From Fidelibacterota bacterium (GTDB lineage Bacteria; Pseudomonadota; Alphaproteobacteria; Rhodospirillales; Rhodospirillaceae), in assembly GCA_947476895.1 (NCBI GenBank), contig CANJRX010000004.1, positions 1 through 64,000 on the forward strand: DNA of 64,000 nucleotides, in the 5' to 3' direction. Positions 1-64,000 of the stretch are shown here, piece by piece (the first letter of the stretch is position 1; each line of letters starts with the position of its first letter). The translations under genes were made by a program, and so were the position numbers. The notes below the pieces were generated by a model that was given only the letters and a program-made list of their open reading frames with translations, did not search any database and had not been told where the DNA came from.

Positions 1-81
1 AGACTTGCCCTGCGCCATCAGCACCTCGATCTGCCTTAACTTGGAAACAATCTGCTCCGCGCCTAATCCACGTCTCGCCAT
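1..81 (-). CDS. Start of an IS3-type transposase OrfA, cut by the window edge
   Basis: The reverse strand opens with ATG at 81 and reads 27 residues (MARRGLGAEQIVSKLRQIEV, then LMAQGKS) before the window ends. The GxxAEQIVxKLRQIEVLMAQGK pattern is the N-terminus of IS3-family OrfA, a helix-turn-helix protein that binds the element's ends. A strong ribosome-binding site (GAGGAGCTGAAC) sits directly before the ATG. The rest of OrfA and all of OrfB lie outside, so intactness cannot be judged. The element end should lie between 82 and 143, but I could not fix an inverted repeat there. Confidence 0.75.
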   Translation of the reverse strand, partial: MARRGLGAEQIVSKLRQIEVLMAQGKS

Positions 82-143
82 GTTCAGCTCCTCCTGTTGG
101 GGTCAATTCTCTCAAATCAACCGGTACAAAAAAAGCCGTCAGG

Positions 144-464
144 TCACTTAGGTTCCTGAGTCTTCTTATCCAGCTGTTCTAGAAGCTTGATCAAGTCTGC
201 CGGCAGCGGCTCAGACGCCACGGCATCGAACATATTGTGCAGCTTGCCCTCAAGCCAATTATCGAAGGCCGGGTTCATCTTCGCTGAAGACTCCGGACGC
301 GTGCCTGCTTCGGGCTTGGCCTGGCCGGCACGAGTCTTTGAAGGTGGTTTTTCAGTCATTACCGAACGAAACCGATCATCGATGGTGAAGCGGGCGTTAG
401 CGTCAGTGCGATGTAGTTCATCGTTAACCGCCGCAAGCGCGGCATTGACGACACCGATGTGCAT
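144..464 (-). CDS. nepR: NepR-type anti-sigma factor of the general stress response
   Basis: In the alphaproteobacterial general stress response NepR holds the EcfG sigma factor inactive until phosphorylated PhyR sequesters NepR. The 106-residue protein carries the NepR core near its C-terminus (NWLEGKLHNMFDAVASEPLP followed by ADLIKLLEQLDKK): two amphipathic helices with the conserved EPLP turn. The ATG at 464 has a good ribosome-binding site (GGAGGCGGATTACT). An internal ATG at 359 would remove a non-conserved leader but has no clear site. It lies 36 bases downstream of the sigma gene on the same strand. This reverses the usual nepR-ecfG order. No phyR is in the window. Confidence 0.85.
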   Translation of the reverse strand: MHIGVVNAALAAVNDELHRTDANARFTIDDRFRSVMTEKPPSKTRAGQAKPEAGTRPESSAKMNPAFDNWLEGKLHNMFDAVASEPLPADLIKLLEQLDKKTQEPK

Positions 465-500
465 AGTAATCCGCCTCCGCGAAGGCCCCGATCTTTACTA

Positions 501-1073
501 TTAAGACCAGGCCGCGTGACTGACTGATTCATAAGAACGGCTCTCGCGAGGAGTTTCATCAATCTCCTCCTTCGAGCCTTCCTTTGGGGCATCTTCACCC
601 ATCACGAGAGCGGCCATGCGCGCGCGTGCGCGCCACAGGCGGCTTTTGATAGTGCCGATGGAGCAACCCAACGATTCAGCGGCTTCTTCATAGCTGAGAC
701 CGCTGGCGCAGATCAGGATGAGAACTTCGCGCTGCTCGGGCTGCAGTTTACCCATGGCGTGAACCACTTCGCGCGAGAGGATGTCGTTCTCTTGAGCGCC
801 GGCACGCGACAGGAATTCTTCCGGCACATCATCAAGACGTGCGGGCTTACGCTTATTACGGCGTAGCGAGCTAATGTATTCTTTACGCAGGATTTTATAA
901 ATCCAGGCGGTAAAATTGGTGCCGATCGCAAACTGCGACTGCGCGCGCCAAGCCTTCAATGCGGTTTCCTGCAAAAGGTCTTCGGCAGCAGCACGATCGC
1001 GGGTCAACATGACGGCATAGGCCTGCAAGCGCGGCATATGGGTCAGCAACATGTCTTGAAATTGGTCTGCCAT
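501..1073 (-). CDS. ecfG: EcfG-type extracytoplasmic function sigma factor
   Basis: A 190-residue ECF sigma factor for the general stress regulon. Region 2 reads LQAYAVMLTRDRAAAEDLLQ and then GTNFTAWIYKILRKEYISSL; region 4 reads QREVLILICASGLSYEEAAE and SIGTIKSRLWRAR. Both are typical of the EcfG group. I chose ATG at 1073 because AGGAGG lies about eight bases upstream; an in-frame GTG-type start at 1094 has no such site. The C-terminal 30 residues are charged and not conserved. An EcfG-type promoter at 1117-1141 indicates autoregulation. nepR follows in the same direction. Confidence 0.9.
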   Translation of the reverse strand: MADQFQDMLLTHMPRLQAYAVMLTRDRAAAEDLLQETALKAWRAQSQFAIGTNFTAWIYKILRKEYISSLRRNKRKPARLDDVPEEFLSRAGAQENDILSREVVHAMGKLQPEQREVLILICASGLSYEEAAESLGCSIGTIKSRLWRARARMAALVMGEDAPKEGSKEEIDETPRESRSYESVSHAAWS

Positions 1074-1116
1074 CGGTTTTCCCTCCTGAACCATTACGAA
1101 ACACTGGCAGGATTAA

Positions 1117-1141
1117 AACGTCGTGTCTGAATAAATGTTCC
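1117..1141 (-). promoter_or_regulatory. EcfG-dependent promoter upstream of ecfG
   Basis: On the minus strand GGAAC (1141-1137) is followed by 16 bases and CGTT (1120-1117), the EcfG consensus GGAAC-N16/17-CGTT. The -10 element ends 44 bases before the ecfG ATG, leaving room for a short leader. Confidence 0.85.
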
Positions 1142-1260
1142 CCGAAAATACGCGCGATTTGCGCGAAAAACTCAAATTCTTTGAAAAGTTGCACACCTCA
1201 GATTTAATGATACCAAACAAAAACAACTAAAAGTCGTTAATTCCACGTCCCTGCGTTTTC

Positions 1261-1286
1261 GGAACTTTGGTTTCTGCCCCAGCGTT
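1261..1286 (+). promoter_or_regulatory. EcfG-dependent promoter upstream of a small conserved protein
   Basis: GGAAC at 1261-1265, 17 bases, CGTT at 1283-1286. Transcription would start near 1293 and run into the gene at 1330. The promoter is divergent from the ecfG promoter. Confidence 0.8.
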
Positions 1287-1329
1287 GCTCATAGGTGATC
1301 CCAGTAACGTAACAAAGGCGGACTCGCCC

Positions 1330-1542
1330 GTGACACATATACTCGACATCAAAGCTGCCAAAACCAATCCCAGCAAGTACTTCCACACCCCCAAAGAGGT
1401 GTTGATCCATCCTGAACTGAGCCGGGAAGCCAAGCTCGATATCCTGCATCAGTGGGAAGTCGATGCGCGACTGCTTTCAATGGCGGAAGAAGAAAAGCGG
1501 AATTTACGAACTCATCGAATGGACCGCCGCGGTAGTGGTTGA
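1330..1542 (+). CDS. Small conserved alphaproteobacterial protein of the stress island
   Basis: A 70-residue soluble protein of unknown biochemical role. The segment PSKYFHTPKEVLIHPELSRE followed by AKLDILHQWEVDARLLSMAE matches a widespread family of 60-80-residue alphaproteobacterial proteins (pattern: TPxEVLxxPxLSRxxKxxILxxWexDAr). The start is GTG at 1330 with AAAGGCGG upstream. Earlier in-frame codons lie inside the promoter at 1261-1286, so they cannot be the start. The EcfG promoter makes it a likely general-stress regulon member. A longer reading frame at 1463-1669 overlaps its 3' end but looks non-coding. Confidence 0.7.
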   Translation: MTHILDIKAAKTNPSKYFHTPKEVLIHPELSREAKLDILHQWEVDARLLSMAEEEKRNLRTHRMDRRGSG

Positions 1543-1727
1543 TCCTGAAGCGGGCCAGGCTTTCCTCGGCACGCAAGGCGACGAGTTTGATAGCCAGAAA
1601 GATCAGGCACTGGCGCTTGTGGGTGCTCTTATAACATTAGCGGTCACGCGCATTTTTGAGCGCAAGTGAAGTTCAGCTTCCGCGCGTAATCCATTCGCTC
1701 TACGCGTGCGCCGCAACATCTCCCGAC

Positions 1728-1753
1728 GGAACCATTGATAACGGCACCGCGTT
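1728..1753 (+). promoter_or_regulatory. EcfG-dependent promoter upstream of the BON lipoprotein
   Basis: GGAAC at 1728-1732, 17 bases, CGTT at 1750-1753. It lies 57 bases before the ATG at 1811. It is the third match to the same consensus within 640 bases. Confidence 0.8.
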
Positions 1754-1810
1754 CTATTCTCAGAACCTGATGCCTTGCTGTGAGGCGTCGCAGAGATAAG
1801 GAAGAACGCT

Positions 1811-2155
1811 ATGAACACCGTAAAACGTAATCTCATTCTCGCTTGCGCGATAATTCCGATGTCTTTCGGCATCGCTGCTTGCGGCAGCAGCTACAGCGAC
1901 GCGCGCCATGAGCAAGCTGAATACCTAAGCGATCGCGGCGAATACCTGGAAGACGCGGCGCTGACGTCGAAAGTGGCGGCTGTGATCACCGATGACCGCA
2001 TGCTCGCGAACTCGAAAATTCATGTGCGCACTTATGGAAATACTGTGCATCTCACGGGCTACGTGAATTCACGTTCCGATGCCATTCACGCTGAAGACTT
2101 GGCGCTAGAAGTGCCCGGCGTGCGCCGCGTCGATAACGACCTGTTTGTGCAGTAA
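1811..2155 (+). CDS. BON-domain lipoprotein (OsmY-like)
   Basis: A 114-residue envelope protein. The N-terminal signal ends in a lipobox (GIAAC), so the mature protein should be lipid-anchored at Cys24. Residues about 47-114 form one BON domain (ALTSKVAAVITDDRMLANSK, then VHLTGYVNSRSDAIHAEDLA and VPGVRRVDNDLFV). BON domains bind membranes or envelope polymers and are typical of osmotic and stationary-phase stress proteins. OsmY has two BON domains; this has one. Ribosome-binding site AAGGAAG precedes the ATG. Control by the EcfG promoter at 1728-1753 is the likely mode of regulation. Confidence 0.85.
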   Translation: MNTVKRNLILACAIIPMSFGIAACGSSYSDARHEQAEYLSDRGEYLEDAALTSKVAAVITDDRMLANSKIHVRTYGNTVHLTGYVNSRSDAIHAEDLALEVPGVRRVDNDLFVQ

Positions 2156-2161
2156 AACTGC

Positions 2162-4099
2162 TTAAGCCGTCGGCGTCGTATCCTCAGGAACGCGGTAGCC
2201 CATAAGCATGCCGCGTTCCTCGAGTTGCCGTAGAATATAAGCCGCAGCTTCTTCCGCCGTCATCTGAGTCGTGTCCACCCGCACTTCAGGGTTCTCAGGT
2301 TTTTCATAGGGCGAGCTGATGCCCGTGAAATTCTGGATCTGGCCCGCGCGGGCCTTTTTATAAAGTCCTTTGGGATCGCGCTTCTCGGCTTCCTCCAAAG
2401 GCGTATCGACAAACACTTCTAAAAACTCGTCGTGTTCCAGAAGGTCGCGGGCGAGGCGACGCTCGGCGCGGAAGGGTGAGATAAATGAGACCAGCGTAAT
2501 CAAGCCGGCATCGACCATGAGTTTGGAAACCTCGGCGACGCGGCGGATATTTTCAACGCGGTCGGTATCGGCAAAGCCGAGATCGCGGTTAAGGCCGTGG
2601 CGCACATTGTCGCCGTCCAACATGTAGGTATGGCGGCCCAAGGCATAGAGCTGCTTTTCTACCAAGTTGGCGATGGTGGATTTTCCTGACCCAGAAAGCC
2701 CGGTGAACCATAGAACGCAGGCTTTCTGGCCCTTCAACGCAGCCCGCACGCCTTTGTCTACATCCACGGCCTGCCAGTGAATGTTCTGCGCGCGGCGCAG
2801 GGGGAACTGGATCATGCCGGCCGCCACCGTCGCATTGGTCATGCGGTCGATGAGAATGAAGCCGCCGGTATCCTTGTTGTCACTGTAGGCGTCGAACGGA
2901 ATCGCCTGATCGACACTCATGTTGACGCTGGCGATCTCGTTAAGATCAAGGCTCTTGGCCGCCAGGTGTTCCAGCGTATTGACGTTGACCTTGTGCTTGA
3001 TCTCCGTGACCGACGCCGAAATCACGCGGGCACCGATCTTCAGCCAATAGGGGCGGCCCGGCAGCAGCGCGCTGTCACTCATCCACACGAGTGTGGCATT
3101 GAATTGATCAGCGACCCCGGCCAACGCATCAGCGCCTGCCAGCAAATCACCGCGGCTGATATCGATTTCATCTTTTAGGGTGATCGTCACCGACTGGCCG
3201 GCGATGGCTTCCTGCAAGTCGCCGTCTTTGGTGACGATACGCTCCACTTTGCTTTCGCGCGCCGAAGGTAAAGCCCGCACGCGGTCGCCGGGACGGATCA
3301 CGCCGCTGGTGATCTGGCCGGAGAAGCCGCGGAAATCCAAATCGGGACGATTGACCCATTGCACCCACATGCGGAACGGCGCGGAGCGCACGTCGTCGGC
3401 AATCTCCACCGTTTCCAGGTGGTGCATGAGCGTGGGGCCTTTGTACCAGGGCGTCGCATCGCTCTTTTCGGTGATGTTGTCGCCCTTTAGGCCCGAGATC
3501 GGGATGGCGAGAATGTTCTCAAAACCAATCTGTTTGGCGAAGGCGCGGTAGTCGGCGACAATTTTGTCGAAGGTCTCTTGCGAATAGCCGACCAGGTCCA
3601 TCTTATTGATGGCCAGGACCACGTTCTTGATGCCGATCAGCGATACCAGGAACGAATGGCGGCGGGTTTGCACCAGCACGCCTTTGCGCGCATCCATCAG
3701 AATCACGGCAAGGTCAGCCGTCGAGGCGCCCGTCACCATGTTGCGGGTGTACTGCTCATGACCGGGAGTATCGGCGACGATGAACTTGCGTTTGTCGGTC
3801 GAGAAGAAGCGGTAGGCGACATCGATCGTGATGCCTTGTTCGCGCTCGGCGGCGAGGCCGTCTACCAGCAGCGCGAAATCGATCTCGCCGCCTTGTGTGC
3901 CGACTTTCTTTGAATCGCTTTCGAGGGCTGCGAGCTGGTCCTCGAAGATCATTTTGGAATCGTACAGCAGGCGGCCGATCAGGGTCGACTTGCCGTCATC
4001 CACACTGCCGCAGGTAATGAACCGCAGCAGGCCTTTGTTTTGGTGGACCTGCAGGTATTCGAGAATGTCTTTTTCGATGAGGTCGGAAACGTGGGCCAT
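2162..4099 (-). CDS. cysNC: Bifunctional sulfate adenylyltransferase GTPase subunit / APS kinase (CysN-CysC fusion)
   Basis: A 645-residue cytoplasmic enzyme. The N-terminal two thirds are the CysN GTPase, which couples GTP hydrolysis to APS formation by CysD: P-loop [20 protein letters not shown] and NKMDL. From about residue 455 follows APS kinase with its own P-loop (GLSGSGKST) and the SPFRAERR segment; it phosphorylates APS to PAPS. The fusion is common in Alphaproteobacteria (as in NodQ). The gene starts one base inside the cysD stop (TAATG), so the two are translationally coupled. The reductase at 9845 looks APS-specific, so the kinase product may serve sulfation rather than reduction. 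Confidence 0.95.
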
Positions 4100-5001
4100 T
4101 AGAAGTAGCCCTCTTGTTTCTTCTTTTCCATCGATGCCGATTGATCATGGTCGATCATGCGGCCCTGACGCTCGGAACTCTTGGTCAGCAGCATTTCCTG
4201 AATAATATCGGGCAGCGTGGCGGCAGTGCTTTCAACCGCGCCGGTCAGCGGGTAGCAGCCCAGGGTGCGGAACCGCACGCTTTTCATCATCGGCTTTTCG
4301 CCGGGAAGTAGCGGCATACGCTCGTCATCGACTATAATCAGCGTGCCGCCGCGTTCGACGACAGGGCGCACGGCTGAATAGTACAACGGCACAATCGGGA
4401 TTTTTTCCAGATAGATGTATTGCCAGATGTCCAACTCGGTCCAGTTAGAGATCGGAAACACACGGATGCTCTCGCCCTTGTGCTTCTTGGCGTTATAGAG
4501 GTGCCAAAGTTCGGGGCGTTGCTGCTTCGGGTCCCAGCGATGCTGCGCCGAGCGGAACGAAAAGATGCGTTCCTTGGCGCGGGATTTTTCTTCGTCGCGG
4601 CGCGCACCGCCGAAGGCCGCGTCGAATTTGTATTTGTCGAGCGCCTGCTTCAACCCTTCGGTCTTCCACATATCGGTATGCAGGGCCGAGCCGTGGTCGA
4701 ACGGGTTGATGTTCTTGGCCATGGCTTCCGGGTTCTTATGGACCAGAAGCTCAAAGCCCAGTTCCTTCGCCATGCGTTCGCGCATTTCGTACATGGCTTT
4801 GAACTTCCATGTCGTATCGACGTGCAGCAGCGGAAAGGGCGGCTTCGAAGGATAGAACGCCTTGGCGGCTAAATGCAGCATCACGGCGCTGTCTTTGCCG
4901 ATGGAATACAGCATCACCGGGTTGTCGCACTCGGCGACAACTTCCCGCATGATATGGATGCTCTCCGCCTCGAGCCGCTGGAGATTATTCAACGCCGTCA
5001 T
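4099..5001 (-). CDS. cysD: Sulfate adenylyltransferase subunit 2
   Basis: The 300-residue catalytic subunit of ATP sulfurylase makes APS from sulfate and ATP with CysN. The PP-loop motif is present ([20 protein letters not shown]), as are [20 protein letters not shown] and the C-terminal [12 protein letters not shown] segment. Length is normal. It is the first gene of the cysD-cysNC operon. The 230 bases upstream (5002-5231) must hold its promoter; I see no clear operator there. Confidence 0.95.
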
Positions 5002-5231
5002 CGGTCTTCACTTTTTCGATTAAAGTCACGCCAAGCGGCCCCGTGATGCGAAAGCGAGCGCCCCGGGGCTGGGTCCTTTTGATCGGATTGATCTCGTGGC
5101 TGCAGTATTGCTGGCCTTGAAGCACAACACGACGGGGGCAGCTTTAAAACCCGACCCCGTAAGGCTTTAGGCATATGAATTGTTTGCCAATTCCGCGCTT
5201 CAGGAGAAGAAATATCCCCGCGAGCCGAGAC

Positions 5232-6236
5232 CTAACGTAAACGAGGTGCGTACATCAGGCCGCCGTCGGTCCACAGCCGGTTGGGGCCGCGGTCGAGTTT
5301 GATGGGGCTGCCCGCACCGACGTTGCGGTCATACACCTCGCCGTAGTTGCCCACGGTTTTAATGATGTCGCGGGCCCAGGTTTCTTTCAGGCCCAGCGCT
5401 GCGCCATTGCCTGGAACGACACCTAGAAATTGCCTGATCTCAGCGTCTTCGCGCAGCGCATCCACGTTCTGCGACGTGATGCCGTATTCCTCGGCCACGA
5501 TCATCGCAAAGATGCTCCAGCGCACTATTTCGAAGAACTGATCGTCGCCCTGGCGCACCAGGGGCGCTAGGGGTTCTTTCGAGATCATCTGCGCCAGAAT
5601 GTCATAAGTTTCGACGCCGCCTTTCATAGCGACGCGCCACGCAGCAATCATTGAAACATCGGCCGAAAACGCAACGCAGCGCCCTGCTGCCAGAGCCTGA
5701 TCGAGTTGGGGTGCGTTCTTCACCGGCACGGGCGTGACGGTTACATTCTGCGCCGTAAAGTACGACGTCATCGTTTCAGCGTGCAGCTCTTGGTCATGCA
5801 CGCAGACAGCTTTACCGGCGAGTTGTTTAGGGTCGGTCACATCGCTTTTGCGCGGCACGAGGAATCCCTGGCCGTCATAAAATGTGATCGGTCCGAACAT
5901 CAGGCCATTGCTCGTTGCCCGCGTCAGCGACCAGGTGATGCGCCGCGCGACGATATCCATCTCGTCGGACTCTTTGAGCTGCGCAACGTTCTGCGCCATG
6001 ACGAATTTGACCTTGTCGGGGTCGCCAAATATGGCCGCGGCTACGGCCCGGCAGATGTCCACATCCATGCCGTGGTAACGGCCGGCGTTATCCGTCGCAG
6101 CGAAGCCCGCAACGACCGGCCAGACACCGCAGGCCACCGCCCCGCGCGCGCGTATCGTCTCAAGACGGCTGGCGTGTGCAAAGCTGGGCCAGGATATGGC
6201 CAAAACGATAGCAATCCATCGCAACGCTTGTTTCAC
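5232..6236 (-). CDS. Periplasmic amino-acid-binding protein (SBP family 3, AapJ-like)
   Basis: A 334-residue solute-binding protein. The GTG start at 6236 gives a clean signal peptide (VKQALRWIAIVLAISWPSFA, then HA); the frame stays open further upstream but without a sensible start. The mature protein has the AapJ signature order: RLETIRARGAVACGV, GMDVDICRAVAAAIFGDPDK, ITWSLTRATSNGLMF, FYDGQGFLV. AapJ-type proteins deliver amino acids to ABC permeases. No permease or ATPase gene is adjacent, so it is an orphan here. Its position between cysD and the cys/siroheme operon suggests, but does not show, a sulfur-containing ligand. Confidence 0.8.
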   Translation of the reverse strand: MKQALRWIAIVLAISWPSFAHASRLETIRARGAVACGVWPVVAGFAATDNAGRYHGMDVDICRAVAAAIFGDPDKVKFVMAQNVAQLKESDEMDIVARRITWSLTRATSNGLMFGPITFYDGQGFLVPRKSDVTDPKQLAGKAVCVHDQELHAETMTSYFTAQNVTVTPVPVKNAPQLDQALAAGRCVAFSADVSMIAAWRVAMKGGVETYDILAQMISKEPLAPLVRQGDDQFFEIVRWSIFAMIVAEEYGITSQNVDALREDAEIRQFLGVVPGNGAALGLKETWARDIIKTVGNYGEVYDRNVGAGSPIKLDRGPNRLWTDGGLMYAPRLR

Positions 6237-6554
6237 GGGTATCTCGTTCAGTGGTTCTGGTCGCCATCGTACAGCGATAGGCGCTATCCCCAAATAAAAC
6301 CTGAGATTTTGGCCGTTTTATGGGAGTCTCCCGCTAGCCCAAAACGCCGAGAGCGGGGTGGCAAAAAGTAGAAGTTTCTTCTTTTCCCGGCCTAAGACGT
6401 AGGCGAACGTTGTCCGGAACCCTAGGGATACTTCGGGAAGGGGAGAAGATTGTTTCTTCCGTGAGCCTTTTCGCTAATCTGTACCCGCTCGCGATGGTAG
6501 CCGGACCCGCATAAAGGGCGGCTAACCCCACGCATCTCAGAAAAAGGACAGACC

Positions 6555-7361
6555 GTGAGCAGCTTGGATCTTCTTTTCGGCACCGCTTCCGGCGGTGTCA
6601 AAAATGGTGGCACCCGCAAGGTGACGCTGGTCGGCGCAGGCCCCGGCGACCCGGGTCTTTTGACGCGTAAAGGTTACGACGCGATTGTGACCGCGGACGT
6701 GGTGTTTTTCGACGCACTGGTGTCGCCGGAAATCGTCGACCTGTTGCCGGTGCATGCGCGCTGCATCTATGTCGGAAAGCCGTGCAAGTCCGTCGCCATT
6801 TCGCAGGACGATATTATCGATCAACTCATCGCGGCTGCGAAGCCCGGCTTGCGTGTTGTTCGCCTCAAAGGCGGCGACCCGATGGTCTTCGGCCGCGCCG
6901 CTGAAGAAATTCTCGCTCTGCGTGAAGCCGGCGTTGAAGTCGATGTGGTGCCCGGCATCACGTCCGCCAGCGGTGCTGCAGCCTCGACCGGCATCTCGCT
7001 GACACACCGTGATTACGCGGCGCAGGTTTCATTTGTCACCGCGGCGCGCCGCGAAGGTGAACTTGCCGACGTCAAAGGCTTGGCGGGCACCGGCAAGACG
7101 CTGGTGGTTTACATGGGCATCGCCCGCGCGCGCGCGCTCAGCGAAGCGCTGCAGGCCGACGGCGTAGATGCGTTGCTGCCCATCGCTATCGTCGAGAATG
7201 CCACGCGCGCCGATGAGCGTGTGATTATAACAACCGTGGCCGATCTGCCTAAAGCAATCGCAGGCAACGACGTGCGCAGCCCGGCGCTGTTTATCGTTGG
7301 TGAAGTGGTTTGCACCTATGTGCCGGCCGACGTCTCCGCCGACGCTGCCGCGCGCGCCTAA
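6555..7361 (+). CDS. cobA: Uroporphyrinogen-III C-methyltransferase
   Basis: A 268-residue SAM-dependent methyltransferase that converts uroporphyrinogen III to precorrin-2, the branch to siroheme. Visible signatures are VTLVGAGPGDPGLLTRKGYD, the VRLKGGDPMVFGRAAEE loop and VVPGITSASGAAASTGISLT. It has only the methyltransferase domain; the dehydrogenase step is encoded separately at 12330. Start is GTG at 6555 with AAAAAGGACAG upstream. It heads an operon running to 12962. The 260 bases before it contain no gene and should hold divergent promoters for it and the binding-protein gene. Confidence 0.92.
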   Translation: MSSLDLLFGTASGGVKNGGTRKVTLVGAGPGDPGLLTRKGYDAIVTADVVFFDALVSPEIVDLLPVHARCIYVGKPCKSVAISQDDIIDQLIAAAKPGLRVVRLKGGDPMVFGRAAEEILALREAGVEVDVVPGITSASGAAASTGISLTHRDYAAQVSFVTAARREGELADVKGLAGTGKTLVVYMGIARARALSEALQADGVDALLPIAIVENATRADERVIITTVADLPKAIAGNDVRSPALFIVGEVVCTYVPADVSADAAARA

Positions 7362-7371
7362 GGAACACATC

Positions 7372-7689
7372 ATGGCGCAAGTTAAGTCCCAGACCAAAGT
7401 GCTGACTGCCAATCGTCTGCGTAATGGCGAGACGGTGTATTACACGCCTGCCGGAACGTGGTCGCTTTATGTGACCGAAGCCAAGGTGTCGACTACGCCT
7501 GAAGAGGCCGAAGCACTCGCGAAAATTGGTGCAGATGCTTATGCCGCCAATCAGGTGATTGACGTTGCCGTGATCGACGTGGCCCCTGGCAGCGAAGTCA
7601 AACCAACCCATATTCGGGAAGTCATCCGTGCGACCGGGCCGACCGTCCGAACCGATCTCAACAAGCCCGTTGCGCCGCCACAAAGGTGA
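7372..7689 (+). CDS. DUF2849 protein of the sulfite-reduction operon
   Basis: A 105-residue protein matching the DUF2849 family, which is regularly found between cobA/cysG and cysI in Alphaproteobacteria. It opens LTANRLRNGETVYYTPAGTW and continues with a short beta-rich segment. There is no signal peptide, membrane segment or cofactor motif. The ATG at 7372 follows AAGGAACACATC. It ends four bases before the cysI GTG. Its biochemical role is unknown; the constant linkage suggests help in sulfite reductase assembly or electron supply. Confidence 0.8.
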   Translation: MAQVKSQTKVLTANRLRNGETVYYTPAGTWSLYVTEAKVSTTPEEAEALAKIGADAYAANQVIDVAVIDVAPGSEVKPTHIREVIRATGPTVRTDLNKPVAPPQR

Positions 7690-7693
7690 TCTC

Positions 7694-9352
7694 GTGTATA
7701 TCTACGATCAATTCGACCATACCATTACCCGCGAGCGGGTCGCCGAGTTCAGCCAGCAGGTGGTGCGCCGCCTGATTGGTGAGCTGTCGGAAGATCAATT
7801 CCGTCCCTTACGCCTGATGAACGGCCTGTATCTGCAATTGCATGCCTACATGCTGCGCGTTGCGGTTCCTTACGGCACGCTCTCGAGCAAACAGCTGCAC
7901 AAGCTAGCCGATATCGCCAAGAAGTACGACCGCGATTACGCGCACTTCACCACGCGCCAGAATCTGCAATACAACTGGATTAAGCTGGAGCAGGTGCCTG
8001 ACTTGTTGGCTGAATTGGCCAGCGTCGAGATGCATGCCAACCAGACCTCCGGCAATTGCATTCGCAATGTGACGGCCGATCAATTCGCCGGCGTGGCCGG
8101 TGATGAAGTTGAAGATCCGCGCATTATCTCGGAAGTGATCCGCCAGTGGTCCACGTTCCACCCGGAATTCTCGTTCCTGCCGCGTAAATTCAAGTTCGCC
8201 TTGACGGGTGCTGCAAAAGATCGCGCCGCTATTCAGTTCCACGATATCGGCATCCAGATCGTCAAGAACGATGCTGGCGAAATCGGTTACGCCATTTACG
8301 TCGGCGGCGGCATGGGTCGTACGCCGGTCGTGGCGCCCTTGATTAAGCCGTTCGTCGCGCGCTCTGAGTTGCTGTCCTACTTGGAGGCCTGCTTGCGCGT
8401 TTACAACCTGCATGGCCGCCGCGACAATATGTACAAAGCCCGGATCAAAATCCTGGTGCGCGACTTAGGCCCGGCAGAATACGCCCGCCAGGTCGAAGAA
8501 ATGTGGCCCATGACCCGCGCCGCTGGCGTTGATGTGCCCGCGAGCGAAGTTGCGCGCATCGAAGCGTTCTTTGTGCCGCCGGTTTACGAAAAGATTGCCG
8601 AGCCGGTCGCGTCCTTCGTCGCTGCCAAGGCCAAAAGCAGCGCGTTCGCCCGCTGGGTGGAAACCAACGTACATCCGCACAAGGCCGCCGGTTACGGCGC
8701 CGTGACGATTTCGCTGAAGCCCATTGGTGGTATCCCCGGCGATGCGTCCAGCGCGCAGATGCATGCCATCGCCGATTTAGCCGACGCTTACAGCTTGGGC
8801 GAGGTGCGTGTCACGCACGTGCAGAACGTGGTGCTGCCCAACGTTAAGCAAACGGACCTGTTTGCCGTGTGGCAGAAGCTGGGTGAAATCGGTTTTGCCG
8901 ATGGCAACATCGGCCTTGTGACAGACATCATCGCTTGCCCGGGCTTGGATTATTGCTCGCTGGCGAATGCGCGTTCGATCCCCGTGGCGCAGAAACTGAG
9001 CACGTGGTTTGGCGATCTGGATCGCCAGCACAACATCGGGCCGCTGCAGATCAAGATTTCGGGCTGCATCAACGCCTGCGGTCACCATCATGCCGGGCAC
9101 ATCGGCATTCTCGGCGTCGATAAAGCGGGCGTGGAATTTTATCAGATCACATTGGGCGGCGCGGGTGACGAGAAGGCCAGCATCGGTCAGCTGTTGGGTC
9201 CGGGCTTCGCCGGAGAAGATATTGTTGGCGCGGTCGATAAGGTGGTGAACACCTATCTCGATCTTCGCCAATCGCCGGCTGAGACCTTTATTGAAGCCTA
9301 TCGCCGCGTTGGTCCCACCCCGTTCAAGGAGAGCCTCTATGGCCGTCGTTGA
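7694..9352 (+). CDS. cysI: Sulfite reductase hemoprotein (siroheme/[4Fe-4S])
   Basis: A 552-residue assimilatory sulfite reductase (nitrite/sulfite reductase family), six-electron reduction of sulfite to sulfide. The four cluster ligands are visible as C415-x5-C421 (CPGLDYC) and C458-x3-C462 (GCINACGHHH), which bind the [4Fe-4S] cluster bridged to siroheme. Substrate and siroheme arginine segments (HFTTRQNLQ, NQTSGNCIRN) are present. The GTG start at 7694 has AAAGGTGA upstream. No flavoprotein CysJ lies nearby, so the electron donor may be ferredoxin or a distant flavoprotein. It overlaps the next gene by 14 bases. Confidence 0.93.
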   Translation: MYIYDQFDHTITRERVAEFSQQVVRRLIGELSEDQFRPLRLMNGLYLQLHAYMLRVAVPYGTLSSKQLHKLADIAKKYDRDYAHFTTRQNLQYNWIKLEQVPDLLAELASVEMHANQTSGNCIRNVTADQFAGVAGDEVEDPRIISEVIRQWSTFHPEFSFLPRKFKFALTGAAKDRAAIQFHDIGIQIVKNDAGEIGYAIYVGGGMGRTPVVAPLIKPFVARSELLSYLEACLRVYNLHGRRDNMYKARIKILVRDLGPAEYARQVEEMWPMTRAAGVDVPASEVARIEAFFVPPVYEKIAEPVASFVAAKAKSSAFARWVETNVHPHKAAGYGAVTISLKPIGGIPGDASSAQMHAIADLADAYSLGEVRVTHVQNVVLPNVKQTDLFAVWQKLGEIGFADGNIGLVTDIIACPGLDYCSLANARSIPVAQKLSTWFGDLDRQHNIGPLQIKISGCINACGHHHAGHIGILGVDKAGVEFYQITLGGAGDEKASIGQLLGPGFAGEDIVGAVDKVVNTYLDLRQSPAETFIEAYRRVGPTPFKESLYGRR

Positions 9353-9848
9353 TCGTAACGGACCCATCGCCGATAAGTGGGAGCGTCTGGCTGACGACGC
9401 GCCGGTGCCGGGGGGTACCTCGGTCATCGTGTCCTTCGCGCGCTTGAAGAGCGAGCACAACAGCCTGTTCTCAGCCGCTGGCGGTGTTGGCGTGGAAATT
9501 CCGGGCGACGTAAACCTGGACGAGCTGGAGCCGTTCCTGCCGCGTCTTGGCGTCGTTGTGGTGCGCATGGCCAACATGCGCGACGGCCGTGCGTTTTCCG
9601 TAGGGCGCTTGCTGCGCGAACGTTACGGCTACGGTAACGATATGCGCGCCGTCGGCGACTTTATCCCCGATCAGGTCCTGTTCCTTTTGCGCTGCGGGTT
9701 CACGTCGTTCGAAGTGAAAGACAACTTCCCCATCGACTCACTCAAGCATTCCGTTGCCGCCTATTCCGTCTGGTATCAGCGCGCGACCGACCGCGCGGCG
9801 GCCGTCGCCGAGCTGCGTCAGAATACGCCGGGGGGAGGCAATTCGTGA
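9339..9848 (+). CDS. DUF934 protein of the sulfite-reduction operon
   Basis: A 169-residue protein of the DUF934 family, which accompanies cysI and cysH in many Proteobacteria. The core LGVVVVRMANMRDGRAFSVG followed by RLLRERYGYGNDMRAVGDFI PDQ-type residues is the family signature. The ATG at 9339 lies inside the cysI end and follows AAGGAGAGCCTCT. Its stop overlaps the cysH GTG by four bases (GTGA). No catalytic motif is recognised; a supporting role in electron transfer to CysI is inferred from context only. Confidence 0.82.
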   Translation: MAVVDRNGPIADKWERLADDAPVPGGTSVIVSFARLKSEHNSLFSAAGGVGVEIPGDVNLDELEPFLPRLGVVVVRMANMRDGRAFSVGRLLRERYGYGNDMRAVGDFIPDQVLFLLRCGFTSFEVKDNFPIDSLKHSVAAYSVWYQRATDRAAAVAELRQNTPGGGNS

Positions 9849-10567
9849 GCACAGCTCTCGCACGCCGCCTTGAGTTGCTGAACAAACGTTACGAAAACGC
9901 CGAGCCGGCTGAGGTTCTGCGCGGGATGATCCGCGAGGAATTTCCGGGCAAGGTTGCGCTGGTCTCGTCGTTCGGCGCTGAGTCGGCTGCGTTGCTGCAT
10001 TTGATCGCGCAAATCGATAAGTCCACGCCGATTGTCTTCCTTGATACGGGCAAGCTGTTCGGTGAGACCAAACGCTACCGTGACCAGTTGATCGCATTAC
10101 TCGGCCTGACCGGCGTGCGCTCTGTGACTCCCGACCCTGCCGCCGTGGCGGCGCGCGATCCCAAAGGCGTGTTGTGGTCGCAAAACCCAGATGCCTGCTG
10201 CCTGCTGCGGAAGGTCGAGCCTTTGGAGCGGGCGCTTGCGCCCTTCGACGCTTGGTTCACCGGCCGCAAAGCGTTTCAAGCTGCGTCGCGGGCGGCTTTG
10301 CCGGTGTTTGAGATCGAAGGCAACCGTATCAAGGTCAACCCGATCGTGCGCTGGACCAAAGCCGACATCGATGCGTATTTCGTGAAGCACGATCTTCCGC
10401 ATCATCCTTTGGAAGCCGACGGCTACCTGAGCATTGGGTGCATGCCCTGCACCAGCCGCGTTGAGCCGGGTGAAGACGCCCGCGCCGGGCGCTGGCGCGG
10501 CAGCGACAAGATTGAGTGCGGCATCCATCTTCCTGCCGGCCAAGCGGTCGCGCAGGCCGAACCTTAA
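9845..10567 (+). CDS. cysH: [4Fe-4S] adenylyl-sulfate (APS/PAPS) reductase
   Basis: A 240-residue reductase that releases sulfite from APS. The PP-loop region reads VALVSSFGAESAALLHLIAQ. Cys118-Cys119 and C199-x2-C202 form the CC...CxxC cluster motif that marks APS-using reductases rather than the cluster-free PAPS enzymes of enterobacteria. The catalytic cysteine lies in KIECGIH (Cys225). The start GTG at 9845 overlaps the DUF934 stop. APS kinase is also encoded (cysNC), so whether this enzyme uses APS, PAPS or both must be tested. Confidence 0.92.
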   Translation: MSTALARRLELLNKRYENAEPAEVLRGMIREEFPGKVALVSSFGAESAALLHLIAQIDKSTPIVFLDTGKLFGETKRYRDQLIALLGLTGVRSVTPDPAAVAARDPKGVLWSQNPDACCLLRKVEPLERALAPFDAWFTGRKAFQAASRAALPVFEIEGNRIKVNPIVRWTKADIDAYFVKHDLPHHPLEADGYLSIGCMPCTSRVEPGEDARAGRWRGSDKIECGIHLPAGQAVAQAEP

Positions 10568-10590
10568 TTTCCAAAAATAGTATTGGTCAT

Positions 10591-11304
10591 ATGACTCTTG
10601 GTTTGATTCTGAATACGAGGGCGCCCTTTTATCAGGAGCGCTTTCACATGGCCTTTGGCGACCTGCCCTGGGCGATCTTCGACTGTCCGGTGACGCTGCC
10701 GGAGCCTACGGCGATGGCCGTTCCACCATCGTCCCAGTTCGACAGCATCATTTTCACCAGCCAGGTTGCGGTTCGCACATTTGCACCGACACCGGATTGG
10801 TTCAATAAAAAAGTCTATGCCGTGGGCCAAGGTACAGCCGAAGCGGCGGTGGCTTTAGGATTCCCGGATGTCACGCAGACAGGTTTAACTGTTGAAGACA
10901 TGCGTATGCATCTGACAACTGTTGAGTTCTACGCGGCCCTTTATCCTTCGGCCGATGAGATCAGCTACGATTTACCGGCTGCCTTTCCTGGGCGTATCCA
11001 CCGCGCCGTGATCTATAAAATGGCGCCGCGCGTAGACCTGCCCCAGCAATTGATTGAGCCGGCCCTGAAGGGTACGCCCATTGTCGTGCCGTTGTTCTCG
11101 CGGCGCGCTGCCGATATCCTGGCGGATCTGTTGACCAAGTCTGGCATCACGGCCCAGAACGCGAAGATCGCGGGTGTTGGCTTCAGCGCTAATGTTTTCG
11201 CGGGCGAGGGCGGCCCGTGGTACAGCCGCTTCGTTTCCAAGGAACCTGTTCTCGGCGCGTTTGTTGAAAAAACCGGCGAAGCTATCGCGCGCTTCGGCGC
11301 GTAA
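10591..11304 (+). CDS. hemD: Uroporphyrinogen-III synthase
   Basis: A 237-residue HemD-family protein that cyclises hydroxymethylbilane to uroporphyrinogen III, the substrate of the cobA product. HemD is poorly conserved; recognition rests on LGLILNTRAPFYQ, SIIFTSQVAVRTF, VYAVGQGTAEAAVALGF and the late VPLFSRRAADILADLL segment. The ATG at 10591 was chosen because it begins the conserved strand; the ribosome-binding site is weak. A gap of 23 bases follows cysH. hemB comes 10 bases later. Confidence 0.75.
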   Translation: MTLGLILNTRAPFYQERFHMAFGDLPWAIFDCPVTLPEPTAMAVPPSSQFDSIIFTSQVAVRTFAPTPDWFNKKVYAVGQGTAEAAVALGFPDVTQTGLTVEDMRMHLTTVEFYAALYPSADEISYDLPAAFPGRIHRAVIYKMAPRVDLPQQLIEPALKGTPIVVPLFSRRAADILADLLTKSGITAQNAKIAGVGFSANVFAGEGGPWYSRFVSKEPVLGAFVEKTGEAIARFGA

Positions 11305-11314
11305 GGAGCGAACT

Positions 11315-12325
11315 ATGACGACTTCCGGCCTCGGTACTTTTCCGGCGACGCGTCTGCGCCGTTTACGGGCCACGTCGTGGCGCCGCCGCCTGGTGCGCGA
11401 GACTGTTCTGACGGCCGATGATCTTGTGCAGCCGCTGTTTGTCGTCGAGGGTACGGGCGTACGTGATGCGATCGCCACGCTGCCCGGCAATCACCGTCTG
11501 TCGATTGACCAGGCGATCAAGGCCGCACAAGAAGCCCACGATCTTGGCATTCCTGCGCTCGCATTGTTTCCGGTTGTCGATGCTGGGCTGAAGGATGAAC
11601 AAGGCCGCGAAGCCGTCAACCCGAAGAATCTTTTGTGCCGTGCCGTTACGGCCATCAAGAAGGCTGTACCGGATATCGGCTTAATCTGCGATGTGGCCCT
11701 TGATCCCTACACCATACATGGCCACGACGGCATCTTTGAAGGTGACGACGTCGTCAACGACAAGACTGTTGAAGTCCTGGTAAAGCAGGCCCTGGTTTTA
11801 GCTGAAGCCGGCTGCGATGTCGTGGCGCCCTCGGACATGATGGACGGCCGCATTGGCGCTGTGCGCAGCGCGCTCGAGAAAAATGGTCTCGTCAATACGA
11901 TGATCATGTCTTACGCGGTTAAATATGCCTCCGCTTTTTACGGCCCATTCCGCGATGCCGTCAGCTCGAAGGCGACGCTTGGCACTAAAGGCAAGCACAC
12001 CTATCAAATGGACTTCGGTAACTCGGACGAAGCCTTGCGCGAAGCCATGCTCGATGTCGCCGAAGGCGCTGACATGATCATGGTGAAGCCCGGCATGCCG
12101 TATCTGGACGTGCTCGCCAAGGTGAAAGCCAACGTCAACGTGCCGGTGCTCGCTTATCAAGTGAGCGGTGAATACAACATGCTGATGATTGCCGGCGCCA
12201 ACGGCGCTTTCGATCAAGCCGCCGCCATGCGCGAGGCGCTGGTGGCGTTCAAGCGCGCCGGCGCGGCTGCGATCTTCACCTATGCCGCTATGGATGTCGC
12301 CCGCGCGCTTGCCGGCAAGAGCTGA
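11315..12325 (+). CDS. hemB: Porphobilinogen synthase, Asp-rich (Mg-type)
   Basis: A 336-residue enzyme that condenses two 5-aminolevulinate molecules to porphobilinogen. The Schiff-base lysines lie in SYAVKYASAFYGPFRDA and MIMVKPGMPYLD. The metal site reads DVALDPYTIHGHDG, with aspartates where zinc enzymes have three cysteines, so it belongs to the magnesium-dependent class. The ATG at 11315 follows AAGGAG. It supplies common tetrapyrrole precursor for siroheme in this operon and for the many c-type hemes encoded at 15.9-28.4 kb. Confidence 0.95.
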   Translation: MTTSGLGTFPATRLRRLRATSWRRRLVRETVLTADDLVQPLFVVEGTGVRDAIATLPGNHRLSIDQAIKAAQEAHDLGIPALALFPVVDAGLKDEQGREAVNPKNLLCRAVTAIKKAVPDIGLICDVALDPYTIHGHDGIFEGDDVVNDKTVEVLVKQALVLAEAGCDVVAPSDMMDGRIGAVRSALEKNGLVNTMIMSYAVKYASAFYGPFRDAVSSKATLGTKGKHTYQMDFGNSDEALREAMLDVAEGADMIMVKPGMPYLDVLAKVKANVNVPVLAYQVSGEYNMLMIAGANGAFDQAAAMREALVAFKRAGAAAIFTYAAMDVARALAGKS

Positions 12326-12329
12326 TCCC

Positions 12330-12962
12330 GTGAGCGTCGGGGAGCAGGCGAATACGCAGGCCCCGGCAACGCCGGCGGCCGTGAAAACGATGTTCCCGCT
12401 GATGCTCGATATCACCAGCCTTCCCATTGTCGTGGTGGGTGGCGCCAATGCGGCCGCGCGCGTGTCCGCGCTGCATGAGCACGGCGCCTTCGACATTCAC
12501 GTCTTTGCGGAAACGCCCACACCCGAACTCATCGCGGTGGCCGGCGAACGCCTGCACAGCACCTTGCCCGGCGAGAGCGATTTTTCCAACTTGTGTCCGA
12601 AATTGGTTTTTATCGCCGATGTGGAGGATGCGCTGGCGGCGACGTTGCACGGCTACGCCCGCGCTGCCGGGGCGCTGGTGCATGTTCAGGACCGCATTCC
12701 CCTGTGCGATTTCCACCTGCCGGCCCGCGTGCGTCGCGGTCACCTTCAAGTGACGGTTTCTACGGATGGAACCGCCGCCGGTCTTTCGCGTCACATACGT
12801 GAATACCTCGAAACCTATGTCTTCGGCCCAGAGTGGGCGGCGCGGGTGGATGAGGTCGCCGCCGCCCGGCGGAAGTGGAAACAGGAGGGGCTATCCTTTG
12901 CCGCCCTAGGCAAGGCCGTCGCCGACCTGGTGAGCGCGCGCGGTTGGCTCAAAAAGCCCTAA
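12330..12962 (+). CDS. Precorrin-2 dehydrogenase / sirohydrochlorin ferrochelatase-like protein
   Basis: A 210-residue Met8/CysG-N-type protein that oxidises precorrin-2 with NAD+ and may insert iron to give siroheme. The Rossmann start is LPIVVVGGANAAARVSALHE; FHLPARVRRGHLQVTVSTDG is the family's LARKGDLxIAISTxG region in diverged form. The usual GGGxVAxRK is GGANAAARV here. Start GTG at 12330 is four bases after the hemB stop. With cobA (6555) it completes siroheme synthesis. Whether it has chelatase activity cannot be told. Confidence 0.8.
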   Translation: MSVGEQANTQAPATPAAVKTMFPLMLDITSLPIVVVGGANAAARVSALHEHGAFDIHVFAETPTPELIAVAGERLHSTLPGESDFSNLCPKLVFIADVEDALAATLHGYARAAGALVHVQDRIPLCDFHLPARVRRGHLQVTVSTDGTAAGLSRHIREYLETYVFGPEWAARVDEVAAARRKWKQEGLSFAALGKAVADLVSARGWLKKP

Positions 12963-13100
12963 AATCATTATCCCGTCATAGCTCCCTACACCCTTCACCT
13001 CGGCTTTTCCGCTGGGTAGGATGGTCCCCAGGCCGCCGGCCAAGAACTTAGGTCCGGTGGGGGAGAGACCCTATGCAGCCACCTTCCAACGGCCCTTTCG

Positions 13101-14195
13101 ATGAGTGAGTCTCTCGAAACCCTGCTGGGGCTTTGCGCGCTTGCGGCCGTGTTGGCCCTGGCCTTTTTCGGCGTGCAGCGCCTCCGGCTCGTCCGGGATT
13201 TGAAAACCCTTACCGCCGACATGACGTTCGCAGAGACTGTCGCGCGTATCGGCTATTTCAGCCGCGCGATAAATTCTAATCGCCATGTGTGGTCGCCCGG
13301 GATGTTCGAAGTTTTCGACCAGGACCCGCGTCAATTCACGCCCATACTTGAAAACATCGCGCCTCTGTTTCTCGATAGCGATTTTGAAACCATCGCGGCG
13401 TTCACTAGACCCGAAATCACCGGACATAAAGGCGGTGAGGTGGACGCGCGTATCCGTTGCCCGGAAGGGAAAATAAAACATGTCCGGGTCGCCATCCGGC
13501 ATCGCGTCACCGAAGGTGGCAAGGTGACCGGCATATTTGGAATCGTCGCGGACATTACCGCCCGGAAAGTCGCCGAGCGCGCGATGGCCGAACGCGAAGA
13601 ACAGCTTCAGCGTGCGGTGTCTGCCATGGGTGCTGCGATTTGGGACTGGGACATAGGCACCGACCGCTTGTTCGCCGGGCGACGCTTTGCTGAAATCCTT
13701 GGTCTCGACCACCAAAACTTTAACCCGACCATGGCGCTGCATCATCAGCTTTGCCATCCAGACGACCTCGCGCTGGTTCAGGACTCTTTCCGCGAGCACG
13801 TCAAGACAGGCATTCCTTATTCCATCGAATACCGCATGCGTCACAGCGGCGGGGGCTACGTCTGGGTACATAGCCGCGGCAGAGTTGTCACTTATTTGAA
13901 TCAAAGACCAGTGCGCGCCATCGGCACCGTCATCGATGTCACCGAACGCCACGACGCTGAAGAAGAGCTTCGCCGCAGCAGAGAGTCTCTCGAACTCGCT
14001 ATGGAAGCTTCGCAAGCTGGCCACTTTGATATCCTCATGGATTCAAATGAAGCCTATTGGTCGCCGCGCACGCGCGAGATTCTAGGCGTCAGCGACCCGA
14101 ATTTCCGTCCGCGCAGCAACTCCCTCCCGCAGCTTTTGCATCCTGAAGACTTGCCGGAATTTCTGGCGGGCCTGCCTACGCCATTCGCGCAGTAA
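13101..14195 (+). pseudogene. PAS-domain sensor protein, 3' end lost at a junction
   Basis: The reading frame encodes 364 residues: a membrane segment (about 9-27), then three PAS domains. The first two end with PAC motifs (FGIVADITARK, IGTVIDVTERHDAEEELRRS). The third begins LELAMEASQAGHFDILMDSN and breaks off after LLHPEDLPEFLA, mid-domain. No kinase, GGDEF or EAL output domain follows, though such proteins normally carry one. The last bases are antisense to a truncated GGDEF gene (14082-14654), and the two homologies meet at about 14155-14170. I therefore read it as the remnant of a longer sensor gene. It may still be expressed as a membrane PAS protein. Confidence 0.75.
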
Positions 14196-14654
14196 CAGAT
14201 CGTCGAAGGTGCGGCGGTTAGCCACCCCGGTCAGGCCGTCTAAACGCGCCATGCGCGTCAAAGCATCGCGGCTGCGTTTCAGTTCAAGATGGTTACGCAC
14301 GCGGGCGCGCAAGATGGTGGGGTTGATAGGTTTGGTAATGTAATCGATGCCGCCCGCTTCAAGACCGTCGACCTCATCCGTGGACGATGTGCGGCTCGTC
14401 AGAAAGATCACCGGAATTTCGGCGATCATCGAGTTGGCCTTGATACGGCGGCAAACTTCAAAGCCCTCCATATCCGGCAAGCCGACATCCAGAAGAATGA
14501 GATCCGGTTGAATTTCGACGGCCATCTTCAACGCGGTTTCGCCGTTCCGGGCCGACTGCATGTCGCATTCGGCGCTCAGAACGCCCCCAATAAGCGCACG
14601 AATGGCGTCATCGTCTTCAACCGTCAGTACCGATGGCCTTTTCTCTTTAATCAT
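14082..14654 (-). pseudogene. Receiver-GGDEF response regulator, GGDEF domain lost at a junction
   Basis: The first 163 residues are a CheY-like receiver (phospho-acceptor Asp56 in LILLDVGLP, Lys108 in YITKPI) and the opening of a GGDEF domain (LDGLTGVANRRTFDDLLLRE, then WRRQAR). The domain stops there, before the GGDEF active site. The remaining 27 residues are read from the opposite strand of the PAS gene. No c-di-GMP synthesis is possible. ATG at 14654 is used; an upstream extension to 14696 has no good start. It faces the PAS gene at 13101 and shares its junction. Confidence 0.75.
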
Positions 14655-14827
14655 GGACAACAACACTCCCTGGACGGGCCGAAAAGTTTGATGCAAAGTT
14701 CCGCTTAACGGGAGAAGCTTCCACAGAACGCACGTTTTAGTCTGCTATTTATCCTAGAACGTATGGATCATGGCAAGTTTTGCGACTGTTAGCTGTATTA
14801 TATCGGTGATTACGCTATGAGAACGCT

Positions 14828-15301
14828 ATGAACGAGCCGCTGATTTTAACCCCATTTGACGGGCTTCGTATCCTGGCCGTTGACGACGACCGGGCGATCC
14901 TCGAGCTGGTTGACGCCATGTTGCGTTTGGCCGGCGTGGGCCACGTCATTAAGTCCGCCAGTTCATTATCTGCACTCAATATCCTGGCCGATCAAACAAA
15001 GAAAATAGACTGCATCATCTGCGATCATTCTATGCCGAATATGACCGGCATCGAACTATTAAGACAGATTCGTGCCGGGCATTACACCAATGTACCCAGG
15101 GATATTCCCTTCATAATGCTTACATCTCACGGTCAGGAAGCGGTGGTGCGCGCCGCGGCGACCCTGGACGTCAATGGTTACATTGTGAAACCGGTCACAA
15201 AGGACTCTCTGGTCAAAGCCGTGCACAGGGCCTTTGGCCGGCCTTTCGCCCTTAAGGCGCCAGAGGAATATACGACGGTTGATCTGCCGCCAGAGAGTTG
15301 A
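14828..15301 (+). CDS. Single-domain response regulator (CheY-like)
   Basis: A 157-residue receiver with all key positions: acidic pair Asp20/Asp21, phospho-acceptor Asp66 (CIICDHSMPNMTGIELL), Thr99 and Lys121 (GYIVKPVT). About 25 residues follow the domain and show no output domain. No histidine kinase is adjacent; the truncated regulators upstream are its nearest signalling neighbours. It most resembles stand-alone receivers that relay phosphate or bind a partner. The ATG at 14828 follows GAGAACGCT. Confidence 0.85.
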   Translation: MNEPLILTPFDGLRILAVDDDRAILELVDAMLRLAGVGHVIKSASSLSALNILADQTKKIDCIICDHSMPNMTGIELLRQIRAGHYTNVPRDIPFIMLTSHGQEAVVRAAATLDVNGYIVKPVTKDSLVKAVHRAFGRPFALKAPEEYTTVDLPPES

Positions 15302-15408
15302 GCCCTAGCCTCGATTTCAGGCCTCACGACGCCTTTGAAAGCTTGGCCTAATCCTACTATTCTGAGTGGGTCACGGCGGATTCGGGCAGTTCCACCATCG
15401 GAGGGCAC

Positions 15409-15912
15409 ATGGCAAAGACTTCAGAACGACGCGCTTACATGCACGCCACATTATTTGCGGCGGGCGTTCTTGCTGTTCAGTTCGTGAGTGGCCCGGTCGC
15501 GAAGGCATCGGGTTTACCGCTACGCGCACCCTGCCTTGTCATAGATCCTGCGATGGCCGGCCTCTCTGAAGGGCTGTACTTCAAGCTGCAAAGACTTAAG
15601 GGCAACCCACAGGCCCAGAACACAACGTGGCAGGCAACGGTTGAGGACGCGCTGTTGATCGCACAACGACTCGGCTTTCCCGCCGATGGTCCTGTGACGG
15701 CGCAACGCATCAACAACACGTATGTGATTTTGCTGCAGGGTGAGGGGCACATCACCGGCGCTGATCCCGATCAGGTTCTTGGACGCATGCTATATACGCT
15801 GGCCCATCCTGGCAGAACGCGGAACGCTGCTGATATCACCGCGGCGGCCCTGTCCATCGTGGATCAGCCCCTCAGCGTTACGGTCGCAGCGCTGGCCTCG
15901 AACACGCCCTAG
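15409..15912 (+). CDS. Unknown secreted protein
   Basis: A 167-residue protein I do not recognise. The N-terminus has a likely signal peptide (MHATLFAAGVLAVQFVSGPV, cleaved near AKASG). The mature part is mixed alpha/beta with one cysteine and no repeats or cofactor motif. The ATG at 15409 follows GGAGGGCAC. It ends 11 bases before the cytochrome gene at 15924 on the same strand, so the two are probably cotranscribed, which hints at a periplasmic role in the same process. Confidence 0.55.
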   Translation: MAKTSERRAYMHATLFAAGVLAVQFVSGPVAKASGLPLRAPCLVIDPAMAGLSEGLYFKLQRLKGNPQAQNTTWQATVEDALLIAQRLGFPADGPVTAQRINNTYVILLQGEGHITGADPDQVLGRMLYTLAHPGRTRNAADITAAALSIVDQPLSVTVAALASNTP

Positions 15913-15923
15913 GTTTTAACAGT

Positions 15924-17252
15924 ATGCTTACGCGCCTTGCCGCGATGGCAATTCTCACACTTGCCTTCGCCTCCCAAACTTATGCGGCCGACGCCGAGCT
16001 GCCCTTTACCTCAAATGCAGTGCATCTCGGGGTCTCATCCTGCGGCGGCTCCAGTTGCCACGGCGCGCTGGAGCCTTGGAAAGATTCCACGGTAAAGCAG
16101 AACGAGTTCACGATCTGGCAAGACAAAGACGCGCACGCCAAGGCGTACAAAACGCTGCTTACGGAAAAATCCAAGCGCATTGCCCAGAACCTCGGTCTGC
16201 CCAACGCCTATGAAGCTAAGATTTGCCTCGATTGCCATGCCGACAATGTCGGGGCGGAGCATCGTGCAAAAGGATTCCAGATTTCAGACGGCGTTGGCTG
16301 CGAAGCCTGTCACGGCGGCGCGGTGAATTGGCTGGGGATTCACGTCTCCGGAAAGTCCGATCACGCTGCCAACACGCAAGCCGGATTGTTTCCGACCGAA
16401 GAACCCGTCGCGCGCGCTAAGTTGTGCCTGTCGTGTCACTTCGGCGACAAGGACCGCTTCATCACCCATCGCATCATGGGGGCCGGGCATCCGCGCATGT
16501 CTTTCGGGCTTGATACCTTTACCGCGGTTCAACCCGCGCACTACGTCGTTGACGAAGATTATAAGCGCCGCAAGGGCAATGCTGACCACGTCAAGGTGTG
16601 GGCCGTCGGCGAGATCGTAGCGATTGAATCGCTGCTGGATGCCTTGACCGATCCCAAGCGCAATCAGAACGGCATTTTCCCAGAGCTGGTTTTCTTTGAC
16701 TGCCATGCCTGCCACCACCCCATGTCTAATGTGCGGTGGGAAGCGCGCGACAGCGCCGGCATTGGCCCTGGTATCCCCCGCCTGTCCGACGCCAACCTCA
16801 TCATGATGGGCGTGTTACTCGACCATATGGACGCGAATCTCGCCGGGGATTTCAAAGGGCGCGTCAAAGCGCTGCATCAAGCGTCGCTGAAGGGCCACGA
16901 TGCCACGCTGGCGGCGGCGCAGAACTTGAAAGCGCTGACAGGTCCCTTGGTCGCGCGCATTGCCGCGACCAACTTTAAACCCGCGGACTTGCGCGCTTTG
17001 CTGGCGGGTGTGATCTCGCACGGCCTGCGCGGCGAGTACGTCGACTATGCCGCCGCCGAGCAGGCCACCATGGCCTTGGCTGCGATCATCGACGCCCTGA
17101 AAGACAGTGCCGTGATCTCGCCGTCCGAACACAAAGCCCTGCTGGCAGTCCTCGACAAAGCCTATGATGCCGTCGAGAAGGACGAGGCTTTCGAGCCCAA
17201 GAAGTTCCTCGCCGCCCTGCAATCCCTGCAAGCCGCCATCCCAAAGGCCTAA
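15924..17252 (+). CDS. Periplasmic multiheme cytochrome c (c554-like)
   Basis: A 442-residue exported cytochrome; signal peptide residues 1-22 (cleavage near TYAAD). Heme-binding sites: an unusual C-x4-CH at 40-46 (SCGGSSCH), then CLDCH (101), CEACH (126), CLSCH (168) and CHACH (about 258). C-x4-CH at the first site with the context LGVSSCGGSSCHG is also seen in other c554-type proteins. The C-terminal 170 residues are helical and lack heme motifs. The next gene, an MHS transporter, starts four bases after the stop. No hydroxylamine oxidoreductase accompanies it, so the substrate is unknown. Confidence 0.82.
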   Translation: MLTRLAAMAILTLAFASQTYAADAELPFTSNAVHLGVSSCGGSSCHGALEPWKDSTVKQNEFTIWQDKDAHAKAYKTLLTEKSKRIAQNLGLPNAYEAKICLDCHADNVGAEHRAKGFQISDGVGCEACHGGAVNWLGIHVSGKSDHAANTQAGLFPTEEPVARAKLCLSCHFGDKDRFITHRIMGAGHPRMSFGLDTFTAVQPAHYVVDEDYKRRKGNADHVKVWAVGEIVAIESLLDALTDPKRNQNGIFPELVFFDCHACHHPMSNVRWEARDSAGIGPGIPRLSDANLIMMGVLLDHMDANLAGDFKGRVKALHQASLKGHDATLAAAQNLKALTGPLVARIAATNFKPADLRALLAGVISHGLRGEYVDYAAAEQATMALAAIIDALKDSAVISPSEHKALLAVLDKAYDAVEKDEAFEPKKFLAALQSLQAAIPKA

Positions 17253-17255
17253 AAA

Positions 17256-18524
17256 ATGACGCCCGTTCAGCGCCTGAAATCCATCTTCGGCGGCTCCGTC
17301 GGCAACCTTGTGGAATGGTATGACTGGTACATCTATTCGGCCTTGTCGCTCTACTTCGCGCCGGTATTTTTTCCGAATTCCGATCCGACAGCACAGCTTC
17401 TGAATACCGCCGCCATCTTCGCGGTCGGTTTTCTCGCGCGCCCCGCCGGTAGCTGGTTGATGGGCCTTTATGCCGACCGCCGCGGCCGTAAAGCCGCGCT
17501 GACTCTCTCGGTCGTCTTCATGTGCTTGGGCTCGTTGATCATCGCCCTGACGCCAGGCTACGCCGATATCGGTTTGGCCGCGCCGGTTATCCTGACGCTC
17601 GCGCGCCTCTTACAGGGCCTGAGCGTCGGCGGTGAATATGGCACCAGCGCTACTTATCTCAGCGAAATGGCGGTCGAGAAAAATCGCGGCTTCTATTCCA
17701 GCTTTCAGTACGTGACGCTGATCATGGGTCAGCTGGTCGCGCTGGGCCTTTTGATTTTGCTGCAGCAATTTTTCCTGACCCCGGAAGAGCTGCAAACCTG
17801 GGGGTGGCGTATTCCGTTCTTTGTCGGTGCGGGCTGCGCGGTGGTCGCGTTCTATCTGCGCCGCGGGATTTCCGAAACGCCGTCGTTCATGTCCAAGTCT
17901 GCGGTGGCCGATAAAAGCTCACTGGGCGAATTGATGCGCCATCCGCGCGCTGTGATCACGGTAGTCGGCCTAACCTTGGGCGGCACTGTCGCCTTTTACA
18001 CCTACACCACCTACATGCAGAAGTTCCTGGTCAACACCGCGGGCTTCAGCAAAGACGATGCAACGCTGGTTTCAACCGCCGCTCTTTTTGTGTTCATGCT
18101 GCTTCAGCCGCTGGTCGGCGCACTATCAGACCGCATTGGTCGCCGCCCGTTGCTGCTGGCGTTCGGTGTGCTCGGCACCATCGCGACGGTGCCGCTTATG
18201 ACCCTGCTGGGTGATGCCGGCGATTTCTGGACGGCGTTTGCGTTGATCATGGTGGGTCTGACGATTGTCAGCGCTTACACGTCCATCAATGCCGTAGTGA
18301 AAGCGGAATTGTTCCCAACCCATATTCGCGCACTGGGCGTCGGCTTGCCTTATGCGCTGACGGTCGCGATCTTCGGCGGTAGCGCTGAATATGTGGCGCT
18401 GTGGCTGAAAAATGCCGGCCACGAAGCCTGGTTCTACTGGTACGTGACCGGCTGTATCGCCATTTCGTTGGTGGTCTATTCACTGATGCCGGACACCAAA
18501 CGCACCTCGCGCATCGAGAGCTAG
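17256..18524 (+). CDS. MHS-family major facilitator (KgtP-like organic acid:H+ symporter)
   Basis: A 422-residue inner-membrane transporter with about 12 helices. It carries the family's first-helix signature (GNLVEWYDWYIYSALSLYF), the loop 2-3 motif GLYADRRGRKAAL and the RLLQGLSVGGEYGTSATYLS segment typical of the metabolite:H+ symporters (KgtP, ProP, ShiA). Dicarboxylates such as 2-oxoglutarate are the usual substrates, but the ligand cannot be read from sequence. It directly follows the cytochrome gene and is probably cotranscribed with it. Confidence 0.85.
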   Translation: MTPVQRLKSIFGGSVGNLVEWYDWYIYSALSLYFAPVFFPNSDPTAQLLNTAAIFAVGFLARPAGSWLMGLYADRRGRKAALTLSVVFMCLGSLIIALTPGYADIGLAAPVILTLARLLQGLSVGGEYGTSATYLSEMAVEKNRGFYSSFQYVTLIMGQLVALGLLILLQQFFLTPEELQTWGWRIPFFVGAGCAVVAFYLRRGISETPSFMSKSAVADKSSLGELMRHPRAVITVVGLTLGGTVAFYTYTTYMQKFLVNTAGFSKDDATLVSTAALFVFMLLQPLVGALSDRIGRRPLLLAFGVLGTIATVPLMTLLGDAGDFWTAFALIMVGLTIVSAYTSINAVVKAELFPTHIRALGVGLPYALTVAIFGGSAEYVALWLKNAGHEAWFYWYVTGCIAISLVVYSLMPDTKRTSRIES

Positions 18525-18580
18525 CCCTATACGACGCGCTGTCCGGCCCCTATGATGAGGCTCCTCGAAAGGATCGCCGC

Positions 18581-18817
18581 ATGAGCAACCGGCCAGGCGT
18601 AGAAGATGCTGCAAAAGAAATTCTGCGCATCGCCGTGCGTGAACTTCATCTCACGGCCAATTCACCCATTGGCGCGCAGCCGGTTCTAGAGCGGTTCAAT
18701 AATCTGCCGTGGAAGCCGTCCGATTTGCGCCCGGCGCTGGTCTTCGCGCAGGAGAAAGGCTGGGTGACTCAGGAAGGTCAATTGACCGCAGCCGGCTTTA
18801 GCGCTGCGCCGATTTAG
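18581..18817 (+). CDS. Small hypothetical protein
   Basis: A 78-residue soluble protein, not recognised. It reads as three helices with a possible small winged-helix layout (LERFNNLPWKPSDLRPALVF, then [18 protein letters not shown]). The ATG at 18581 follows GAAAGGATC. Its 3' end overlaps the stop of the convergent multiheme gene by 20 bases. Confidence 0.55.
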   Translation: MSNRPGVEDAAKEILRIAVRELHLTANSPIGAQPVLERFNNLPWKPSDLRPALVFAQEKGWVTQEGQLTAAGFSAAPI

Positions 18818-21800
18818 GGCGTTCGAATTCTAGCTTGCGCTTGATCTCGCCGCGCATGAAATCTTCCATCTTCACATCGTCGGTCACACCCCAGACCTTA
18901 CCGTCGCGTAAGTACAGGATTTGCTGTTCCGTGAGTGTCATGGGACGTGAGCCGAGGCGCCCGAACACCGCGATCTGGTGACCGGTTTCGTCAACCGCGC
19001 GGTCGCGATCCAAACCCTTTGAGAGCGCCAAGGCAGGCCATTTGGTCGGCCACCAGGCAATGATTTCCGGATTGGGATCGGGACTGAAGCCATAGAAGTT
19101 TGGTTGACGTTCGGGTGAAGTGAGCTGCACGACCTTCAAACCATTCGCGCCGTCGGCCACATAGGCAAACAGCGAGGCATTGGTCGTGCCGACGATCACA
19201 TCATGGGCGTCAGTAATCTTTCCATCGCCGGTGAACATCTGAAACAGCTTCGGGTGCTCGGACTTCTCGATATCAATGATTGCTAAACCGTCTTTGCCTG
19301 CTGCGACGTAGGCAAACGTGCGGGCGAGGTAAACTTTGTGCGCATCGGCAAGGGCGATGTCCGCCCCGGCGACGCGCACAGGGTTACGCGGATCGGTGAC
19401 ATCGACGGTATGCAGGCCCGTTTTGTCCGTAACATAGAGATAGCGGAACTGGAGCGCCGTGGCGCGCACGCCGTCAAAAGGCAGGGAGGCGATGACCTGT
19501 GGCTTCAGCGGATCGTTCATATCCAGCACAACGACGCCCGTATCCGTCGCAATATAGAAGACTGTCCCGGCGATGGTGATGTGCTTTGCGCCGTTCAGGA
19601 TGCCGCCTTCGTTCCAGGTGATCGCGCGCTTCAGGAAATTGTTGCGCGCCTCACCGTCGGCCAGGGTGTCCACGTTCACGACGATCAAGCCTTCCACAGC
19701 ATCGGTCACGTAAGCGTAGGAATAAATGGCGTGGATGGGTTGTTCCTGGTTGTCCTCCTGCATCAACTTGCGCTGGGCTTCGCTGCCGTACATGCGCTGG
19801 GGTGCGATGGGTTGGTTCGTCGGCAAAGCCACGCAGGTCGCGTTCTTGCTGGCGACGCGGGTGTTCTGTCCGAGCGGTGAGAAGGGCGCGGTAATGATGC
19901 GTTGGGATACGCCCTTATTGGCGATGGACGCTACGTCATAAACCTGCAGGCCGTCTTTGCCTTCGGCGGCATAAAGATATTCGCCGCGCAGCTGCAGACA
20001 TTGGGTTTCGCCGCCGCCGTGAGTCTGGCTTTCCTTCAGCTTGCGCCCGCGATCCTGGTGCTGTTTGAACCAATCTGGATAGGCGTAGCGATGCAAGTAA
20101 CTGCCGATGACCGCCTGGGGTTCGTCCCACTCCGTCACGTTCACCGCCTCAACACCGCCTTTGCCGCCGACCCAGGCGTTGTAGCCGATGAAGTTGACGA
20201 AGTTGGTCCCCTGCAACAACAGCTGCGCCATGATGGCGTTGTTGTCGTTGTCTTTGGAAACGTGACAATCGGTGCAGGTCTTGGTCTCAGTCTTGCGTTC
20301 CGTGTGCGGGTAATGGGGTGCGAAGGCTTGGCTGGAATAACCCGAGGCCGCTATAGGCGGCTGTTGGATGTAAATCTTCTCGCGGTTGATATTGGTGGAC
20401 GACAGAATGAGCGCCGAGGTCGAACGCACTGGCGCGACCGTATTGCCCTTGGTGGTTTGATGGATGCCGAGCTGAAACATGTCATCGCGCGCTACCTGCG
20501 GATTGTAGGTCGCAAAGTTACGGCTCTCGCCACCTTCAAAGTGGTGACGCTCGGTTTTCCAGTTGGCTTGGATCGGCAGATGGCACCCGGCGCAAGCGGT
20601 CGTCCAGGACAGATGGCACGTATAGCACTCCATTTCATTGGTCTTGTGGGCGCGGTCTTCCGGCTTCACGGCTGGTCCCCATTTCTGGGTGATGCCCATA
20701 CTCATCAGCTTCGCGCGCGCGGCCTTGGCGTTGTAATGGCTGTTGCCGGGATCGACGCTGTCCTTCACCAGGCTCATGTCCCATTCAAGGTTGGGATCGA
20801 CCGCCGAACGCTGGAATAGCTTGCAATCGCGAGCCTCCGTAATGGGCCTATCGCACTCGTTGCCTTTCCATTCAAACCGTTTGCGGCCGTCCTGCACGCG
20901 CAAGGTCGTGAGGTCGAAACCGCCGGCCCGCGCCGCCGGACCTGACGTGCGCAAATTGGGATATTTGTCGGCATCGCCATGGCAATCGATGCAGCGAATT
21001 TCGATGGCATTGGCGACTTCGCCTTGAATGTACCCATTGCCGTGGGAGTCTTGTGCGAAGTGGCAGTCCACGCACTGCATGCCCTTTTCCACGTGAATCG
21101 ATTTGAGCTGCACGGTCTTGTCCCACTTGTGCGGATCGTCATGGGCGACTTTGACGCCGTCTTTATCAAGCAGGTTACCCTTCCGGTCCTTCTTGAAGAT
21201 CGCGCGGAAGTTCCAGCCGTGGCCGTGATAATCGGCGAACTGCGTATCTTTCAGCGTGGGGTTCAGCTTGCTGACGTCTTTCAGGAATTCGACGTCGGCC
21301 CATTTGCCGCGCGTGGCGGCTTCTTCTGGGTTGCGCTCTAAGGTTTCGTGCATCTTGTCGGCGCTGGGATACTGCTGCTTCTCCGGCCACATGGCGGGTG
21401 CGTCGGACTCGTAGTCCCACATGGTGTAGCCCAGCATCGAGTTCAGGAAGATGTTGGGTTGGTGCATGTGGCAGACCATGCACTGGCTGGTGGGAATGGC
21501 GCGCGTGAAGCCGTGTTGCAGCGGATGGCCGGACTCATTCTTCGGAATGGTCGGGTCTTTGGTCTGCGTGGTGCCGGTATTGCCAAACTGCGCATATGGC
21601 CCGCTGTGGGCTTTGTCGCGATCGTTGGCATAGATAACATGGCACGATGCGCAGCCCGAATGGCGATAGTCGCCCGGCTGATCGTTGGTGCCGATAAACC
21701 ACGTATAGGGATCATTCAGCCGCGACTTATGAATGTTGATGCTGGGAACAGCGATGCGCAAACCTGTGCCGGGTCCGCGATTGCTCTGGCGGATATCCGG

Positions 21801-22634
21801 GCGGCCCGGTTCTTCCAGACGCGAGATGTTGCCCAGCAATGTTTGCGTATTGGGCAATCCAATTTCCGGAAACTGCGTGCCGATGTTGCGACCGCCGCGT
21901 TCGAAGACGCGGAAGATGTCGCCGGGCGGTGTGGTCTCCCACGCCGGCAGGGGATTAAGGCCGGGCAAAATGCCGCGCTTCTGCGTCATCCACGGCTCAA
22001 TCTTGCCGGGGCTTTTGATGAAAGCGCTTTCGCCCTCGCGTGTGTAAGCCTCGCCCAGGATGTAATTCTTGAAGGGCAGGATGCCGTTGTTATAGGTCGC
22101 GCCGCCCCACAGCATGGCGCCGGTGGACATCAAGCTGCGTTCGGTGGCTTGGATTTCCTCGACGTGACAGGCACCGCAGGCTTCACGCGCTACGCGGTAG
22201 TCAGACGGATTTATGAAGCGGATGAATTCCGGGCTTTCGCGATTGAGCAGGGTGTAGCTGCGCTCCGGGTTCGCGCTTTTGGGATAGTGCCAGGCTTCGG
22301 GAAACAGCGGCTGCACGTGGGCTTTATCGAGCACTTCGCGATAGCCGTGCGCGGCTTTATCTGTGCCTGCGGGCAGCACTACTTTCGGATCGCCGCCGTG
22401 ACAATCGATACAGCCCAGCTTGATGCCCGGGTTAGCGTGCATGCTCGGCATGTCGGTGGTGGAATGACACGAGAGACAGCCCGCACTTTTGGCGTCTGCA
22501 TCTTCTTGCGCCTGCTGACGTGGTGCGGGCGAATAGAAGGGATAGGTAATATGACGCGCGGTCTCGCCATGTCCGGCGGCTTGCGCGGATGCGCTCAGGA
22601 GCAATGCACCAAGTATGATGAGTGCGTTCTTCAT
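18798..22634 (-). CDS. Large exported decaheme cytochrome c with C-terminal LVIVD propeller
   Basis: A 1278-residue protein, last gene of the redox operon. A signal peptide ([20 protein letters not shown]) is followed by ten CXXCH sites between about residues 53 and 793: CLSCH, CIDCH, CGACH, CASCH, CMVCH, CVDCH, CIDCH, CYTCH, CAGCH, CTDCH. From about 880 to 1190 run LVIVD-type repeats ([50 protein letters not shown]), which form a beta-propeller seen in surface and periplasmic proteins. ATG at 22634 is preferred; a TTG at 22643 overlaps the previous stop. No lipobox, so it is periplasmic or fully exported. The partner barrel is encoded immediately upstream. Confidence 0.88.
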
Positions 22635-22639
22635 GATGC

Positions 22640-24373
22640 TCAATACGTCAGGATCAGGTTGAAGAGCGCGGAATAGAATACTTTGCCACGCGTATCGAAC
22701 AACGCATCAAAAGCTTTGCCACCCGACAACACCGCACCGGACGCGCGGAACGCGACGTTCTGAATGAAGGTGGGCCGGTAGACCGCGGATACCGATGTAT
22801 CCCAGCCGATCGCCTTGGAGGCGAGGGGTTGATTGCGCAGTACCTCGATCACGGCCTTCTTGGCGAACCACAGGTGGTTCACATTGGCCGAGATGCGTAG
22901 TTCCGGCAGCACGTCGAAATCCGCGCCCGCGCCCAGCAGCATGGTGCCAGGGTTCACAAAGTTCGACTGGCCCTGTTCCTTGGATGGCCGCAGGCTGTTC
23001 AATACACCATTGCGCGCTGATAATGCCACGCCACCGCCACCCACCAACGGTACCGGCTGGCGGATCCAGTAGCTGGTTTCCGCGCCGGCGAATTGCGGGT
23101 TCTCGAAGATGGCGTCGAAACCCGTTGCCGTATTGTCGAAGGGGTCGCTATCGCCCGAGGCATACAAGGCCTGACCGCGCACACGAATCCAGCTGAAATC
23201 CATAGATGGTTCAACGGCCCCAAAGAAGGCGCGGATCTTTGCGCGTTCAGGGCGCGTACGCGAGGTGAAAGGGTTGGCGCTGATGTTGCCGACCACGCCG
23301 TAAAGTGAATGGGTTAGGTTGAAACGTCCAAAGTGACCGTCGCCGTTGAAGCCAATGTAAACGGCGTCGTAGTTAAGCGGGCGCTCATAGCCGATGGATA
23401 CGGGACGCTCGAGGAAACCGTTCTTGTTATAGAACGGCGCGTCGTTTGCCTCACGGTTGCGGTTGTAGACGACGATTGCCTGCGAGGTATAACCCGTGAC
23501 CGGCAAATCCTGCCAATAGAGATTGGCGAAAAACACATCGTCGTCGCGTGGGCGCTTGGCGACATCGTTGAGGCCGGAGTTGGTGTCTTTCTCCAAACGC
23601 CGCATCCAACCCAGATTGTACTGAATGCGGTTGTTGTTGCGGTTGCCGAACAGACGCACGCCCAGCTGCTGGTCGAGAAACAGAAAGCCGCGGAAATCCA
23701 GGTTCACCGGCTGAATGCCGATGCGGATCGAATCAAAGTCGAAGCGGTCCGAGACGTTGCGCAGGTGGTAGTCTAGGAAGGCTTCTTGCAGCCCGACATG
23801 CGCGTCGGTGCGGACGTGGCCGGCCAGCGGATCGACGCGCAGCAAGCGGTCTTCCTTCACGGCGACACGGTTGTAGTTCAGCACCGGTGTGATGCGGACT
23901 TCATAGTCTGGCGGCCGGAAGGCCGTGTCGCCTTTGATGAATGACAGCGACGGAATGATGCTCTCAACGAAAATGTTCTGACTAATGCGCCCGAACTGGT
24001 CGACGGACCCGGCGGACGCCCCTTGCGGGCTCACCGGTACCGGCAATCCGCGCAGTTCGTATATGGTGTCCGACACAACGCCGACATTGATGAACCAGTC
24101 ATCAAACAGCGGGCGGTCGGCTTTCAGAGTGTTTTGGTTGTAAGGATCCCACCAGTTGGTCTTGACGCCGACGGCATCCACCAACCGCCAACGGTCGGGC
24201 ACAGGCAGGCTTTCGCGCGGTACATCACGCATGGGTGGTGATACGGCATTGGGGTCGATAGGCGGCAAGTCGGGCGCGGTTTCAACACCGGGGCGGCGGC
24301 GGGCCGGTTCTTCCTGCGCATGCGCGACAGCGCACGCTGTCAACAGGAGTGCGCCGATTACTTGCCGGAGCAT
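22640..24373 (-). CDS. Outer-membrane beta-barrel protein of the redox operon
   Basis: A 577-residue exported protein: signal peptide MLRQVIGALLLTACAVAHA, a Pro-rich linker, then alternating amphipathic strands ending in FSALFNLILTY-like sequence with a C-terminal aromatic residue, as outer-membrane barrels have. Strand-like segments (FGRFNLTHSLYGVVG, MDFSWIRVRGQALYASGD) recur throughout. I see no CXXCH and no close match to MtrB or PioB. Sitting between cytochrome genes and overlapping its upstream neighbour by 16 bases, it is the likely barrel of a porin-cytochrome conduit. That role is inference. Confidence 0.75.
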   Translation of the reverse strand: MLRQVIGALLLTACAVAHAQEEPARRRPGVETAPDLPPIDPNAVSPPMRDVPRESLPVPDRWRLVDAVGVKTNWWDPYNQNTLKADRPLFDDWFINVGVVSDTIYELRGLPVPVSPQGASAGSVDQFGRISQNIFVESIIPSLSFIKGDTAFRPPDYEVRITPVLNYNRVAVKEDRLLRVDPLAGHVRTDAHVGLQEAFLDYHLRNVSDRFDFDSIRIGIQPVNLDFRGFLFLDQQLGVRLFGNRNNNRIQYNLGWMRRLEKDTNSGLNDVAKRPRDDDVFFANLYWQDLPVTGYTSQAIVVYNRNREANDAPFYNKNGFLERPVSIGYERPLNYDAVYIGFNGDGHFGRFNLTHSLYGVVGNISANPFTSRTRPERAKIRAFFGAVEPSMDFSWIRVRGQALYASGDSDPFDNTATGFDAIFENPQFAGAETSYWIRQPVPLVGGGGVALSARNGVLNSLRPSKEQGQSNFVNPGTMLLGAGADFDVLPELRISANVNHLWFAKKAVIEVLRNQPLASKAIGWDTSVSAVYRPTFIQNVAFRASGAVLSGGKAFDALFDTRGKVFYSALFNLILTY

Positions 24374-26223
24374 ACGTTCTGCTCCCGCGAATTATTGAAA
24401 GGCGTGAACGGGCACTGCACATAGCGCGGGTTCAGTTTGCCGATCGACAGCGTATCAGCGCGCTTGCTTGCGGGCGCGTTGCTGATTGAACCTAACGCTA
24501 GGCCTGCGTTGTGCAGACCCAAGAAGGCAATCATGTCGTCCTGATCGACGCCGTCGCCGGAAATGCCGATAGCGCCGATCAGCGCCTCGCCGCGGTAAAT
24601 CGGCACGCCGCCCGGGAAAATCTGTAAGCCGTTAGCAAGCCGCGTCGGGCCCGGGCCGGGACCAGCAGCCGCAGACTGCGGCAGTTTAGTGCAGCCTTGC
24701 GGCGGTGCGGCGCTGCCGTCGAGGCGCGCAACGATATCTGCGAGCACGAGGTCCAACTGCAAACCGTCGTTAAAAGGACTCCAGGTCGCGAAGGGCTTAC
24801 TCAAGGGGCCGTTGGTTTTGCTTTCGATACCATCGGGATAGAAGGGCCGCGCCAGCAAACCAATAGTGCGGTTGCCGTAAGCGATACCGTCGGTAAGCGC
24901 CGTTGCGCTCACAAAAGCCTGAAAGGCATCGGCATAGGTACCGAGTGCGGGCGTACTGAGTTGGCCGGGTAGGATGATCTCCGCCGGAACCGCGCGCAGT
25001 TCGGCGGCCGTCGTTGTGCGGCTGAAGAACAACACGCTGCGGGCTTTTTGCAGCGACACGTCTGTGCCGAACACCGGTGCATCGGGCGTGCGCGCGACGG
25101 CGAGGATGTTGGATTCCGCATCCACCACCGAGACAGTCACTTGCGCGTAGCTGCCAAGCGGACGGCGGATTTGGGCGCGGGCGCGGAAAGCGACTTTCAA
25201 AGCTTCCGTAACCAGCGTGCGCACTTCCGTCGCTGCCAGAGCGTTGCCGATAGGCGCGAAACCGCCGCGCGGCGCATAGCGGTTGTTGCCCGCGCCGTCA
25301 TCCAGCACCCAGGAATCAACGCCGGGATAAGCCGTGCGATTGTCAAAACGAACGCCAGATCCCGCCGTACCAAAAGCCGCGCCAGCGCGGCGTCCTGCCG
25401 GCGTGTATCCGGCGATGGCGATGTAATTAGCCGCGTTGACTGTGGTCGGCGTGGAAGATTTCAAATCGCGCTTGTCTACGTCGGCGTAGCCCAGGAATTT
25501 ACCGTCGGCAGTGATGCGGCTGGTGATATCCAGCGGTGGCTCGAAACCTTGCTGGGCGGCGACGCCAATCAACTCATCGGTATTGCGGTCGTAGTCATCA
25601 ACCTTGATATCGAGACCATAGACGCCGTCGAACAGCACGCCGACGCCGCCGACAACCTGGCCATCTTTATAAAGCGGCAAACCACCAGGATCCGCCGATA
25701 GACCGAGTGGTGAACGACGTGGACCGATGCCGGCGCTGTCGCCGAAGCGCATGAGGTCTGAACACGCCAGCTGACTGAACTGCACGCCGAACAGCGGGCC
25801 GCTGGGTGTGTTCTTTTCGCCGGGATTGAAATGCTCCTGCACGATCTGGCTGGCCGTGCGTGTTGTAAAAGCATTGCCCGACGACGACAGATAAGCGCCG
25901 GTGATGGCCTTTGAGATGGCCCCAAAGGTGGACGGCAGAATGCTGATGGACTCTAGGCCGTTATTCACCGGGATACCGCGCCCGGAGGTGATCGTCATCA
26001 AGGGCACGTTGGCAGGGTTTGTCGCATAGACGCCGAGCACATTGCCGACGCGGTCTACGACAGCGATGGCGCCGTTGGCAGCTCCTTGCGCCGAGGCTTC
26101 TGCCAAGGCTTGGCCTACGATCTTGTCTACATCGGCAACAGTGAGGCTGGGCACGGTTTGCGCGTTCGCAGCCAGGCTGAAGGTCAGGGCGAATAAAAAT
26201 GAGAAGCGCGCGGCAATTCTCAT
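24358..26223 (-). CDS. Exported tandem HbpS/GlcG (DUF336) protein
   Basis: A 621-residue protein with a signal peptide (cleavage after SLAANA). Two HbpS/GlcG-type domains are visible by their shared core: N-terminal DVDKIVGQALAEASAQGAAN with PGGLPLYKDGQVVGGVGVLF, and C-terminal VTEALKVAFRARAQIRRPLG with PGGVPIYRGEALIGAIGISG. HbpS proteins bind heme or iron outside the cell; GlcG-like domains also occur with oxidoreductases. Unlike the usual 140-160-residue proteins this is a fused pair with a long insert in each half. It overlaps the gene before by four bases and the barrel gene after by 16. Heme binding here is unproven. Confidence 0.8.
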   Translation of the reverse strand: MRIAARFSFLFALTFSLAANAQTVPSLTVADVDKIVGQALAEASAQGAANGAIAVVDRVGNVLGVYATNPANVPLMTITSGRGIPVNNGLESISILPSTFGAISKAITGAYLSSSGNAFTTRTASQIVQEHFNPGEKNTPSGPLFGVQFSQLACSDLMRFGDSAGIGPRRSPLGLSADPGGLPLYKDGQVVGGVGVLFDGVYGLDIKVDDYDRNTDELIGVAAQQGFEPPLDITSRITADGKFLGYADVDKRDLKSSTPTTVNAANYIAIAGYTPAGRRAGAAFGTAGSGVRFDNRTAYPGVDSWVLDDGAGNNRYAPRGGFAPIGNALAATEVRTLVTEALKVAFRARAQIRRPLGSYAQVTVSVVDAESNILAVARTPDAPVFGTDVSLQKARSVLFFSRTTTAAELRAVPAEIILPGQLSTPALGTYADAFQAFVSATALTDGIAYGNRTIGLLARPFYPDGIESKTNGPLSKPFATWSPFNDGLQLDLVLADIVARLDGSAAPPQGCTKLPQSAAAGPGPGPTRLANGLQIFPGGVPIYRGEALIGAIGISGDGVDQDDMIAFLGLHNAGLALGSISNAPASKRADTLSIGKLNPRYVQCPFTPFNNSREQNVCSGK

Positions 26224-26624
26224 GGCGCATCCACCGTCAGCGTGCCGGATTTAAGGCCATCGGCCGTGCGATAGGCGACAGTGAAACTCACGGGATAAAA
26301 CAACCCATCCGGCAGACGGCCAAAAATATGAAAGACCAGTTTTCCATCGGCGGGTGTGACGGCCACGTTATCAAGCTTGAGCGCATCGCCGTTCCAAGGC
26401 GCCCACAGTCCGTCAGAACCCTGCATCAGCGGCTGATTATTTTGAAAGCGCGCGATGATGTGCGTGGTCGTGGGCAGGTCATCACCGATGTCGACGGCGA
26501 TATCCAGACCTTCTTTTAGCGCGGCAGCTTTCTCACGCCCCAGATTGGCGTCCGTTGCCGATAGCGTTGCGGCGAACGCAGACGTCGGCAGCAGCATTGT
26601 GAGCGCGGTGATAAACGCTCTCAT
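26220..26624 (-). CDS. Small exported beta-rich protein of the redox operon
   Basis: A 134-residue protein with a signal peptide (MRAFITALTMLLPTSAFA) and a mature part that looks like one beta-sandwich (FQNNQPLMQGSDGLWAPWNG, KLVFHIFGRLPDGLFYPVSF). I do not recognise the family, and it has no cysteine or heme motif in the mature part. The ATG at 26624 overlaps the cytochrome stop (TGATG), and the gene end overlaps the next start (ATGA), so it is translationally coupled on both sides. That argues for a structural or assembly role in the same complex. Confidence 0.65.
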   Translation of the reverse strand: MRAFITALTMLLPTSAFAATLSATDANLGREKAAALKEGLDIAVDIGDDLPTTTHIIARFQNNQPLMQGSDGLWAPWNGDALKLDNVAVTPADGKLVFHIFGRLPDGLFYPVSFTVAYRTADGLKSGTLTVDAP

Positions 26625-28390
26625 CAAGGCTGCTCCGCGCGCGACTGTGCCGACGCGTGAATTTGACGAAGCGCTGCGCCCGCATCGGCAGCTTTTTCCG
26701 AACGCATGGGACCAAGGTCTTTGCGGTGGAAGCGGTGGCAATCAACACAGGTCGAGGGTACGCGGTCGGCGGCTTTCTCCCCGCCGTGACAGGACTGGCA
26801 CACTGTAATGCTAGGCATCAGGACGTCGGTGGAGGCATTTGACGTTTTGGCGGCATGACATTCCGTGCACGGCACATCGGTGTGACGGGCGTGGGTGAAG
26901 TAGGCCTTTGGCATCCAGAGCGTGGTGACCGTGGGCGGTTCTACCGTCCAGATTTTCGACCCAGACGCGTCGGTTCCATTTGTATCAAAGGTGCGGTGAC
27001 ATTCTTCGCACAGGCCGCGTCCAAATCGGCCATTCAGCACGGCCGCTGTTTTTGTCGCGGCCCAATCGGTGACTTGTTGTTTTTCGACGGGCGTCAGCGA
27101 TGTGCCGGGCATGCGGCGCAGCACGGCGGGCGCTTCTGGTTCGGTGTAGCCGCCGCGCATGGCCAGGGCGTCATAAACGTCACGCACTTGCTTGAAGACT
27201 TCTTCCGGTTTTCCGTGCGTAAGTTCGCGGTCCGTCACAAAGGTGTCGAACTTCAACGCATGGCAGCCGTGGCAGTTCCGCTCAAAGGAAATGGCCTGCA
27301 TGGTTTCGCCGGTCTCGTTGGGCGTATGGCAGTCGGCGCATTGCAAGGTCACAACGCCGCGCGCAGGGTCCTTCACACCCGTCGCGCGCAGATGTTTGTC
27401 GTGCGGGAATTTAAGACCGGAGTTCTCTTGAGGACCGGGTGTGGCCCCCACGGCACGGCTACGATCCATGGCGTGCAGCGCCGGGTCTTTGACGACGGTC
27501 GGGTGAAATTCCGGGTGATGCTCTCCGAAATCCGAAGCGCTGCCCAAAGTGCTACGGGTGGTTTTGGCCGCCATATCGTTGTGGCAGTCGGCGCAGAAGC
27601 GCTCGTTGCTGAGAACGATTGTCGCGTTACCCTGATGTTCCTTATGGCAGCTTTGGCAGGACGCTCCTGAAAGATCGGCAAAGGGAAACAGCGCAGGCTG
27701 GGCGTGATTTTGAATGCCGTTGTGGCAGCTTAAACAGGCCTGATCTTTGACCTGCACGAAAGGTTTTTCGTGACAGCTGCCGCAGGAATCGCCGAAGAAT
27801 TTGTGGGCCGCGGAAATGGTGCCGCTATTCCAAACGCCGGTCGGTGCCGCCAGGTAGTTCTGTTTTCCGGGTGTAAGGGCCAGTTTGTCGGGTGGCGGCC
27901 CAATCAGAAGATTGAACACAAAAGGCACAATGAACGTGCCGAGGAGCACGGCGCTCGCCAGCAACCAGGTCCACTGGCGCATAGTCAGGCCCATGCGCGT
28001 GATGTGAATCTTGGAGCGCGCGACCAGTTTTTCCAGGTCGTCGCCTAAGGCCTGGATAAGCTCCACCGCCAGGATGACATCGAACTCGGCGGTTTTTTCC
28101 TGCGGTTGGATTTCGTAAGGGCCGACGCGTACTTTGCCGCCCACATCGACCTTTGCAACCTGCGTCAGGCTTTCATCAACCCTTAAATCAGCGCCGGTCG
28201 CGGCGGCCACGTAAAGTTCGCCACTGCGGAGCGTGAATTCGGCGTGATGAAGCATGACGCGTGGATCGGGCAGGTGGATGGCGCAGTCGTTGCCGCGGCC
28301 GACTGTGATCTTCTCGCCTTCAGCCACTTCATCGCGGACGGCGGTGCCGCCTCGGCTTTTGCGTGTGACGTAGCGGATAAGGCTGCGCAC
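26624..28390 (-). CDS. FHA-domain inner-membrane-anchored decaheme cytochrome c
   Basis: A 588-residue three-part protein. Residues about 20-95 are a cytoplasmic forkhead-associated domain (ITVGRGNDCAIHLPDPRVML, HHAEF), which binds phosphothreonine. A single membrane helix spans 141-163. The periplasmic part holds ten CXXCH sites at 203, 219, 245, 266, 351, 373, 461, 508, 531 and 548, with extra histidines suited to bis-His ligation. There is no cleavable signal peptide; the helix anchors it. It lies six bases downstream of the cytochrome b gene and would take electrons from it into the periplasm. A phospho-sensing domain fused to a multiheme cytochrome is unusual. Confidence 0.87.
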   Translation of the reverse strand: MRSLIRYVTRKSRGGTAVRDEVAEGEKITVGRGNDCAIHLPDPRVMLHHAEFTLRSGELYVAAATGADLRVDESLTQVAKVDVGGKVRVGPYEIQPQEKTAEFDVILAVELIQALGDDLEKLVARSKIHITRMGLTMRQWTWLLASAVLLGTFIVPFVFNLLIGPPPDKLALTPGKQNYLAAPTGVWNSGTISAAHKFFGDSCGSCHEKPFVQVKDQACLSCHNGIQNHAQPALFPFADLSGASCQSCHKEHQGNATIVLSNERFCADCHNDMAAKTTRSTLGSASDFGEHHPEFHPTVVKDPALHAMDRSRAVGATPGPQENSGLKFPHDKHLRATGVKDPARGVVTLQCADCHTPNETGETMQAISFERNCHGCHALKFDTFVTDRELTHGKPEEVFKQVRDVYDALAMRGGYTEPEAPAVLRRMPGTSLTPVEKQQVTDWAATKTAAVLNGRFGRGLCEECHRTFDTNGTDASGSKIWTVEPPTVTTLWMPKAYFTHARHTDVPCTECHAAKTSNASTDVLMPSITVCQSCHGGEKAADRVPSTCVDCHRFHRKDLGPMRSEKAADAGAALRQIHASAQSRAEQP

Positions 28391-28396
28391 GGGCGG

Positions 28397-29218
28397 TTAC
28401 CAGTAATAAAACACCGTCACCACATGGGTGACGAGTGCGGCCAAGGTGGCGACGGAAAACGGCACGTGCACATAAAGCCAAACGCGCAACAGGCACCGCA
28501 GCTGCACGTCGCGGCGAATGCGTTTCAGAAGGTCTTCTTTGCGGATCAGGCGCGTCAGCAATTGGCGGCGTTGCGGTCCGTGGTCGCCGGACGTGCTGCT
28601 TTCGACAAAGTGCCGTGCCATGGTGGTGGGGCAATGTTCGTCAAAGCCACGCAGCTGTTGAAACACCGTTCCGCCGACGATGGTGTCTTGCGTGGATTTC
28701 AGCGCCGCGGCGTTGGTAGCGTCGTCCATCGTCATGGCGATCTGGCGCACGTCGCGATCCAGCTCGGCGATCTGGCCCAGCATGACCTCGGTTGAAAGGC
28801 CTTTGCGGTTCTCGGTCAGAAGTAACGGATAGCGCACGTAGAAATATAGCCCCACCATGCCGCTAATGATCGTCACCATCATCAACACATACAGTATCGA
28901 ATGGATGTTCAGGCCCACCTGGAAGCCCGAGTGCAGGGTAGCGATGAGTGCGAGGGCCGTGCCGAGGTAGATGTGGGCGGATAGCCAATCTTCCAATGAG
29001 ACTTTGCCCACGCCGTAACGGCGTTTGCGAATACCGAACCACGCCAGCCAAATCATCAGGCCGCCCGCGATACAGCCAAGCGTGTATCCCAACCACGTGC
29101 CGCCGTTGGGCGCGCCGAGCGGGCGGTCAATCAGGTAAATGCCAACGCTGACAGCCGCGAGCACAAGCGCCCACTTCAGGTAGCGGTGATTGCGATAGAC
29201 CAGGATCGACTCATGCAT
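28397..29218 (-). CDS. Di-heme cytochrome b membrane protein
   Basis: A 273-residue inner-membrane protein with five hydrophobic helices (about 15-30, 42-62, 81-99, 106-130, 246-270). Histidines at 82 and 96 in helix 3 and at 251 and 265 in helix 5 are each 14 residues apart, the spacing of two stacked b hemes across a membrane. A soluble cytoplasmic loop of about 110 residues lies between helices 4 and 5. It resembles ferric-reductase or b561-type quinol/cytochrome couplers only in layout. It sits between the Fe-S flavoprotein gene (12-base gap) and the decaheme gene, fitting electron transfer across the membrane. Confidence 0.78.
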   Translation of the reverse strand: MHESILVYRNHRYLKWALVLAAVSVGIYLIDRPLGAPNGGTWLGYTLGCIAGGLMIWLAWFGIRKRRYGVGKVSLEDWLSAHIYLGTALALIATLHSGFQVGLNIHSILYVLMMVTIISGMVGLYFYVRYPLLLTENRKGLSTEVMLGQIAELDRDVRQIAMTMDDATNAAALKSTQDTIVGGTVFQQLRGFDEHCPTTMARHFVESSTSGDHGPQRRQLLTRLIRKEDLLKRIRRDVQLRCLLRVWLYVHVPFSVATLAALVTHVVTVFYYW

Positions 29219-29230
29219 GATGCGTGATCC

Positions 29231-31627
29231 CTAGCCTGACAGCGTTGCGACGGACATGAACTCTTCCGGGCTCACACGCAGTGCTGCGCCAGTCGGGCAC
29301 GCGCGCACACACGATGCGCCGCCGGGAATGCCTTTGCACATGTCGCATTTTACCGCGCGCTTAGTCTTCTCGCCGTGATCATACCCGTTGTTGCCCTTGT
29401 AAGTCATGGCTTCGCCGGGCGCGGGGCCTTTGCCGAACAACAGCCACGAGAAGATGTTGAACTTCTCGTCAGGCGGATAAGCCAGTTGGATGACTTTGTA
29501 GGGGCAGTTCTGTTCGCAATTGCCGCAACCGATACAGCTGTCGTCGATGTAAACCTCTCCGCCCGGTGTGCGGTGAATGGCATTGGGCGGGCAGTCGGAC
29601 ATGCAGTGGGGATGCTCGCAGTGACGGCAGGATGTCGGTACATGCAATGTGGCGAAGGTCGGTCCGGCTTCCCGGTCCAGCCTTGAAATGCCGCCGTGGG
29701 TTTCAGCGCAGGCCTTTTCGCAATTGTCGCAATGAACACAAAGCGACTCATCGATCAGCAGCACGTCTGTGCCTTCGCCGACACCTTGCGCGATCAGGAA
29801 CTCGATGATGTTGCCGGCTTCGGGCTGCTTCTGCATCTGCTCGTTGGCTTTGATGCGCTGGCGGAATTTGGCTTCGACGTTAGCCTTCAACGTCGGGCTG
29901 CGATCGAGCAGGCTTTTGAAGGCGTCGCCCTTGATGCAGACAGTCTCGGTGTTGTGCGCGGCTTTGACCGTGGCCGAGCGCGGCATATCCGCGAGCAGCG
30001 CCATCTCACCGATGTAGTTGCCTGAGGGCACATAGCTCAGCACCACATCCTTGCCGCCGACGCGCATGGATACCGTGCACGATCCTGAGCGGATCAGGTG
30101 CATGTGGTCGCCCTTATCGCCTTGCGCAAAGATCACGTCGCCGGCTTTGAACTTCTGGATCTCAGCCGTTTCGACCAGTTCCATTAAGTCGGCAGCGGGC
30201 ACGCCCGGCGCGAGATGAGTCTGCACCTGACGCATGATCGCCACTTGATCCAGCGTACGGCGCACGCTGTCGACGGACTGCACCAGTTTCAACATCGTGC
30301 GGCGCGGCGTTTCAAACACGACACAATCACTGGCGGCGACAACGGTCGCGGAACGCCGGCGGCCTGAAATCAAACCCATCTCACCGAAGAACGCGCCGGG
30401 TCCGAGCGTGACGACTTTGCTGGGATCATTGGCGTCGATCTGAATGCCGACGGTGCCGCGCAAAACCGTGAAGAACGAACTGGTGTAATCGTTGCGTTTA
30501 AAGATCGTCGCGCCGGTCTTCAGCACATGGGTGTCGGAGTCCAGCATGGCTTCGCGCAATTGCAGCGGGTTCAAGCTGTGCCACACCGGAATGACTTCGC
30601 GGATTTCCGCCAGCACATCTTCAACGTTCGCCGGCTTCAGCCCGGCGAATTTACGTTCCAACAACGGCTGGTCGGCGGGCGCGATGGGGTTACCGACGAT
30701 GTACTCGACCACCTCATAGCCCTGGTTCATAGCCTGTTTGATCAGCGGATAACCGCCGAGCGCGCCGATGATATAAAGGCCCGGCACGTTGGACTCATAG
30801 GTCGAGCTGACTTCGGGCAACGACGTACGGTCTTCGTTGGGAAACTTGATGCCGCAGGATTCAACAAACTTGCGCGGGGCCGCCGCACCCAGGCGCGCAA
30901 TAATGCGGTCGCAAACCACGCGCGCCTGACCGTCGGCGGTGTTGAGAATGATCGCGTTCTCTTCGATCTTCGCAGTCTCGGCGCTGTGATAAACCTGGAT
31001 ATCACCCTTCTCGATAGCGTTGGTGATCAGCGTCAGGTTGCCCTGTTTGATGCGCGCGAATTCGCTTGAGCGATTGATCAGGATGACCGTGTTCTGTTTC
31101 GACAACGCGATGGCGTTCTCAATGCCTGCATCACCCGCGCCAATCACGACAATGGTTTCGGCTTCGTAAGCGTCGGGATCGTCTAACTGATACTGCACAT
31201 GCGGCAGATCGGCGCCCTCACAACGCAGCTTGTTGAGGTTGCCTTGCAAGCCGATCGCCAGCACGACGTTCTCAGCTTGGATCACTGCGCCGTCGGCTAG
31301 CTTCAATTTGAAAACCGCGCCGTCTTTTGTCACGGCGGTGACATCAGACTTATAGCGAACGTTGGCCTTCACGCCTTCGATCTGTTTGTTCCAATTGTCG
31401 AGAATGGTTTCGCGTTTGCCGGCACTGAATGTCACGTCGGCGCGCAAAGGCAGCACGTCAGGCGTTGCCATGACGTATTTGCCTTTTTGATATTTGTAGA
31501 TCGTGTCGGACAGGTGATCCGTGCGCTCGAGCAGCACGTGACTCACACCTGATTTCGCGGCGTGGGCGGCAGCACTCAGGCCGCCGGGCCCTGACCCGAC
31601 GATCGCGATCTTATAAGTATCCCCCAA
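29231..31627 (-). CDS. NAD(P)H-type flavoprotein fused to two cNMP-binding domains and a four-cluster ferredoxin
   Basis: A 798-residue cytoplasmic fusion, first gene of the operon. Residues 1-310 are a thioredoxin-reductase-like oxidoreductase with FAD (GSGPGG, 11-16) and nucleotide (GAGDAG, 163-168) motifs; no CxxC redox disulfide is evident. Two cyclic-nucleotide-binding domains follow (phosphate cassettes FGEMGLISGRRRSATV at 414 and IGEMALLADMPRSATV at 539). The C-terminus (620-785) is a PsrB/HybA-like ferredoxin with 16 cysteines: 630/633/636/640, 667/670/675/679, 698/701/704/708, 761/764/773/777. The start is TTG at 31627 with GAGGA upstream; the frame is closed by a stop just before. 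cNMP control of electron entry is inferred. Confidence 0.87.
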   Translation of the reverse strand: MGDTYKIAIVGSGPGGLSAAAHAAKSGVSHVLLERTDHLSDTIYKYQKGKYVMATPDVLPLRADVTFSAGKRETILDNWNKQIEGVKANVRYKSDVTAVTKDGAVFKLKLADGAVIQAENVVLAIGLQGNLNKLRCEGADLPHVQYQLDDPDAYEAETIVVIGAGDAGIENAIALSKQNTVILINRSSEFARIKQGNLTLITNAIEKGDIQVYHSAETAKIEENAIILNTADGQARVVCDRIIARLGAAAPRKFVESCGIKFPNEDRTSLPEVSSTYESNVPGLYIIGALGGYPLIKQAMNQGYEVVEYIVGNPIAPADQPLLERKFAGLKPANVEDVLAEIREVIPVWHSLNPLQLREAMLDSDTHVLKTGATIFKRNDYTSSFFTVLRGTVGIQIDANDPSKVVTLGPGAFFGEMGLISGRRRSATVVAASDCVVFETPRRTMLKLVQSVDSVRRTLDQVAIMRQVQTHLAPGVPAADLMELVETAEIQKFKAGDVIFAQGDKGDHMHLIRSGSCTVSMRVGGKDVVLSYVPSGNYIGEMALLADMPRSATVKAAHNTETVCIKGDAFKSLLDRSPTLKANVEAKFRQRIKANEQMQKQPEAGNIIEFLIAQGVGEGTDVLLIDESLCVHCDNCEKACAETHGGISRLDREAGPTFATLHVPTSCRHCEHPHCMSDCPPNAIHRTPGGEVYIDDSCIGCGNCEQNCPYKVIQLAYPPDEKFNIFSWLLFGKGPAPGEAMTYKGNNGYDHGEKTKRAVKCDMCKGIPGGASCVRACPTGAALRVSPEEFMSVATLSG

Positions 31628-31927
31628 AGTTCATCCTCGTGTGCTGATGGTCCTTTCAGGACCACCTGGAATACCCACTTGTCCCCGTCTTACGGGCACA
31701 ATTTCTTGTCCCGCCTACGATTAGTCGTACCCAAGGAATCATTAAGTTTCCAGCGATTTTTGTCGCATTGTGGGGTGTAAGCCAAGATACAGAAGGTCGT
31801 TTGATACAATTTGAAATATTCAACTATACCTACGCGGGAACACACTCATGTAAGCGCTCACTTTTCATATTAAAACCCGCCTGTTAGAGCATTCATCCAC
31901 AGGCCATCGCCGGAACAGGACCACGCG
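31628..31927. promoter_or_regulatory. Divergent control region between the redox operon and hrpB
   Basis: These 300 bases hold no gene. Near the operon start a small hairpin (TGGTCC, five bases, GGACCA; 31648-31664) would lie in the leader. At 31811-31823 is a short inverted repeat TTGAA-ATA-TTCAA, preceded by TTGAT at 31801. It falls within a possible sigma-70 promoter for hrpB (TTGATA at 31801, TATACC at 31825). The repeat could be an operator; it does not match the FNR/Crp site spacing well. The minus-strand promoter was not identified. Confidence 0.35.
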
Positions 31928-34423
31928 TTGAACTTCGCCTCTGCTTTACCCATCGATCGTATCCTGGCTGATGTCGCCCAGGCTTTGGCGACTCACGCAT
32001 CGGCCGTTGTGTTGGCGGCACCCGGCGCCGGTAAAACCACACGGATTCCATTGGCTTTGCTTGATGCGCCCTGGCTCGCGGGAAAAACCATTTTGATGCT
32101 GGAACCGCGGCGTCTGGCGGCGCGCATGGCCGCGGCACGCATGGCCGGAACGCTGGGTGAAAAACTCGGCGAGACCGTCGGATATCGCGTACGTCTTGAG
32201 TCAAAGGTTTCGGCCCGCACGCGTATTGAAGTTGTAACCGAAGGCATTCTGACGCGCCGGCTGCAAACCGACGGCGATCTGTCCGGTGTCGGGCTTCTGA
32301 TCTTCGACGAATTTCATGAACGCAGTTTGGACGCGGATTTGGGATTGGCGTTGGCGCTGGATGTACAGCGGGCTTTGCGGCCCGATCTCAAAATCCTCGT
32401 CATGTCGGCGACCCTGGATGATCAAGCTGTCGCGGCGTTGCTGGGTAGTGCGCCTGTCATCGCTTGTGATCACCGTCCGTTTCCGGTCGAAACGCGGTAC
32501 CTGGATAAAGCCGCTGGCGATGATCTGCCGCGTGAAATGACGTCTCTCATCCGCCGCGCGCTGGATGAAGAAACCGGCAGTATTCTTGCGTTTCTGCCGG
32601 GTGAGGGCGAAATTCGCCGCACCGCTGCGGCTTTGGCGGATGGCTATTTGCCCGCGCAAACCATCATCGCGCCCTTGTTCGGAGCGTTGTCGCACGATGA
32701 TCAGCAACGCGCCGTCGACCCACCGCCGCCTGGCGTGCGCAAAGTGGTTCTGGCCACCACCATCGCCGAAACCAGCCTCACCATTGAAGGCGTGCGCGTA
32801 GTGGTGGACTGCGGTTTCAAACGTGCGCCGCGCTTTGATGCGCGCCGCGGCATGACCCAGTTGATGACTGTGCGTGTGTCGCGCGCCGCCGCTGAACAGC
32901 GGCGCGGCCGTGCAGGACGTCTGGAGCCGGGCGTGTGTTATCGCCTGTGGACTGCGCCCGAAGATCGCGGCCTGAAAGCGTTCGACGAGCCTGAAATGTT
33001 GCAAGCGGATCTCGCGCCGCTGGTTTTGGATCTGGCCGCCTGGGGCGTACACGATCCCACATCTTTGCCATGGATGACGCCGCCGCCTGCGGGTGCTTAT
33101 GCCCAGGCCCAGGACGTGCTGCGCCGGCTCGATGCTCTGGATGACAGTGGGCGCATTACCGCTGAAGGCAAAGCCATGGCGACACTGCCGCTGCATCCGC
33201 GCCTGGCTCATCTGGTTCACCGCGGCAACGATTTGGGTCATGGCGGGCTGGCGTGCGACACGGCGGCGTTGTTGGCCGAACGCGATATTCTCGTCGGCAC
33301 ACGCGATCCGGATTTACGCCTGCGCTTAGAAGCGATCATTGGTCGCGAGCGTGGCTTGCGCGTCAACCATGCGGCGCTTGCGCGCGTCAAAGCGGCTGCG
33401 CGGCAAATTCGTGGGCTCGCGCGTGTGAAAGACGACGCTCAGCGCGCGGATCACGCGGGTGTTCTGGTGGCCTTGGCGTACCCCGACCGCATCGCCCAGC
33501 GCCGTGGCACAGGCGGTAAATATCGCCTCTCCGGCGGCGGCGGAGCCTTCGTCGATGATGCAGATCCCCTTGCGGCACAGGACTTTCTTGCCGTTGCCGA
33601 TCTCGATGGTGCCGCGCGCGACGCCCGTATTTATCTGGCCACACCCCTCACACGCGCCGAACTCGAAGATGCTTTTGCCACTGACATCAAAGACGTCGAC
33701 GACGTTTCCTGGGACAGCCGCGAGCAGATTGTGCAAATGCGCCGCCAGCGTCGTTTGGGTGCCTTGGTGCTGGAAGACAAGCCTTTCAACAAAGCCGATC
33801 CGGTTTTGGTCAAAGCCGCCATGGTCGCAGGCATTCGCGATATGGGCCTCACCGCATTACCGTGGACGGACGGCGCGCGTGGCCTTCAGCAGCGTGTGGC
33901 GGTGTTGCGCAAAGCGTTTCCTGAACAGGACTGGCCCGACCTGTCGGACGCGGCCTTGAGCGAAAGTCTTGATGACTGGCTCACGCCATATCTCGATGGC
34001 GTCACGCGCCGCGCACATCTCAGCAATCTCGATTTGCACGAAGCGTTACGCGCGTTGCTGCCGTGGCCGCTGCCGCAGAAGCTCGATGAACAAGCCCCGA
34101 CACATCTCGGCGTACCGTCCGGATCGCAAATCGCCGTGGACTACAGTGCCGACGGTGGACCGGCTCTGCATGTGAAGTTGCAGGAAGTGTTCGGCTTGCG
34201 CGATACGCCGGCCATTGCCGGCGGCCGTGTGCCTGTGACATTGCATTTGCTATCGCCCGCACGCCGGGCATTGGCCGTCACGCGTGATCTGAAAAGCTTC
34301 TGGGCGAATGTCTACCCGCAAGTGCGCGGCGAGATGCGCGGAGACTACCCGCGCCACATTTGGCCCGAAAATCCACTGGAAGCGACGCCGACAAAACGGT
34401 CACTTAAGCCCCGTGGAACCTAG
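31928..34423 (+). CDS. hrpB: ATP-dependent RNA helicase HrpB
   Basis: An 831-residue DEAH-type helicase of the HrpB family. Motif I reads LAAPGAGKTTRIPLALL, motif II FDEFHERSLDADL, motif III VMSATLD, and motif VI RRGRAGRLEPG. HA2-like and HrpB C-terminal regions complete the family length. The start is TTG at 31928 with AGGACC eight bases upstream; no ATG or GTG precedes the conserved N-terminus. Its cellular role is poorly known; it is not linked to the neighbouring redox operon except by divergent promoters. The 3' end overlaps the rlmJ stop by four bases. Confidence 0.93.
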   Translation: MNFASALPIDRILADVAQALATHASAVVLAAPGAGKTTRIPLALLDAPWLAGKTILMLEPRRLAARMAAARMAGTLGEKLGETVGYRVRLESKVSARTRIEVVTEGILTRRLQTDGDLSGVGLLIFDEFHERSLDADLGLALALDVQRALRPDLKILVMSATLDDQAVAALLGSAPVIACDHRPFPVETRYLDKAAGDDLPREMTSLIRRALDEETGSILAFLPGEGEIRRTAAALADGYLPAQTIIAPLFGALSHDDQQRAVDPPPPGVRKVVLATTIAETSLTIEGVRVVVDCGFKRAPRFDARRGMTQLMTVRVSRAAAEQRRGRAGRLEPGVCYRLWTAPEDRGLKAFDEPEMLQADLAPLVLDLAAWGVHDPTSLPWMTPPPAGAYAQAQDVLRRLDALDDSGRITAEGKAMATLPLHPRLAHLVHRGNDLGHGGLACDTAALLAERDILVGTRDPDLRLRLEAIIGRERGLRVNHAALARVKAAARQIRGLARVKDDAQRADHAGVLVALAYPDRIAQRRGTGGKYRLSGGGGAFVDDADPLAAQDFLAVADLDGAARDARIYLATPLTRAELEDAFATDIKDVDDVSWDSREQIVQMRRQRRLGALVLEDKPFNKADPVLVKAAMVAGIRDMGLTALPWTDGARGLQQRVAVLRKAFPEQDWPDLSDAALSESLDDWLTPYLDGVTRRAHLSNLDLHEALRALLPWPLPQKLDEQAPTHLGVPSGSQIAVDYSADGGPALHVKLQEVFGLRDTPAIAGGRVPVTLHLLSPARRALAVTRDLKSFWANVYPQVRGEMRGDYPRHIWPENPLEATPTKRSLKPRGT

Positions 34424-35277
34424 CTTTCTTGCGTTTCTGATTTTTTAATCCAGCGCGCAAAATGCTTGCCGCGGCCGAAGGTTTTTGCGATCCAATTTCC
34501 GGCCGTCGTCATGTCGGCGTCGAACTTCCACGGTGGATTGACCACGACCAACCCCGTGCCGCGCAGGCCCGGCGTTGCTTCCCCGGGCTTCACGGTGCTC
34601 AGCGACAATTCGCAATGAAAAATCTCGCCGTCCACTTGCTCTTTGATGCCGTCGAGCAGCGCTTGGTGGCGGCCTTCTTTCAGCACCGGATACCAGACGA
34701 CATACATGCCTTCGCGCCACTTCTTGACGGACTCTGCCAGCTTCTCGGGCACCGTTGTGTATTCAGTTTTGACCTCGTAGCTGGGATCGATCAGCACTAG
34801 GCCGCGGCGGATCTTCGGTGGTGTTAGACCAACCATCGCTTCAAGACCGTCGCGTTTGTGCACAGTGATGCGGTCGTCCTTACGCGCCCAGCGGCCGAGG
34901 TTAGGGAAGGCCGTGGCGTGAAGTTCGTTCAGGATCAAGCTGTCGTCATCGCGCATGTAAACGCGGGCGAGGGCGGGCGAGCCTGGATAGCGTTTGAGCA
35001 CCCCATCGGGATTTAAGCGGCGCAGCGCTTCCAAATATTCGTGAACACCGCGCGGCGCACCCGTAGCGTTCCATAGCTGCGCGACGCCTTCTTTGTATTC
35101 CTGGGTTTTCTGAGCTGCGAAACCGGCGAGGTCATAGTCGCCTTCGCCGGCATAAAGATCGATCACGCTGAACGGTTTGTCTTTCTTCGCCAGATGCTCG
35201 AGCAGCAGACACAGGGCGATGTGCTTGTGCACGTCGGCGGGGCCGCCCGCATGATAGGTGTGCTGGTAGCTCAGCAT
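34420..35277 (-). CDS. rlmJ: 23S rRNA (adenine2030-N6)-methyltransferase RlmJ
   Basis: A 285-residue SAM-dependent methyltransferase acting on 23S rRNA A2030. The N-terminus MLSYQHTYHAGGPADVHKHI is the RlmJ hallmark (family: MLSYRHAFHAGNHADVLKH). The catalytic motif reads LIDPSYEVK instead of the common DPPYE; serine at this place is seen in some N6-adenine methyltransferases. Length is normal. It is convergent with hrpB and apparently monocistronic. Confidence 0.93.
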   Translation of the reverse strand: MLSYQHTYHAGGPADVHKHIALCLLLEHLAKKDKPFSVIDLYAGEGDYDLAGFAAQKTQEYKEGVAQLWNATGAPRGVHEYLEALRRLNPDGVLKRYPGSPALARVYMRDDDSLILNELHATAFPNLGRWARKDDRITVHKRDGLEAMVGLTPPKIRRGLVLIDPSYEVKTEYTTVPEKLAESVKKWREGMYVVWYPVLKEGRHQALLDGIKEQVDGEIFHCELSLSTVKPGEATPGLRGTGLVVVNPPWKFDADMTTAGNWIAKTFGRGKHFARWIKKSETQES

Positions 35278-35791
35278 CCGAGTCGGGCCCTAAACCCGAG
35301 CGTCTTTCGTGCGGAACTCAAACCAAATAGGCACATTATATTTATGTCTTTAAACAGGGGATTTCGTGGTGCGGCGGCAGTGTTCGCACAGGCTTAGGCG
35401 CGGTGACTACGGGCTTTTCCGGATTAGACGGCTAATTATGCCAATATCCCCACTTTTGTAACTTAATTACAAAATGTATCAAATTAAGGACATAAATGTG
35501 CATTTTGATGCACCGCACAAACGTACCTTTAAGGGGGTCTGGCGCTCTGGTATAAATACGTCCGGAAGATGCCGGTCTAAAAGCCGGTTTTTCGAACTCC
35601 GTTCTGAGGTGGTGACAACCGCATGGCACATAATTTCTCAACGTGCCGCATTGCGTTCATCTTCCCGCCATGATTCTCGTTCAAAAGATTGATCGCTAAA
35701 CGGCATTACTCCGTAAGCCTGTGTGGGCGGGCGCGGATCAAGTGACCGGTTCGATGCAAAGAACAAAACGGACAAGGAAAGTCTAAACAAA
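35278..35791. other. Gene-free leader region with palindromes before the glucan synthase
   Basis: These 514 bases contain no convincing gene; reading frames at 35432-35692 lack family features and good starts. An 8-bp inverted repeat (TTTTGTAA, five bases, TTACAAAA) lies at 35454-35474 and a 6-bp one (GTGCAT-TTTG-ATGCAC) at 35498-35513, in an AT-rich stretch unlike the neighbours. They could be operator sites or hairpins in a long leader of the gene at 35792. Confidence 0.4.
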
Positions 35792-38413
35792 ATGCGGATC
35801 CTGATTGCGTTGCTGGTGGTGTGTTTCGGTTCGGCGGTCCTTTGGGCCTCACTTGATCGCCCCCTCGATGCCCCGGACTGGCGCGGCGAAATGAAGGGCC
35901 TCTCGTACAGCCCAAGCGGTCTCTACGCCACTGAGCAGCTGAAGGAAGGCATTCCCGACGACGTGATGCGCGCAGACATGAAGCGCCTGTCGTCCATCAC
36001 CACGCGTATCCGCACCTACAACACCGACAGCAACCTCGATCGCATTCCCTATATCGCCAAAGATTATGGCTTGAAGGTTTCACTGGGCATCTGGCTCAGC
36101 GATGACCTCGCCATGAATGAAGACCTGATCGCCCGCGGCATCAAAGCCGTCAACGACAACCCGGGTGTTGTCGATCGCGTGTTCGTCGGCAACGAAGTAC
36201 TGCTCGTCGGCAACCTGACACCCGACCAAATTGGCGCGTATATGCTGCGCGTAAAGAAAGCCATCACCAACAAGAAGGTCGAAATCGGTTACGCCGATGT
36301 GCCGGCGCTGTGGATCAACAATCCCGAAGTCGCCAAGTACAGCGACTTCGTCGGCATCAACCTGCTGCCCTATTGGGAAGGCATGAAGGCGGAAGACTCT
36401 CTGGACTGGGTTGAAAGCTACGTCACCCAGATGCAGAAGCTGTTCCCGAAGAAGAAGATCGTGATCACCGAAGCCGGTTGGCCTTCGGAAGGCCGCGTCA
36501 AGAAGGGCGCTGTGCCGTCGCCGGCAATGGCCGCTTACTTCTATCGCCACTTCCTTAACCTCGCGACGGCCAAGAACTACGACTATTACGTCATCGAAGC
36601 CTTCGACCAGCCGTTCAAAGCCATCAACGAAGGCGCCGTCGGCGCGTTCTGGGGCATCATGGACGCCGAAGGCAATCCGAAGTTCAGCTTCACCGGTACG
36701 CTCAGCTCGTTTGAAGAATGGGCCAGCTACGCGGGTATCGCCGCTGCGGGCAGCTTGATCATCGGTATGGTGGTGATGTTGCTCATTCCGGCCGTCGGCT
36801 TCCAAGGCTACCTGCTGCTCAGCGCCATTGTCGGCGTGGTGGTGTCGGGTGCGCTGTTCATCGTCGAAGCTTCGTCCTTGCGCTATGTGGACTGGGGCAC
36901 GCTCGGTGGTGCGCTGTTCATTGTGCCGGCCGGCCTGTTCACAGGTCTGCTGCTGATCACCGAAACCTCTGAATGGGCTTTGAGCCTGTGGCGTAAAGGC
37001 CGCAAGCACCTGCCCATGGGTCCGCTCGCGCATTATCCTAAAGTCTCGATCCATGTGCCGACTCACAACGAGCCGCCGCAGATGGTCATTGAAACCTTGA
37101 ACGCGCTCGCCCGTCTCGACTATCCGGATTTCGAGGTCATCGTCCTCGACAACAACACCAAAGACTTGGCCGACTGGAAGCCGGTGGAAGCGCACTGCGC
37201 CACCCTCGGCGACAGGTTCCGCTTCTTCCACTTCGACAATATGAAGGGCTTCAAAGCGGGTGCCCTCAATAAGGCGCTGGAACTGACGCACCCTGACGCA
37301 GAGCACATCGGTGTCATCGACAGCGATTACCAGGTCATGCCGCATTGGCTGAAGACCGCCCTGCCGGCGTTCTTGGACGCCAAGGTCGCGATCTTCCAAG
37401 GCCCGCAAGATTACCGCGATGCCAACGAAAGCCTGTTCAAACACCTCTGCTACGAGGAATACACCGGCTTCTTCCGCATCGGCATGGTCGAGCGCAATGA
37501 ACACAACGCCATCATCCAGCACGGTACCATGTGCGTCGTGCGCCGCTCCGCCATGGAGCAGGTGGGTGGTTGGGCCGAATGGTGCATCACCGAAGACACC
37601 GAACTGGGCTTACGCCTGTTCGAAGCTGGCTACACCGCGCACTACACGTCGGAAACCTTGGGCCGCGGCCTGATGCCCGATACGTATGAGGCTTACAAAG
37701 GCCAGCGCTATCGTTGGGTCTACGGCGCTATGCAGATCATGAAGCGCCATGCGGGCGATATTTTTCGCGGCAAATCCAATCTTACGGTCGCGCAGCGCTA
37801 CCACTTCGTCGCGGGCTGGCTGCCGTGGTTCGCCGATGGCTTCGCGCTGATCTTCGGCGTGCTCGCGATGATCTGGTCACTGCTGATGGCCGTTGCGCCG
37901 AAACACTTCGACGTGCCGCTGACGGCGTTGTCGTCGGTCGCGCTCGCCATCTTCACCATCAAGACCTTGAAGACCGTGCTTCTGCACCGCGCCAAGGTCG
38001 GCACCGGCTTCCTCGGCGCCATGGCCTCGGCGGTCACCGGCTTGTCGTTGGCGTTCACCGTGGGCCGCGGCGTGTTGGCCGGTTTGTTCACATCATCCAT
38101 GCCGTTCATGCGCACGCCGAAGTGCGAGAACATGGCGGCTTGGACTCACGCGCTCCGCATCACCGCCGTCGAAACCGCAATGCTGATCGGCACGATCATC
38201 GCCATCGTCAGCACCATCCACATTCGCCGCCTGGAAGATCCGGCCGAGCGCATTTGGGTGACGGCTTTGATCATCATGGCCATCCCCTATGCCGCGTCGT
38301 TGTTGGTGGCTTTGGGTTCGACCATGAGACTTGGCCACCAAGCTGCAGTTGCGCCGGAAGTTGATGCTGCAGCTGTGCCTTACACAGCGCCCAAACTGGA
38401 CGCCGCCGCGTAA
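35792..38413 (+). CDS. Membrane GH17-GT2 beta-glucan synthase (NdvB-like)
   Basis: An 873-residue inner-membrane protein joining two enzymes. Residues about 30-310 are a GH17-type domain on the periplasmic side with acid FVGNEVLL and nucleophile ITEAGWPSEG. Residues about 400-670 are a GT2 glycosyltransferase with DNN, VIDSDYQV, TEDTELGLRL and QRYRW (D,D,D,QxxRW). Helices lie at 1-20, 320-400 and 680-840. This architecture occurs in NdvB-type enzymes of Bradyrhizobium and Pseudomonas that make beta-1,3 (cyclic) glucans. The ATG at 35792 starts the signal helix (MRILIALLVVCF); AAGGAAAG lies upstream. A terminator follows at 38441. The exact glucan is not predictable. Confidence 0.88.
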   Translation: MRILIALLVVCFGSAVLWASLDRPLDAPDWRGEMKGLSYSPSGLYATEQLKEGIPDDVMRADMKRLSSITTRIRTYNTDSNLDRIPYIAKDYGLKVSLGIWLSDDLAMNEDLIARGIKAVNDNPGVVDRVFVGNEVLLVGNLTPDQIGAYMLRVKKAITNKKVEIGYADVPALWINNPEVAKYSDFVGINLLPYWEGMKAEDSLDWVESYVTQMQKLFPKKKIVITEAGWPSEGRVKKGAVPSPAMAAYFYRHFLNLATAKNYDYYVIEAFDQPFKAINEGAVGAFWGIMDAEGNPKFSFTGTLSSFEEWASYAGIAAAGSLIIGMVVMLLIPAVGFQGYLLLSAIVGVVVSGALFIVEASSLRYVDWGTLGGALFIVPAGLFTGLLLITETSEWALSLWRKGRKHLPMGPLAHYPKVSIHVPTHNEPPQMVIETLNALARLDYPDFEVIVLDNNTKDLADWKPVEAHCATLGDRFRFFHFDNMKGFKAGALNKALELTHPDAEHIGVIDSDYQVMPHWLKTALPAFLDAKVAIFQGPQDYRDANESLFKHLCYEEYTGFFRIGMVERNEHNAIIQHGTMCVVRRSAMEQVGGWAEWCITEDTELGLRLFEAGYTAHYTSETLGRGLMPDTYEAYKGQRYRWVYGAMQIMKRHAGDIFRGKSNLTVAQRYHFVAGWLPWFADGFALIFGVLAMIWSLLMAVAPKHFDVPLTALSSVALAIFTIKTLKTVLLHRAKVGTGFLGAMASAVTGLSLAFTVGRGVLAGLFTSSMPFMRTPKCENMAAWTHALRITAVETAMLIGTIIAIVSTIHIRRLEDPAERIWVTALIIMAIPYAASLLVALGSTMRLGHQAAVAPEVDAAAVPYTAPKLDAAA

Positions 38414-38440
38414 GCTTTCGCTGAAAGTTCAGACGGAAAC

Positions 38441-38467
38441 GGGCCCCTCAAGCGGGGCCTGTTTTGT
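38441..38467 (+). terminator. Rho-independent terminator after the glucan synthase
   Basis: GGCCCC (38442-38447) pairs with GGGGCC (38454-38459) around a six-base loop, followed by TGTTTTGTTTG. Confidence 0.85.
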
Positions 38468-38667
38468 TTGTGCGCCACAGCGCAAAATTTCTCTTAATAG
38501 TAGAATTTCCTGTCCCAACTGGGAATGCGACCGGGTTGGCTGCATTGATCAATATATTGTTATTATTTTAGATTTCGACCCATTACTGGTGGAATTTTTA
38601 TAACCTTCAGCTGAACTGCTCGGGTCATATTTAAGCCGCTCACACTATATATAAGTGTCGAAAATAA

Positions 38668-38714
38668 TAATTGGGGTCAGAGTAAATTAGCTATTTTTAC
38701 TCTGACCCCAATTA
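38668..38714. repeat. Perfect 19-bp inverted repeat, RAYT/REP-like
   Basis: TAATTGGGGTCAGAGTAAA (38668-38686) and its exact complement TTTACTCTGACCCCAATTA (38696-38714) are separated by nine bases. The TTGGGGTCAGAGTAAA core recalls sequences commonly found beside REP-associated tyrosine (Y1) transposases. No transposase gene lies in the window. The right arm is translated as the last residues of the gene at 38687-39466, so the repeat has invaded that gene's 3' end. Confidence 0.85.
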
Positions 38715-39466
38715 ATGGATTTGTAGGTGAGCCAGGGGTGGTTGAGGTCTGCGATCACGCGGAGGATCTCAGTGCGCAGGTCGGCGGGGGTGTCTCGCCA
38801 CGGTGTAACGGTCGTGCGGATCGAGAAGATCACCGCTCCGGTTTCCGGCAGTTTCAAAAAGCTCTGATCCTCGCAGCGGAGATAAATCGCGGCGTCGTCG
38901 TTGCGCGGATCTACCGGCGGCGTTGGTTCGGGCAGAAACAGATCAGGCGAACTTGCGAGGCCCCAGTTGCGGCGCAGGTATGCGCGTTCGGGCTTCAGCC
39001 GCGCGAGAAAGCGATCCACCGCTGTGCTGAGTTCGCCGGCGTACTCCGGCACCGGCCCATGCACGGCGAGCACATTGCTGCCGATCTTATCCCGCAAGCG
39101 CCAGCGATTGGGAAAGCACAGCGCGCCGGCCGTGAGGATGTAACTGCCGTCCGCTGCCGGTGTCAGGATGCAAAGGTCTTCGGCTATGGCACGGCCTACC
39201 GCCGCGAGGGTCAAGAGGCTGCCGTCACCTGGCACAATCTCGATGCCGCGCTGCGTAAGGAGCGCCGCCAGCTCGGCAACGGCGGCCTCGGCGTTCGGCA
39301 TCGTCGCCACGACATCCGCACCATAAGCCGCAATCAGGTGCGCGCGTTCCGCCAGCAGCGCCGCATCGCCTGCCTGCGGGCGTAGCCACTCTTCAAGGGG
39401 TAGAGGTTCCAGGCCCATGCGGGCGGGATGCAGAGCCGACTGTGGCGGCTGCGGCGACGGCGTCAT
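38687..39466 (-). CDS. Heme-dependent oxidative N-demethylase family protein (DUF3445)
   Basis: A 259-residue protein of the DUF3445/HDOD family, whose members use heme b to demethylate amines oxidatively. Visible family segments are LCILTPAADGSYILTAGALC, FPNRWRLRDKIG, VHGPVPEY and FSIRTTVTPWRD. The final residues (INWGQSKNS and stop) are encoded by the right arm of the inverted repeat at 38668-38714, so the native C-terminus has been replaced; how much was lost is unknown. The start at 39466 is two bases after the stop of the upstream binding-protein gene, so the two are coupled. Confidence 0.82.
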   Translation of the reverse strand: MTPSPQPPQSALHPARMGLEPLPLEEWLRPQAGDAALLAERAHLIAAYGADVVATMPNAEAAVAELAALLTQRGIEIVPGDGSLLTLAAVGRAIAEDLCILTPAADGSYILTAGALCFPNRWRLRDKIGSNVLAVHGPVPEYAGELSTAVDRFLARLKPERAYLRRNWGLASSPDLFLPEPTPPVDPRNDDAAIYLRCEDQSFLKLPETGAVIFSIRTTVTPWRDTPADLRTEILRVIADLNHPWLTYKSINWGQSKNS

Positions 39467-39468
39467 CG

Positions 39469-41082
39469 TTAGCGCTCAATCCGCATCCAGCGGGTGCGGT
39501 TGACGTCCACGACATTTCCCACAAACCCCTTCACGTAAGGCGCCACCAAACTGCGCGAGGTGAAAAAGCTCATCGGCACCACGGCCGTCTCATCCAAGGC
39601 GATCTGTTCAGCCCGCCCGAGGATGCTGGCGCGCTGCTCAAGGTCTAGGGTCGTCTTGGCTTGATCGGACAGCTGATCGTACAGGGCGTTGTTATAGCCG
39701 CCGTAATTGTAGGCGCCGGAACGTGAGTCCAGGAGATAGAGGAATGTCTGCGGATCGTTGTAGTCCGCGCCCCAGCGCGCCTGGGCGGCAATGAAGTCGG
39801 CTTGCCGCATGGCATCGTAATGGATCTTCGGTTCGTTACCGACGAGCCGCACGATCATGCCGCAGGCCTTCAGCATGGCCGATTGCGCCACGACCGAGCG
39901 GCGCGAGTCGATGCTGATCATGTACATATATTCAAAGCTAAAGGGTTTATCGGCAGTGTAGCCGGCCTCGGCCAGCAGCTTCTTGGCTTCGGCCTGGCGC
40001 TGTGCGATGGGCTGCCCGGCAAAGTCCACGCGGGCGGTGCTGTGATAATTGTCGATGCCCGGCGGCACAAAGGAATAGGCCGGCAGCTGGCCGTCGCGCA
40101 GCACCTTGTCGATCAGAACCTCGCGGTCCAGGCATAAAGACACCGCTTTGCGCAAACGCTGATCTGAAAACGGCGGTCGGCGCGTGTTGAGCGCGATGTA
40201 TTCGCTGCCCAGCATCGGGTCGACGTGGGACTGGCCGGGCAGATTTTCCTTGATGAAGGCATACTGGCTGGTGGCAAAGGCGCGCGTGCCGATATTGGCG
40301 TCCAGCTCACCGGCTCTGAAGCGGCTCAAGGCCGCGTTCTGATCATCGGTGGGGTAATAATAGACTTCGTCGATGGCGACGTTCTTTGCGTCATAGAACA
40401 GCGGGTTTTTGACGAGCTTGATTTCCTCATGGGCTTTCCAGTCCACCAGCGTGTAGGGACCATTGGAAACCATGTTGCCGGGCTTGATCCAATCCTTGCC
40501 ATATTTCTTGTAAGCGTGTTCCGGAATGGGGAACGACGTGTAATGGGTCAGCAATCCGGGCAGGAACGGGGTAGGGGCGGCCAGTTCGATTTCAATCGTA
40601 TGGTTGTCGAGCGCCCGCACGCCGACCTGATCAGGTGGCAACTTACCGCTGTTGATCTCTTGGGCGTTCTTAATGGCGTACTGGATAGAGGCGTATAGCG
40701 CGGCGGTCTTGGGATCGAGCAGAAGGCGGAAACCGAACACGAAGTCGGATGCTTTGAGTGGCACGCCGTCGGACCACACCAGACCAGGGCGCAGCTTAAA
40801 GGTCCAAAGCAGGCCGTCGGCGCTGGTTGTCCAGCTTTCCGCAGCACCCGGAATAGGTTTGCCGTTGATGTCCTCGGTGGTCAGGCCGAGAAACAAGTCG
40901 CCGATAATGTTGTTTTCCCAGGCGCTGCCCGCTTGATGGGGATCTAAGGTGGAAGGCTCGGCCTGATTGCCGCGGCGAAACACCATCGGCGATGCCGCGT
41001 CCGCCGCAACATGGGTCAAAGCAACAGTCAGAGCCAGCAGACCGACCCCGCACAACCGCCGCCATTTCGTTTTTGTTGCCAT
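39469..41082 (-). CDS. Peptide/nickel-type ABC transporter substrate-binding protein (OppA-like)
   Basis: A 537-residue SBP family 5 protein with a signal peptide (LCGVGLLALTVALTHVAADA). The mature N-terminus FRRGNQAEPSTLDPHQAGSA and LFLGLTTEDINGKPIPGAAE, then WTFKLRPGLVWSDGVPLKAS, are typical of oligopeptide-binding OppA proteins. The ATG at 41082 was chosen over a TTG two codons earlier. It lacks a lipobox, so it is free in the periplasm. No permease or ATPase genes are adjacent. Its coupling to the N-demethylase gene may reflect shared substrate supply. Confidence 0.88.
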   Translation of the reverse strand: MATKTKWRRLCGVGLLALTVALTHVAADAASPMVFRRGNQAEPSTLDPHQAGSAWENNIIGDLFLGLTTEDINGKPIPGAAESWTTSADGLLWTFKLRPGLVWSDGVPLKASDFVFGFRLLLDPKTAALYASIQYAIKNAQEINSGKLPPDQVGVRALDNHTIEIELAAPTPFLPGLLTHYTSFPIPEHAYKKYGKDWIKPGNMVSNGPYTLVDWKAHEEIKLVKNPLFYDAKNVAIDEVYYYPTDDQNAALSRFRAGELDANIGTRAFATSQYAFIKENLPGQSHVDPMLGSEYIALNTRRPPFSDQRLRKAVSLCLDREVLIDKVLRDGQLPAYSFVPPGIDNYHSTARVDFAGQPIAQRQAEAKKLLAEAGYTADKPFSFEYMYMISIDSRRSVVAQSAMLKACGMIVRLVGNEPKIHYDAMRQADFIAAQARWGADYNDPQTFLYLLDSRSGAYNYGGYNNALYDQLSDQAKTTLDLEQRASILGRAEQIALDETAVVPMSFFTSRSLVAPYVKGFVGNVVDVNRTRWMRIER

Positions 41083-41231
41083 GTCCAAAGCTTACCTCAA
41101 AACCCCGCTTTCGGTCACGTTACCCCTGTTCACACGCGGCAAATCGTTTAGCATATGCAGCACACCGCTTTGTGGTTTCCGGACATCCGCGCCCCGCACG
41201 CCTGCCCAGCCAGCCACACCTGGGGGATTCT

Positions 41232-43070
41232 GTGCTTACTCCGTGTTCTCGCCGCCATTTTTTAGCTTCTGTAACGGCGTTAGCCGCTACGGGCGCAAAA
41301 CGTGCGGCCTTTGCGAGCGAAACCGATCCGTTGCCCGCCACGGCCCGCCTCAATGGCTGGCTCGAGGCGCGTTACGATTTCTGGCTGGCGCGCAGTCCTA
41401 TGGAGCAAGCGTACCTCGGTCTTAAGACCAATGGTGACAAGTGGGACGATCTCAGCGAAGCGCATCGCCTTGATAACTTCGATCGCGTGCAACGGGAATT
41501 GGCCGATCTCAGGGAAAATTTCACGTCGCCCGTGATCTTGCCCGAAGGCCGCCTCTCTTACCGCCTTTACGAATATCGCTGCGAACATCTCATCAATGAT
41601 TTCGCGTGGCGCAATCATGAGTATCCCGTCAGCCAGATCGACGGCTGGCAGCAGGAAATTCCATCGTTCCTCATGAACATCCATCACATCGAAAAGCTTG
41701 AAGACGCGCAAGCCTACCTCGCGCGTTTGCACGGCATAGGCGTGGTGGTGGACCAGGTCATCGAACGCATGCGCCTGGGAGAGAGTGCGGGCGTTCTGGC
41801 GCCGAAGTTCGCTTACGCTAATGTGCTCAGGGACTGCCGCAATCTTTTGACCGGCGCGCCGTTCGACAAGCAGCTGAGCGGTGATAGTCCGCTGTGGGCC
41901 GATTTCAGCGCGAAAATCGACGACCTTGATGTCGGGCCGGGCGTCAAACAGGCTTTGCGCGGCGATGCCATCAAGTTGTTGATCACCAGCGTGCGGCCCG
42001 CATTCTTGAAGCTGATGTACGTCTGCGAACAGCAAGCCGAGCGTGCTACCACCGACGACGGCGTGTGGAAACATCCAGATGGTACGGCTTACTACGCCAA
42101 TCGGCTCGGCTATCACACCACCACCGACATGTCGGCCGCGGAGATTCATGCTTTTGGCTTAAGCGAAGTGGAGCGCATTCATAGCGAGATGCAAGGCATC
42201 ATGCAGCGCGTCGGCTTCGGCAAAGAGCTGAAGGATTTTTTCGCGTTCCTCAAGACTGATCCGCGTTTCTATTTCCCGCAGACCGCCGAAGGCAAAGCCG
42301 CGTACATCGTGCGTGCAGAAGAAATTATAGCCGGCATGAATGCACGGCTGGATGAAGTCTTTGTCCGCAAGCCGCACGCACCCCTTGTCGTCAGGCCGGT
42401 GGAAGCGTTCCGCGAACAATCCGCAACGGCGGCCTTTTATCAAAGTGCGGGCGCTTTCGATAAGCGGCCCGGCACGTACTACATCAACACCTACGACATG
42501 AAGGTGATGAGTAAGTTCGAGATGGAATCGCTGGCGTATCATGAAGGTATTCCCGGCCATCACATGCAGATCGCGCTCGCGCAGGAAATGGATGGCTTGC
42601 CACGTTTCCGCCGGTTCTCCGGCTACACCGCCTATGCTGAAGGCTGGGGCCTTTATTGCGAACGTCTCGCCAAGGAAATGGGTTTCTATCAAGACCCGTA
42701 TTCGGATTTCGGCCGCCTGTCATCGGAACTCTGGCGCGCCTGCCGGCTGGTGGTGGATACCGGCATCCATATGGACGACAAGCGCTGGACCCGCGCCCAA
42801 TCCATCACCTACCTCACGGAAAACACCCCGAACGCGGTGACTGATATCGAAAACTCGGTCGAGCGCTACATCGTTGATCCCGGTCAGGCCACCGCTTACA
42901 AAATCGGCATGGCAAAGATCATCGACTTGCGCGAGGCCGCTAAGGCCACGCTGGGCGATAAGTTCGACCTTAAGGGGTTTCATAATGCGGTTTTGAGCGG
43001 CGGTTCGGTGCCGCTCACGATCTTGGCCGATATTGTCGATGATTGGGTCGCGCAGACCGCAGCGACCTAA
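41232..43070 (+). CDS. Exported DUF885 protein (putative metallopeptidase-like)
   Basis: A 612-residue protein of the DUF885 family. The GTG start at 41232 (GGGGGA upstream) yields a Tat-type signal (CSRRHFLASVTALAATGAKR), so it is exported folded, which suggests a bound cofactor. The motif YHEGIPGHHMQ, with a downstream glutamate in YAEGWGLYCERL, resembles a zinc-peptidase site. The frame is open further upstream, but that part overlaps the divergent gene and lacks family similarity. Substrate unknown. It converges on cysK with a seven-base gap. Confidence 0.85.
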   Translation: MLTPCSRRHFLASVTALAATGAKRAAFASETDPLPATARLNGWLEARYDFWLARSPMEQAYLGLKTNGDKWDDLSEAHRLDNFDRVQRELADLRENFTSPVILPEGRLSYRLYEYRCEHLINDFAWRNHEYPVSQIDGWQQEIPSFLMNIHHIEKLEDAQAYLARLHGIGVVVDQVIERMRLGESAGVLAPKFAYANVLRDCRNLLTGAPFDKQLSGDSPLWADFSAKIDDLDVGPGVKQALRGDAIKLLITSVRPAFLKLMYVCEQQAERATTDDGVWKHPDGTAYYANRLGYHTTTDMSAAEIHAFGLSEVERIHSEMQGIMQRVGFGKELKDFFAFLKTDPRFYFPQTAEGKAAYIVRAEEIIAGMNARLDEVFVRKPHAPLVVRPVEAFREQSATAAFYQSAGAFDKRPGTYYINTYDMKVMSKFEMESLAYHEGIPGHHMQIALAQEMDGLPRFRRFSGYTAYAEGWGLYCERLAKEMGFYQDPYSDFGRLSSELWRACRLVVDTGIHMDDKRWTRAQSITYLTENTPNAVTDIENSVERYIVDPGQATAYKIGMAKIIDLREAAKATLGDKFDLKGFHNAVLSGGSVPLTILADIVDDWVAQTAAT

Positions 43071-43077
43071 AGCGCCG

Positions 43078-44103
43078 CTATTTCTCGAGCCAGGACGGGA
43101 CCGGTAGGTCCTTCGAGCGTAAGAACGCCGGATTGAACAGCTTGCTCTGATAGCGGGCGCCTGAATCCGTCAGGAACGTCACGATCGTCTTTCCCGGCCC
43201 CAGCTTGTACGCCAGACGAATGGCGCCGGCGATATTGATGCCGGTCGAGCCGCCGACGCAGATGCCTTCGTCCTTAATCAGGTCGAACACGATGGGCAGG
43301 GCTTCTTTGTCGTGGATCTGGAACTGATCATCGATGGGGGCGCCGTCCAAATTGGCGGTCACACGGCCTTGGCCGATACCTTCGGTGATCGAACTGCCCT
43401 CGGCCTTCAACGTACCGTGGGCATAATAATTGAACAGCGATGCGCCCATCGGATCGGCCAGCGCGACAACAATGTCCTTACGCTTTGCCTTTAGGCCCAA
43501 AGCGACGCCCGCGAGGGTGCCGCCGGTGCCGACCGCCGAAACGAAGCCGTCGATCTGGCCATTCACATCATTCCAGATTTCCGCCGCGGTTTCCCGTGCA
43601 TGGCCGTCGCGGTTGGCGACGTTATCGAATTGATTGGCCCAGATGGCGCCGTTCGGTTCCGTGCGGGCCAACTCTTCGGCTAGGCGCTGCGAGAATTTGA
43701 CGTAGTGGTTCGGGTCGGAGGCGGCGACCGCCTTTACTTCCCGCAAGTCCGCGCCCAAAAGACGGAGAAAGTCTTTTTTCTCCTGGCTTTGGGTTTCCGG
43801 CACGACGATGACGGTGCGATAGCCCTTGGCATTGCCGACCACGGTCAGGCCGATGCCGGTATTACCGGCCGTGCCTTCGACAATCACGCCGCCCGGTTTC
43901 AAGCGGCCTTTGATCTCGGCATCTTCGATGATGAATTTGGCCGTACGGTCTTTAATAGACCCGCCCGGATTGGCGTATTCAGCTTTCGCGAGGATGGTGC
44001 AGCCCGTCAGTTCCGACGCTTTGCGCAATTTAATAAGCGGCGTATGGCCGATAGAGGCCACGACGTCCGGGAAAAGGCCGGCGGAACTGGGATTGGCGGG
44101 CAT
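43078..44103 (-). CDS. cysK: Cysteine synthase A
   Basis: A 341-residue PLP enzyme making L-cysteine from O-acetylserine and sulfide, the end of the pathway encoded at 2-10.6 kb. The PLP lysine is Lys51 in NPGGSIKDRTA; the substrate loop VEGTAGNTGIGL and phosphate-binding GTGGTLAG are present. The family often has TSGNTG; here it is TAGNTG. ATG at 44103 is preferred to a GTG three codons earlier; neither has a strong ribosome-binding site. It lies apart from the other cys genes. Nothing is recognised in the 272 bases upstream. Confidence 0.92.
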   Translation of the reverse strand: MPANPSSAGLFPDVVASIGHTPLIKLRKASELTGCTILAKAEYANPGGSIKDRTAKFIIEDAEIKGRLKPGGVIVEGTAGNTGIGLTVVGNAKGYRTVIVVPETQSQEKKDFLRLLGADLREVKAVAASDPNHYVKFSQRLAEELARTEPNGAIWANQFDNVANRDGHARETAAEIWNDVNGQIDGFVSAVGTGGTLAGVALGLKAKRKDIVVALADPMGASLFNYYAHGTLKAEGSSITEGIGQGRVTANLDGAPIDDQFQIHDKEALPIVFDLIKDEGICVGGSTGINIAGAIRLAYKLGPGKTIVTFLTDSGARYQSKLFNPAFLRSKDLPVPSWLEK

Positions 44104-44375
44104 GGAGATCACGAAAAACGTTCGATTTTAAAGTTCACTGTCTGCATTGAAGCCGACCGGCTCGGTCCCAGAAAGGCGCTTCTGGCGGAGGGGTGGCGGG
44201 AAGGCTGTTCCTAGAGAAAATGTTCCTCTGATTAGGCTTTAATCGTAGCAGTCTAGTCTCTTCCGTGCGGGTTTGCGAGTTCCCGAGCGGGGCTTGATTG
44301 GGCCGCTATAGATGGCGACAATCAGGTGCATTGGCGCTGTCACATATAGCGTGAGTAGGTTGGGGGACTTTCTGT

Positions 44376-45317
44376 ATGACAAGCGCGACGTTTACCTCGC
44401 GGTTTTATACGTCGGCGGACGGCTTGAAGCTGCATTACCGGGACTACCCGGGTCCGGCCAACGCACCTTTTACCGTGCTTTGCATTCCAGGCCTTACGCG
44501 TAACGCCAAGGATTTCGAGGAATTGGCGCCGCATCTCGCGATAAAGTACCGGGTGCTGTGCGCCGATCTACGCGGGCGCGGGCTTTCGGAATATGCCAAA
44601 GACCCCATGACCTACGTCCCGCCGGTTTATGTGCGCGATATGGCGTCGCTTATTAGATCGGCCGGCTTGTCGCAGGTGGCACTGATCGGCACGTCGCTTG
44701 GCGGTATCATTTCTATGGTTATGGCCGGCGTCATGCCCGCCAAACTGCTGGGGATCGTGCTCAACGATATCGGCCCGGAACTGGATCCGGCCGGACTGAC
44801 CCGCATCGCGAGTTATCTTGGCAAGAGCAAACCCATCACCACCTGGGACGAAGCCGCCGCCGCCATTCACATGCTCGATGGGATCATCTACCCCGGATAT
44901 CAACAGGCCGAATGGCTGAAATTGGCGCGCCGCCGGTTTATCGAGATGCCCGATGGCGCCTTCCGCCCCGACTACGACTTTAATATTTCCAAGCCTTTCG
45001 CAAGTGCGGGGGCCGTAAACCTTTGGCCGTTCTTCAAAGCCATGAAGGATATTCCCGTGTTGGCTATTCGCGGCGGCACGTCCGATCTGCTGAACCCGGT
45101 CGTCTTTACGCGCATGAAGCAGGAACTTGCCCATCTTGATCAGGCTGTCGTGCCTAATCATGGTCACGCGCCTTATCTGGATGAACCCGAAGCCTTACAG
45201 GCGATCGATCGTTTTCTGGCGAAATTGCCGTCCCGGCTGGGTCCGTTTACGGCCATCGGTCGAACGTTCCGTTCGATCCTGTTTCTGATGCGTCTTAAGA
45301 TGCAGGGCGTCATTTAA
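44376..45317 (+). CDS. Alpha/beta hydrolase
   Basis: A 313-residue cytoplasmic hydrolase. The oxyanion region reads VLCIPGLTRNAKDFEELAPH, the nucleophile elbow LIGTSLGGIISMVMAG (Ser in GxSxG), and the late histidine lies in VPNHGHAPYLDEPEA; an acid is available in LAIRGGTSDLLNPV. These give a complete triad. The family is broad (esterases, lactonases), so the substrate is unknown. The ATG at 44376 has GGGGGA nine bases upstream. A strong terminator follows. Confidence 0.88.
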   Translation: MTSATFTSRFYTSADGLKLHYRDYPGPANAPFTVLCIPGLTRNAKDFEELAPHLAIKYRVLCADLRGRGLSEYAKDPMTYVPPVYVRDMASLIRSAGLSQVALIGTSLGGIISMVMAGVMPAKLLGIVLNDIGPELDPAGLTRIASYLGKSKPITTWDEAAAAIHMLDGIIYPGYQQAEWLKLARRRFIEMPDGAFRPDYDFNISKPFASAGAVNLWPFFKAMKDIPVLAIRGGTSDLLNPVVFTRMKQELAHLDQAVVPNHGHAPYLDEPEALQAIDRFLAKLPSRLGPFTAIGRTFRSILFLMRLKMQGVI

Positions 45318-45354
45318 GCCCCGAAACGTAAGCCCTAAATCAACAAATGAAAAA

Positions 45355-45382
45355 CCCGCTGAGCGTTAGCTCAGCGGGCTTT
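45355..45382. terminator. Bidirectional rho-independent terminator
   Basis: A 10-bp perfect stem CCCGCTGAGC (45355-45364) / GCTCAGCGGG (45369-45378) with loop GTTA. It is flanked by an A-run on the left and CTTT on the right, so it can stop transcription from the hydrolase and from the opposite strand. Confidence 0.88.
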
Positions 45383-45490
45383 CCATCACAATCGGATATC
45401 GCACCGGTACAAACTGTTCAGGGACAGAGCCCTTAAAGGGAAACCTTCCGTTCGCGCCGATCTCGTAGCCGTTCTTGTGTGCTATCCCTT

Positions 45491-45525
45491 AAGAAAAAGA
45501 AGTGGCTAAAGCCTACTTCTTTTTG
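45491..45525 (-). terminator. Hairpin terminator built from the end of the lysine-rich gene
   Basis: On the minus strand AAGAAGT(A)GGC pairs with GCCACTTCTT around TTTA and is followed by TTTTTC. The left arm is the final lysine codons and stop of the small gene at 45513-45584, so the coding end doubles as terminator stem. Confidence 0.7.
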
Positions 45526-45584
45526 GCCTTCTTTTTGGCCTTCTTTTTAGCAACTTTCTTCTTCGCTTTTTTCTTTGCAGCCAT
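45513..45584 (-). CDS. 23-residue lysine-rich histone H1-like peptide
   Basis: The frame from ATG 45584 encodes MAAKKKAKKK, then V and AKKKAKKKAKKK: 16 lysines in 23 residues. It resembles the (K)nA tails of bacterial histone H1-like proteins (AlgP, HC2), with no other domain. A good ribosome-binding site (AGGGGATTTGATC) precedes the ATG and a hairpin terminator follows, so it is probably expressed. Such a peptide would bind nucleic acid or polyphosphate non-specifically. The frame stays open upstream to 45785, but that part looks non-coding. Confidence 0.65.
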   Translation of the reverse strand: MAAKKKAKKKVAKKKAKKKAKKK

Positions 45585-46327
45585 GATCAAATCCCCTGTC
45601 ATGAGAGTTTGTGTTACGTCCGGATGCCTCGAACCATAAAAAACCGAACACCACGTTCGATGTGAAACATCCAAACACTGATGAGATAAACGCAGTTGAA
45701 AAAAATTCACAAGAGATTTTGCGCAGGCGCTGAATTTTTTTCTTGATTTCTGTTTGAAGCCAATTTCGGCGCGGTGCATGCGCACCCGATTTTGAGTCTT
45801 TCATCGCATAAAATTATCGGCGAGACGGAGCGCAACGTGCGCCTTACGCATCGCGCGCGGCGATGATGAAAGATCGACGCCTGCGTGGCATTTTTTGGTT
45901 CGCCGTCGCGAGGTTTGCGGGCGGACTTCATGGCGCCGCCGATGTTTTTTCCGCGGCCGTTGATGCAGCCGCGCCGCGGCGCAAAAATATTCGGAAGTGC
46001 AGTAATTATGCGCGTTGCTTTATTTTTTGGGACGACACGCGCACATATTTTTATGCGCGGACGCGCGCACAGAAAAGTTTCATGCATGCGCGTTGCAAAG
46101 GTCGTCGTTTGCGTCGTGCCAGAGTGAGGGGTGATGACCTTTTCGCAGCAAGTTTTTTCAAAATTATTGTGCGGTGAGCCGCATTTTTGGACACCGTTGG
46201 GCGTCGATCCGGAGGGTTTCGGCCGCAAGGCTGAAGGGCGGGGTCAAGCAGCGTTGGTTAAGACATTCTTACCAATGCACCACCGGTAGAGGAGGGGGGT
46301 GGCAGTCTTCCCAGGGGTGGGAAATTC
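45585..46327. other. About 740 bases of anomalous, apparently non-coding DNA
   Basis: No recognisable gene. Frames at 45707-46228 (minus) and 45863-46177 (plus) are basic, low in typical codons and unlike any family I know. Composition is odd: blocks of GCGC alternate with runs of T or A (TTTTTT, AAAAATATT). The 11-mer ATGCGCGTTGC occurs at 46009-46019 and 46086-46096. It could be a structured RNA, a regulatory leader or decayed foreign DNA. Confidence 0.4.
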
Positions 46328-46369
46328 AAAAAAGCCGCGACTCGACGTCCTCCGAGTCTCCCCGCGGCT
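46328..46369 (-). terminator. Terminator after the AI-2E-family transporter
   Basis: On the minus strand GCCGCG..GACTCG pairs with CGAGTC..GCGGC with a four-base bulge, followed by TTTTTT. It begins within the stop codon of the gene. Confidence 0.8.
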
Positions 46370-47432
46370 AGCTAACCTCGCCGTTGGCCGACATCACGAT
46401 GGCGATCGGACGCGTCTTTGGAAACTGCGAGAGCACGATCATCGTGATGACCATGAGGGGCACGCTGAGGATCATGCCGGTGATCCCCCAGATGGCGCCC
46501 CAGATCGAAAGTGAAAGGATCGTCACGACCGGACTTAGGTTCAGCGACTTGCCGGTCACCTGGGGTTCGATGACGTTTTCCACAAAAGCCTGAACGCCGA
46601 CCAGACAGCCCAGCACCAGCGCCGCAACGACGAAGGACGCGAACTGCAACAAGGCCAACACCGTCGGAAACAGCATGGCCAAAGGCGATCCGATATAAGG
46701 AATGAAGTTCAATACGAACACCAACAAGGCCCAGAAGCCCGCGAAGTCCACGCCAAAGGAGATAAGGATAATGTAGCTGAGCACGGCATTTAGCAGGCTA
46801 ACGCCGGTCTTGATGAGGACGTATGTCTCGATCTTGCGGCCCATGGCGAGCAACGTCGCGCGCACAAGTTGTTCCTTCCCCGGCTCGGGGATCACCTTCT
46901 TAAGTTTGCGGTCGAAGGTGCGGATTTCGAGCAGCAAGAACGTGACATAGGCGAAAACCTGGAAGGTATTGGCGGCCATCGACTGAAATGCGCCGGCAAG
47001 GCTTTGCACGACCTCGCGGAAGTTGACCTCTTGCGCCAGTGTCGTGAAGGTCGGCGGCTCCTTTAGTCTTAAAAGCTTGGCCGCAAAGGCGGTGCCCTGG
47101 CTGAACATCTCTTGCAAACGCGTCTGATACCCGGGGGCGGCGTCAATCACGTCGCTGATGTTGCCGGCGACGATTTGCCCTGCAATAGCGAGGACCAGGA
47201 AGAGAATCAGGATCGCACCCGTTAAACCCATCCAACCCGGCGGATGCCATGACCCGATTTTTAGGCGTTGCAGGCGGTTGCCTAGGGCGGCGATGAGGTA
47301 AGCGATGAAAATCGCCAGGACCAGCGGCATCAGGATCGCTTCGCCCACGACCAAAAGGTAAATGGTGAGCGCCACCAACCCAAAGGCGGCGGCGAGCGTG
47401 ACTACGCCGGGATTAGAAGAGGAGGCCGTCAT
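46368..47432 (-). CDS. AI-2E family transporter (PerM/YdiK-like)
   Basis: A 354-residue inner-membrane protein with about eight helices. The family's late signature is present: VLNFIPYIGSPLAMLFPTVL, QAFVENVIEPQVTGKSLNLS and WGAIWGITGMILSVPLMVIT. The fold is shared by exporters of AI-2 and other small molecules and by Na+/H+ antiporters, so the substrate is open. It lies 38 bases downstream of the outer-membrane protein gene on the same strand and may be the last gene of that operon. The ATG at 47432 has only a weak ribosome-binding site. Confidence 0.85.
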   Translation of the reverse strand: MTASSSNPGVVTLAAAFGLVALTIYLLVVGEAILMPLVLAIFIAYLIAALGNRLQRLKIGSWHPPGWMGLTGAILILFLVLAIAGQIVAGNISDVIDAAPGYQTRLQEMFSQGTAFAAKLLRLKEPPTFTTLAQEVNFREVVQSLAGAFQSMAANTFQVFAYVTFLLLEIRTFDRKLKKVIPEPGKEQLVRATLLAMGRKIETYVLIKTGVSLLNAVLSYIILISFGVDFAGFWALLVFVLNFIPYIGSPLAMLFPTVLALLQFASFVVAALVLGCLVGVQAFVENVIEPQVTGKSLNLSPVVTILSLSIWGAIWGITGMILSVPLMVITMIVLSQFPKTRPIAIVMSANGEVS

Positions 47433-47470
47433 GGCGGATTGTCCGTTTTACCAAAGGCGATGTGGGGCGT

Positions 47471-48754
47471 TTAAAAGAAGAACCTGTAGCTGACCTGAGC
47501 CTGGTTTTCGTTCGTCTTCTCTGGTTGGCCCAGAAAGGCACGTTCAGGCCTGCGGCTGGTGACATGCAGGAATTCAAAGGTTAGGCGCTGGTTGGTCGTC
47601 GGGCGGTAGACATAGGCCAGCGTAAAGGCTGCGCCGTCCTCGTTATTGTTATCGGTGGCGGTGATATCCCTGTCGTCGGCGTCGAAGTATTCGCCTCGAA
47701 TGCTCACCCGGTTTTGTCCCCATTCCTTGCTGAGCAGGGCAAAGGCCGACCAGTAACCGTTATGTTCGACCGGACCGCGCGGCGGCGCGATGGTGATAAG
47801 GGACGTGCTGCCTTTCATGACCTGCGTAATCAGGTCGAGATCGCCCGGCAGATCGGTTTGATAGCCCACAGACCAGAACTTTGTCCGCCATGAGAACTCA
47901 TTGTTTTCCGACACGCGGTCGTCGGCCTTGTTGTCGTACCAAAGGGCCGTGAGCCTGCCGTAGTCGGCATTCTTGATGTCTATGCTCGCGTAAACGCCGG
48001 CGCGCCCGTCGATTTCGTGAAAGGGCTTTTCGGTTTTGGCATGGGTCGACATGCGGCTGGGCGGCCTGAAGATGCGGATCTGCGCCAGCTGCAGCCGGTC
48101 GAAGAAACCGGTTTCGCGGTCGTTGAAGGACCAGCCGCGCCAAGCCAACATGGTGCCCGCCGGGTCGTTGTAACCAAAGATCGCGCCGGTTAGCCCAAAT
48201 TCCCAGTCTTCCGTGCGGCGATATATCGTGGCTTCACCGCCGATGGTTTTCAGTTCTTCGCCGACCCAGCTGTTGATGGCCGATGAGGTGATGGTATAGG
48301 GGCTGGTCCAGGCGAGGCCGTTATTTTCCAGCGAAATCGGCGGATAGAACGCGCCCACCCTGGCTTTGAACCCCACTTCGCGGGACGGTGCCGGTTTGTA
48401 TTGCAGGAAGGCTTCCTGAATATCCACGCCTTGTTGCTGTTGATCGTTGGCGGTCAGGATCATCACGCCCGACCAGTCGAACCCGAACTTGGGCACGATT
48501 GCGACGGCCCCTTCGACGCGCGCGATATAACGCCGCTCGCCGCTCGCCGTGCCGCCGTAACGCAGCTTGCCGAGACCGCCATCCTCCCAGCTTCGGGTTT
48601 TGCCGCTCATGATGGCGCGGCCCTCAAGGAAGCCGTTCACATCAAGGCTGAAGTCGCCAAGTGACAGGACGTCATCCAAGGCGCGCGCCGGCGATGGTTG
48701 CGCGAGAAGGGCCATAAGCGGCAGGAAAGCCAGTCGTGAAACGCTACGGCCCAA
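47471..48754 (-). CDS. Exported outer-membrane beta-barrel-like protein
   Basis: A 427-residue protein with signal peptide (SRLAFLPLMALLAQPSPARA) and amphipathic strands ending in VSYRFFF, a typical C-terminal barrel signal. The start is TTG at 48754 with GAGGG upstream, seven bases after the GGDEF-EAL stop; the frame continues upstream into that gene but without family sense. Motifs such as VGAFYPPISLENNGLAW recall porin-like proteins that accept no known substrate. Together with the two genes upstream it forms a same-strand triad (cupredoxin, GGDEF-EAL, barrel). Confidence 0.75.
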   Translation of the reverse strand: MGRSVSRLAFLPLMALLAQPSPARALDDVLSLGDFSLDVNGFLEGRAIMSGKTRSWEDGGLGKLRYGGTASGERRYIARVEGAVAIVPKFGFDWSGVMILTANDQQQQGVDIQEAFLQYKPAPSREVGFKARVGAFYPPISLENNGLAWTSPYTITSSAINSWVGEELKTIGGEATIYRRTEDWEFGLTGAIFGYNDPAGTMLAWRGWSFNDRETGFFDRLQLAQIRIFRPPSRMSTHAKTEKPFHEIDGRAGVYASIDIKNADYGRLTALWYDNKADDRVSENNEFSWRTKFWSVGYQTDLPGDLDLITQVMKGSTSLITIAPPRGPVEHNGYWSAFALLSKEWGQNRVSIRGEYFDADDRDITATDNNNEDGAAFTLAYVYRPTTNQRLTFEFLHVTSRRPERAFLGQPEKTNENQAQVSYRFFF

Positions 48755-48761
48755 GTGTCCC

Positions 48762-51182
48762 TCATCCTCCCGTAGCGACAATGCCGGTGATCCCGCGACC
48801 ACCGGCGTGGGGCGACCAGCGGGACGTCGTATAGAAAATCGCGAAGTCTTCGGCAGAGATCGGCCGGCTGACATAGTAGCCCTGACCCGTATCGCAGCCC
48901 AAGTTTTGCAGGATTTCGAGCGAGGTCCGGTCCTCGACCCCTTCTGCCGTCACGCGCAGGCCCAGGTTATGACCCAGCTCGATGGTCGATTTGACCAATA
49001 TCTGGTCGCCGCGGCTATCGGCCAGCTTCAAAACGAAGGATTTGTCGATTTTGATCTCTTGCACGGGCAGACTCTTGAGGTGGGCCAATGATGAATGCCC
49101 GATGCCGTAATCATCGATCGACAGGGTCAGGCCCATGCCGCTCAAGGTCTTCAAGACCTCGTGGGCATGAACCGGGTCTTGCATGATGGCGCTTTCGGTA
49201 ATTTCCAAGATCAGGCGGCCAGGGCTGACGTCGTAAGACGAAAGCAGATTGGCGATCTCTTGAGGCAGTTGCCGATTACCCAGATCGTGCGCCGAAAGGT
49301 TCACGGCGATTTTGACGTTGATGCCTTTGTCGGACCAGGTGCGCGACTGCTTCACGGCGGCGGCCAAAGCCCAGGCCGTCAGCTTCCTGATGTTGCCGGT
49401 CTGCTCGGCCAAGGGGATGAAAAGATCGGGCGCCATAAACCCGCGCTCGGGATGGTTCCAGCGTATGAGCGCTTCCACCGTGGTCACAGTCTCGGTGGAA
49501 AGGTCGACCTTGGGCTGGAAGAAGAATGTGAACTGGCCTTTGTCCAAGCCTTCGCGCAGCTCGCCCATCATGGACAGGCGCTCGGGGCGATGCGGATCAA
49601 GGTGCGGGTCATAGACCGCATAGGTGCGGCCCTGTTCCTTGGCTTCATAGATCGCCGTATCGGCGTGTTGCATGAGCGTGCGGGCTGTTGCGCCGTGCTC
49701 AGGGTAGCGTGCTTCGCCCAGCGTCGCTGTGACGTCGATGTTGAAGCCGGCAACGCTGACAGCTTTGTCGAACAGCACCAAGATGCGCTCAACCACCAAG
49801 TTTACGGCAACGGAATCGTTTGTATCCAGCGCGAGCGCAAAGATGTTGCTGGCGTGGCGCGCGACGGCGTTGGGCTGGGGTACAATCTGGCGCAGGGTTT
49901 TGCCGATCTTGCGGATCAGCTGGTCGCCGGTATCGTGACCCAGCGTATTGATCAGTTCCGAGAACCGCCCGATCTGCAAAAGGATCACGCTGAACACCTG
50001 CGCATTGTTCTGGCGGGCGATGATCATGTCGGCCACATGGCCTTCAAACGACATGCGGTTGGGCAACCCCGATAGGGGATCGTGCCGGGCTTGATGGGCG
50101 ATACGGTCTTCGCGCTCGCCGATGCCGGTCATCATCTGGTTGAAGCTTTCCGACAGACGGCCAAACTCGTCCTGCTGCGTGACGAGGATCTTTTCCGTGT
50201 AGCGCCCAGCTTGAATGCGCCGGGCGGCTTCGTCCAGCGAACGGATCGGCTTGGTCACCGTACGGGCAATGAATACGGCGCCCGCAAGCGACACCGCCAA
50301 GGCAGCGCCCGCCACGGCGATCAACCACAGGAACAGCGGGCGATACGGCTGCAGCGCAACGTCTAGCGAATACTGCAACACCACATGGACCTGCGACGTC
50401 TCGCGCGGCCCGACAAGGGGTGCAACCAGCGTGACATAATCGCTGCCGGCCATGGGAATGATCGTAGGACGGCTCACCAAGTCCTGCGGCGCGCGCAACG
50501 CCGGCAACAACATCTCTTTCAGATTCTGCGGCAAGGTGCTGGCGGGCGCTTTCCAGGCTCCGTCCTCGGCCTTGAACGCAAAGGTGATTTCGACCGGCAC
50601 GGTAGTGACACGCTGCAAATCGGCAACGAACTGATTTCCGCTTTCGATTCCGACAACGATCCAGGCGATGGGCAAAGGTGCTAGAACAGGCACAACGACG
50701 AGTTCGTAAATGCGGTCGTCGAGGACCGTCGTTGCGGTCGCCCGGCCGTGTTCTTCGGCCGCCTCAATCATATCGGTGAACTTGAACGGTCTATCTTGTC
50801 CCGCAGCTGAGGAATCTCTGCTTACGGTGTCGGCGACGACGGCAGAATTGAGCGACACCAGCAACACGCGGTCGGCATTGATGCGTTCTGCCAGGTTATG
50901 AAGCGCGGACAAAATCGTGGCGCGGTCATCGGTCGCGACAGCTTGGCGGAATCCAAAGTCCGACGCGAGTAACGCAGAGCCGCCGGCCAGTGAGTCGGCG
51001 GTTTCAGCGAGGCGGCGGTTGAAAATATCGTTGGTGGCGCTCAGCTGCGCGCGCGCCTGATCGAAGATGTTGGTCCGAATGGCGCTCTGAACCAGAAAAA
51101 ACGTGATCGCGCCGACAACAAAGAACAGCGCCCCGAAAAACAGGATCAATCTGGCTTGGAAATGATGAAATCTACGAAACAC
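48762..51182 (-). CDS. Membrane GGDEF-EAL protein with degenerate GGDEF
   Basis: An 806-residue inner-membrane sensor: helix 13-33, a periplasmic sensor domain, helix about 285-305, HAMP (KPIRSLDEAARRIQAGRYTE), then GGDEF and EAL. The GGDEF domain keeps DPLSGLPNRMSF but its signature is RHASNIFAL, with no GG[DE]EF, so it should not make c-di-GMP. The EAL domain keeps VEALIRWNHP, NLSAHDL, EITESA, DDYGIGHSSLAHL, KIDKSF and AEGVE, so phosphodiesterase activity is likely. The ATG at 51182 follows the cupredoxin gene by 28 bases. The periplasmic domain could sense the state of the neighbouring copper protein. Confidence 0.92.
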   Translation of the reverse strand: MFRRFHHFQARLILFFGALFFVVGAITFFLVQSAIRTNIFDQARAQLSATNDIFNRRLAETADSLAGGSALLASDFGFRQAVATDDRATILSALHNLAERINADRVLLVSLNSAVVADTVSRDSSAAGQDRPFKFTDMIEAAEEHGRATATTVLDDRIYELVVVPVLAPLPIAWIVVGIESGNQFVADLQRVTTVPVEITFAFKAEDGAWKAPASTLPQNLKEMLLPALRAPQDLVSRPTIIPMAGSDYVTLVAPLVGPRETSQVHVVLQYSLDVALQPYRPLFLWLIAVAGAALAVSLAGAVFIARTVTKPIRSLDEAARRIQAGRYTEKILVTQQDEFGRLSESFNQMMTGIGEREDRIAHQARHDPLSGLPNRMSFEGHVADMIIARQNNAQVFSVILLQIGRFSELINTLGHDTGDQLIRKIGKTLRQIVPQPNAVARHASNIFALALDTNDSVAVNLVVERILVLFDKAVSVAGFNIDVTATLGEARYPEHGATARTLMQHADTAIYEAKEQGRTYAVYDPHLDPHRPERLSMMGELREGLDKGQFTFFFQPKVDLSTETVTTVEALIRWNHPERGFMAPDLFIPLAEQTGNIRKLTAWALAAAVKQSRTWSDKGINVKIAVNLSAHDLGNRQLPQEIANLLSSYDVSPGRLILEITESAIMQDPVHAHEVLKTLSGMGLTLSIDDYGIGHSSLAHLKSLPVQEIKIDKSFVLKLADSRGDQILVKSTIELGHNLGLRVTAEGVEDRTSLEILQNLGCDTGQGYYVSRPISAEDFAIFYTTSRWSPHAGGRGITGIVATGG

Positions 51183-51210
51183 TTGTGCTGCCGCCTTGTG
51201 AAAGCTGCCG

Positions 51211-51876
51211 TCAGTTGTAGGTTTCGTCGACCGCTCCGGGCTTTGTCTGAGTCCGCGTGCGCTTCAGATCAAGTTGCACAGATACGGTAGCTGTATCGGT
51301 AGCCGTAACCGCCAACGTGCCGGCATCGCCCTGGCCGGCCTTTTGATTGGGGTGCCAAACCTTCACGACATAGTTTCCAGCCGGAAGCTGGCCGATCGTG
51401 CTTTCACCCTTTTCATTGGTCGTTGAAAAGTGGGGCGTTCCTACGACGTAAATGTAGGCCAGCATGTTGTCGTGGATATTGCAGCCGAGCGGCACGACGC
51501 CTTCCTTATCAAAGGTCACGGTGCTCACTTCGGATTTACCATAGAGCTTCAACTCAAAAGTTTTGGCCGGCGCGAAGGAATAGACTTGGTGCCGAAAAGG
51601 ATCGCGGTTGGGAAACTCAACGGTGGTGCCGAGTTGAACGGGCAGCACGAAGGGGACAAACTGCTTATGCTCTTGAACCATCAGGGATTTGGCGCTGCTT
51701 TTTACAGCGACAGGTCCTTGGCCGACCGGCGTGGCTGTAATGACGGCCGCTGTCACGGGCGTGCCATCAGGCGTTGTGACGTGCGCGTTAATCGTACCGG
51801 CGTAAGCTAACGGCGCGCAGATGAGCGCCCAAACCGCCGGCATCACCCGCCAGGTGTTTATCGATCCCATCCCCAA
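51211..51876 (-). CDS. Exported cupredoxin-like protein (methylamine utilisation type)
   Basis: A 221-residue periplasmic protein with a signal peptide (AVWALICAPLAYAG). Residues 75-145 form a cupredoxin-like domain with a possible type 1 copper site His96, Cys132, His135, Met138 (FPNRDPFRHQVYSF, GCNIHDNMLAYIYV). A carboxypeptidase-regulatory-like sandwich follows (KGESTIGQLPAGNYVVKVWH). Similar proteins are annotated as methylamine utilisation proteins without evidence of that role. TTG at 51876 has GAGGG at good distance; ATG at 51870 is the alternative. First gene of the triad; 157 bases upstream hold no gene. Confidence 0.8.
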   Translation of the reverse strand: MGMGSINTWRVMPAVWALICAPLAYAGTINAHVTTPDGTPVTAAVITATPVGQGPVAVKSSAKSLMVQEHKQFVPFVLPVQLGTTVEFPNRDPFRHQVYSFAPAKTFELKLYGKSEVSTVTFDKEGVVPLGCNIHDNMLAYIYVVGTPHFSTTNEKGESTIGQLPAGNYVVKVWHPNQKAGQGDAGTLAVTATDTATVSVQLDLKRTRTQTKPGAVDETYN

Positions 51877-52033
51877 GATTCTGATCCCTCATTGTTTTGC
51901 GGCTATTATTGCCTCTGTGCGGTGCAAAAACCAGTACTCACGGACGTGTTTAGCGTCCGGTGACCGCAAATTTCTCGTGTTTTGACAAAGGTTTAGACGA
52001 AATGACGCGTAAGTGACTGTCGCGCTGGCGGGT

Positions 52034-53797
52034 TTACGTTGGCCCGGGAGGGGTTTTACCCCCGATCTGGTTGTATTCCATCGGTCCTTTGACGGCTTTG
52101 ATCTTCGGCGTCCACTCCAGCTTAAAGAGCTGCGCGTCGACCTCGCTGCCCTTCAATTTGCGACGGCCGATGTCCTGAAACCGAAAAGCCGGACCAACAC
52201 AGCGGGATTTTGCTTCCTCGCTGCAGAAGATTTGATTGTCTCCGGCCGCCGAGCAGACGCCGTTCAGGTAGCCAAGCGCAGGTCCGTAGTACTCGCCTTC
52301 TTCGAAACTGGCTTCGCCGGTGTGAATGCCGAGGCGCATGACGAGTGGCGCATCCGGATTGTCGCGTGCGTAACCTGTGCCTTCCTGCTGGATCTCGATA
52401 GCTGCGCGCGCGGCAGACGCCGCATCCGGAAAAGTCAGCAACATGCCGTCGCCGGTATGTTTTATTGCGGTGCCGCGGAAGTTCTTGGTCGCACTGCGGG
52501 CGGCCGCGTTGTGCGCGCGCACGACGCGCTGCGCCGCCGAGTTCCCGAGCTTGCTGGTCAGCGCCGTCGAGCCGACAATATCCGTCAGCAGGAAAGTGAC
52601 CTTTTTGATTTCGGCGCCGCGCACGTTGGGATCGGCCCACTGCTGGATCAAGTCAGGCAACGCCGGCAGGGATGCATTTGTGATCCCATCCAGCACCGCA
52701 GTCATGGCGGCGTTGCCGGCGGTCATAAGCTGTTTGAAACGCGGGCGCTGCGTGGTGACCTCAAGGCGCTGAGCAAAGGCTTCGGCGATAGACGCGTGGG
52801 TGCCGGAATGCTCAAGCGCCTTCCTAAGAAGATCGAGCTTGATGTTGTCGGAGAAACCGCCGCGCTCGCTGATAGCTGTGGCAGCGCCCGCGAGATAAAG
52901 GTTGAGGCCAACACGTTCAAACGATTGCAGTTGCGGTTTGGCAGCCGTCAGCGCAGCGACGCAGGTATCGGTAAAAGCGATGAGCTGTGCGCGTTCTTTT
53001 TCGAGAAGTGAGTCCATAACCGAAGCCGCGCTGTCGATCAGACTTTCAGTGGTCTCCGCTGGCTTAGGCGCAGCATCGGGCGTCGGTTCGCTGCTGATCT
53101 GAAACGACGTTTGTTCGCCTTGATCGGCGTTTGTTTCCAGACGCTGCGTTGGCGCGGACACAGCTTCATTTTCGCCAACCTCAGCGGGTTCGTCTGGCAG
53201 CGCAGGCGGCTCGTCCGCCGCATCATCCACGCTTGCGGGCGCCGGCGGTTGCCAGCGCGCCGGCTCGGGATCGCGCACGCCGTGCAACAGCGTTTCGATA
53301 GTGCGGTGTTGCGATTCCTGGCCCTTGCCGCGCCAGAGAATCCATTCCATCGGAATGTAGATCTTCATCATCGTCAGGCCCGCCGTCAGGACCGTGGCGG
53401 CGAAGGTGAACAACAAAAGCATGTTGAAGGAACTTCCCGCTGCACCGCCGCTCTCGCGGAACGATGACAACGAGATCGCCATGATCATGGTCACGATCGC
53501 GCCGATGCCAAAGGCATTAACGCAGACCATGAAGATCCGCGACGTGACGTTGGTATCGGTCGAGGGTCCTTTGGTCTCGGGCGGCGCTGTACCATTTTTT
53601 GCAACGACGCGAATGGTCAGCTGCTCGTGTTCGGGAGCCAAGCTTTCTTCAAGAACTTGCGTGGGTCTACCGAAATCAGCTTCAAGCACACGAGCGGCTT
53701 CGACCGCCTGGCTTTCCTCGCCCTGGCTGAAGCGGGCATGCAAAGCCCAACGCCCCAACTTGACGACATACACCTCGTAATGGGTGATTGCCTTCAT
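52034..53797 (-). CDS. Membrane class III adenylate/guanylate cyclase
   Basis: A 587-residue protein: a short cytoplasmic N-domain, two helices (86-110 and 124-146), a Pro/Ala/Glu-rich linker, a helical domain and a C-terminal cyclase catalytic domain (about 395-560). Metal ligands are Asp406 (FLLTDIVGST) and Asp450 (KHTGDGMLL). The usual N-x-x-x-R transition-state pair is altered (LNGVCSAAG), with no arginine at the expected place, so activity or partner use is uncertain. Its product could reach the three cNMP-binding domains encoded in the window (two at 29231-31627, one at 56246-56806). Confidence 0.85.
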   Translation of the reverse strand: MKAITHYEVYVVKLGRWALHARFSQGEESQAVEAARVLEADFGRPTQVLEESLAPEHEQLTIRVVAKNGTAPPETKGPSTDTNVTSRIFMVCVNAFGIGAIVTMIMAISLSSFRESGGAAGSSFNMLLLFTFAATVLTAGLTMMKIYIPMEWILWRGKGQESQHRTIETLLHGVRDPEPARWQPPAPASVDDAADEPPALPDEPAEVGENEAVSAPTQRLETNADQGEQTSFQISSEPTPDAAPKPAETTESLIDSAASVMDSLLEKERAQLIAFTDTCVAALTAAKPQLQSFERVGLNLYLAGAATAISERGGFSDNIKLDLLRKALEHSGTHASIAEAFAQRLEVTTQRPRFKQLMTAGNAAMTAVLDGITNASLPALPDLIQQWADPNVRGAEIKKVTFLLTDIVGSTALTSKLGNSAAQRVVRAHNAAARSATKNFRGTAIKHTGDGMLLTFPDAASAARAAIEIQQEGTGYARDNPDAPLVMRLGIHTGEASFEEGEYYGPALGYLNGVCSAAGDNQIFCSEEAKSRCVGPAFRFQDIGRRKLKGSEVDAQLFKLEWTPKIKAVKGPMEYNQIGGKTPPGPT

Positions 53798-53888
53798 GTG
53801 TCCCCAATAGCGCAGCGTGCCGGTGCGTGCTTTGCGCCCCGGTCGTTATTCAGTGATTTCCGGCGAAAATGCGCCGTGCAGCGGTAGT

Positions 53889-54647
53889 CTATGCGACCGG
53901 ATTGACCATGCCGGCGCGATTCAGCAACAAGTCCCAATTGTTCATGGACTGCAGCAAGAAGTAGCTGGCGTGCAGGAATCCGCTCTTGCTCCATTCCAAG
54001 ACGGTGGCATCGGGCAGGTTCTTGAACTTTTCTTCGTCGATGCGGCGGAAGCTGCCCAGATTGACGCGCTGGCCAGGCACCGGCTCGATCTCAAGCGTGC
54101 AGTCGGTGACGATGTCGGCCTTCTTCAAGGCTTCCGAATAATCGCGCGTGTGCAAAAAGGCGCCGTGGAACTGATTGGCGAAATCCATGGCCTGCGTAAT
54201 GACTTCGGTTTCTTTGCCATCGCTGCCGAACAACGGGCGCGCACTGGCACTTGCGCTGTTGGCGGCGGTATCAATGCCGAGCGTGAGGCGGTCGTCATCG
54301 CTGGCGAGCAGGATGAACGGGTGACGGCGCACGTAAGCCGGAATGTACGAGTACTTTTCCCACTTGCCGTCGGCGCCTACGAAAAGGTTCTTTTCGGGCT
54401 GCACGCCAACTGCCGCCGTCGGGATGAGATCGTCGCCGAGCAGCAAAATCGGATAGTGGCGCGAGGCCATCGTGAATTCTGGAACCGTCAGCGGCACCGT
54501 GTTGGTGTTGGCGGCATAAGCGTAGTCGCCTTCGCCGCGCACTTTGAAACCTTTATGGAGCGTTGCCGACAACGGCTCGATGCTCGAATAGAACAACGGC
54601 GCGGTCATGGGCTGGGGCGCGCTCTGCATGGCGGAAGTATCGGTCAC
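53889..54647 (-). CDS. SapC family protein
   Basis: A 252-residue cytoplasmic protein of the SapC family, named after a Campylobacter S-layer-linked gene; the function is not established. Family features seen are HYPILLLGDDLIPTAAVG, YIPAYVRRHPFILL and the C-terminal WSKSGFLHASYFLLQSMNNW. The GTG at 54647 with AAAGGATGAG upstream is the start; an overlapping ATG is in another frame and stops at once. It stands alone between the cyclase and glycosylase genes. Confidence 0.85.
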   Translation of the reverse strand: MTDTSAMQSAPQPMTAPLFYSSIEPLSATLHKGFKVRGEGDYAYAANTNTVPLTVPEFTMASRHYPILLLGDDLIPTAAVGVQPEKNLFVGADGKWEKYSYIPAYVRRHPFILLASDDDRLTLGIDTAANSASASARPLFGSDGKETEVITQAMDFANQFHGAFLHTRDYSEALKKADIVTDCTLEIEPVPGQRVNLGSFRRIDEEKFKNLPDATVLEWSKSGFLHASYFLLQSMNNWDLLLNRAGMVNPVA

Positions 54648-54824
54648 GGCATCTCATCCTTTGTTAAACGGCAATTGGAGCGTTCGGTCCGGGACCCGCC
54701 ATGGACGGGGCTGAACGCGGACGGAGAATAGGGTGCCGCCCGGGAAACGCAAAGGACGTTTTCGGGGCTGTGCAGTGCAGCAAAAACCGCAGAAATCCGC
54801 CGTTTTTGAGGCTAGGACGGGGGC

Positions 54825-55460
54825 CTACGTCTTGGTCTTTTTGGGGCGGGTCGCCCCGTAATAGCGCCACAGCAGAAGTGAGGCGCTGGAGCGGTAGGGC
54901 CGCCAGATTTCACCAAAGCCATGAAGGTCCTTGGCGCTGGGGCGCTCCTTCATATCGTGCAGCATCTGGATCGCGAGTTGCAGCGCTAGATCGCCGACCG
55001 GCCACACATCGGGGCGGCCCATGCCGAACATCAGATAGATGTCGGCGGTCCAATCTCCGATGCCTTTGAAGGAGGTCAATGTCGCGCGTACGGTGTCGTC
55101 GTCGGCGCGTTCGAGCGCTTTGAAGTTCAAGGTTTTGGCTTCGACCGCTTCGGCAAGGCCCAGAGCGTAGCGCGTCTTCTGTCCGCTGAACCCGCTGGCG
55201 CGAATACCTTCTTCGCCAAGCTTGAGCAGACGCGCGGCAGTGACGCTGCCGCCGGCATTGCGTTTGAGCTTCGCCCAGATCGCCGCACCCGCCGCCGTCG
55301 AAACCTGCTGATCGCCGATAATGCGGATCAGCGTCGCAAAGCCCGGGCCGATCACGCGCGGTTCCGGCACGCCTGCGACTTTGATCGCGTGCGATAGACG
55401 TTTGTCGCGCCGGCGCAAAATGCCGAGATGCTTTTTGATGTCTTCGGCGTTGTGGACCAT
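54825..55460 (-). CDS. DNA-3-methyladenine glycosylase (AlkA-like)
   Basis: A 211-residue HhH-GPD base-excision enzyme that removes alkylated bases. The hairpin-helix-hairpin reads LTSFKGIGDWTADIYLMFGM and the catalytic aspartate lies in DVWPVGDLALQ. There is no C-terminal FeS cluster motif, as expected for AlkA rather than endonuclease III. It follows yaaA by two bases on the same strand, so DNA repair and peroxide defence are coupled here. Confidence 0.9.
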   Translation of the reverse strand: MVHNAEDIKKHLGILRRRDKRLSHAIKVAGVPEPRVIGPGFATLIRIIGDQQVSTAAGAAIWAKLKRNAGGSVTAARLLKLGEEGIRASGFSGQKTRYALGLAEAVEAKTLNFKALERADDDTVRATLTSFKGIGDWTADIYLMFGMGRPDVWPVGDLALQLAIQMLHDMKERPSAKDLHGFGEIWRPYRSSASLLLWRYYGATRPKKTKT

Positions 55461-55462
55461 GC

Positions 55463-56242
55463 TTATTGCGCTTTACGGCTGAAGACCCACACAGCGTCGT
55501 CCGATGCTTTGGGATCGAAGCTGTAGCCGGCGGTATCAAAACGCTTGAGGTCTTCGGGTTTGCTCAGCCGGTGCTGCACGATATAGCGCGCCATCACGCC
55601 GCGCGCTTTTTTGGCGAGAAAGCTAACGACCGTAGCCTTGCCGCCTTTTATCTCCTTGAAGACCGGTTGGATGACCGGCGCGTGCAGCGCCTTTTCGTCG
55701 ATGGCGCTCCAATACTCATTGGAGGCGAGGTTGATGATCACCGGCTTTTTCAACCCACCCGTCACGTCATTGACGTGGGACGTAAGCGGCGCGCGCCAAA
55801 AGGCGTAGAGGTCTTTGCCGCGCGCTGTGCCAACTTTGCTTCCCATCTCTAAACGATAGGGTTGGATGGCATCCAATGGCCGCAGCAAGCCGTAAAGGCC
55901 GGAAATGATACCCACATGCTTTTGCGCGAAGGTGATGTCGCCCTTGCTCAGGCTTTTGGCGTCAAAGCCCAAATAGACATCGCCGTTGAAAGCGTAGATC
56001 GCGGGCTTGGTCTCGCTCGCGTTCGCGGGATCGAAGCTTTGAAAGCGCTGATAATTCAATTCCGCGAGGGCAGGGCTGATGTCCATCAAGCGGCGCAAAT
56101 CCTCGCGCGTGAATTGCTTGGCACGCGCGGCCAATAGGGCGGTGTCTTGCAATAACGCCGGTGCGGTTGACGCAGATGTGCCCGATTTCGGCACGGGGCC
56201 GAAATCCAATTTCTTGGCGGGAGAGAGAAGAGCGAGCAGCAT
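55463..56242 (-). CDS. yaaA: Peroxide stress protein YaaA
   Basis: A 259-residue protein of the YaaA/DUF328 family, which limits free iron and DNA damage under peroxide stress. The N-terminus MLLALLSPAKKLDFGP and the later YGLLRPLDAIQPYRLEMGSK and VVSFLAKKARGVMARYI are family signatures. The ATG at 56242 follows the cNMP-binding gene by three bases. It forms an operon with the glycosylase. Confidence 0.93.
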   Translation of the reverse strand: MLLALLSPAKKLDFGPVPKSGTSASTAPALLQDTALLAARAKQFTREDLRRLMDISPALAELNYQRFQSFDPANASETKPAIYAFNGDVYLGFDAKSLSKGDITFAQKHVGIISGLYGLLRPLDAIQPYRLEMGSKVGTARGKDLYAFWRAPLTSHVNDVTGGLKKPVIINLASNEYWSAIDEKALHAPVIQPVFKEIKGGKATVVSFLAKKARGVMARYIVQHRLSKPEDLKRFDTAGYSFDPKASDDAVWVFSRKAQ

Positions 56243-56245
56243 TCT

Positions 56246-56806
56246 TTAGGATACGCCGCCGTCTTTGCCGCGTGGACCGTGTTTGTCGGCAGCGGGAGCA
56301 GGGTTGGCCGCGGCCGGTTCTGGGGCTTGCTCGGGCTCTTTTTCGATCTGCGCCGCCTTCAGGTCGTTGAGCAATTTTTCAGCGACGTGGTTGGTCGTGG
56401 CGTAGCGCTCGTTCACACGGCTGAGGTTGTTGATCAGAATATTGATCAAGGCGCGTACAAAAGGATCGCATGCGCCGATCTTCTGCTGAATGGTTGACTT
56501 GGAGATGCGCACGACAACGCAGGGCTCCATCGCAATGGTAGTGGCGGTGCGGCGTTCGCCGGTAATGGCCGCCATTTCGCCGAACATCGCACCCTTTTCC
56601 AGCACGGCCAGACGCACAGCTTTGCCGTCGGTGGTTTTGTAAACGCCGATCCGTCCGGACTCGAGCACGTAAGCATCTGTGCCGTCGTGGCCTTCGCGAA
56701 AGATCACTTTGTCTTTCTCATAAGGCACGCGCATCAACACCTCGCCGTACTTGGAGCGGATATTGGTTTCTTTTTCTTCCGGAGTGCCGGTGCCGAATGA
56801 TGTCAT
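56246..56806 (-). CDS. Cyclic-nucleotide-binding domain protein
   Basis: A 186-residue protein with one cNMP-binding domain (about 20-130: VIFREGHDGTDAYVLESGRI, FGEMAAITGERRTATTIAME). No DNA-binding helix-turn-helix follows; instead there is a helical stretch and a Pro/Ala/Glu-rich tail, so it is not a Crp-type regulator but a stand-alone sensor. ATG at 56806 has AGGAAAG upstream; the longer frame to 56851 is not supported. It is the first gene of a run with yaaA and the glycosylase. The cyclase at 52034 could supply its ligand. Confidence 0.85.
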   Translation of the reverse strand: MTSFGTGTPEEKETNIRSKYGEVLMRVPYEKDKVIFREGHDGTDAYVLESGRIGVYKTTDGKAVRLAVLEKGAMFGEMAAITGERRTATTIAMEPCVVVRISKSTIQQKIGACDPFVRALINILINNLSRVNERYATTNHVAEKLLNDLKAAQIEKEPEQAPEPAAANPAPAADKHGPRGKDGGVS

Positions 56807-56832
56807 GATACTTTCCTGCTCAAGGGCCTGTC

Positions 56833-57459
56833 TCAGAACGAGACGGTCCAAGCTCCGCCGTCGGTGCGGCAGGCAATGGCGCGGGCATTTTCGAAATAAT
56901 CTTCAAGCGCCAGGGTTTGCACAAAGGTGCGACAGGTGAAACCGCCCATCATGTTTTCACTTTCCGCCATGGCGCTGCCTTCGCGACCTTCCAGGTGCCA
57001 GAAAATCGTTTCGCCGATCACGGCTGTCAGAGCCTCTTTCTGCGCAGCGTGTTGCAACGCAGCTTGATCGACTGTCAGACGCTTCAAAAGTTCGGCCGGC
57101 AAAATATCGATGTCGTGTGCGGCTTGCTCGCCTTTAGCCTTGTCGTCGCCGGTTGCCGATGACTTCGGCGGCGTGCGGTAAGAAACCGTACTGGGGCGCG
57201 GAGGATTTGCGGCCGCGGTCGGACGGCTGCGCGCAATGGTCGTGATCTGACGGCTCGTGCGCGCAGTCTGGGTGGTTGCGCTCGAAAGCCCGCGTCCGAC
57301 AATTTGCATGCTTGTGTTGACGGTTCGCGCTGCGGTGACAAACGGCTGCAAGGCGGCCTGCGTGGTCTGTTGCGCCATGCGCGGCACAAGGCCGCAGCCG
57401 CCGAGCGAAGCCACGGCGCTGGCTAACAGCATATATGCAAATAGCTTACGTCCCGGCAT
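56833..57459 (-). CDS. Lipoprotein with RT0821/Lpp0805-like surface-antigen ending
   Basis: A 208-residue envelope protein. The N-terminus ends in a lipobox (SLGGCGL). A low-complexity Thr/Ser/Pro linker follows, then a C-terminal domain whose end (FTCRTFVQTLALEDYFENAR, then AIACRTDGGAWTVSF) resembles the rickettsial RT0821/Lpp0805 surface antigens, including the two conserved cysteines. ATG at 57459 is preferred to a TTG two codons earlier. The protein encoded at 57567 shares the ending, so the two may be old duplicates. Function unknown. Confidence 0.7.
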   Translation of the reverse strand: MPGRKLFAYMLLASAVASLGGCGLVPRMAQQTTQAALQPFVTAARTVNTSMQIVGRGLSSATTQTARTSRQITTIARSRPTAAANPPRPSTVSYRTPPKSSATGDDKAKGEQAAHDIDILPAELLKRLTVDQAALQHAAQKEALTAVIGETIFWHLEGREGSAMAESENMMGGFTCRTFVQTLALEDYFENARAIACRTDGGAWTVSF

Positions 57460-57566
57460 CCCCAAACCCCGGTTCCCAACAGTGATGTATTATAGACTCT
57501 CCCGACGCGGAAGCTTCTGTCTATTTAAGGCGCGGGGAGACCGGAAATGGGTGGCTTATGAGGGAC

Positions 57567-58160
57567 TTATTGGTCCTGAACGAGCTGCCAGCCGCCATTG
57601 GCCGTTTGGCACGCCGTGCCATAAGTCTCCTGCGCTCTGCCGTTGATCGTGACGTCTTGGCGGAACTCGCGGCAATACCGTTGGCCGGCCCAACCGTCAC
57701 GGGTCGTCGTCACGGTGCCGTTGGCGGTGGGCGAATTCCAAGCCATGCCTTCACCCACCGGTGCTGCCAACGCGCGTTGGTACGCCGTGAGATAAAGTTC
57801 GCGGTCCTGCGCAGTCATTGCATCGCCGACGAAAGCCGGGAAAAGACCCAAGCTATAGATCGGGCCATTCGCGCGGCGCGGATAAAGCGGCTGGGAATAA
57901 GAATAATAAGCCGGTGCGTAATACTGCGGTCCGTAATAGGGACGATAGAAACCCATCGGCGCATAGAACTCAGCGCCATACCAGCTACGTCCATAATGAC
58001 CACGGCCATATGCACCACCGTAGTAACCGCCGCCGTAACCAAGCGGCACACCGATGGACAACGAGAACGAACTGCGGGCCTGGGCGTGGTCGGCCGTGCC
58101 GAAACTCAATCCCGCCAAAAGCGTTACAGCTATCGCAGCGATACGTAAGAAGTTTCTCAT
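57567..58160 (-). CDS. Exported RT0821/Lpp0805-type surface antigen with Gly/Tyr-rich stretch
   Basis: A 197-residue exported protein: signal peptide to about residue 28, a Gly/Tyr-rich low-complexity region (about 40-95, repeats of GYGG, YYG and YYAP), and a C-terminal domain with WAGQRYCREFRQDVTINGRA and YGTACQTANGGWQLV, the surface-antigen signature. The two cysteines probably form a disulfide. ATG at 58160 follows GAGGCG. The Tyr-rich part is unusual and could mediate self-association. Divergent from the response regulator at 58384. Confidence 0.78.
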   Translation of the reverse strand: MRNFLRIAAIAVTLLAGLSFGTADHAQARSSFSLSIGVPLGYGGGYYGGAYGRGHYGRSWYGAEFYAPMGFYRPYYGPQYYAPAYYSYSQPLYPRRANGPIYSLGLFPAFVGDAMTAQDRELYLTAYQRALAAPVGEGMAWNSPTANGTVTTTRDGWAGQRYCREFRQDVTINGRAQETYGTACQTANGGWQLVQDQ

Positions 58161-58383
58161 GGTGCGCCTCAATTTAATGACCTTAACGAGCGTAAATATA
58201 GGACGGAAATCTGCGCAAAATATGGCGGATTTCAGGACGTCCGCGAGGGGTGCCTCTCAACCTTGTAATGCTCCAGCAAGGGCTGGGTAATGCGACATGG
58301 CGCAACCCTAGTGCGAGATCAGCGTTCGCGGCGTTTTTCAACGTACCCAACTTTTTTGTTGGGATTTCAATAGGTTCTATATC

Positions 58384-59154
58384 ATGATGACAAATCTTGC
58401 CGATGCGGCGACCCCTGAGCGGACTGCCGTAGTAAACACTGCCGCGAACAATCGCGCTCAACAGACGGATACCGCGATGCGGGTGCTGGTAATCGAAGAC
58501 GATAAAGACGCGGCGGACTACCTCGTCAAAGGTCTGCGCGAAAGCGGCTACACCGTCGACCACGCCGCCGATGGCCGCGATGGTTTGTTTCTCGCGTTAT
58601 CCGAACCTTACGACGTCATGGTGGTCGACCGCATGCTGCCCGGTCCCGATGGCCTTTCCATCGTTGAGTCCGTGCGCAAGTCCGGCATCGCAACCCCGGT
58701 GCTTTTCCTCAGCGCGCTCGGCGAAGTAGAAGACCGCGTTGCTGGACTGAAAGCCGGCGGCGATGATTATCTCGCCAAACCCTTTGCCTTCTCCGAACTG
58801 CTTGCGCGCCTGGAAGCGCTGCTGCGCCGTTCCGGTGCGGTGCCTGAAAACACGTTCCTTAAGGTCGGCGATCTTGAAATGGATCTGCTGGCCCGCAAAG
58901 TCACGCGCCAAGGCAAACGCGTTTATCTGCATCCCCGGGAATTCCGCCTGCTGGAATATTTGATGCGCCACGCCGGCCAAGTCGTCACACGCACGATGTT
59001 GCTGGAAAACGTGTGGGAATATCACTTCGATCCGCAAACCAACGTGATCGACGTGCATATCAGCCGTCTGCGCCAGAAAATCGATAAGCCCTTCGATAAG
59101 CCCATCCTGCAAACTGTACGCGGTGCCGGATACAAACTTGATCCCGCCACCTGA
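58384..59154 (+). CDS. OmpR-family response regulator
   Basis: A two-domain DNA-binding regulator. The receiver has the acidic pair in VIEDDKDA, phospho-acceptor Asp82 (VMVVDRMLPGPDG) and Lys in YLAKPFAFSELL. The winged-helix domain ends with DPQTNVIDVHISRLRQKID and VRGAGYKL. The frame allows ATG at 58384 or at 58477 (MRVLVIEDD); the latter matches family length, but the first 31 residues may be real. A small hairpin (CCCAAC, T6, GTTGGG; 58346-58363) lies in the leader. The histidine kinase gene follows by 23 bases. Confidence 0.93.
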   Translation: MMTNLADAATPERTAVVNTAANNRAQQTDTAMRVLVIEDDKDAADYLVKGLRESGYTVDHAADGRDGLFLALSEPYDVMVVDRMLPGPDGLSIVESVRKSGIATPVLFLSALGEVEDRVAGLKAGGDDYLAKPFAFSELLARLEALLRRSGAVPENTFLKVGDLEMDLLARKVTRQGKRVYLHPREFRLLEYLMRHAGQVVTRTMLLENVWEYHFDPQTNVIDVHISRLRQKIDKPFDKPILQTVRGAGYKLDPAT

Positions 59155-59177
59155 TACGGGACTAGACGCGTGACTGC

Positions 59178-60653
59178 ATGAAACGCCTCGCCGGAATTTT
59201 CACCTCAATCACGTTTCGGCTGGCGCTTACCTACACGCTGATTTTCGGCGTGTCGGTCGGCGCGCTGTTCTATTACGTCTACTTCTCGACCACCGGCTTC
59301 GTCGTGCAGCAGAAAGAAGCCGCCATCGAAGCCGACGTGACGGGCTTCCAGGAGACCTTCGAGCGGTCCGGTGTTACGGGCCTTATCATTGCGGTGAACC
59401 GGCGCGCCGGCACGGGGACGAACCGCGACGGCATTTATCTGCTAGTGGATTCCCTCGGCAACACGCTGGCAGGCAATTTGCACAACTGGCCGCGTAATGC
59501 TGTGGCCGACGACATCTGGATCAACTTCACAATCAACGATTTGCGCCGCGCTGAGCCGGAAATCGCCGACGTGCGCGCCAAGCAATACGTCATCCCCGGC
59601 GGCCAGCAGAACTATATGCTTTTGGTAGGCCGCGACGTGCGCGACGCCCGCGAATTCCGCAGCCGCCTGCTTGATTCCGTGCAAGTCGGTTTGGCGATTA
59701 CCCTCGCGCTGGGCATTCTAGGCGGCTTCATCTTTAGCCGCACCATCATGCGCCGCATCGAAGCGATTACGCGCACCTGCCGCAGCATTATGTCGGGTGA
59801 CTTGAGCCAACGCGTCGTGGTGTCGCGCCAACACGACGAGCTGGGCCAGTTGTCGCTTAGCATCAACGCCATGCTCGATCAGATCGAACGTCTGATGAAT
59901 GGCATGCGTCAAGTGTCCGACAACGTCGCCCACGATCTGCGTACGCCATTGACGCGCCTGCGCAGCCGTTTGGAAAGCGCGCTGCGGCATATGGACGATC
60001 CGAACGAACGCGAAACCATCGAAGGCGCCATTGCCGATGCTGATAGCCTGCTCGCGACGTTCGCAGCACTCTTGCGCATTGCCCGCGCTGAAGCCGGTTC
60101 GGCGCGCTCGTTCGCGAAAGTCGATCTCAATGCCATCGCTGAAGATGTGGCCGATATGTACAGCCCGCTGGCCGAGGAAAAGGGCCTCAACTTCGTCACT
60201 CATTTTCAGCCGGGCGTGATTGCGCGCGGCGATCCGAACCTGATCGCGCAGGCCTTGGCCAACCTGCTCGACAATGCCATCAAGTACACCCAGACCGGCC
60301 ACGTCACCGTCTCCTTAAGCCAGCAAGACAACCGCCCGGTTTTCGTCGTGGCCGATTCCGGACCCGGCGTGCCGCCGGCGTTCCGCGGCAAGGTGCTGGA
60401 GCGTTTGTTCAGGCTTGAGCAAAGCCGCACTTCGCCCGGCAGCGGGTTAGGTCTCAGTCTTGTCGCCGCCGTCGCCAAGTCGCACGGCTTGGAGCTGATG
60501 CTCGACGACAACATGCCGGGACTTAGAGTGACCATGCGGTTCCCCGCGCAGCAGGGCGTCATCGTCGATCAAAAGACAGACGGGAAGGCGCCCAAGGCGC
60601 TACCGAAGCCCGAGCCCGCGCCCAAAGTTCCGGCCGACGCGGCGGCCGCTTAA
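59178..60653 (+). CDS. Sensor histidine kinase, partner of the OmpR-type regulator
   Basis: A 491-residue inner-membrane kinase: helix about 10-32, periplasmic domain to about 165, helix about 170-190, HAMP (RRIEAITRTCRSIMSGDLSQ), H-box VAHDLRTPLTRL with His252, N-box NLLDNAIKYTQ, and G-boxes DSGPGVPP and GSGLGLSLV. The tail is a Pro/Ala/Lys-rich stretch. The signal is unknown. Cotranscribed with the regulator at 58384. Confidence 0.93.
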   Translation: MKRLAGIFTSITFRLALTYTLIFGVSVGALFYYVYFSTTGFVVQQKEAAIEADVTGFQETFERSGVTGLIIAVNRRAGTGTNRDGIYLLVDSLGNTLAGNLHNWPRNAVADDIWINFTINDLRRAEPEIADVRAKQYVIPGGQQNYMLLVGRDVRDAREFRSRLLDSVQVGLAITLALGILGGFIFSRTIMRRIEAITRTCRSIMSGDLSQRVVVSRQHDELGQLSLSINAMLDQIERLMNGMRQVSDNVAHDLRTPLTRLRSRLESALRHMDDPNERETIEGAIADADSLLATFAALLRIARAEAGSARSFAKVDLNAIAEDVADMYSPLAEEKGLNFVTHFQPGVIARGDPNLIAQALANLLDNAIKYTQTGHVTVSLSQQDNRPVFVVADSGPGVPPAFRGKVLERLFRLEQSRTSPGSGLGLSLVAAVAKSHGLELMLDDNMPGLRVTMRFPAQQGVIVDQKTDGKAPKALPKPEPAPKVPADAAAA

Positions 60654-60724
60654 CGCCAAGACTCTAGCCACGGGCCCCGCTTAGGCTTTATCTTGATCGC
60701 CCGTTCCCTTTTCCCCCTCCGGTA

Positions 60725-62008
60725 ATGACCTCCACCACCGTCGACGCCTTTGCTGCCATCCGCAACCCGCTGGTGCGCGCATTAGCGCTTGCGCGTGTGT
60801 CGATGGTTATCGGCAACCAAATCGTCAACGTGGCCGTGGGGTGGGAGCTTTATGAGCGCACGGGCAGTGCCTGGTCGCTGGGCCTTGTCGGCCTGTTTGA
60901 GCTAGCGCCGGTGCTGTTCTTCATGATTCCAGCCGGCAACGCCGCCGACCGCTTTCCCCGCCGCAATATCGCGATGGTCGCTCAAACCATCACGTGCCTA
61001 GCGGCCTTCGGCCTGATGACGCTGTCGTTGTTAAAAGGCCCCGTGCATCTGATTTACGGCGCGCTGATGCTGGTGGGTGCCTCGCGCGCGTTCTCGTCGC
61101 CGGCCATCGGTACGATCCTGCCGCAGCTTTTGAAGAGCGAGCAGTTCGTCAATGCTAACGCCTGGCTGTCGTCGGCCTTCCAATTTGCGTCGGTCTCGGG
61201 TCCGGCCATCGGCGGGTTCATTATTGGTTGGACCGGCGGAACGACGTGGGCTTACGGCATTGCCGGTGTTTGTCAGATCATCTTCATCGTGGCGTTCTCG
61301 ACGCTGCCGGCAATTAAGCCGCCCGAAGCGGCCGAGAAGCGGAAATTCTCGGATGTCTTCGCGGGCTTTAGCTTTATCCGGCGCACGCCGATTTTTCTGG
61401 CAGCCATCACGCTCGATATGTTTGCGGTGCTGCTGGGCGGCGCAGTGGTGCTGCTGCCGATTTTTGCCAAGGACATTCTGCACGTGGGCCCGGAAGGTTT
61501 AGGGTGGCTGCGTGCAGCCCCTTCGGTCGGCAGCCTCTTGATGCTGATGATCATCACGCGCATGAAGCCCATGAAGCGGCCGGGCCGCACGTTGCTGATC
61601 GCTGTGGTGGCGTTCGGCCTCGCGATCATCGGCTTCGGTCTTTCGACAAGTTTCCTTTTGTCGATGTTTTGCCTTTTCCTGACGGGCGTGTTTGATTCCA
61701 TCAGCGTCATCACACGCATGACGCTGGAGCAGGTGGTGACGCCCGACCGTTTGCGTGGCCGTGTTTCGGCCATCAACTACGTCTTTATCGGTTTCTCTAA
61801 TGAGTTCGGTGCATTTGAAAGTGGCGCCACCGCCGCCTTGCTCGGACCCGTTGTTTCGGTTGTAGGCGGAGGCATCGGCACCATCGCCGTTGTAATTGCC
61901 GTCGCGTTCTTGTGGCCGGCACTCGCGCGCATTGGTCCGCTGCACACCTTAAAACCGCAGGAAGAGGCTGAAATCCCCTCAGAAACCGAAGCCCGGCATT
62001 CGGTTTAA
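60725..62008 (+). CDS. MFS exporter (DHA3/EntS-like)
   Basis: A 427-residue transporter with about 12 helices. RALALARVSMVIGNQIVNVA, VGWELYERTGSAWSLGLVGL, the loop AADRFPRRNIAMVAQ and the later TPDRLRGRVSAINYVFIGFS are typical of the EntS/MFS_3 group, which exports siderophores and drugs. The substrate cannot be read. The ATG at 60725 has CCTCCGGTA before it and no good ribosome-binding site. It follows the kinase gene by 71 bases. Confidence 0.87.
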   Translation: MTSTTVDAFAAIRNPLVRALALARVSMVIGNQIVNVAVGWELYERTGSAWSLGLVGLFELAPVLFFMIPAGNAADRFPRRNIAMVAQTITCLAAFGLMTLSLLKGPVHLIYGALMLVGASRAFSSPAIGTILPQLLKSEQFVNANAWLSSAFQFASVSGPAIGGFIIGWTGGTTWAYGIAGVCQIIFIVAFSTLPAIKPPEAAEKRKFSDVFAGFSFIRRTPIFLAAITLDMFAVLLGGAVVLLPIFAKDILHVGPEGLGWLRAAPSVGSLLMLMIITRMKPMKRPGRTLLIAVVAFGLAIIGFGLSTSFLLSMFCLFLTGVFDSISVITRMTLEQVVTPDRLRGRVSAINYVFIGFSNEFGAFESGATAALLGPVVSVVGGGIGTIAVVIAVAFLWPALARIGPLHTLKPQEEAEIPSETEARHSV

Positions 62009-62125
62009 AAACCTTTTTCCTGAATCCCAGCAACCGTTCTTTCCGCCCCGGCGTTTCACCTCTGACTCGTCGGTAAGGCAGCGTGGGGACGTAAGCCTTA
62101 TATTCTTGGGGCTAGGATTCTAACT

Positions 62126-62305
62126 ATGTCGCAGCTCAAATATTTGGCTTATCTCGCAATCGTCTGTGCCGTGCTGCTGGATCTATACAGCGCTAAGCCG
62201 GACACCACGGCCATGACCAGGCTCGCGTTGGACGCTATGGCTTTGCTATTTGCAGCCGGTGGATTGGGCGGCCTCGCAATGGGGACAACGCGCTTGCGTC
62301 GTTAA
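62126..62305 (+). CDS. 59-residue two-helix membrane protein
   Basis: ATG at 62126 opens a frame of 59 residues ending at TAA 62303-62305. Two hydrophobic segments (YLAYLAIVCAVLLDLY and ALLFAAGGLGGLAMG) flank a polar hairpin; the end is basic (TRLRR). AGGAT lies eight bases upstream. I do not recognise the family. It stands between an exporter and a sigma factor gene with no clear partner. Confidence 0.55.
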   Translation: MSQLKYLAYLAIVCAVLLDLYSAKPDTTAMTRLALDAMALLFAAGGLGGLAMGTTRLRR

Positions 62306-62598
62306 CCCCGCGCCGCTTTCGAAAGCCGAAATCTTTATATCTTTTTTATGCCAGCGTTGCGTGCGGTGGCCCTGAAACGGTACAACCGCCTGCGCTAGCC
62401 TTCAAAATACCTTCATATTTATCAATGACTTAAGTCGCAACTGGTGTTGTGCGATCGCCCCTCGAAGGCGGGTGATCAAAACCCCCGCACGGCACATGCC
62501 TATATTTTCTTTACGCCTCCACCCCGAATTGCACATCGCATTTTTACGCGGAGAGGGGCGACGCTGTTCTCACGAAAACGAGAAAAGCGGAGGAATAC

Positions 62599-63102
62599 AT
62601 GAGCGCCTTTTCTTCAGACCTACAGACGCTGCTGCCTGACATGACCCGCTTCGCACGCGTGCTGACGCGCAACGAAGACGACGCACACGATCTGGTGCAA
62701 GATTGTGTCGAACGCGCCTTGCGCAAGCAAACGCTGTTCCAGGCCGGCACCAGCCTGAAGTCGTGGCTGTTCACTTTGATGCGCAACATCTTCATCAGCC
62801 AGAAGCGCCGCTGCGCGCTCGACAAGCGCTACGTCGCGACCCTGGATGATGATCATCATCGTGTGCAACGCGCCGGTCAGCTCAACCACATCTTCTTGAA
62901 TGAAACGCTGCGCGCCCTTGGCAATTTGTCGTCAAGCGAACGTGTCGCCATCGTCGCCCTCGGCATCAACGAAGGCTGCCAGCAAGACCTCGCCCGCCAG
63001 ACGCGCGAGCCGGTTGGCACCGTTAAGTCGCGCCTGTGCCGCGGCCGCGCTCACTTACGTAACTTGCTTGATATGGACTCGACCGCCATGGCGGCCGCTT
63101 AG
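62599..63102 (+). CDS. Second ECF sigma factor, EcfG-like
   Basis: A 167-residue sigma factor. Region 2 reads RFARVLTRNEDDAHDLVQDC and FQAGTSLKSWLFTLMRNIFI, very like EcfG; region 4 is EGCQQDLARQTREPVGTVKS RLCRGRAHL-type. Region 4 differs from the window's other EcfG (501-1073), so they are paralogues. CGGAGGAATAC precedes the ATG. No anti-sigma gene is adjacent. The 293 bases upstream (62306-62598) hold no gene and no GGAAC-N16/17-CGTT match. A strong terminator follows. Confidence 0.9.
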   Translation: MSAFSSDLQTLLPDMTRFARVLTRNEDDAHDLVQDCVERALRKQTLFQAGTSLKSWLFTLMRNIFISQKRRCALDKRYVATLDDDHHRVQRAGQLNHIFLNETLRALGNLSSSERVAIVALGINEGCQQDLARQTREPVGTVKSRLCRGRAHLRNLLDMDSTAMAAA

Positions 63103-63174
63103 AGGATTTACAAGTTTCCGGAATCCATTGGTTAGGCGTCTCCCATCCCCCAACAGCCGCCAGTGTAAACTCAG

Positions 63175-63207
63175 CCCCGCAGCGATGAATTCGCTGCGGG
63201 GTTTTTT
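63175..63207 (+). terminator. Rho-independent terminator after the second sigma factor
   Basis: A 10-bp perfect stem CCCCGCAGCG (63175-63184) / CGCTGCGGGG (63192-63201) with a seven-base loop and six T. It touches the stop codon of the convergent kdpE gene. Confidence 0.92.
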
Positions 63208-63907
63208 ATTGGACTGTCTGTAGGCGGTAGCCGACGCCGGGCTCAGTGATCAGCCAGCGCGGCGCAGCTGGATCGCGTTCCAGCTTCTGGCGCAGCTGTC
63301 CGATATAAACGCGCAAGTACTGCGTCTCTTCCACGTAGGCCGGACCCCACACTTCCTGCAGTAACTGCTGATGCGTGATGACCTTGCCGGGATGAGAGGC
63401 GAGGATCTTCAGCAGATCGTATTCCTTGCGCGACAGCTTCACGGGTTTACCGCCCAAGGTTATGAGGCGTTTACTAAGATCGATGGAAATGTAGCCCGCC
63501 GTGACCACCGCGCCCGTTTCGGTGCCGTCGGCGCGGCCCAGGCGCAAGGCCGCGCGCATACGGGCCAGAAGCTCGCCCATGCTGAAAGGCTTGGTAACGT
63601 AGTCGTTGGCGCCCCGGTCCAGTGCTTCGATCTTGTCGGCGTCGTCGGAACGGATCGACAGCACGATGATCGGCACCTTGGACCATTCGCGCACAAGTTT
63701 GATCACGTCGAGGCCGTCCATATCGGGCAGACCCAGATCAAGGATCAGAAGATCGGGGTTCTGCACCGTGCAAACGCGCACGGCTTCTTTGCCGTTTTCC
63801 GCTTCGACCACAGTGTAGTCATGCGACTGCAAGCTCGCCCGCAAGAAGCGGCGAATTTGCGGTTCGTCGTCAACGATCAGAACTTTTGGGCCGCCAGCTG
63901 TACTCAT
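63206..63907 (-). CDS. kdpE: Response regulator KdpE
   Basis: A 233-residue OmpR-family regulator that activates the kdpFABC potassium ATPase under potassium limitation. The receiver has Asp12/Asp13 (VLIVDDEPQIRRFLRASL) and phospho-acceptor Asp57 (LILDLGLPDMDG). The winged helix ends YLRVYIGQLRQKLERDPAAP and WLITEPGVGYRL, which is KdpE-like. ATG at 63907. It follows the kdpD end by 16 bases in the usual kdpD-kdpE order. Confidence 0.92.
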   Translation of the reverse strand: MSTAGGPKVLIVDDEPQIRRFLRASLQSHDYTVVEAENGKEAVRVCTVQNPDLLILDLGLPDMDGLDVIKLVREWSKVPIIVLSIRSDDADKIEALDRGANDYVTKPFSMGELLARMRAALRLGRADGTETGAVVTAGYISIDLSKRLITLGGKPVKLSRKEYDLLKILASHPGKVITHQQLLQEVWGPAYVEETQYLRVYIGQLRQKLERDPAAPRWLITEPGVGYRLQTVQ

Positions 63908-63923
63908 GTGGGCGTCGTCATGG

Positions 63924-64000
63924 TCATACCTCGGAGGTTAACGCCATATCGGGCGTTCGAATAGGCAGTCGGATGCGAATGGTGGTGCCGCGTCCAGGGC
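63924..64000 (-). CDS. kdpD: C-terminal end of sensor kinase KdpD, cut by the window edge
   Basis: The minus strand reads PGRGTTIRIRLPIRTPDMAL TSEV and stop (TGA at 63926-63924), 24 residues. GxGTTIxIxLPI is the last strand of the kinase ATPase domain of KdpD. The rest lies beyond the window. kdpE follows directly. Confidence 0.75.
   Translation of the reverse strand, partial: PGRGTTIRIRLPIRTPDMALTSEV

Follow-up and report, generated by a model that had tools for sequence, protein, structure and literature searches.

A conserved proteobacterial gene cluster predicted to encode a cell-envelope electron-transfer system

A run of genes encoding a flavoprotein, a membrane cytochrome b, two decaheme cytochromes and an outer-membrane barrel lies within the 64,000-nucleotide stretch of DNA analyzed here (the window), and it raises the question of whether these proteins form one path for electrons through the cell envelope, in which direction such a path would run and where it would end. 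Judged from sequence, the seven genes of this run and an eighth nearby constitute a cell-envelope electron-transfer system that occurs in hundreds of proteobacterial genomes. The system is a variant on a known theme rather than a categorically new one, and it is worth testing.

Gene content and cofactor sites

The original prediction described seven same-strand genes at 18798-31627 as one operon, and this layout stands: all seven are minus-strand genes that overlap or lie no more than 12 nt apart. Pfam assignments agree with the predicted order and content, i.e., an FAD/NAD(P) oxidoreductase with two cNMP_binding domains and Fer4, FHA with Cytochrome_C7/c3, an HbpS-like protein, and LVIVD with Cytochrome_C7 (Table 1). 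The predicted cofactor sites were likewise recovered. Ten CXXCH motifs were counted in each of the two decaheme proteins, 20 in all, compared with fewer than 0.05 per protein expected by chance when residues were shuffled; the two heme-b histidine pairs correspond to two W-X3-H-X13-H motifs, accompanied by SGXXG, on the expected helices; and all 16 cluster cysteines are present. Together these cofactors make a plausible chain from NAD(P)H to the periplasm, in agreement with this part of the path that had been proposed.

Table 1. Features of the electron-transfer locus in the window
Feature	Position	Strand	Basis
C554-type exported pentaheme cytochrome c, 442 aa	15924..17252	+	PF13435
Decaheme cytochrome c with C-terminal LVIVD beta-propeller (decaheme-LVIVD), 1278 aa from ATG	18798..22634	-	Pfam
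Outer-membrane barrel, 577 aa	22640..24373	-	AlphaFold2 model
Tandem HbpS/GlcG-like exported protein, 621 aa	24358..26223	-	PF03928, two stretches
Small exported protein, 134 aa, accessory	26220..26624	-	Translation with signal peptide
FHA domain, one TM helix, periplasmic decaheme cytochrome c (FHA-decaheme), 588 aa	26624..28390	-	Pfam FHA, Cytochrome_C7, c3
Inner-membrane cytochrome b, 273 aa, 5 predicted TM helices, two HX13H heme-b pairs	28397..29218	-	Motifs
Flavoprotein, 798 aa: YpdA/TrxR-like FAD/NAD(P) oxidoreductase, two cNMP-binding domains, four [4Fe-4S] clusters	29231..31627	-	Pfam

No signal peptide was seen in the flavoprotein, which is therefore taken as cytoplasmic. Its profile matches in the PDB are YpdA, the regulatory domains of PKA/PKG and hydrogenase-type ferredoxin subunits; among 24 relatives all 16 cluster cysteines are invariant, and the phosphate-cassette Glu and Arg of both cNMP domains are kept or nearly kept in most. 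The cytochrome b carries its W-X3-H-X13-H motifs on TM3 and TM5 and SGXXG on TM4, with the motif histidines invariant in 15 relatives. Anchored by a single TM helix at residues 145-163, the FHA-decaheme was compared with 25 relatives, in which all ten CXXCH motifs are invariant save for one His absent from one sequence, and ten further histidines are conserved (nine invariant, one at 90% or above); judging by this conservation, the latter can act as second heme ligands. The conserved phosphothreonine-binding residues (Ser, His, Asn) were not found in the FHA domain across these 25 relatives, so that a role as phosphothreonine reader is improbable and was rejected. Genes for a PP2C phosphatase and an FHA protein adjoin the cluster in some gammaproteobacterial loci.

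The barrel fold is a prediction: the AlphaFold2 model has 18 strands (mean pLDDT 81.4), its nearest solved fold is AlgE (Z 28.3, rmsd 2.8, 358 aligned), and Occ/OprD channels score Z 22-26. The fold search with the barrel returned no MtrB-type match, which is not evidence of absence. MtrB has 26 strands; the 18-strand barrel would be narrower and thus may not sheathe a cytochrome, and may pass a solute instead. The HbpS/GlcG-like protein has profile matches to EfgA, GlcG-type and NahX structures. Within the set the decaheme-LVIVD shows the highest conservation, with all ten CXXCH motifs invariant in 14 relatives. Its open reading frame opens at a TTG at 22643, and the ATG at 22634 yields a normal signal peptide. 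A lipobox pattern is absent from the window protein and occurs in only one of 80 relatives, so that the protein is not an MtrC-like lipoprotein. The heme region has about 80 residues per heme and is not wire-like. In the structural model the propeller is good and the heme half poor (mean pLDDT 52.4); with the heme half so modeled, the fold search returned propellers only.

The original prediction had overlooked a conserved eighth member, the C554-type pentaheme, which lies outside the interval that it gave; in the window an MFS transporter gene stands between the pentaheme and decaheme-LVIVD genes. Its four CXXCH motifs and one CX4CH motif are conserved across 52 sequences, and it is present in 54 of the 80 named loci, often directly 3' of the decaheme-LVIVD gene.

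Conservation, distribution and genomic neighborhood

With each species represented by one genome, a scan detected relatives of the decaheme-LVIVD in at least 593 stretches from Alpha-, Beta- and Gammaproteobacteria. When the named loci with 10 kb on both sides were considered as full-length, 27 out of 28 carried the genes for flavoprotein, cytochrome b, FHA-decaheme, HbpS-like protein, barrel and decaheme-LVIVD. The gene neighborhood is thus conserved in relatives, and the objection that it might be peculiar to this genome does not hold. Co-occurrence holds for these six large genes and does not extend to the small exported protein, which is not core and was detected at 11 of the 80 named loci, mostly in Alphaproteobacteria. 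Across 289 genomes of the window's class, the decaheme-LVIVD occurs in 20 and the FHA-decaheme in 27, and all 20 fall within the 27 (Fisher p 2.6e-25).

The tree of the decaheme-LVIVD broadly tracks classes and orders, which suggests an old system, and recent horizontal transfer was rejected as a general explanation on the same ground. Distribution is patchy close to the window, with the FHA-decaheme found in none of 14 sampled relatives from its own genus and family. In Sphingobium and Sphingopyxis the outer genes lie on megaplasmids, conjugative in sphingomonads, and Sphingobium herbicidovorans MH carries the full set on plasmid pMSHV under generic annotation only. Two-partner secretion genes of the ShlB/FhaC family flank the cluster on pMSHV (locus L154, 485-8638 and 28098-29777), where one ShlB/FhaC-family gene is followed by a 6.3-kb gene of exoprotein size. 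Three metagenome-assembled genomes titled Mycobacteriaceae, Vicinamibacteria and Bordetella parapertussis (L096, L113 and L119) have a decaheme-LVIVD inside a mostly betaproteobacterial clade, so these bins are probably mixed or mislabeled.

Genes of second-messenger turnover adjoin the cluster in some loci: CHASE2-type cyclase genes at three (L095, L120, L129), and genes for calcineurin-like (CpdA-like) phosphoesterases at five and in most members of a sphingomonad-like family. These neighbors fit the conserved cNMP domains, and the link is circumstantial. A class III adenylate/guanylate cyclase gene is found in the window at 52034-53797, about 20 kb from the operon. Sulfate assimilation genes, encoding a CysN/C-type GTPase-APS kinase, a PAPS reductase and a nitrite/sulfite reductase, occupy 2162-9352 of the window. 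In several Betaproteobacteria (L074, L077, L083, L091, L095, L099 and L104) the cluster is adjoined by cytochrome c maturation genes (CcmC-, CcmF- or CcmI-like), and this context counts in favor of a trans-envelope role.

Relation to known porin-cytochrome systems

In the broad sense the locus is of porin-cytochrome type, as an outer-membrane barrel gene lies beside multiheme cytochrome genes. With MtrCAB, MtoAB and PioAB it shares the general idea of a barrel, decaheme cytochromes and an inner-membrane electron donor; it differs from them in a barrel predicted with 18 rather than 26 strands, in having no surface lipoprotein cytochrome and in the NAD(P)H flavoprotein within the operon. With TIGR03508, the model of the MtrA/DmsE family, the scores were 34.6 and 14 bits, far below its cutoff of 192, and membership of the MtrCAB type was rejected on this ground. 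To our knowledge the gene set and its order are unlike those of MtrCAB, PioAB, FoxEYZ and Cyc2, and the original prediction holds in this respect.

The original prediction also called the system apparently undescribed, which the evidence does not bear out in that form. He et al. (2017, PMC5566968) described PCC4, with named loci in Hyphomicrobium and Zetaproteobacteria, as a putative cluster of cytochromes with 4, 5 and 10 CXXCH motifs, a porin, an inner-membrane protein and an Fe-S redox partner; the inner-membrane protein of PCC3 and PCC4 spans the membrane with 5 helices and carries WX3HX13H on both TM3 and TM5, and SGXXG on TM4 (PMC5566968). The window cytochrome b has the same five helices and bears the same motifs, and the window also encodes the FHA-decaheme, a C554-type protein with four CXXCH motifs (plus one CX4CH) and an Fe-S redox partner. 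Moreover, in alphaproteobacterial genomes a pentaheme gene and the gene of a putative porin stand beside window-type inner genes, which gives the series of 4 + 5 + 10 described for PCC4. In place of that pentaheme and porin, the window has the HbpS-like protein, the 18-strand barrel and the decaheme-LVIVD. By composition and motif signature, the inner half therefore resembles the predicted PCC4 and the outer half is different; with the signature of the inner-membrane protein already published, the claim of an undescribed system does not hold.

These alternative outer genes were traced through the 27 FHA-decaheme genomes, seven of which have no decaheme-LVIVD gene. Two of the seven are fragmentary, and a different pentaheme cytochrome is present in each of the remaining five (G253, G405, G208, G200 and G268). 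At loci L034, L046 and L053 the different pentaheme adjoins the inner genes and is followed by a heme-free exported porin-like protein; at L053 no flavoprotein stands beside the inner genes. Among eight tested genomes with the window-type outer module, the PCC4-like pentaheme was found in one, G308, and no match to it was found in the window's genome. Both kinds of outer module thus meet in genome G308 (locus L041; G308:C2:171355-173001), which has the PCC4-like pentaheme alongside the decaheme-LVIVD set. No relation was detected between the window decaheme-LVIVD and the PCC4-like pentaheme, and the window barrel and PCC4-like porin were unrelated by blastp and phmmer, with an hhalign probability of 0.3%; kinship of the two outer modules was rejected, since neither their barrels nor their outer cytochromes are detectably related. 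Like inner genes thus stand beside differing outer sets, and a single inner module (flavoprotein, cytochrome b, FHA-decaheme and usually the C554-type pentaheme) is combined with alternative outer modules. No outer module was found in three non-alphaproteobacterial genomes (G435, G460 and G569). At two loci (L150, 3052-6420; L151, 6850-10203) a single protein of about 1120 residues unites flavoprotein with cytochrome b; an FHA cytochrome with 9 CXXCH motifs follows it, and the genomes concerned yielded neither a window-type nor a PCC4-like outer module.

A report of June 2026 (PMC13264449) describes eleven porin-cytochrome clusters from karst metagenome-assembled genomes ("Group 1"), in which a large decaheme gene lies beside a porin of about 20 strands, with a "ferredoxin-NADP reductase" in seven of the eleven. 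The window has a large decaheme gene of 3.8 kb, a barrel of 18 strands and a flavoprotein nearby. The published description mentions no FHA, LVIVD or cNMP domain and gives no definition of an inner module and no distribution (PMC13264449). Matching by description, that study probably saw a system of the window type, and to that extent also the system is not undescribed. A search of the literature outside subscription journals for FHA or HbpS with multiheme terms returned no other description. The Geobacter extHIJKLMNOPQS operon is alike in its outer-membrane porin, several multiheme c cytochromes and inner-membrane cytochrome b, and differs in ExtO, reported as a Rieske protein, in ExtM with 12 hemes, and in a rhodanese and a selenoprotein (PMC5877670). 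The heme region of the decaheme-LVIVD matches ExtM weakly in 14 of 14 relatives; the window protein reaches 82 bits where the curated cutoff is 800, and is far from an ExtM equivalog.

Direction of electron flow and alternative readings

We hold with moderate confidence that the cluster encodes a two-part trans-envelope system in which NAD(P)H drives electrons outward to a substrate located at the outer membrane or beyond it. The sequence itself shows the cofactor sites, the conserved gene set and the predicted barrel fold, and the order of the carriers, the outward direction, the crossing of the outer membrane, the substrate and a gating by cyclic nucleotides are all inferred from the parts, as follows. 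NAD(P)H would reduce the FAD of the cytoplasmic flavoprotein, from which electrons would pass to the four [4Fe-4S] clusters, then to the ferric-reductase/NOX-like di-heme cytochrome b and so across the inner membrane. The membrane-anchored periplasmic FHA-decaheme would receive them and hand them to the soluble pentaheme, which would serve as a relay over the periplasm. The barrel, the HbpS-like protein and the decaheme-propeller protein would finally deliver them to the substrate, and cAMP or cGMP would probably tune NAD(P)H oxidation through the cNMP domains. The invariant cofactor ligands in every redox subunit and the conserved gene set count for a trans-envelope path. HX13H pairs of the kind seen in ferric reductases and NAD(P)H oxidases are shared by this cytochrome b family and fit an outward flow. 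The window's genome, 97.7% complete, yielded no RuBisCO, as would suit a heterotroph that discards electrons; the cyclase and phosphoesterase neighbors of some relatives add to this side. The 18-strand barrel, the missing lipid anchor, the heme spacing of the decaheme-LVIVD, the degenerate-looking FHA domain and the restriction of those neighbors to a part of the loci count against this reading.

The main rival is a chain that ends in the periplasm, where the barrel would admit a specific anionic substrate, the decaheme-LVIVD would act as its periplasmic reductase (or oxidase) and the HbpS-like protein would bind substrate or heme. Such an arrangement would work, by analogy, in the way proposed for the Geobacter porin ExtI with selenite and tellurite. 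It draws on the nearness of the barrel fold to AlgE and to the Occ carboxylate channels, on a decaheme-LVIVD that has a signal peptide and no lipobox and is conserved as expected of an enzyme, and on the weak ExtM score shared by all relatives, ExtI being the proposed selenite-selective channel porin of that system (PMC5877670). However, a beta-propeller and an always-adjacent barrel also suit a surface complex, and no substrate-handling enzyme or transporter consistently adjoins the locus; we regard a periplasmic terminus as a serious possibility that nonetheless falls short of being probable.

Electrons might instead flow inward: an extracellular donor such as Fe(II) or Mn(II) would feed them into the outer module, and quinone or NAD(P)+ would take them up. 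He et al. modeled PCC4 in this manner and found it in Fe(II) oxidizers and in bacteria from drinking-water filters (PMC5566968), and one relative of the window system is a Haliea genome assembled from a biocathode. We consider this direction unlikely, as RuBisCO is missing from the window's genome, most named relatives belong to organotroph genera, e.g., Duganella, Steroidobacter, Dokdonella and Sphingobium, and NAD(P)+ lies uphill of such donors, so that its reduction would need an energy source, and none was identified. The lack of RuBisCO and the many organotrophic carriers favor outward over inward flow. Heme or iron acquisition, with a surface module that binds or reduces ferric iron or heme and an HbpS-like protein in heme handling, could be read from the annotation of the HbpS-like family as heme-degrading and from the ferric-reductase-type motifs of the cytochrome b; yet 20 to 25 c-hemes would be a large investment for iron uptake and the neighborhood has no recurring TonB-dependent receptor or Fur-type partner, which makes this role highly improbable.

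The most far-reaching form of the outward reading, i.e., second-messenger-tuned, NAD(P)H-driven export of electrons to the surface, built from one inner module with interchangeable outer modules and common among those aerobic, heterotrophic Proteobacteria in which extracellular electron transfer is not known, is a tentative proposal that we find rather doubtful as a whole. If the outward reading is right, Proteobacteria of ordinary soils and waters would have possessed trans-envelope electron transfer for long and commonly, and a single NAD(P)H-linked inner module would serve alternative outer modules. The defined gene set with its conserved ligands, together with the plasmid-borne copy in S. 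herbicidovorans MH, makes direction and substrate testable, and through the cNMP domains a link of second-messenger signaling with redox flow in the envelope can be put to the test as well.
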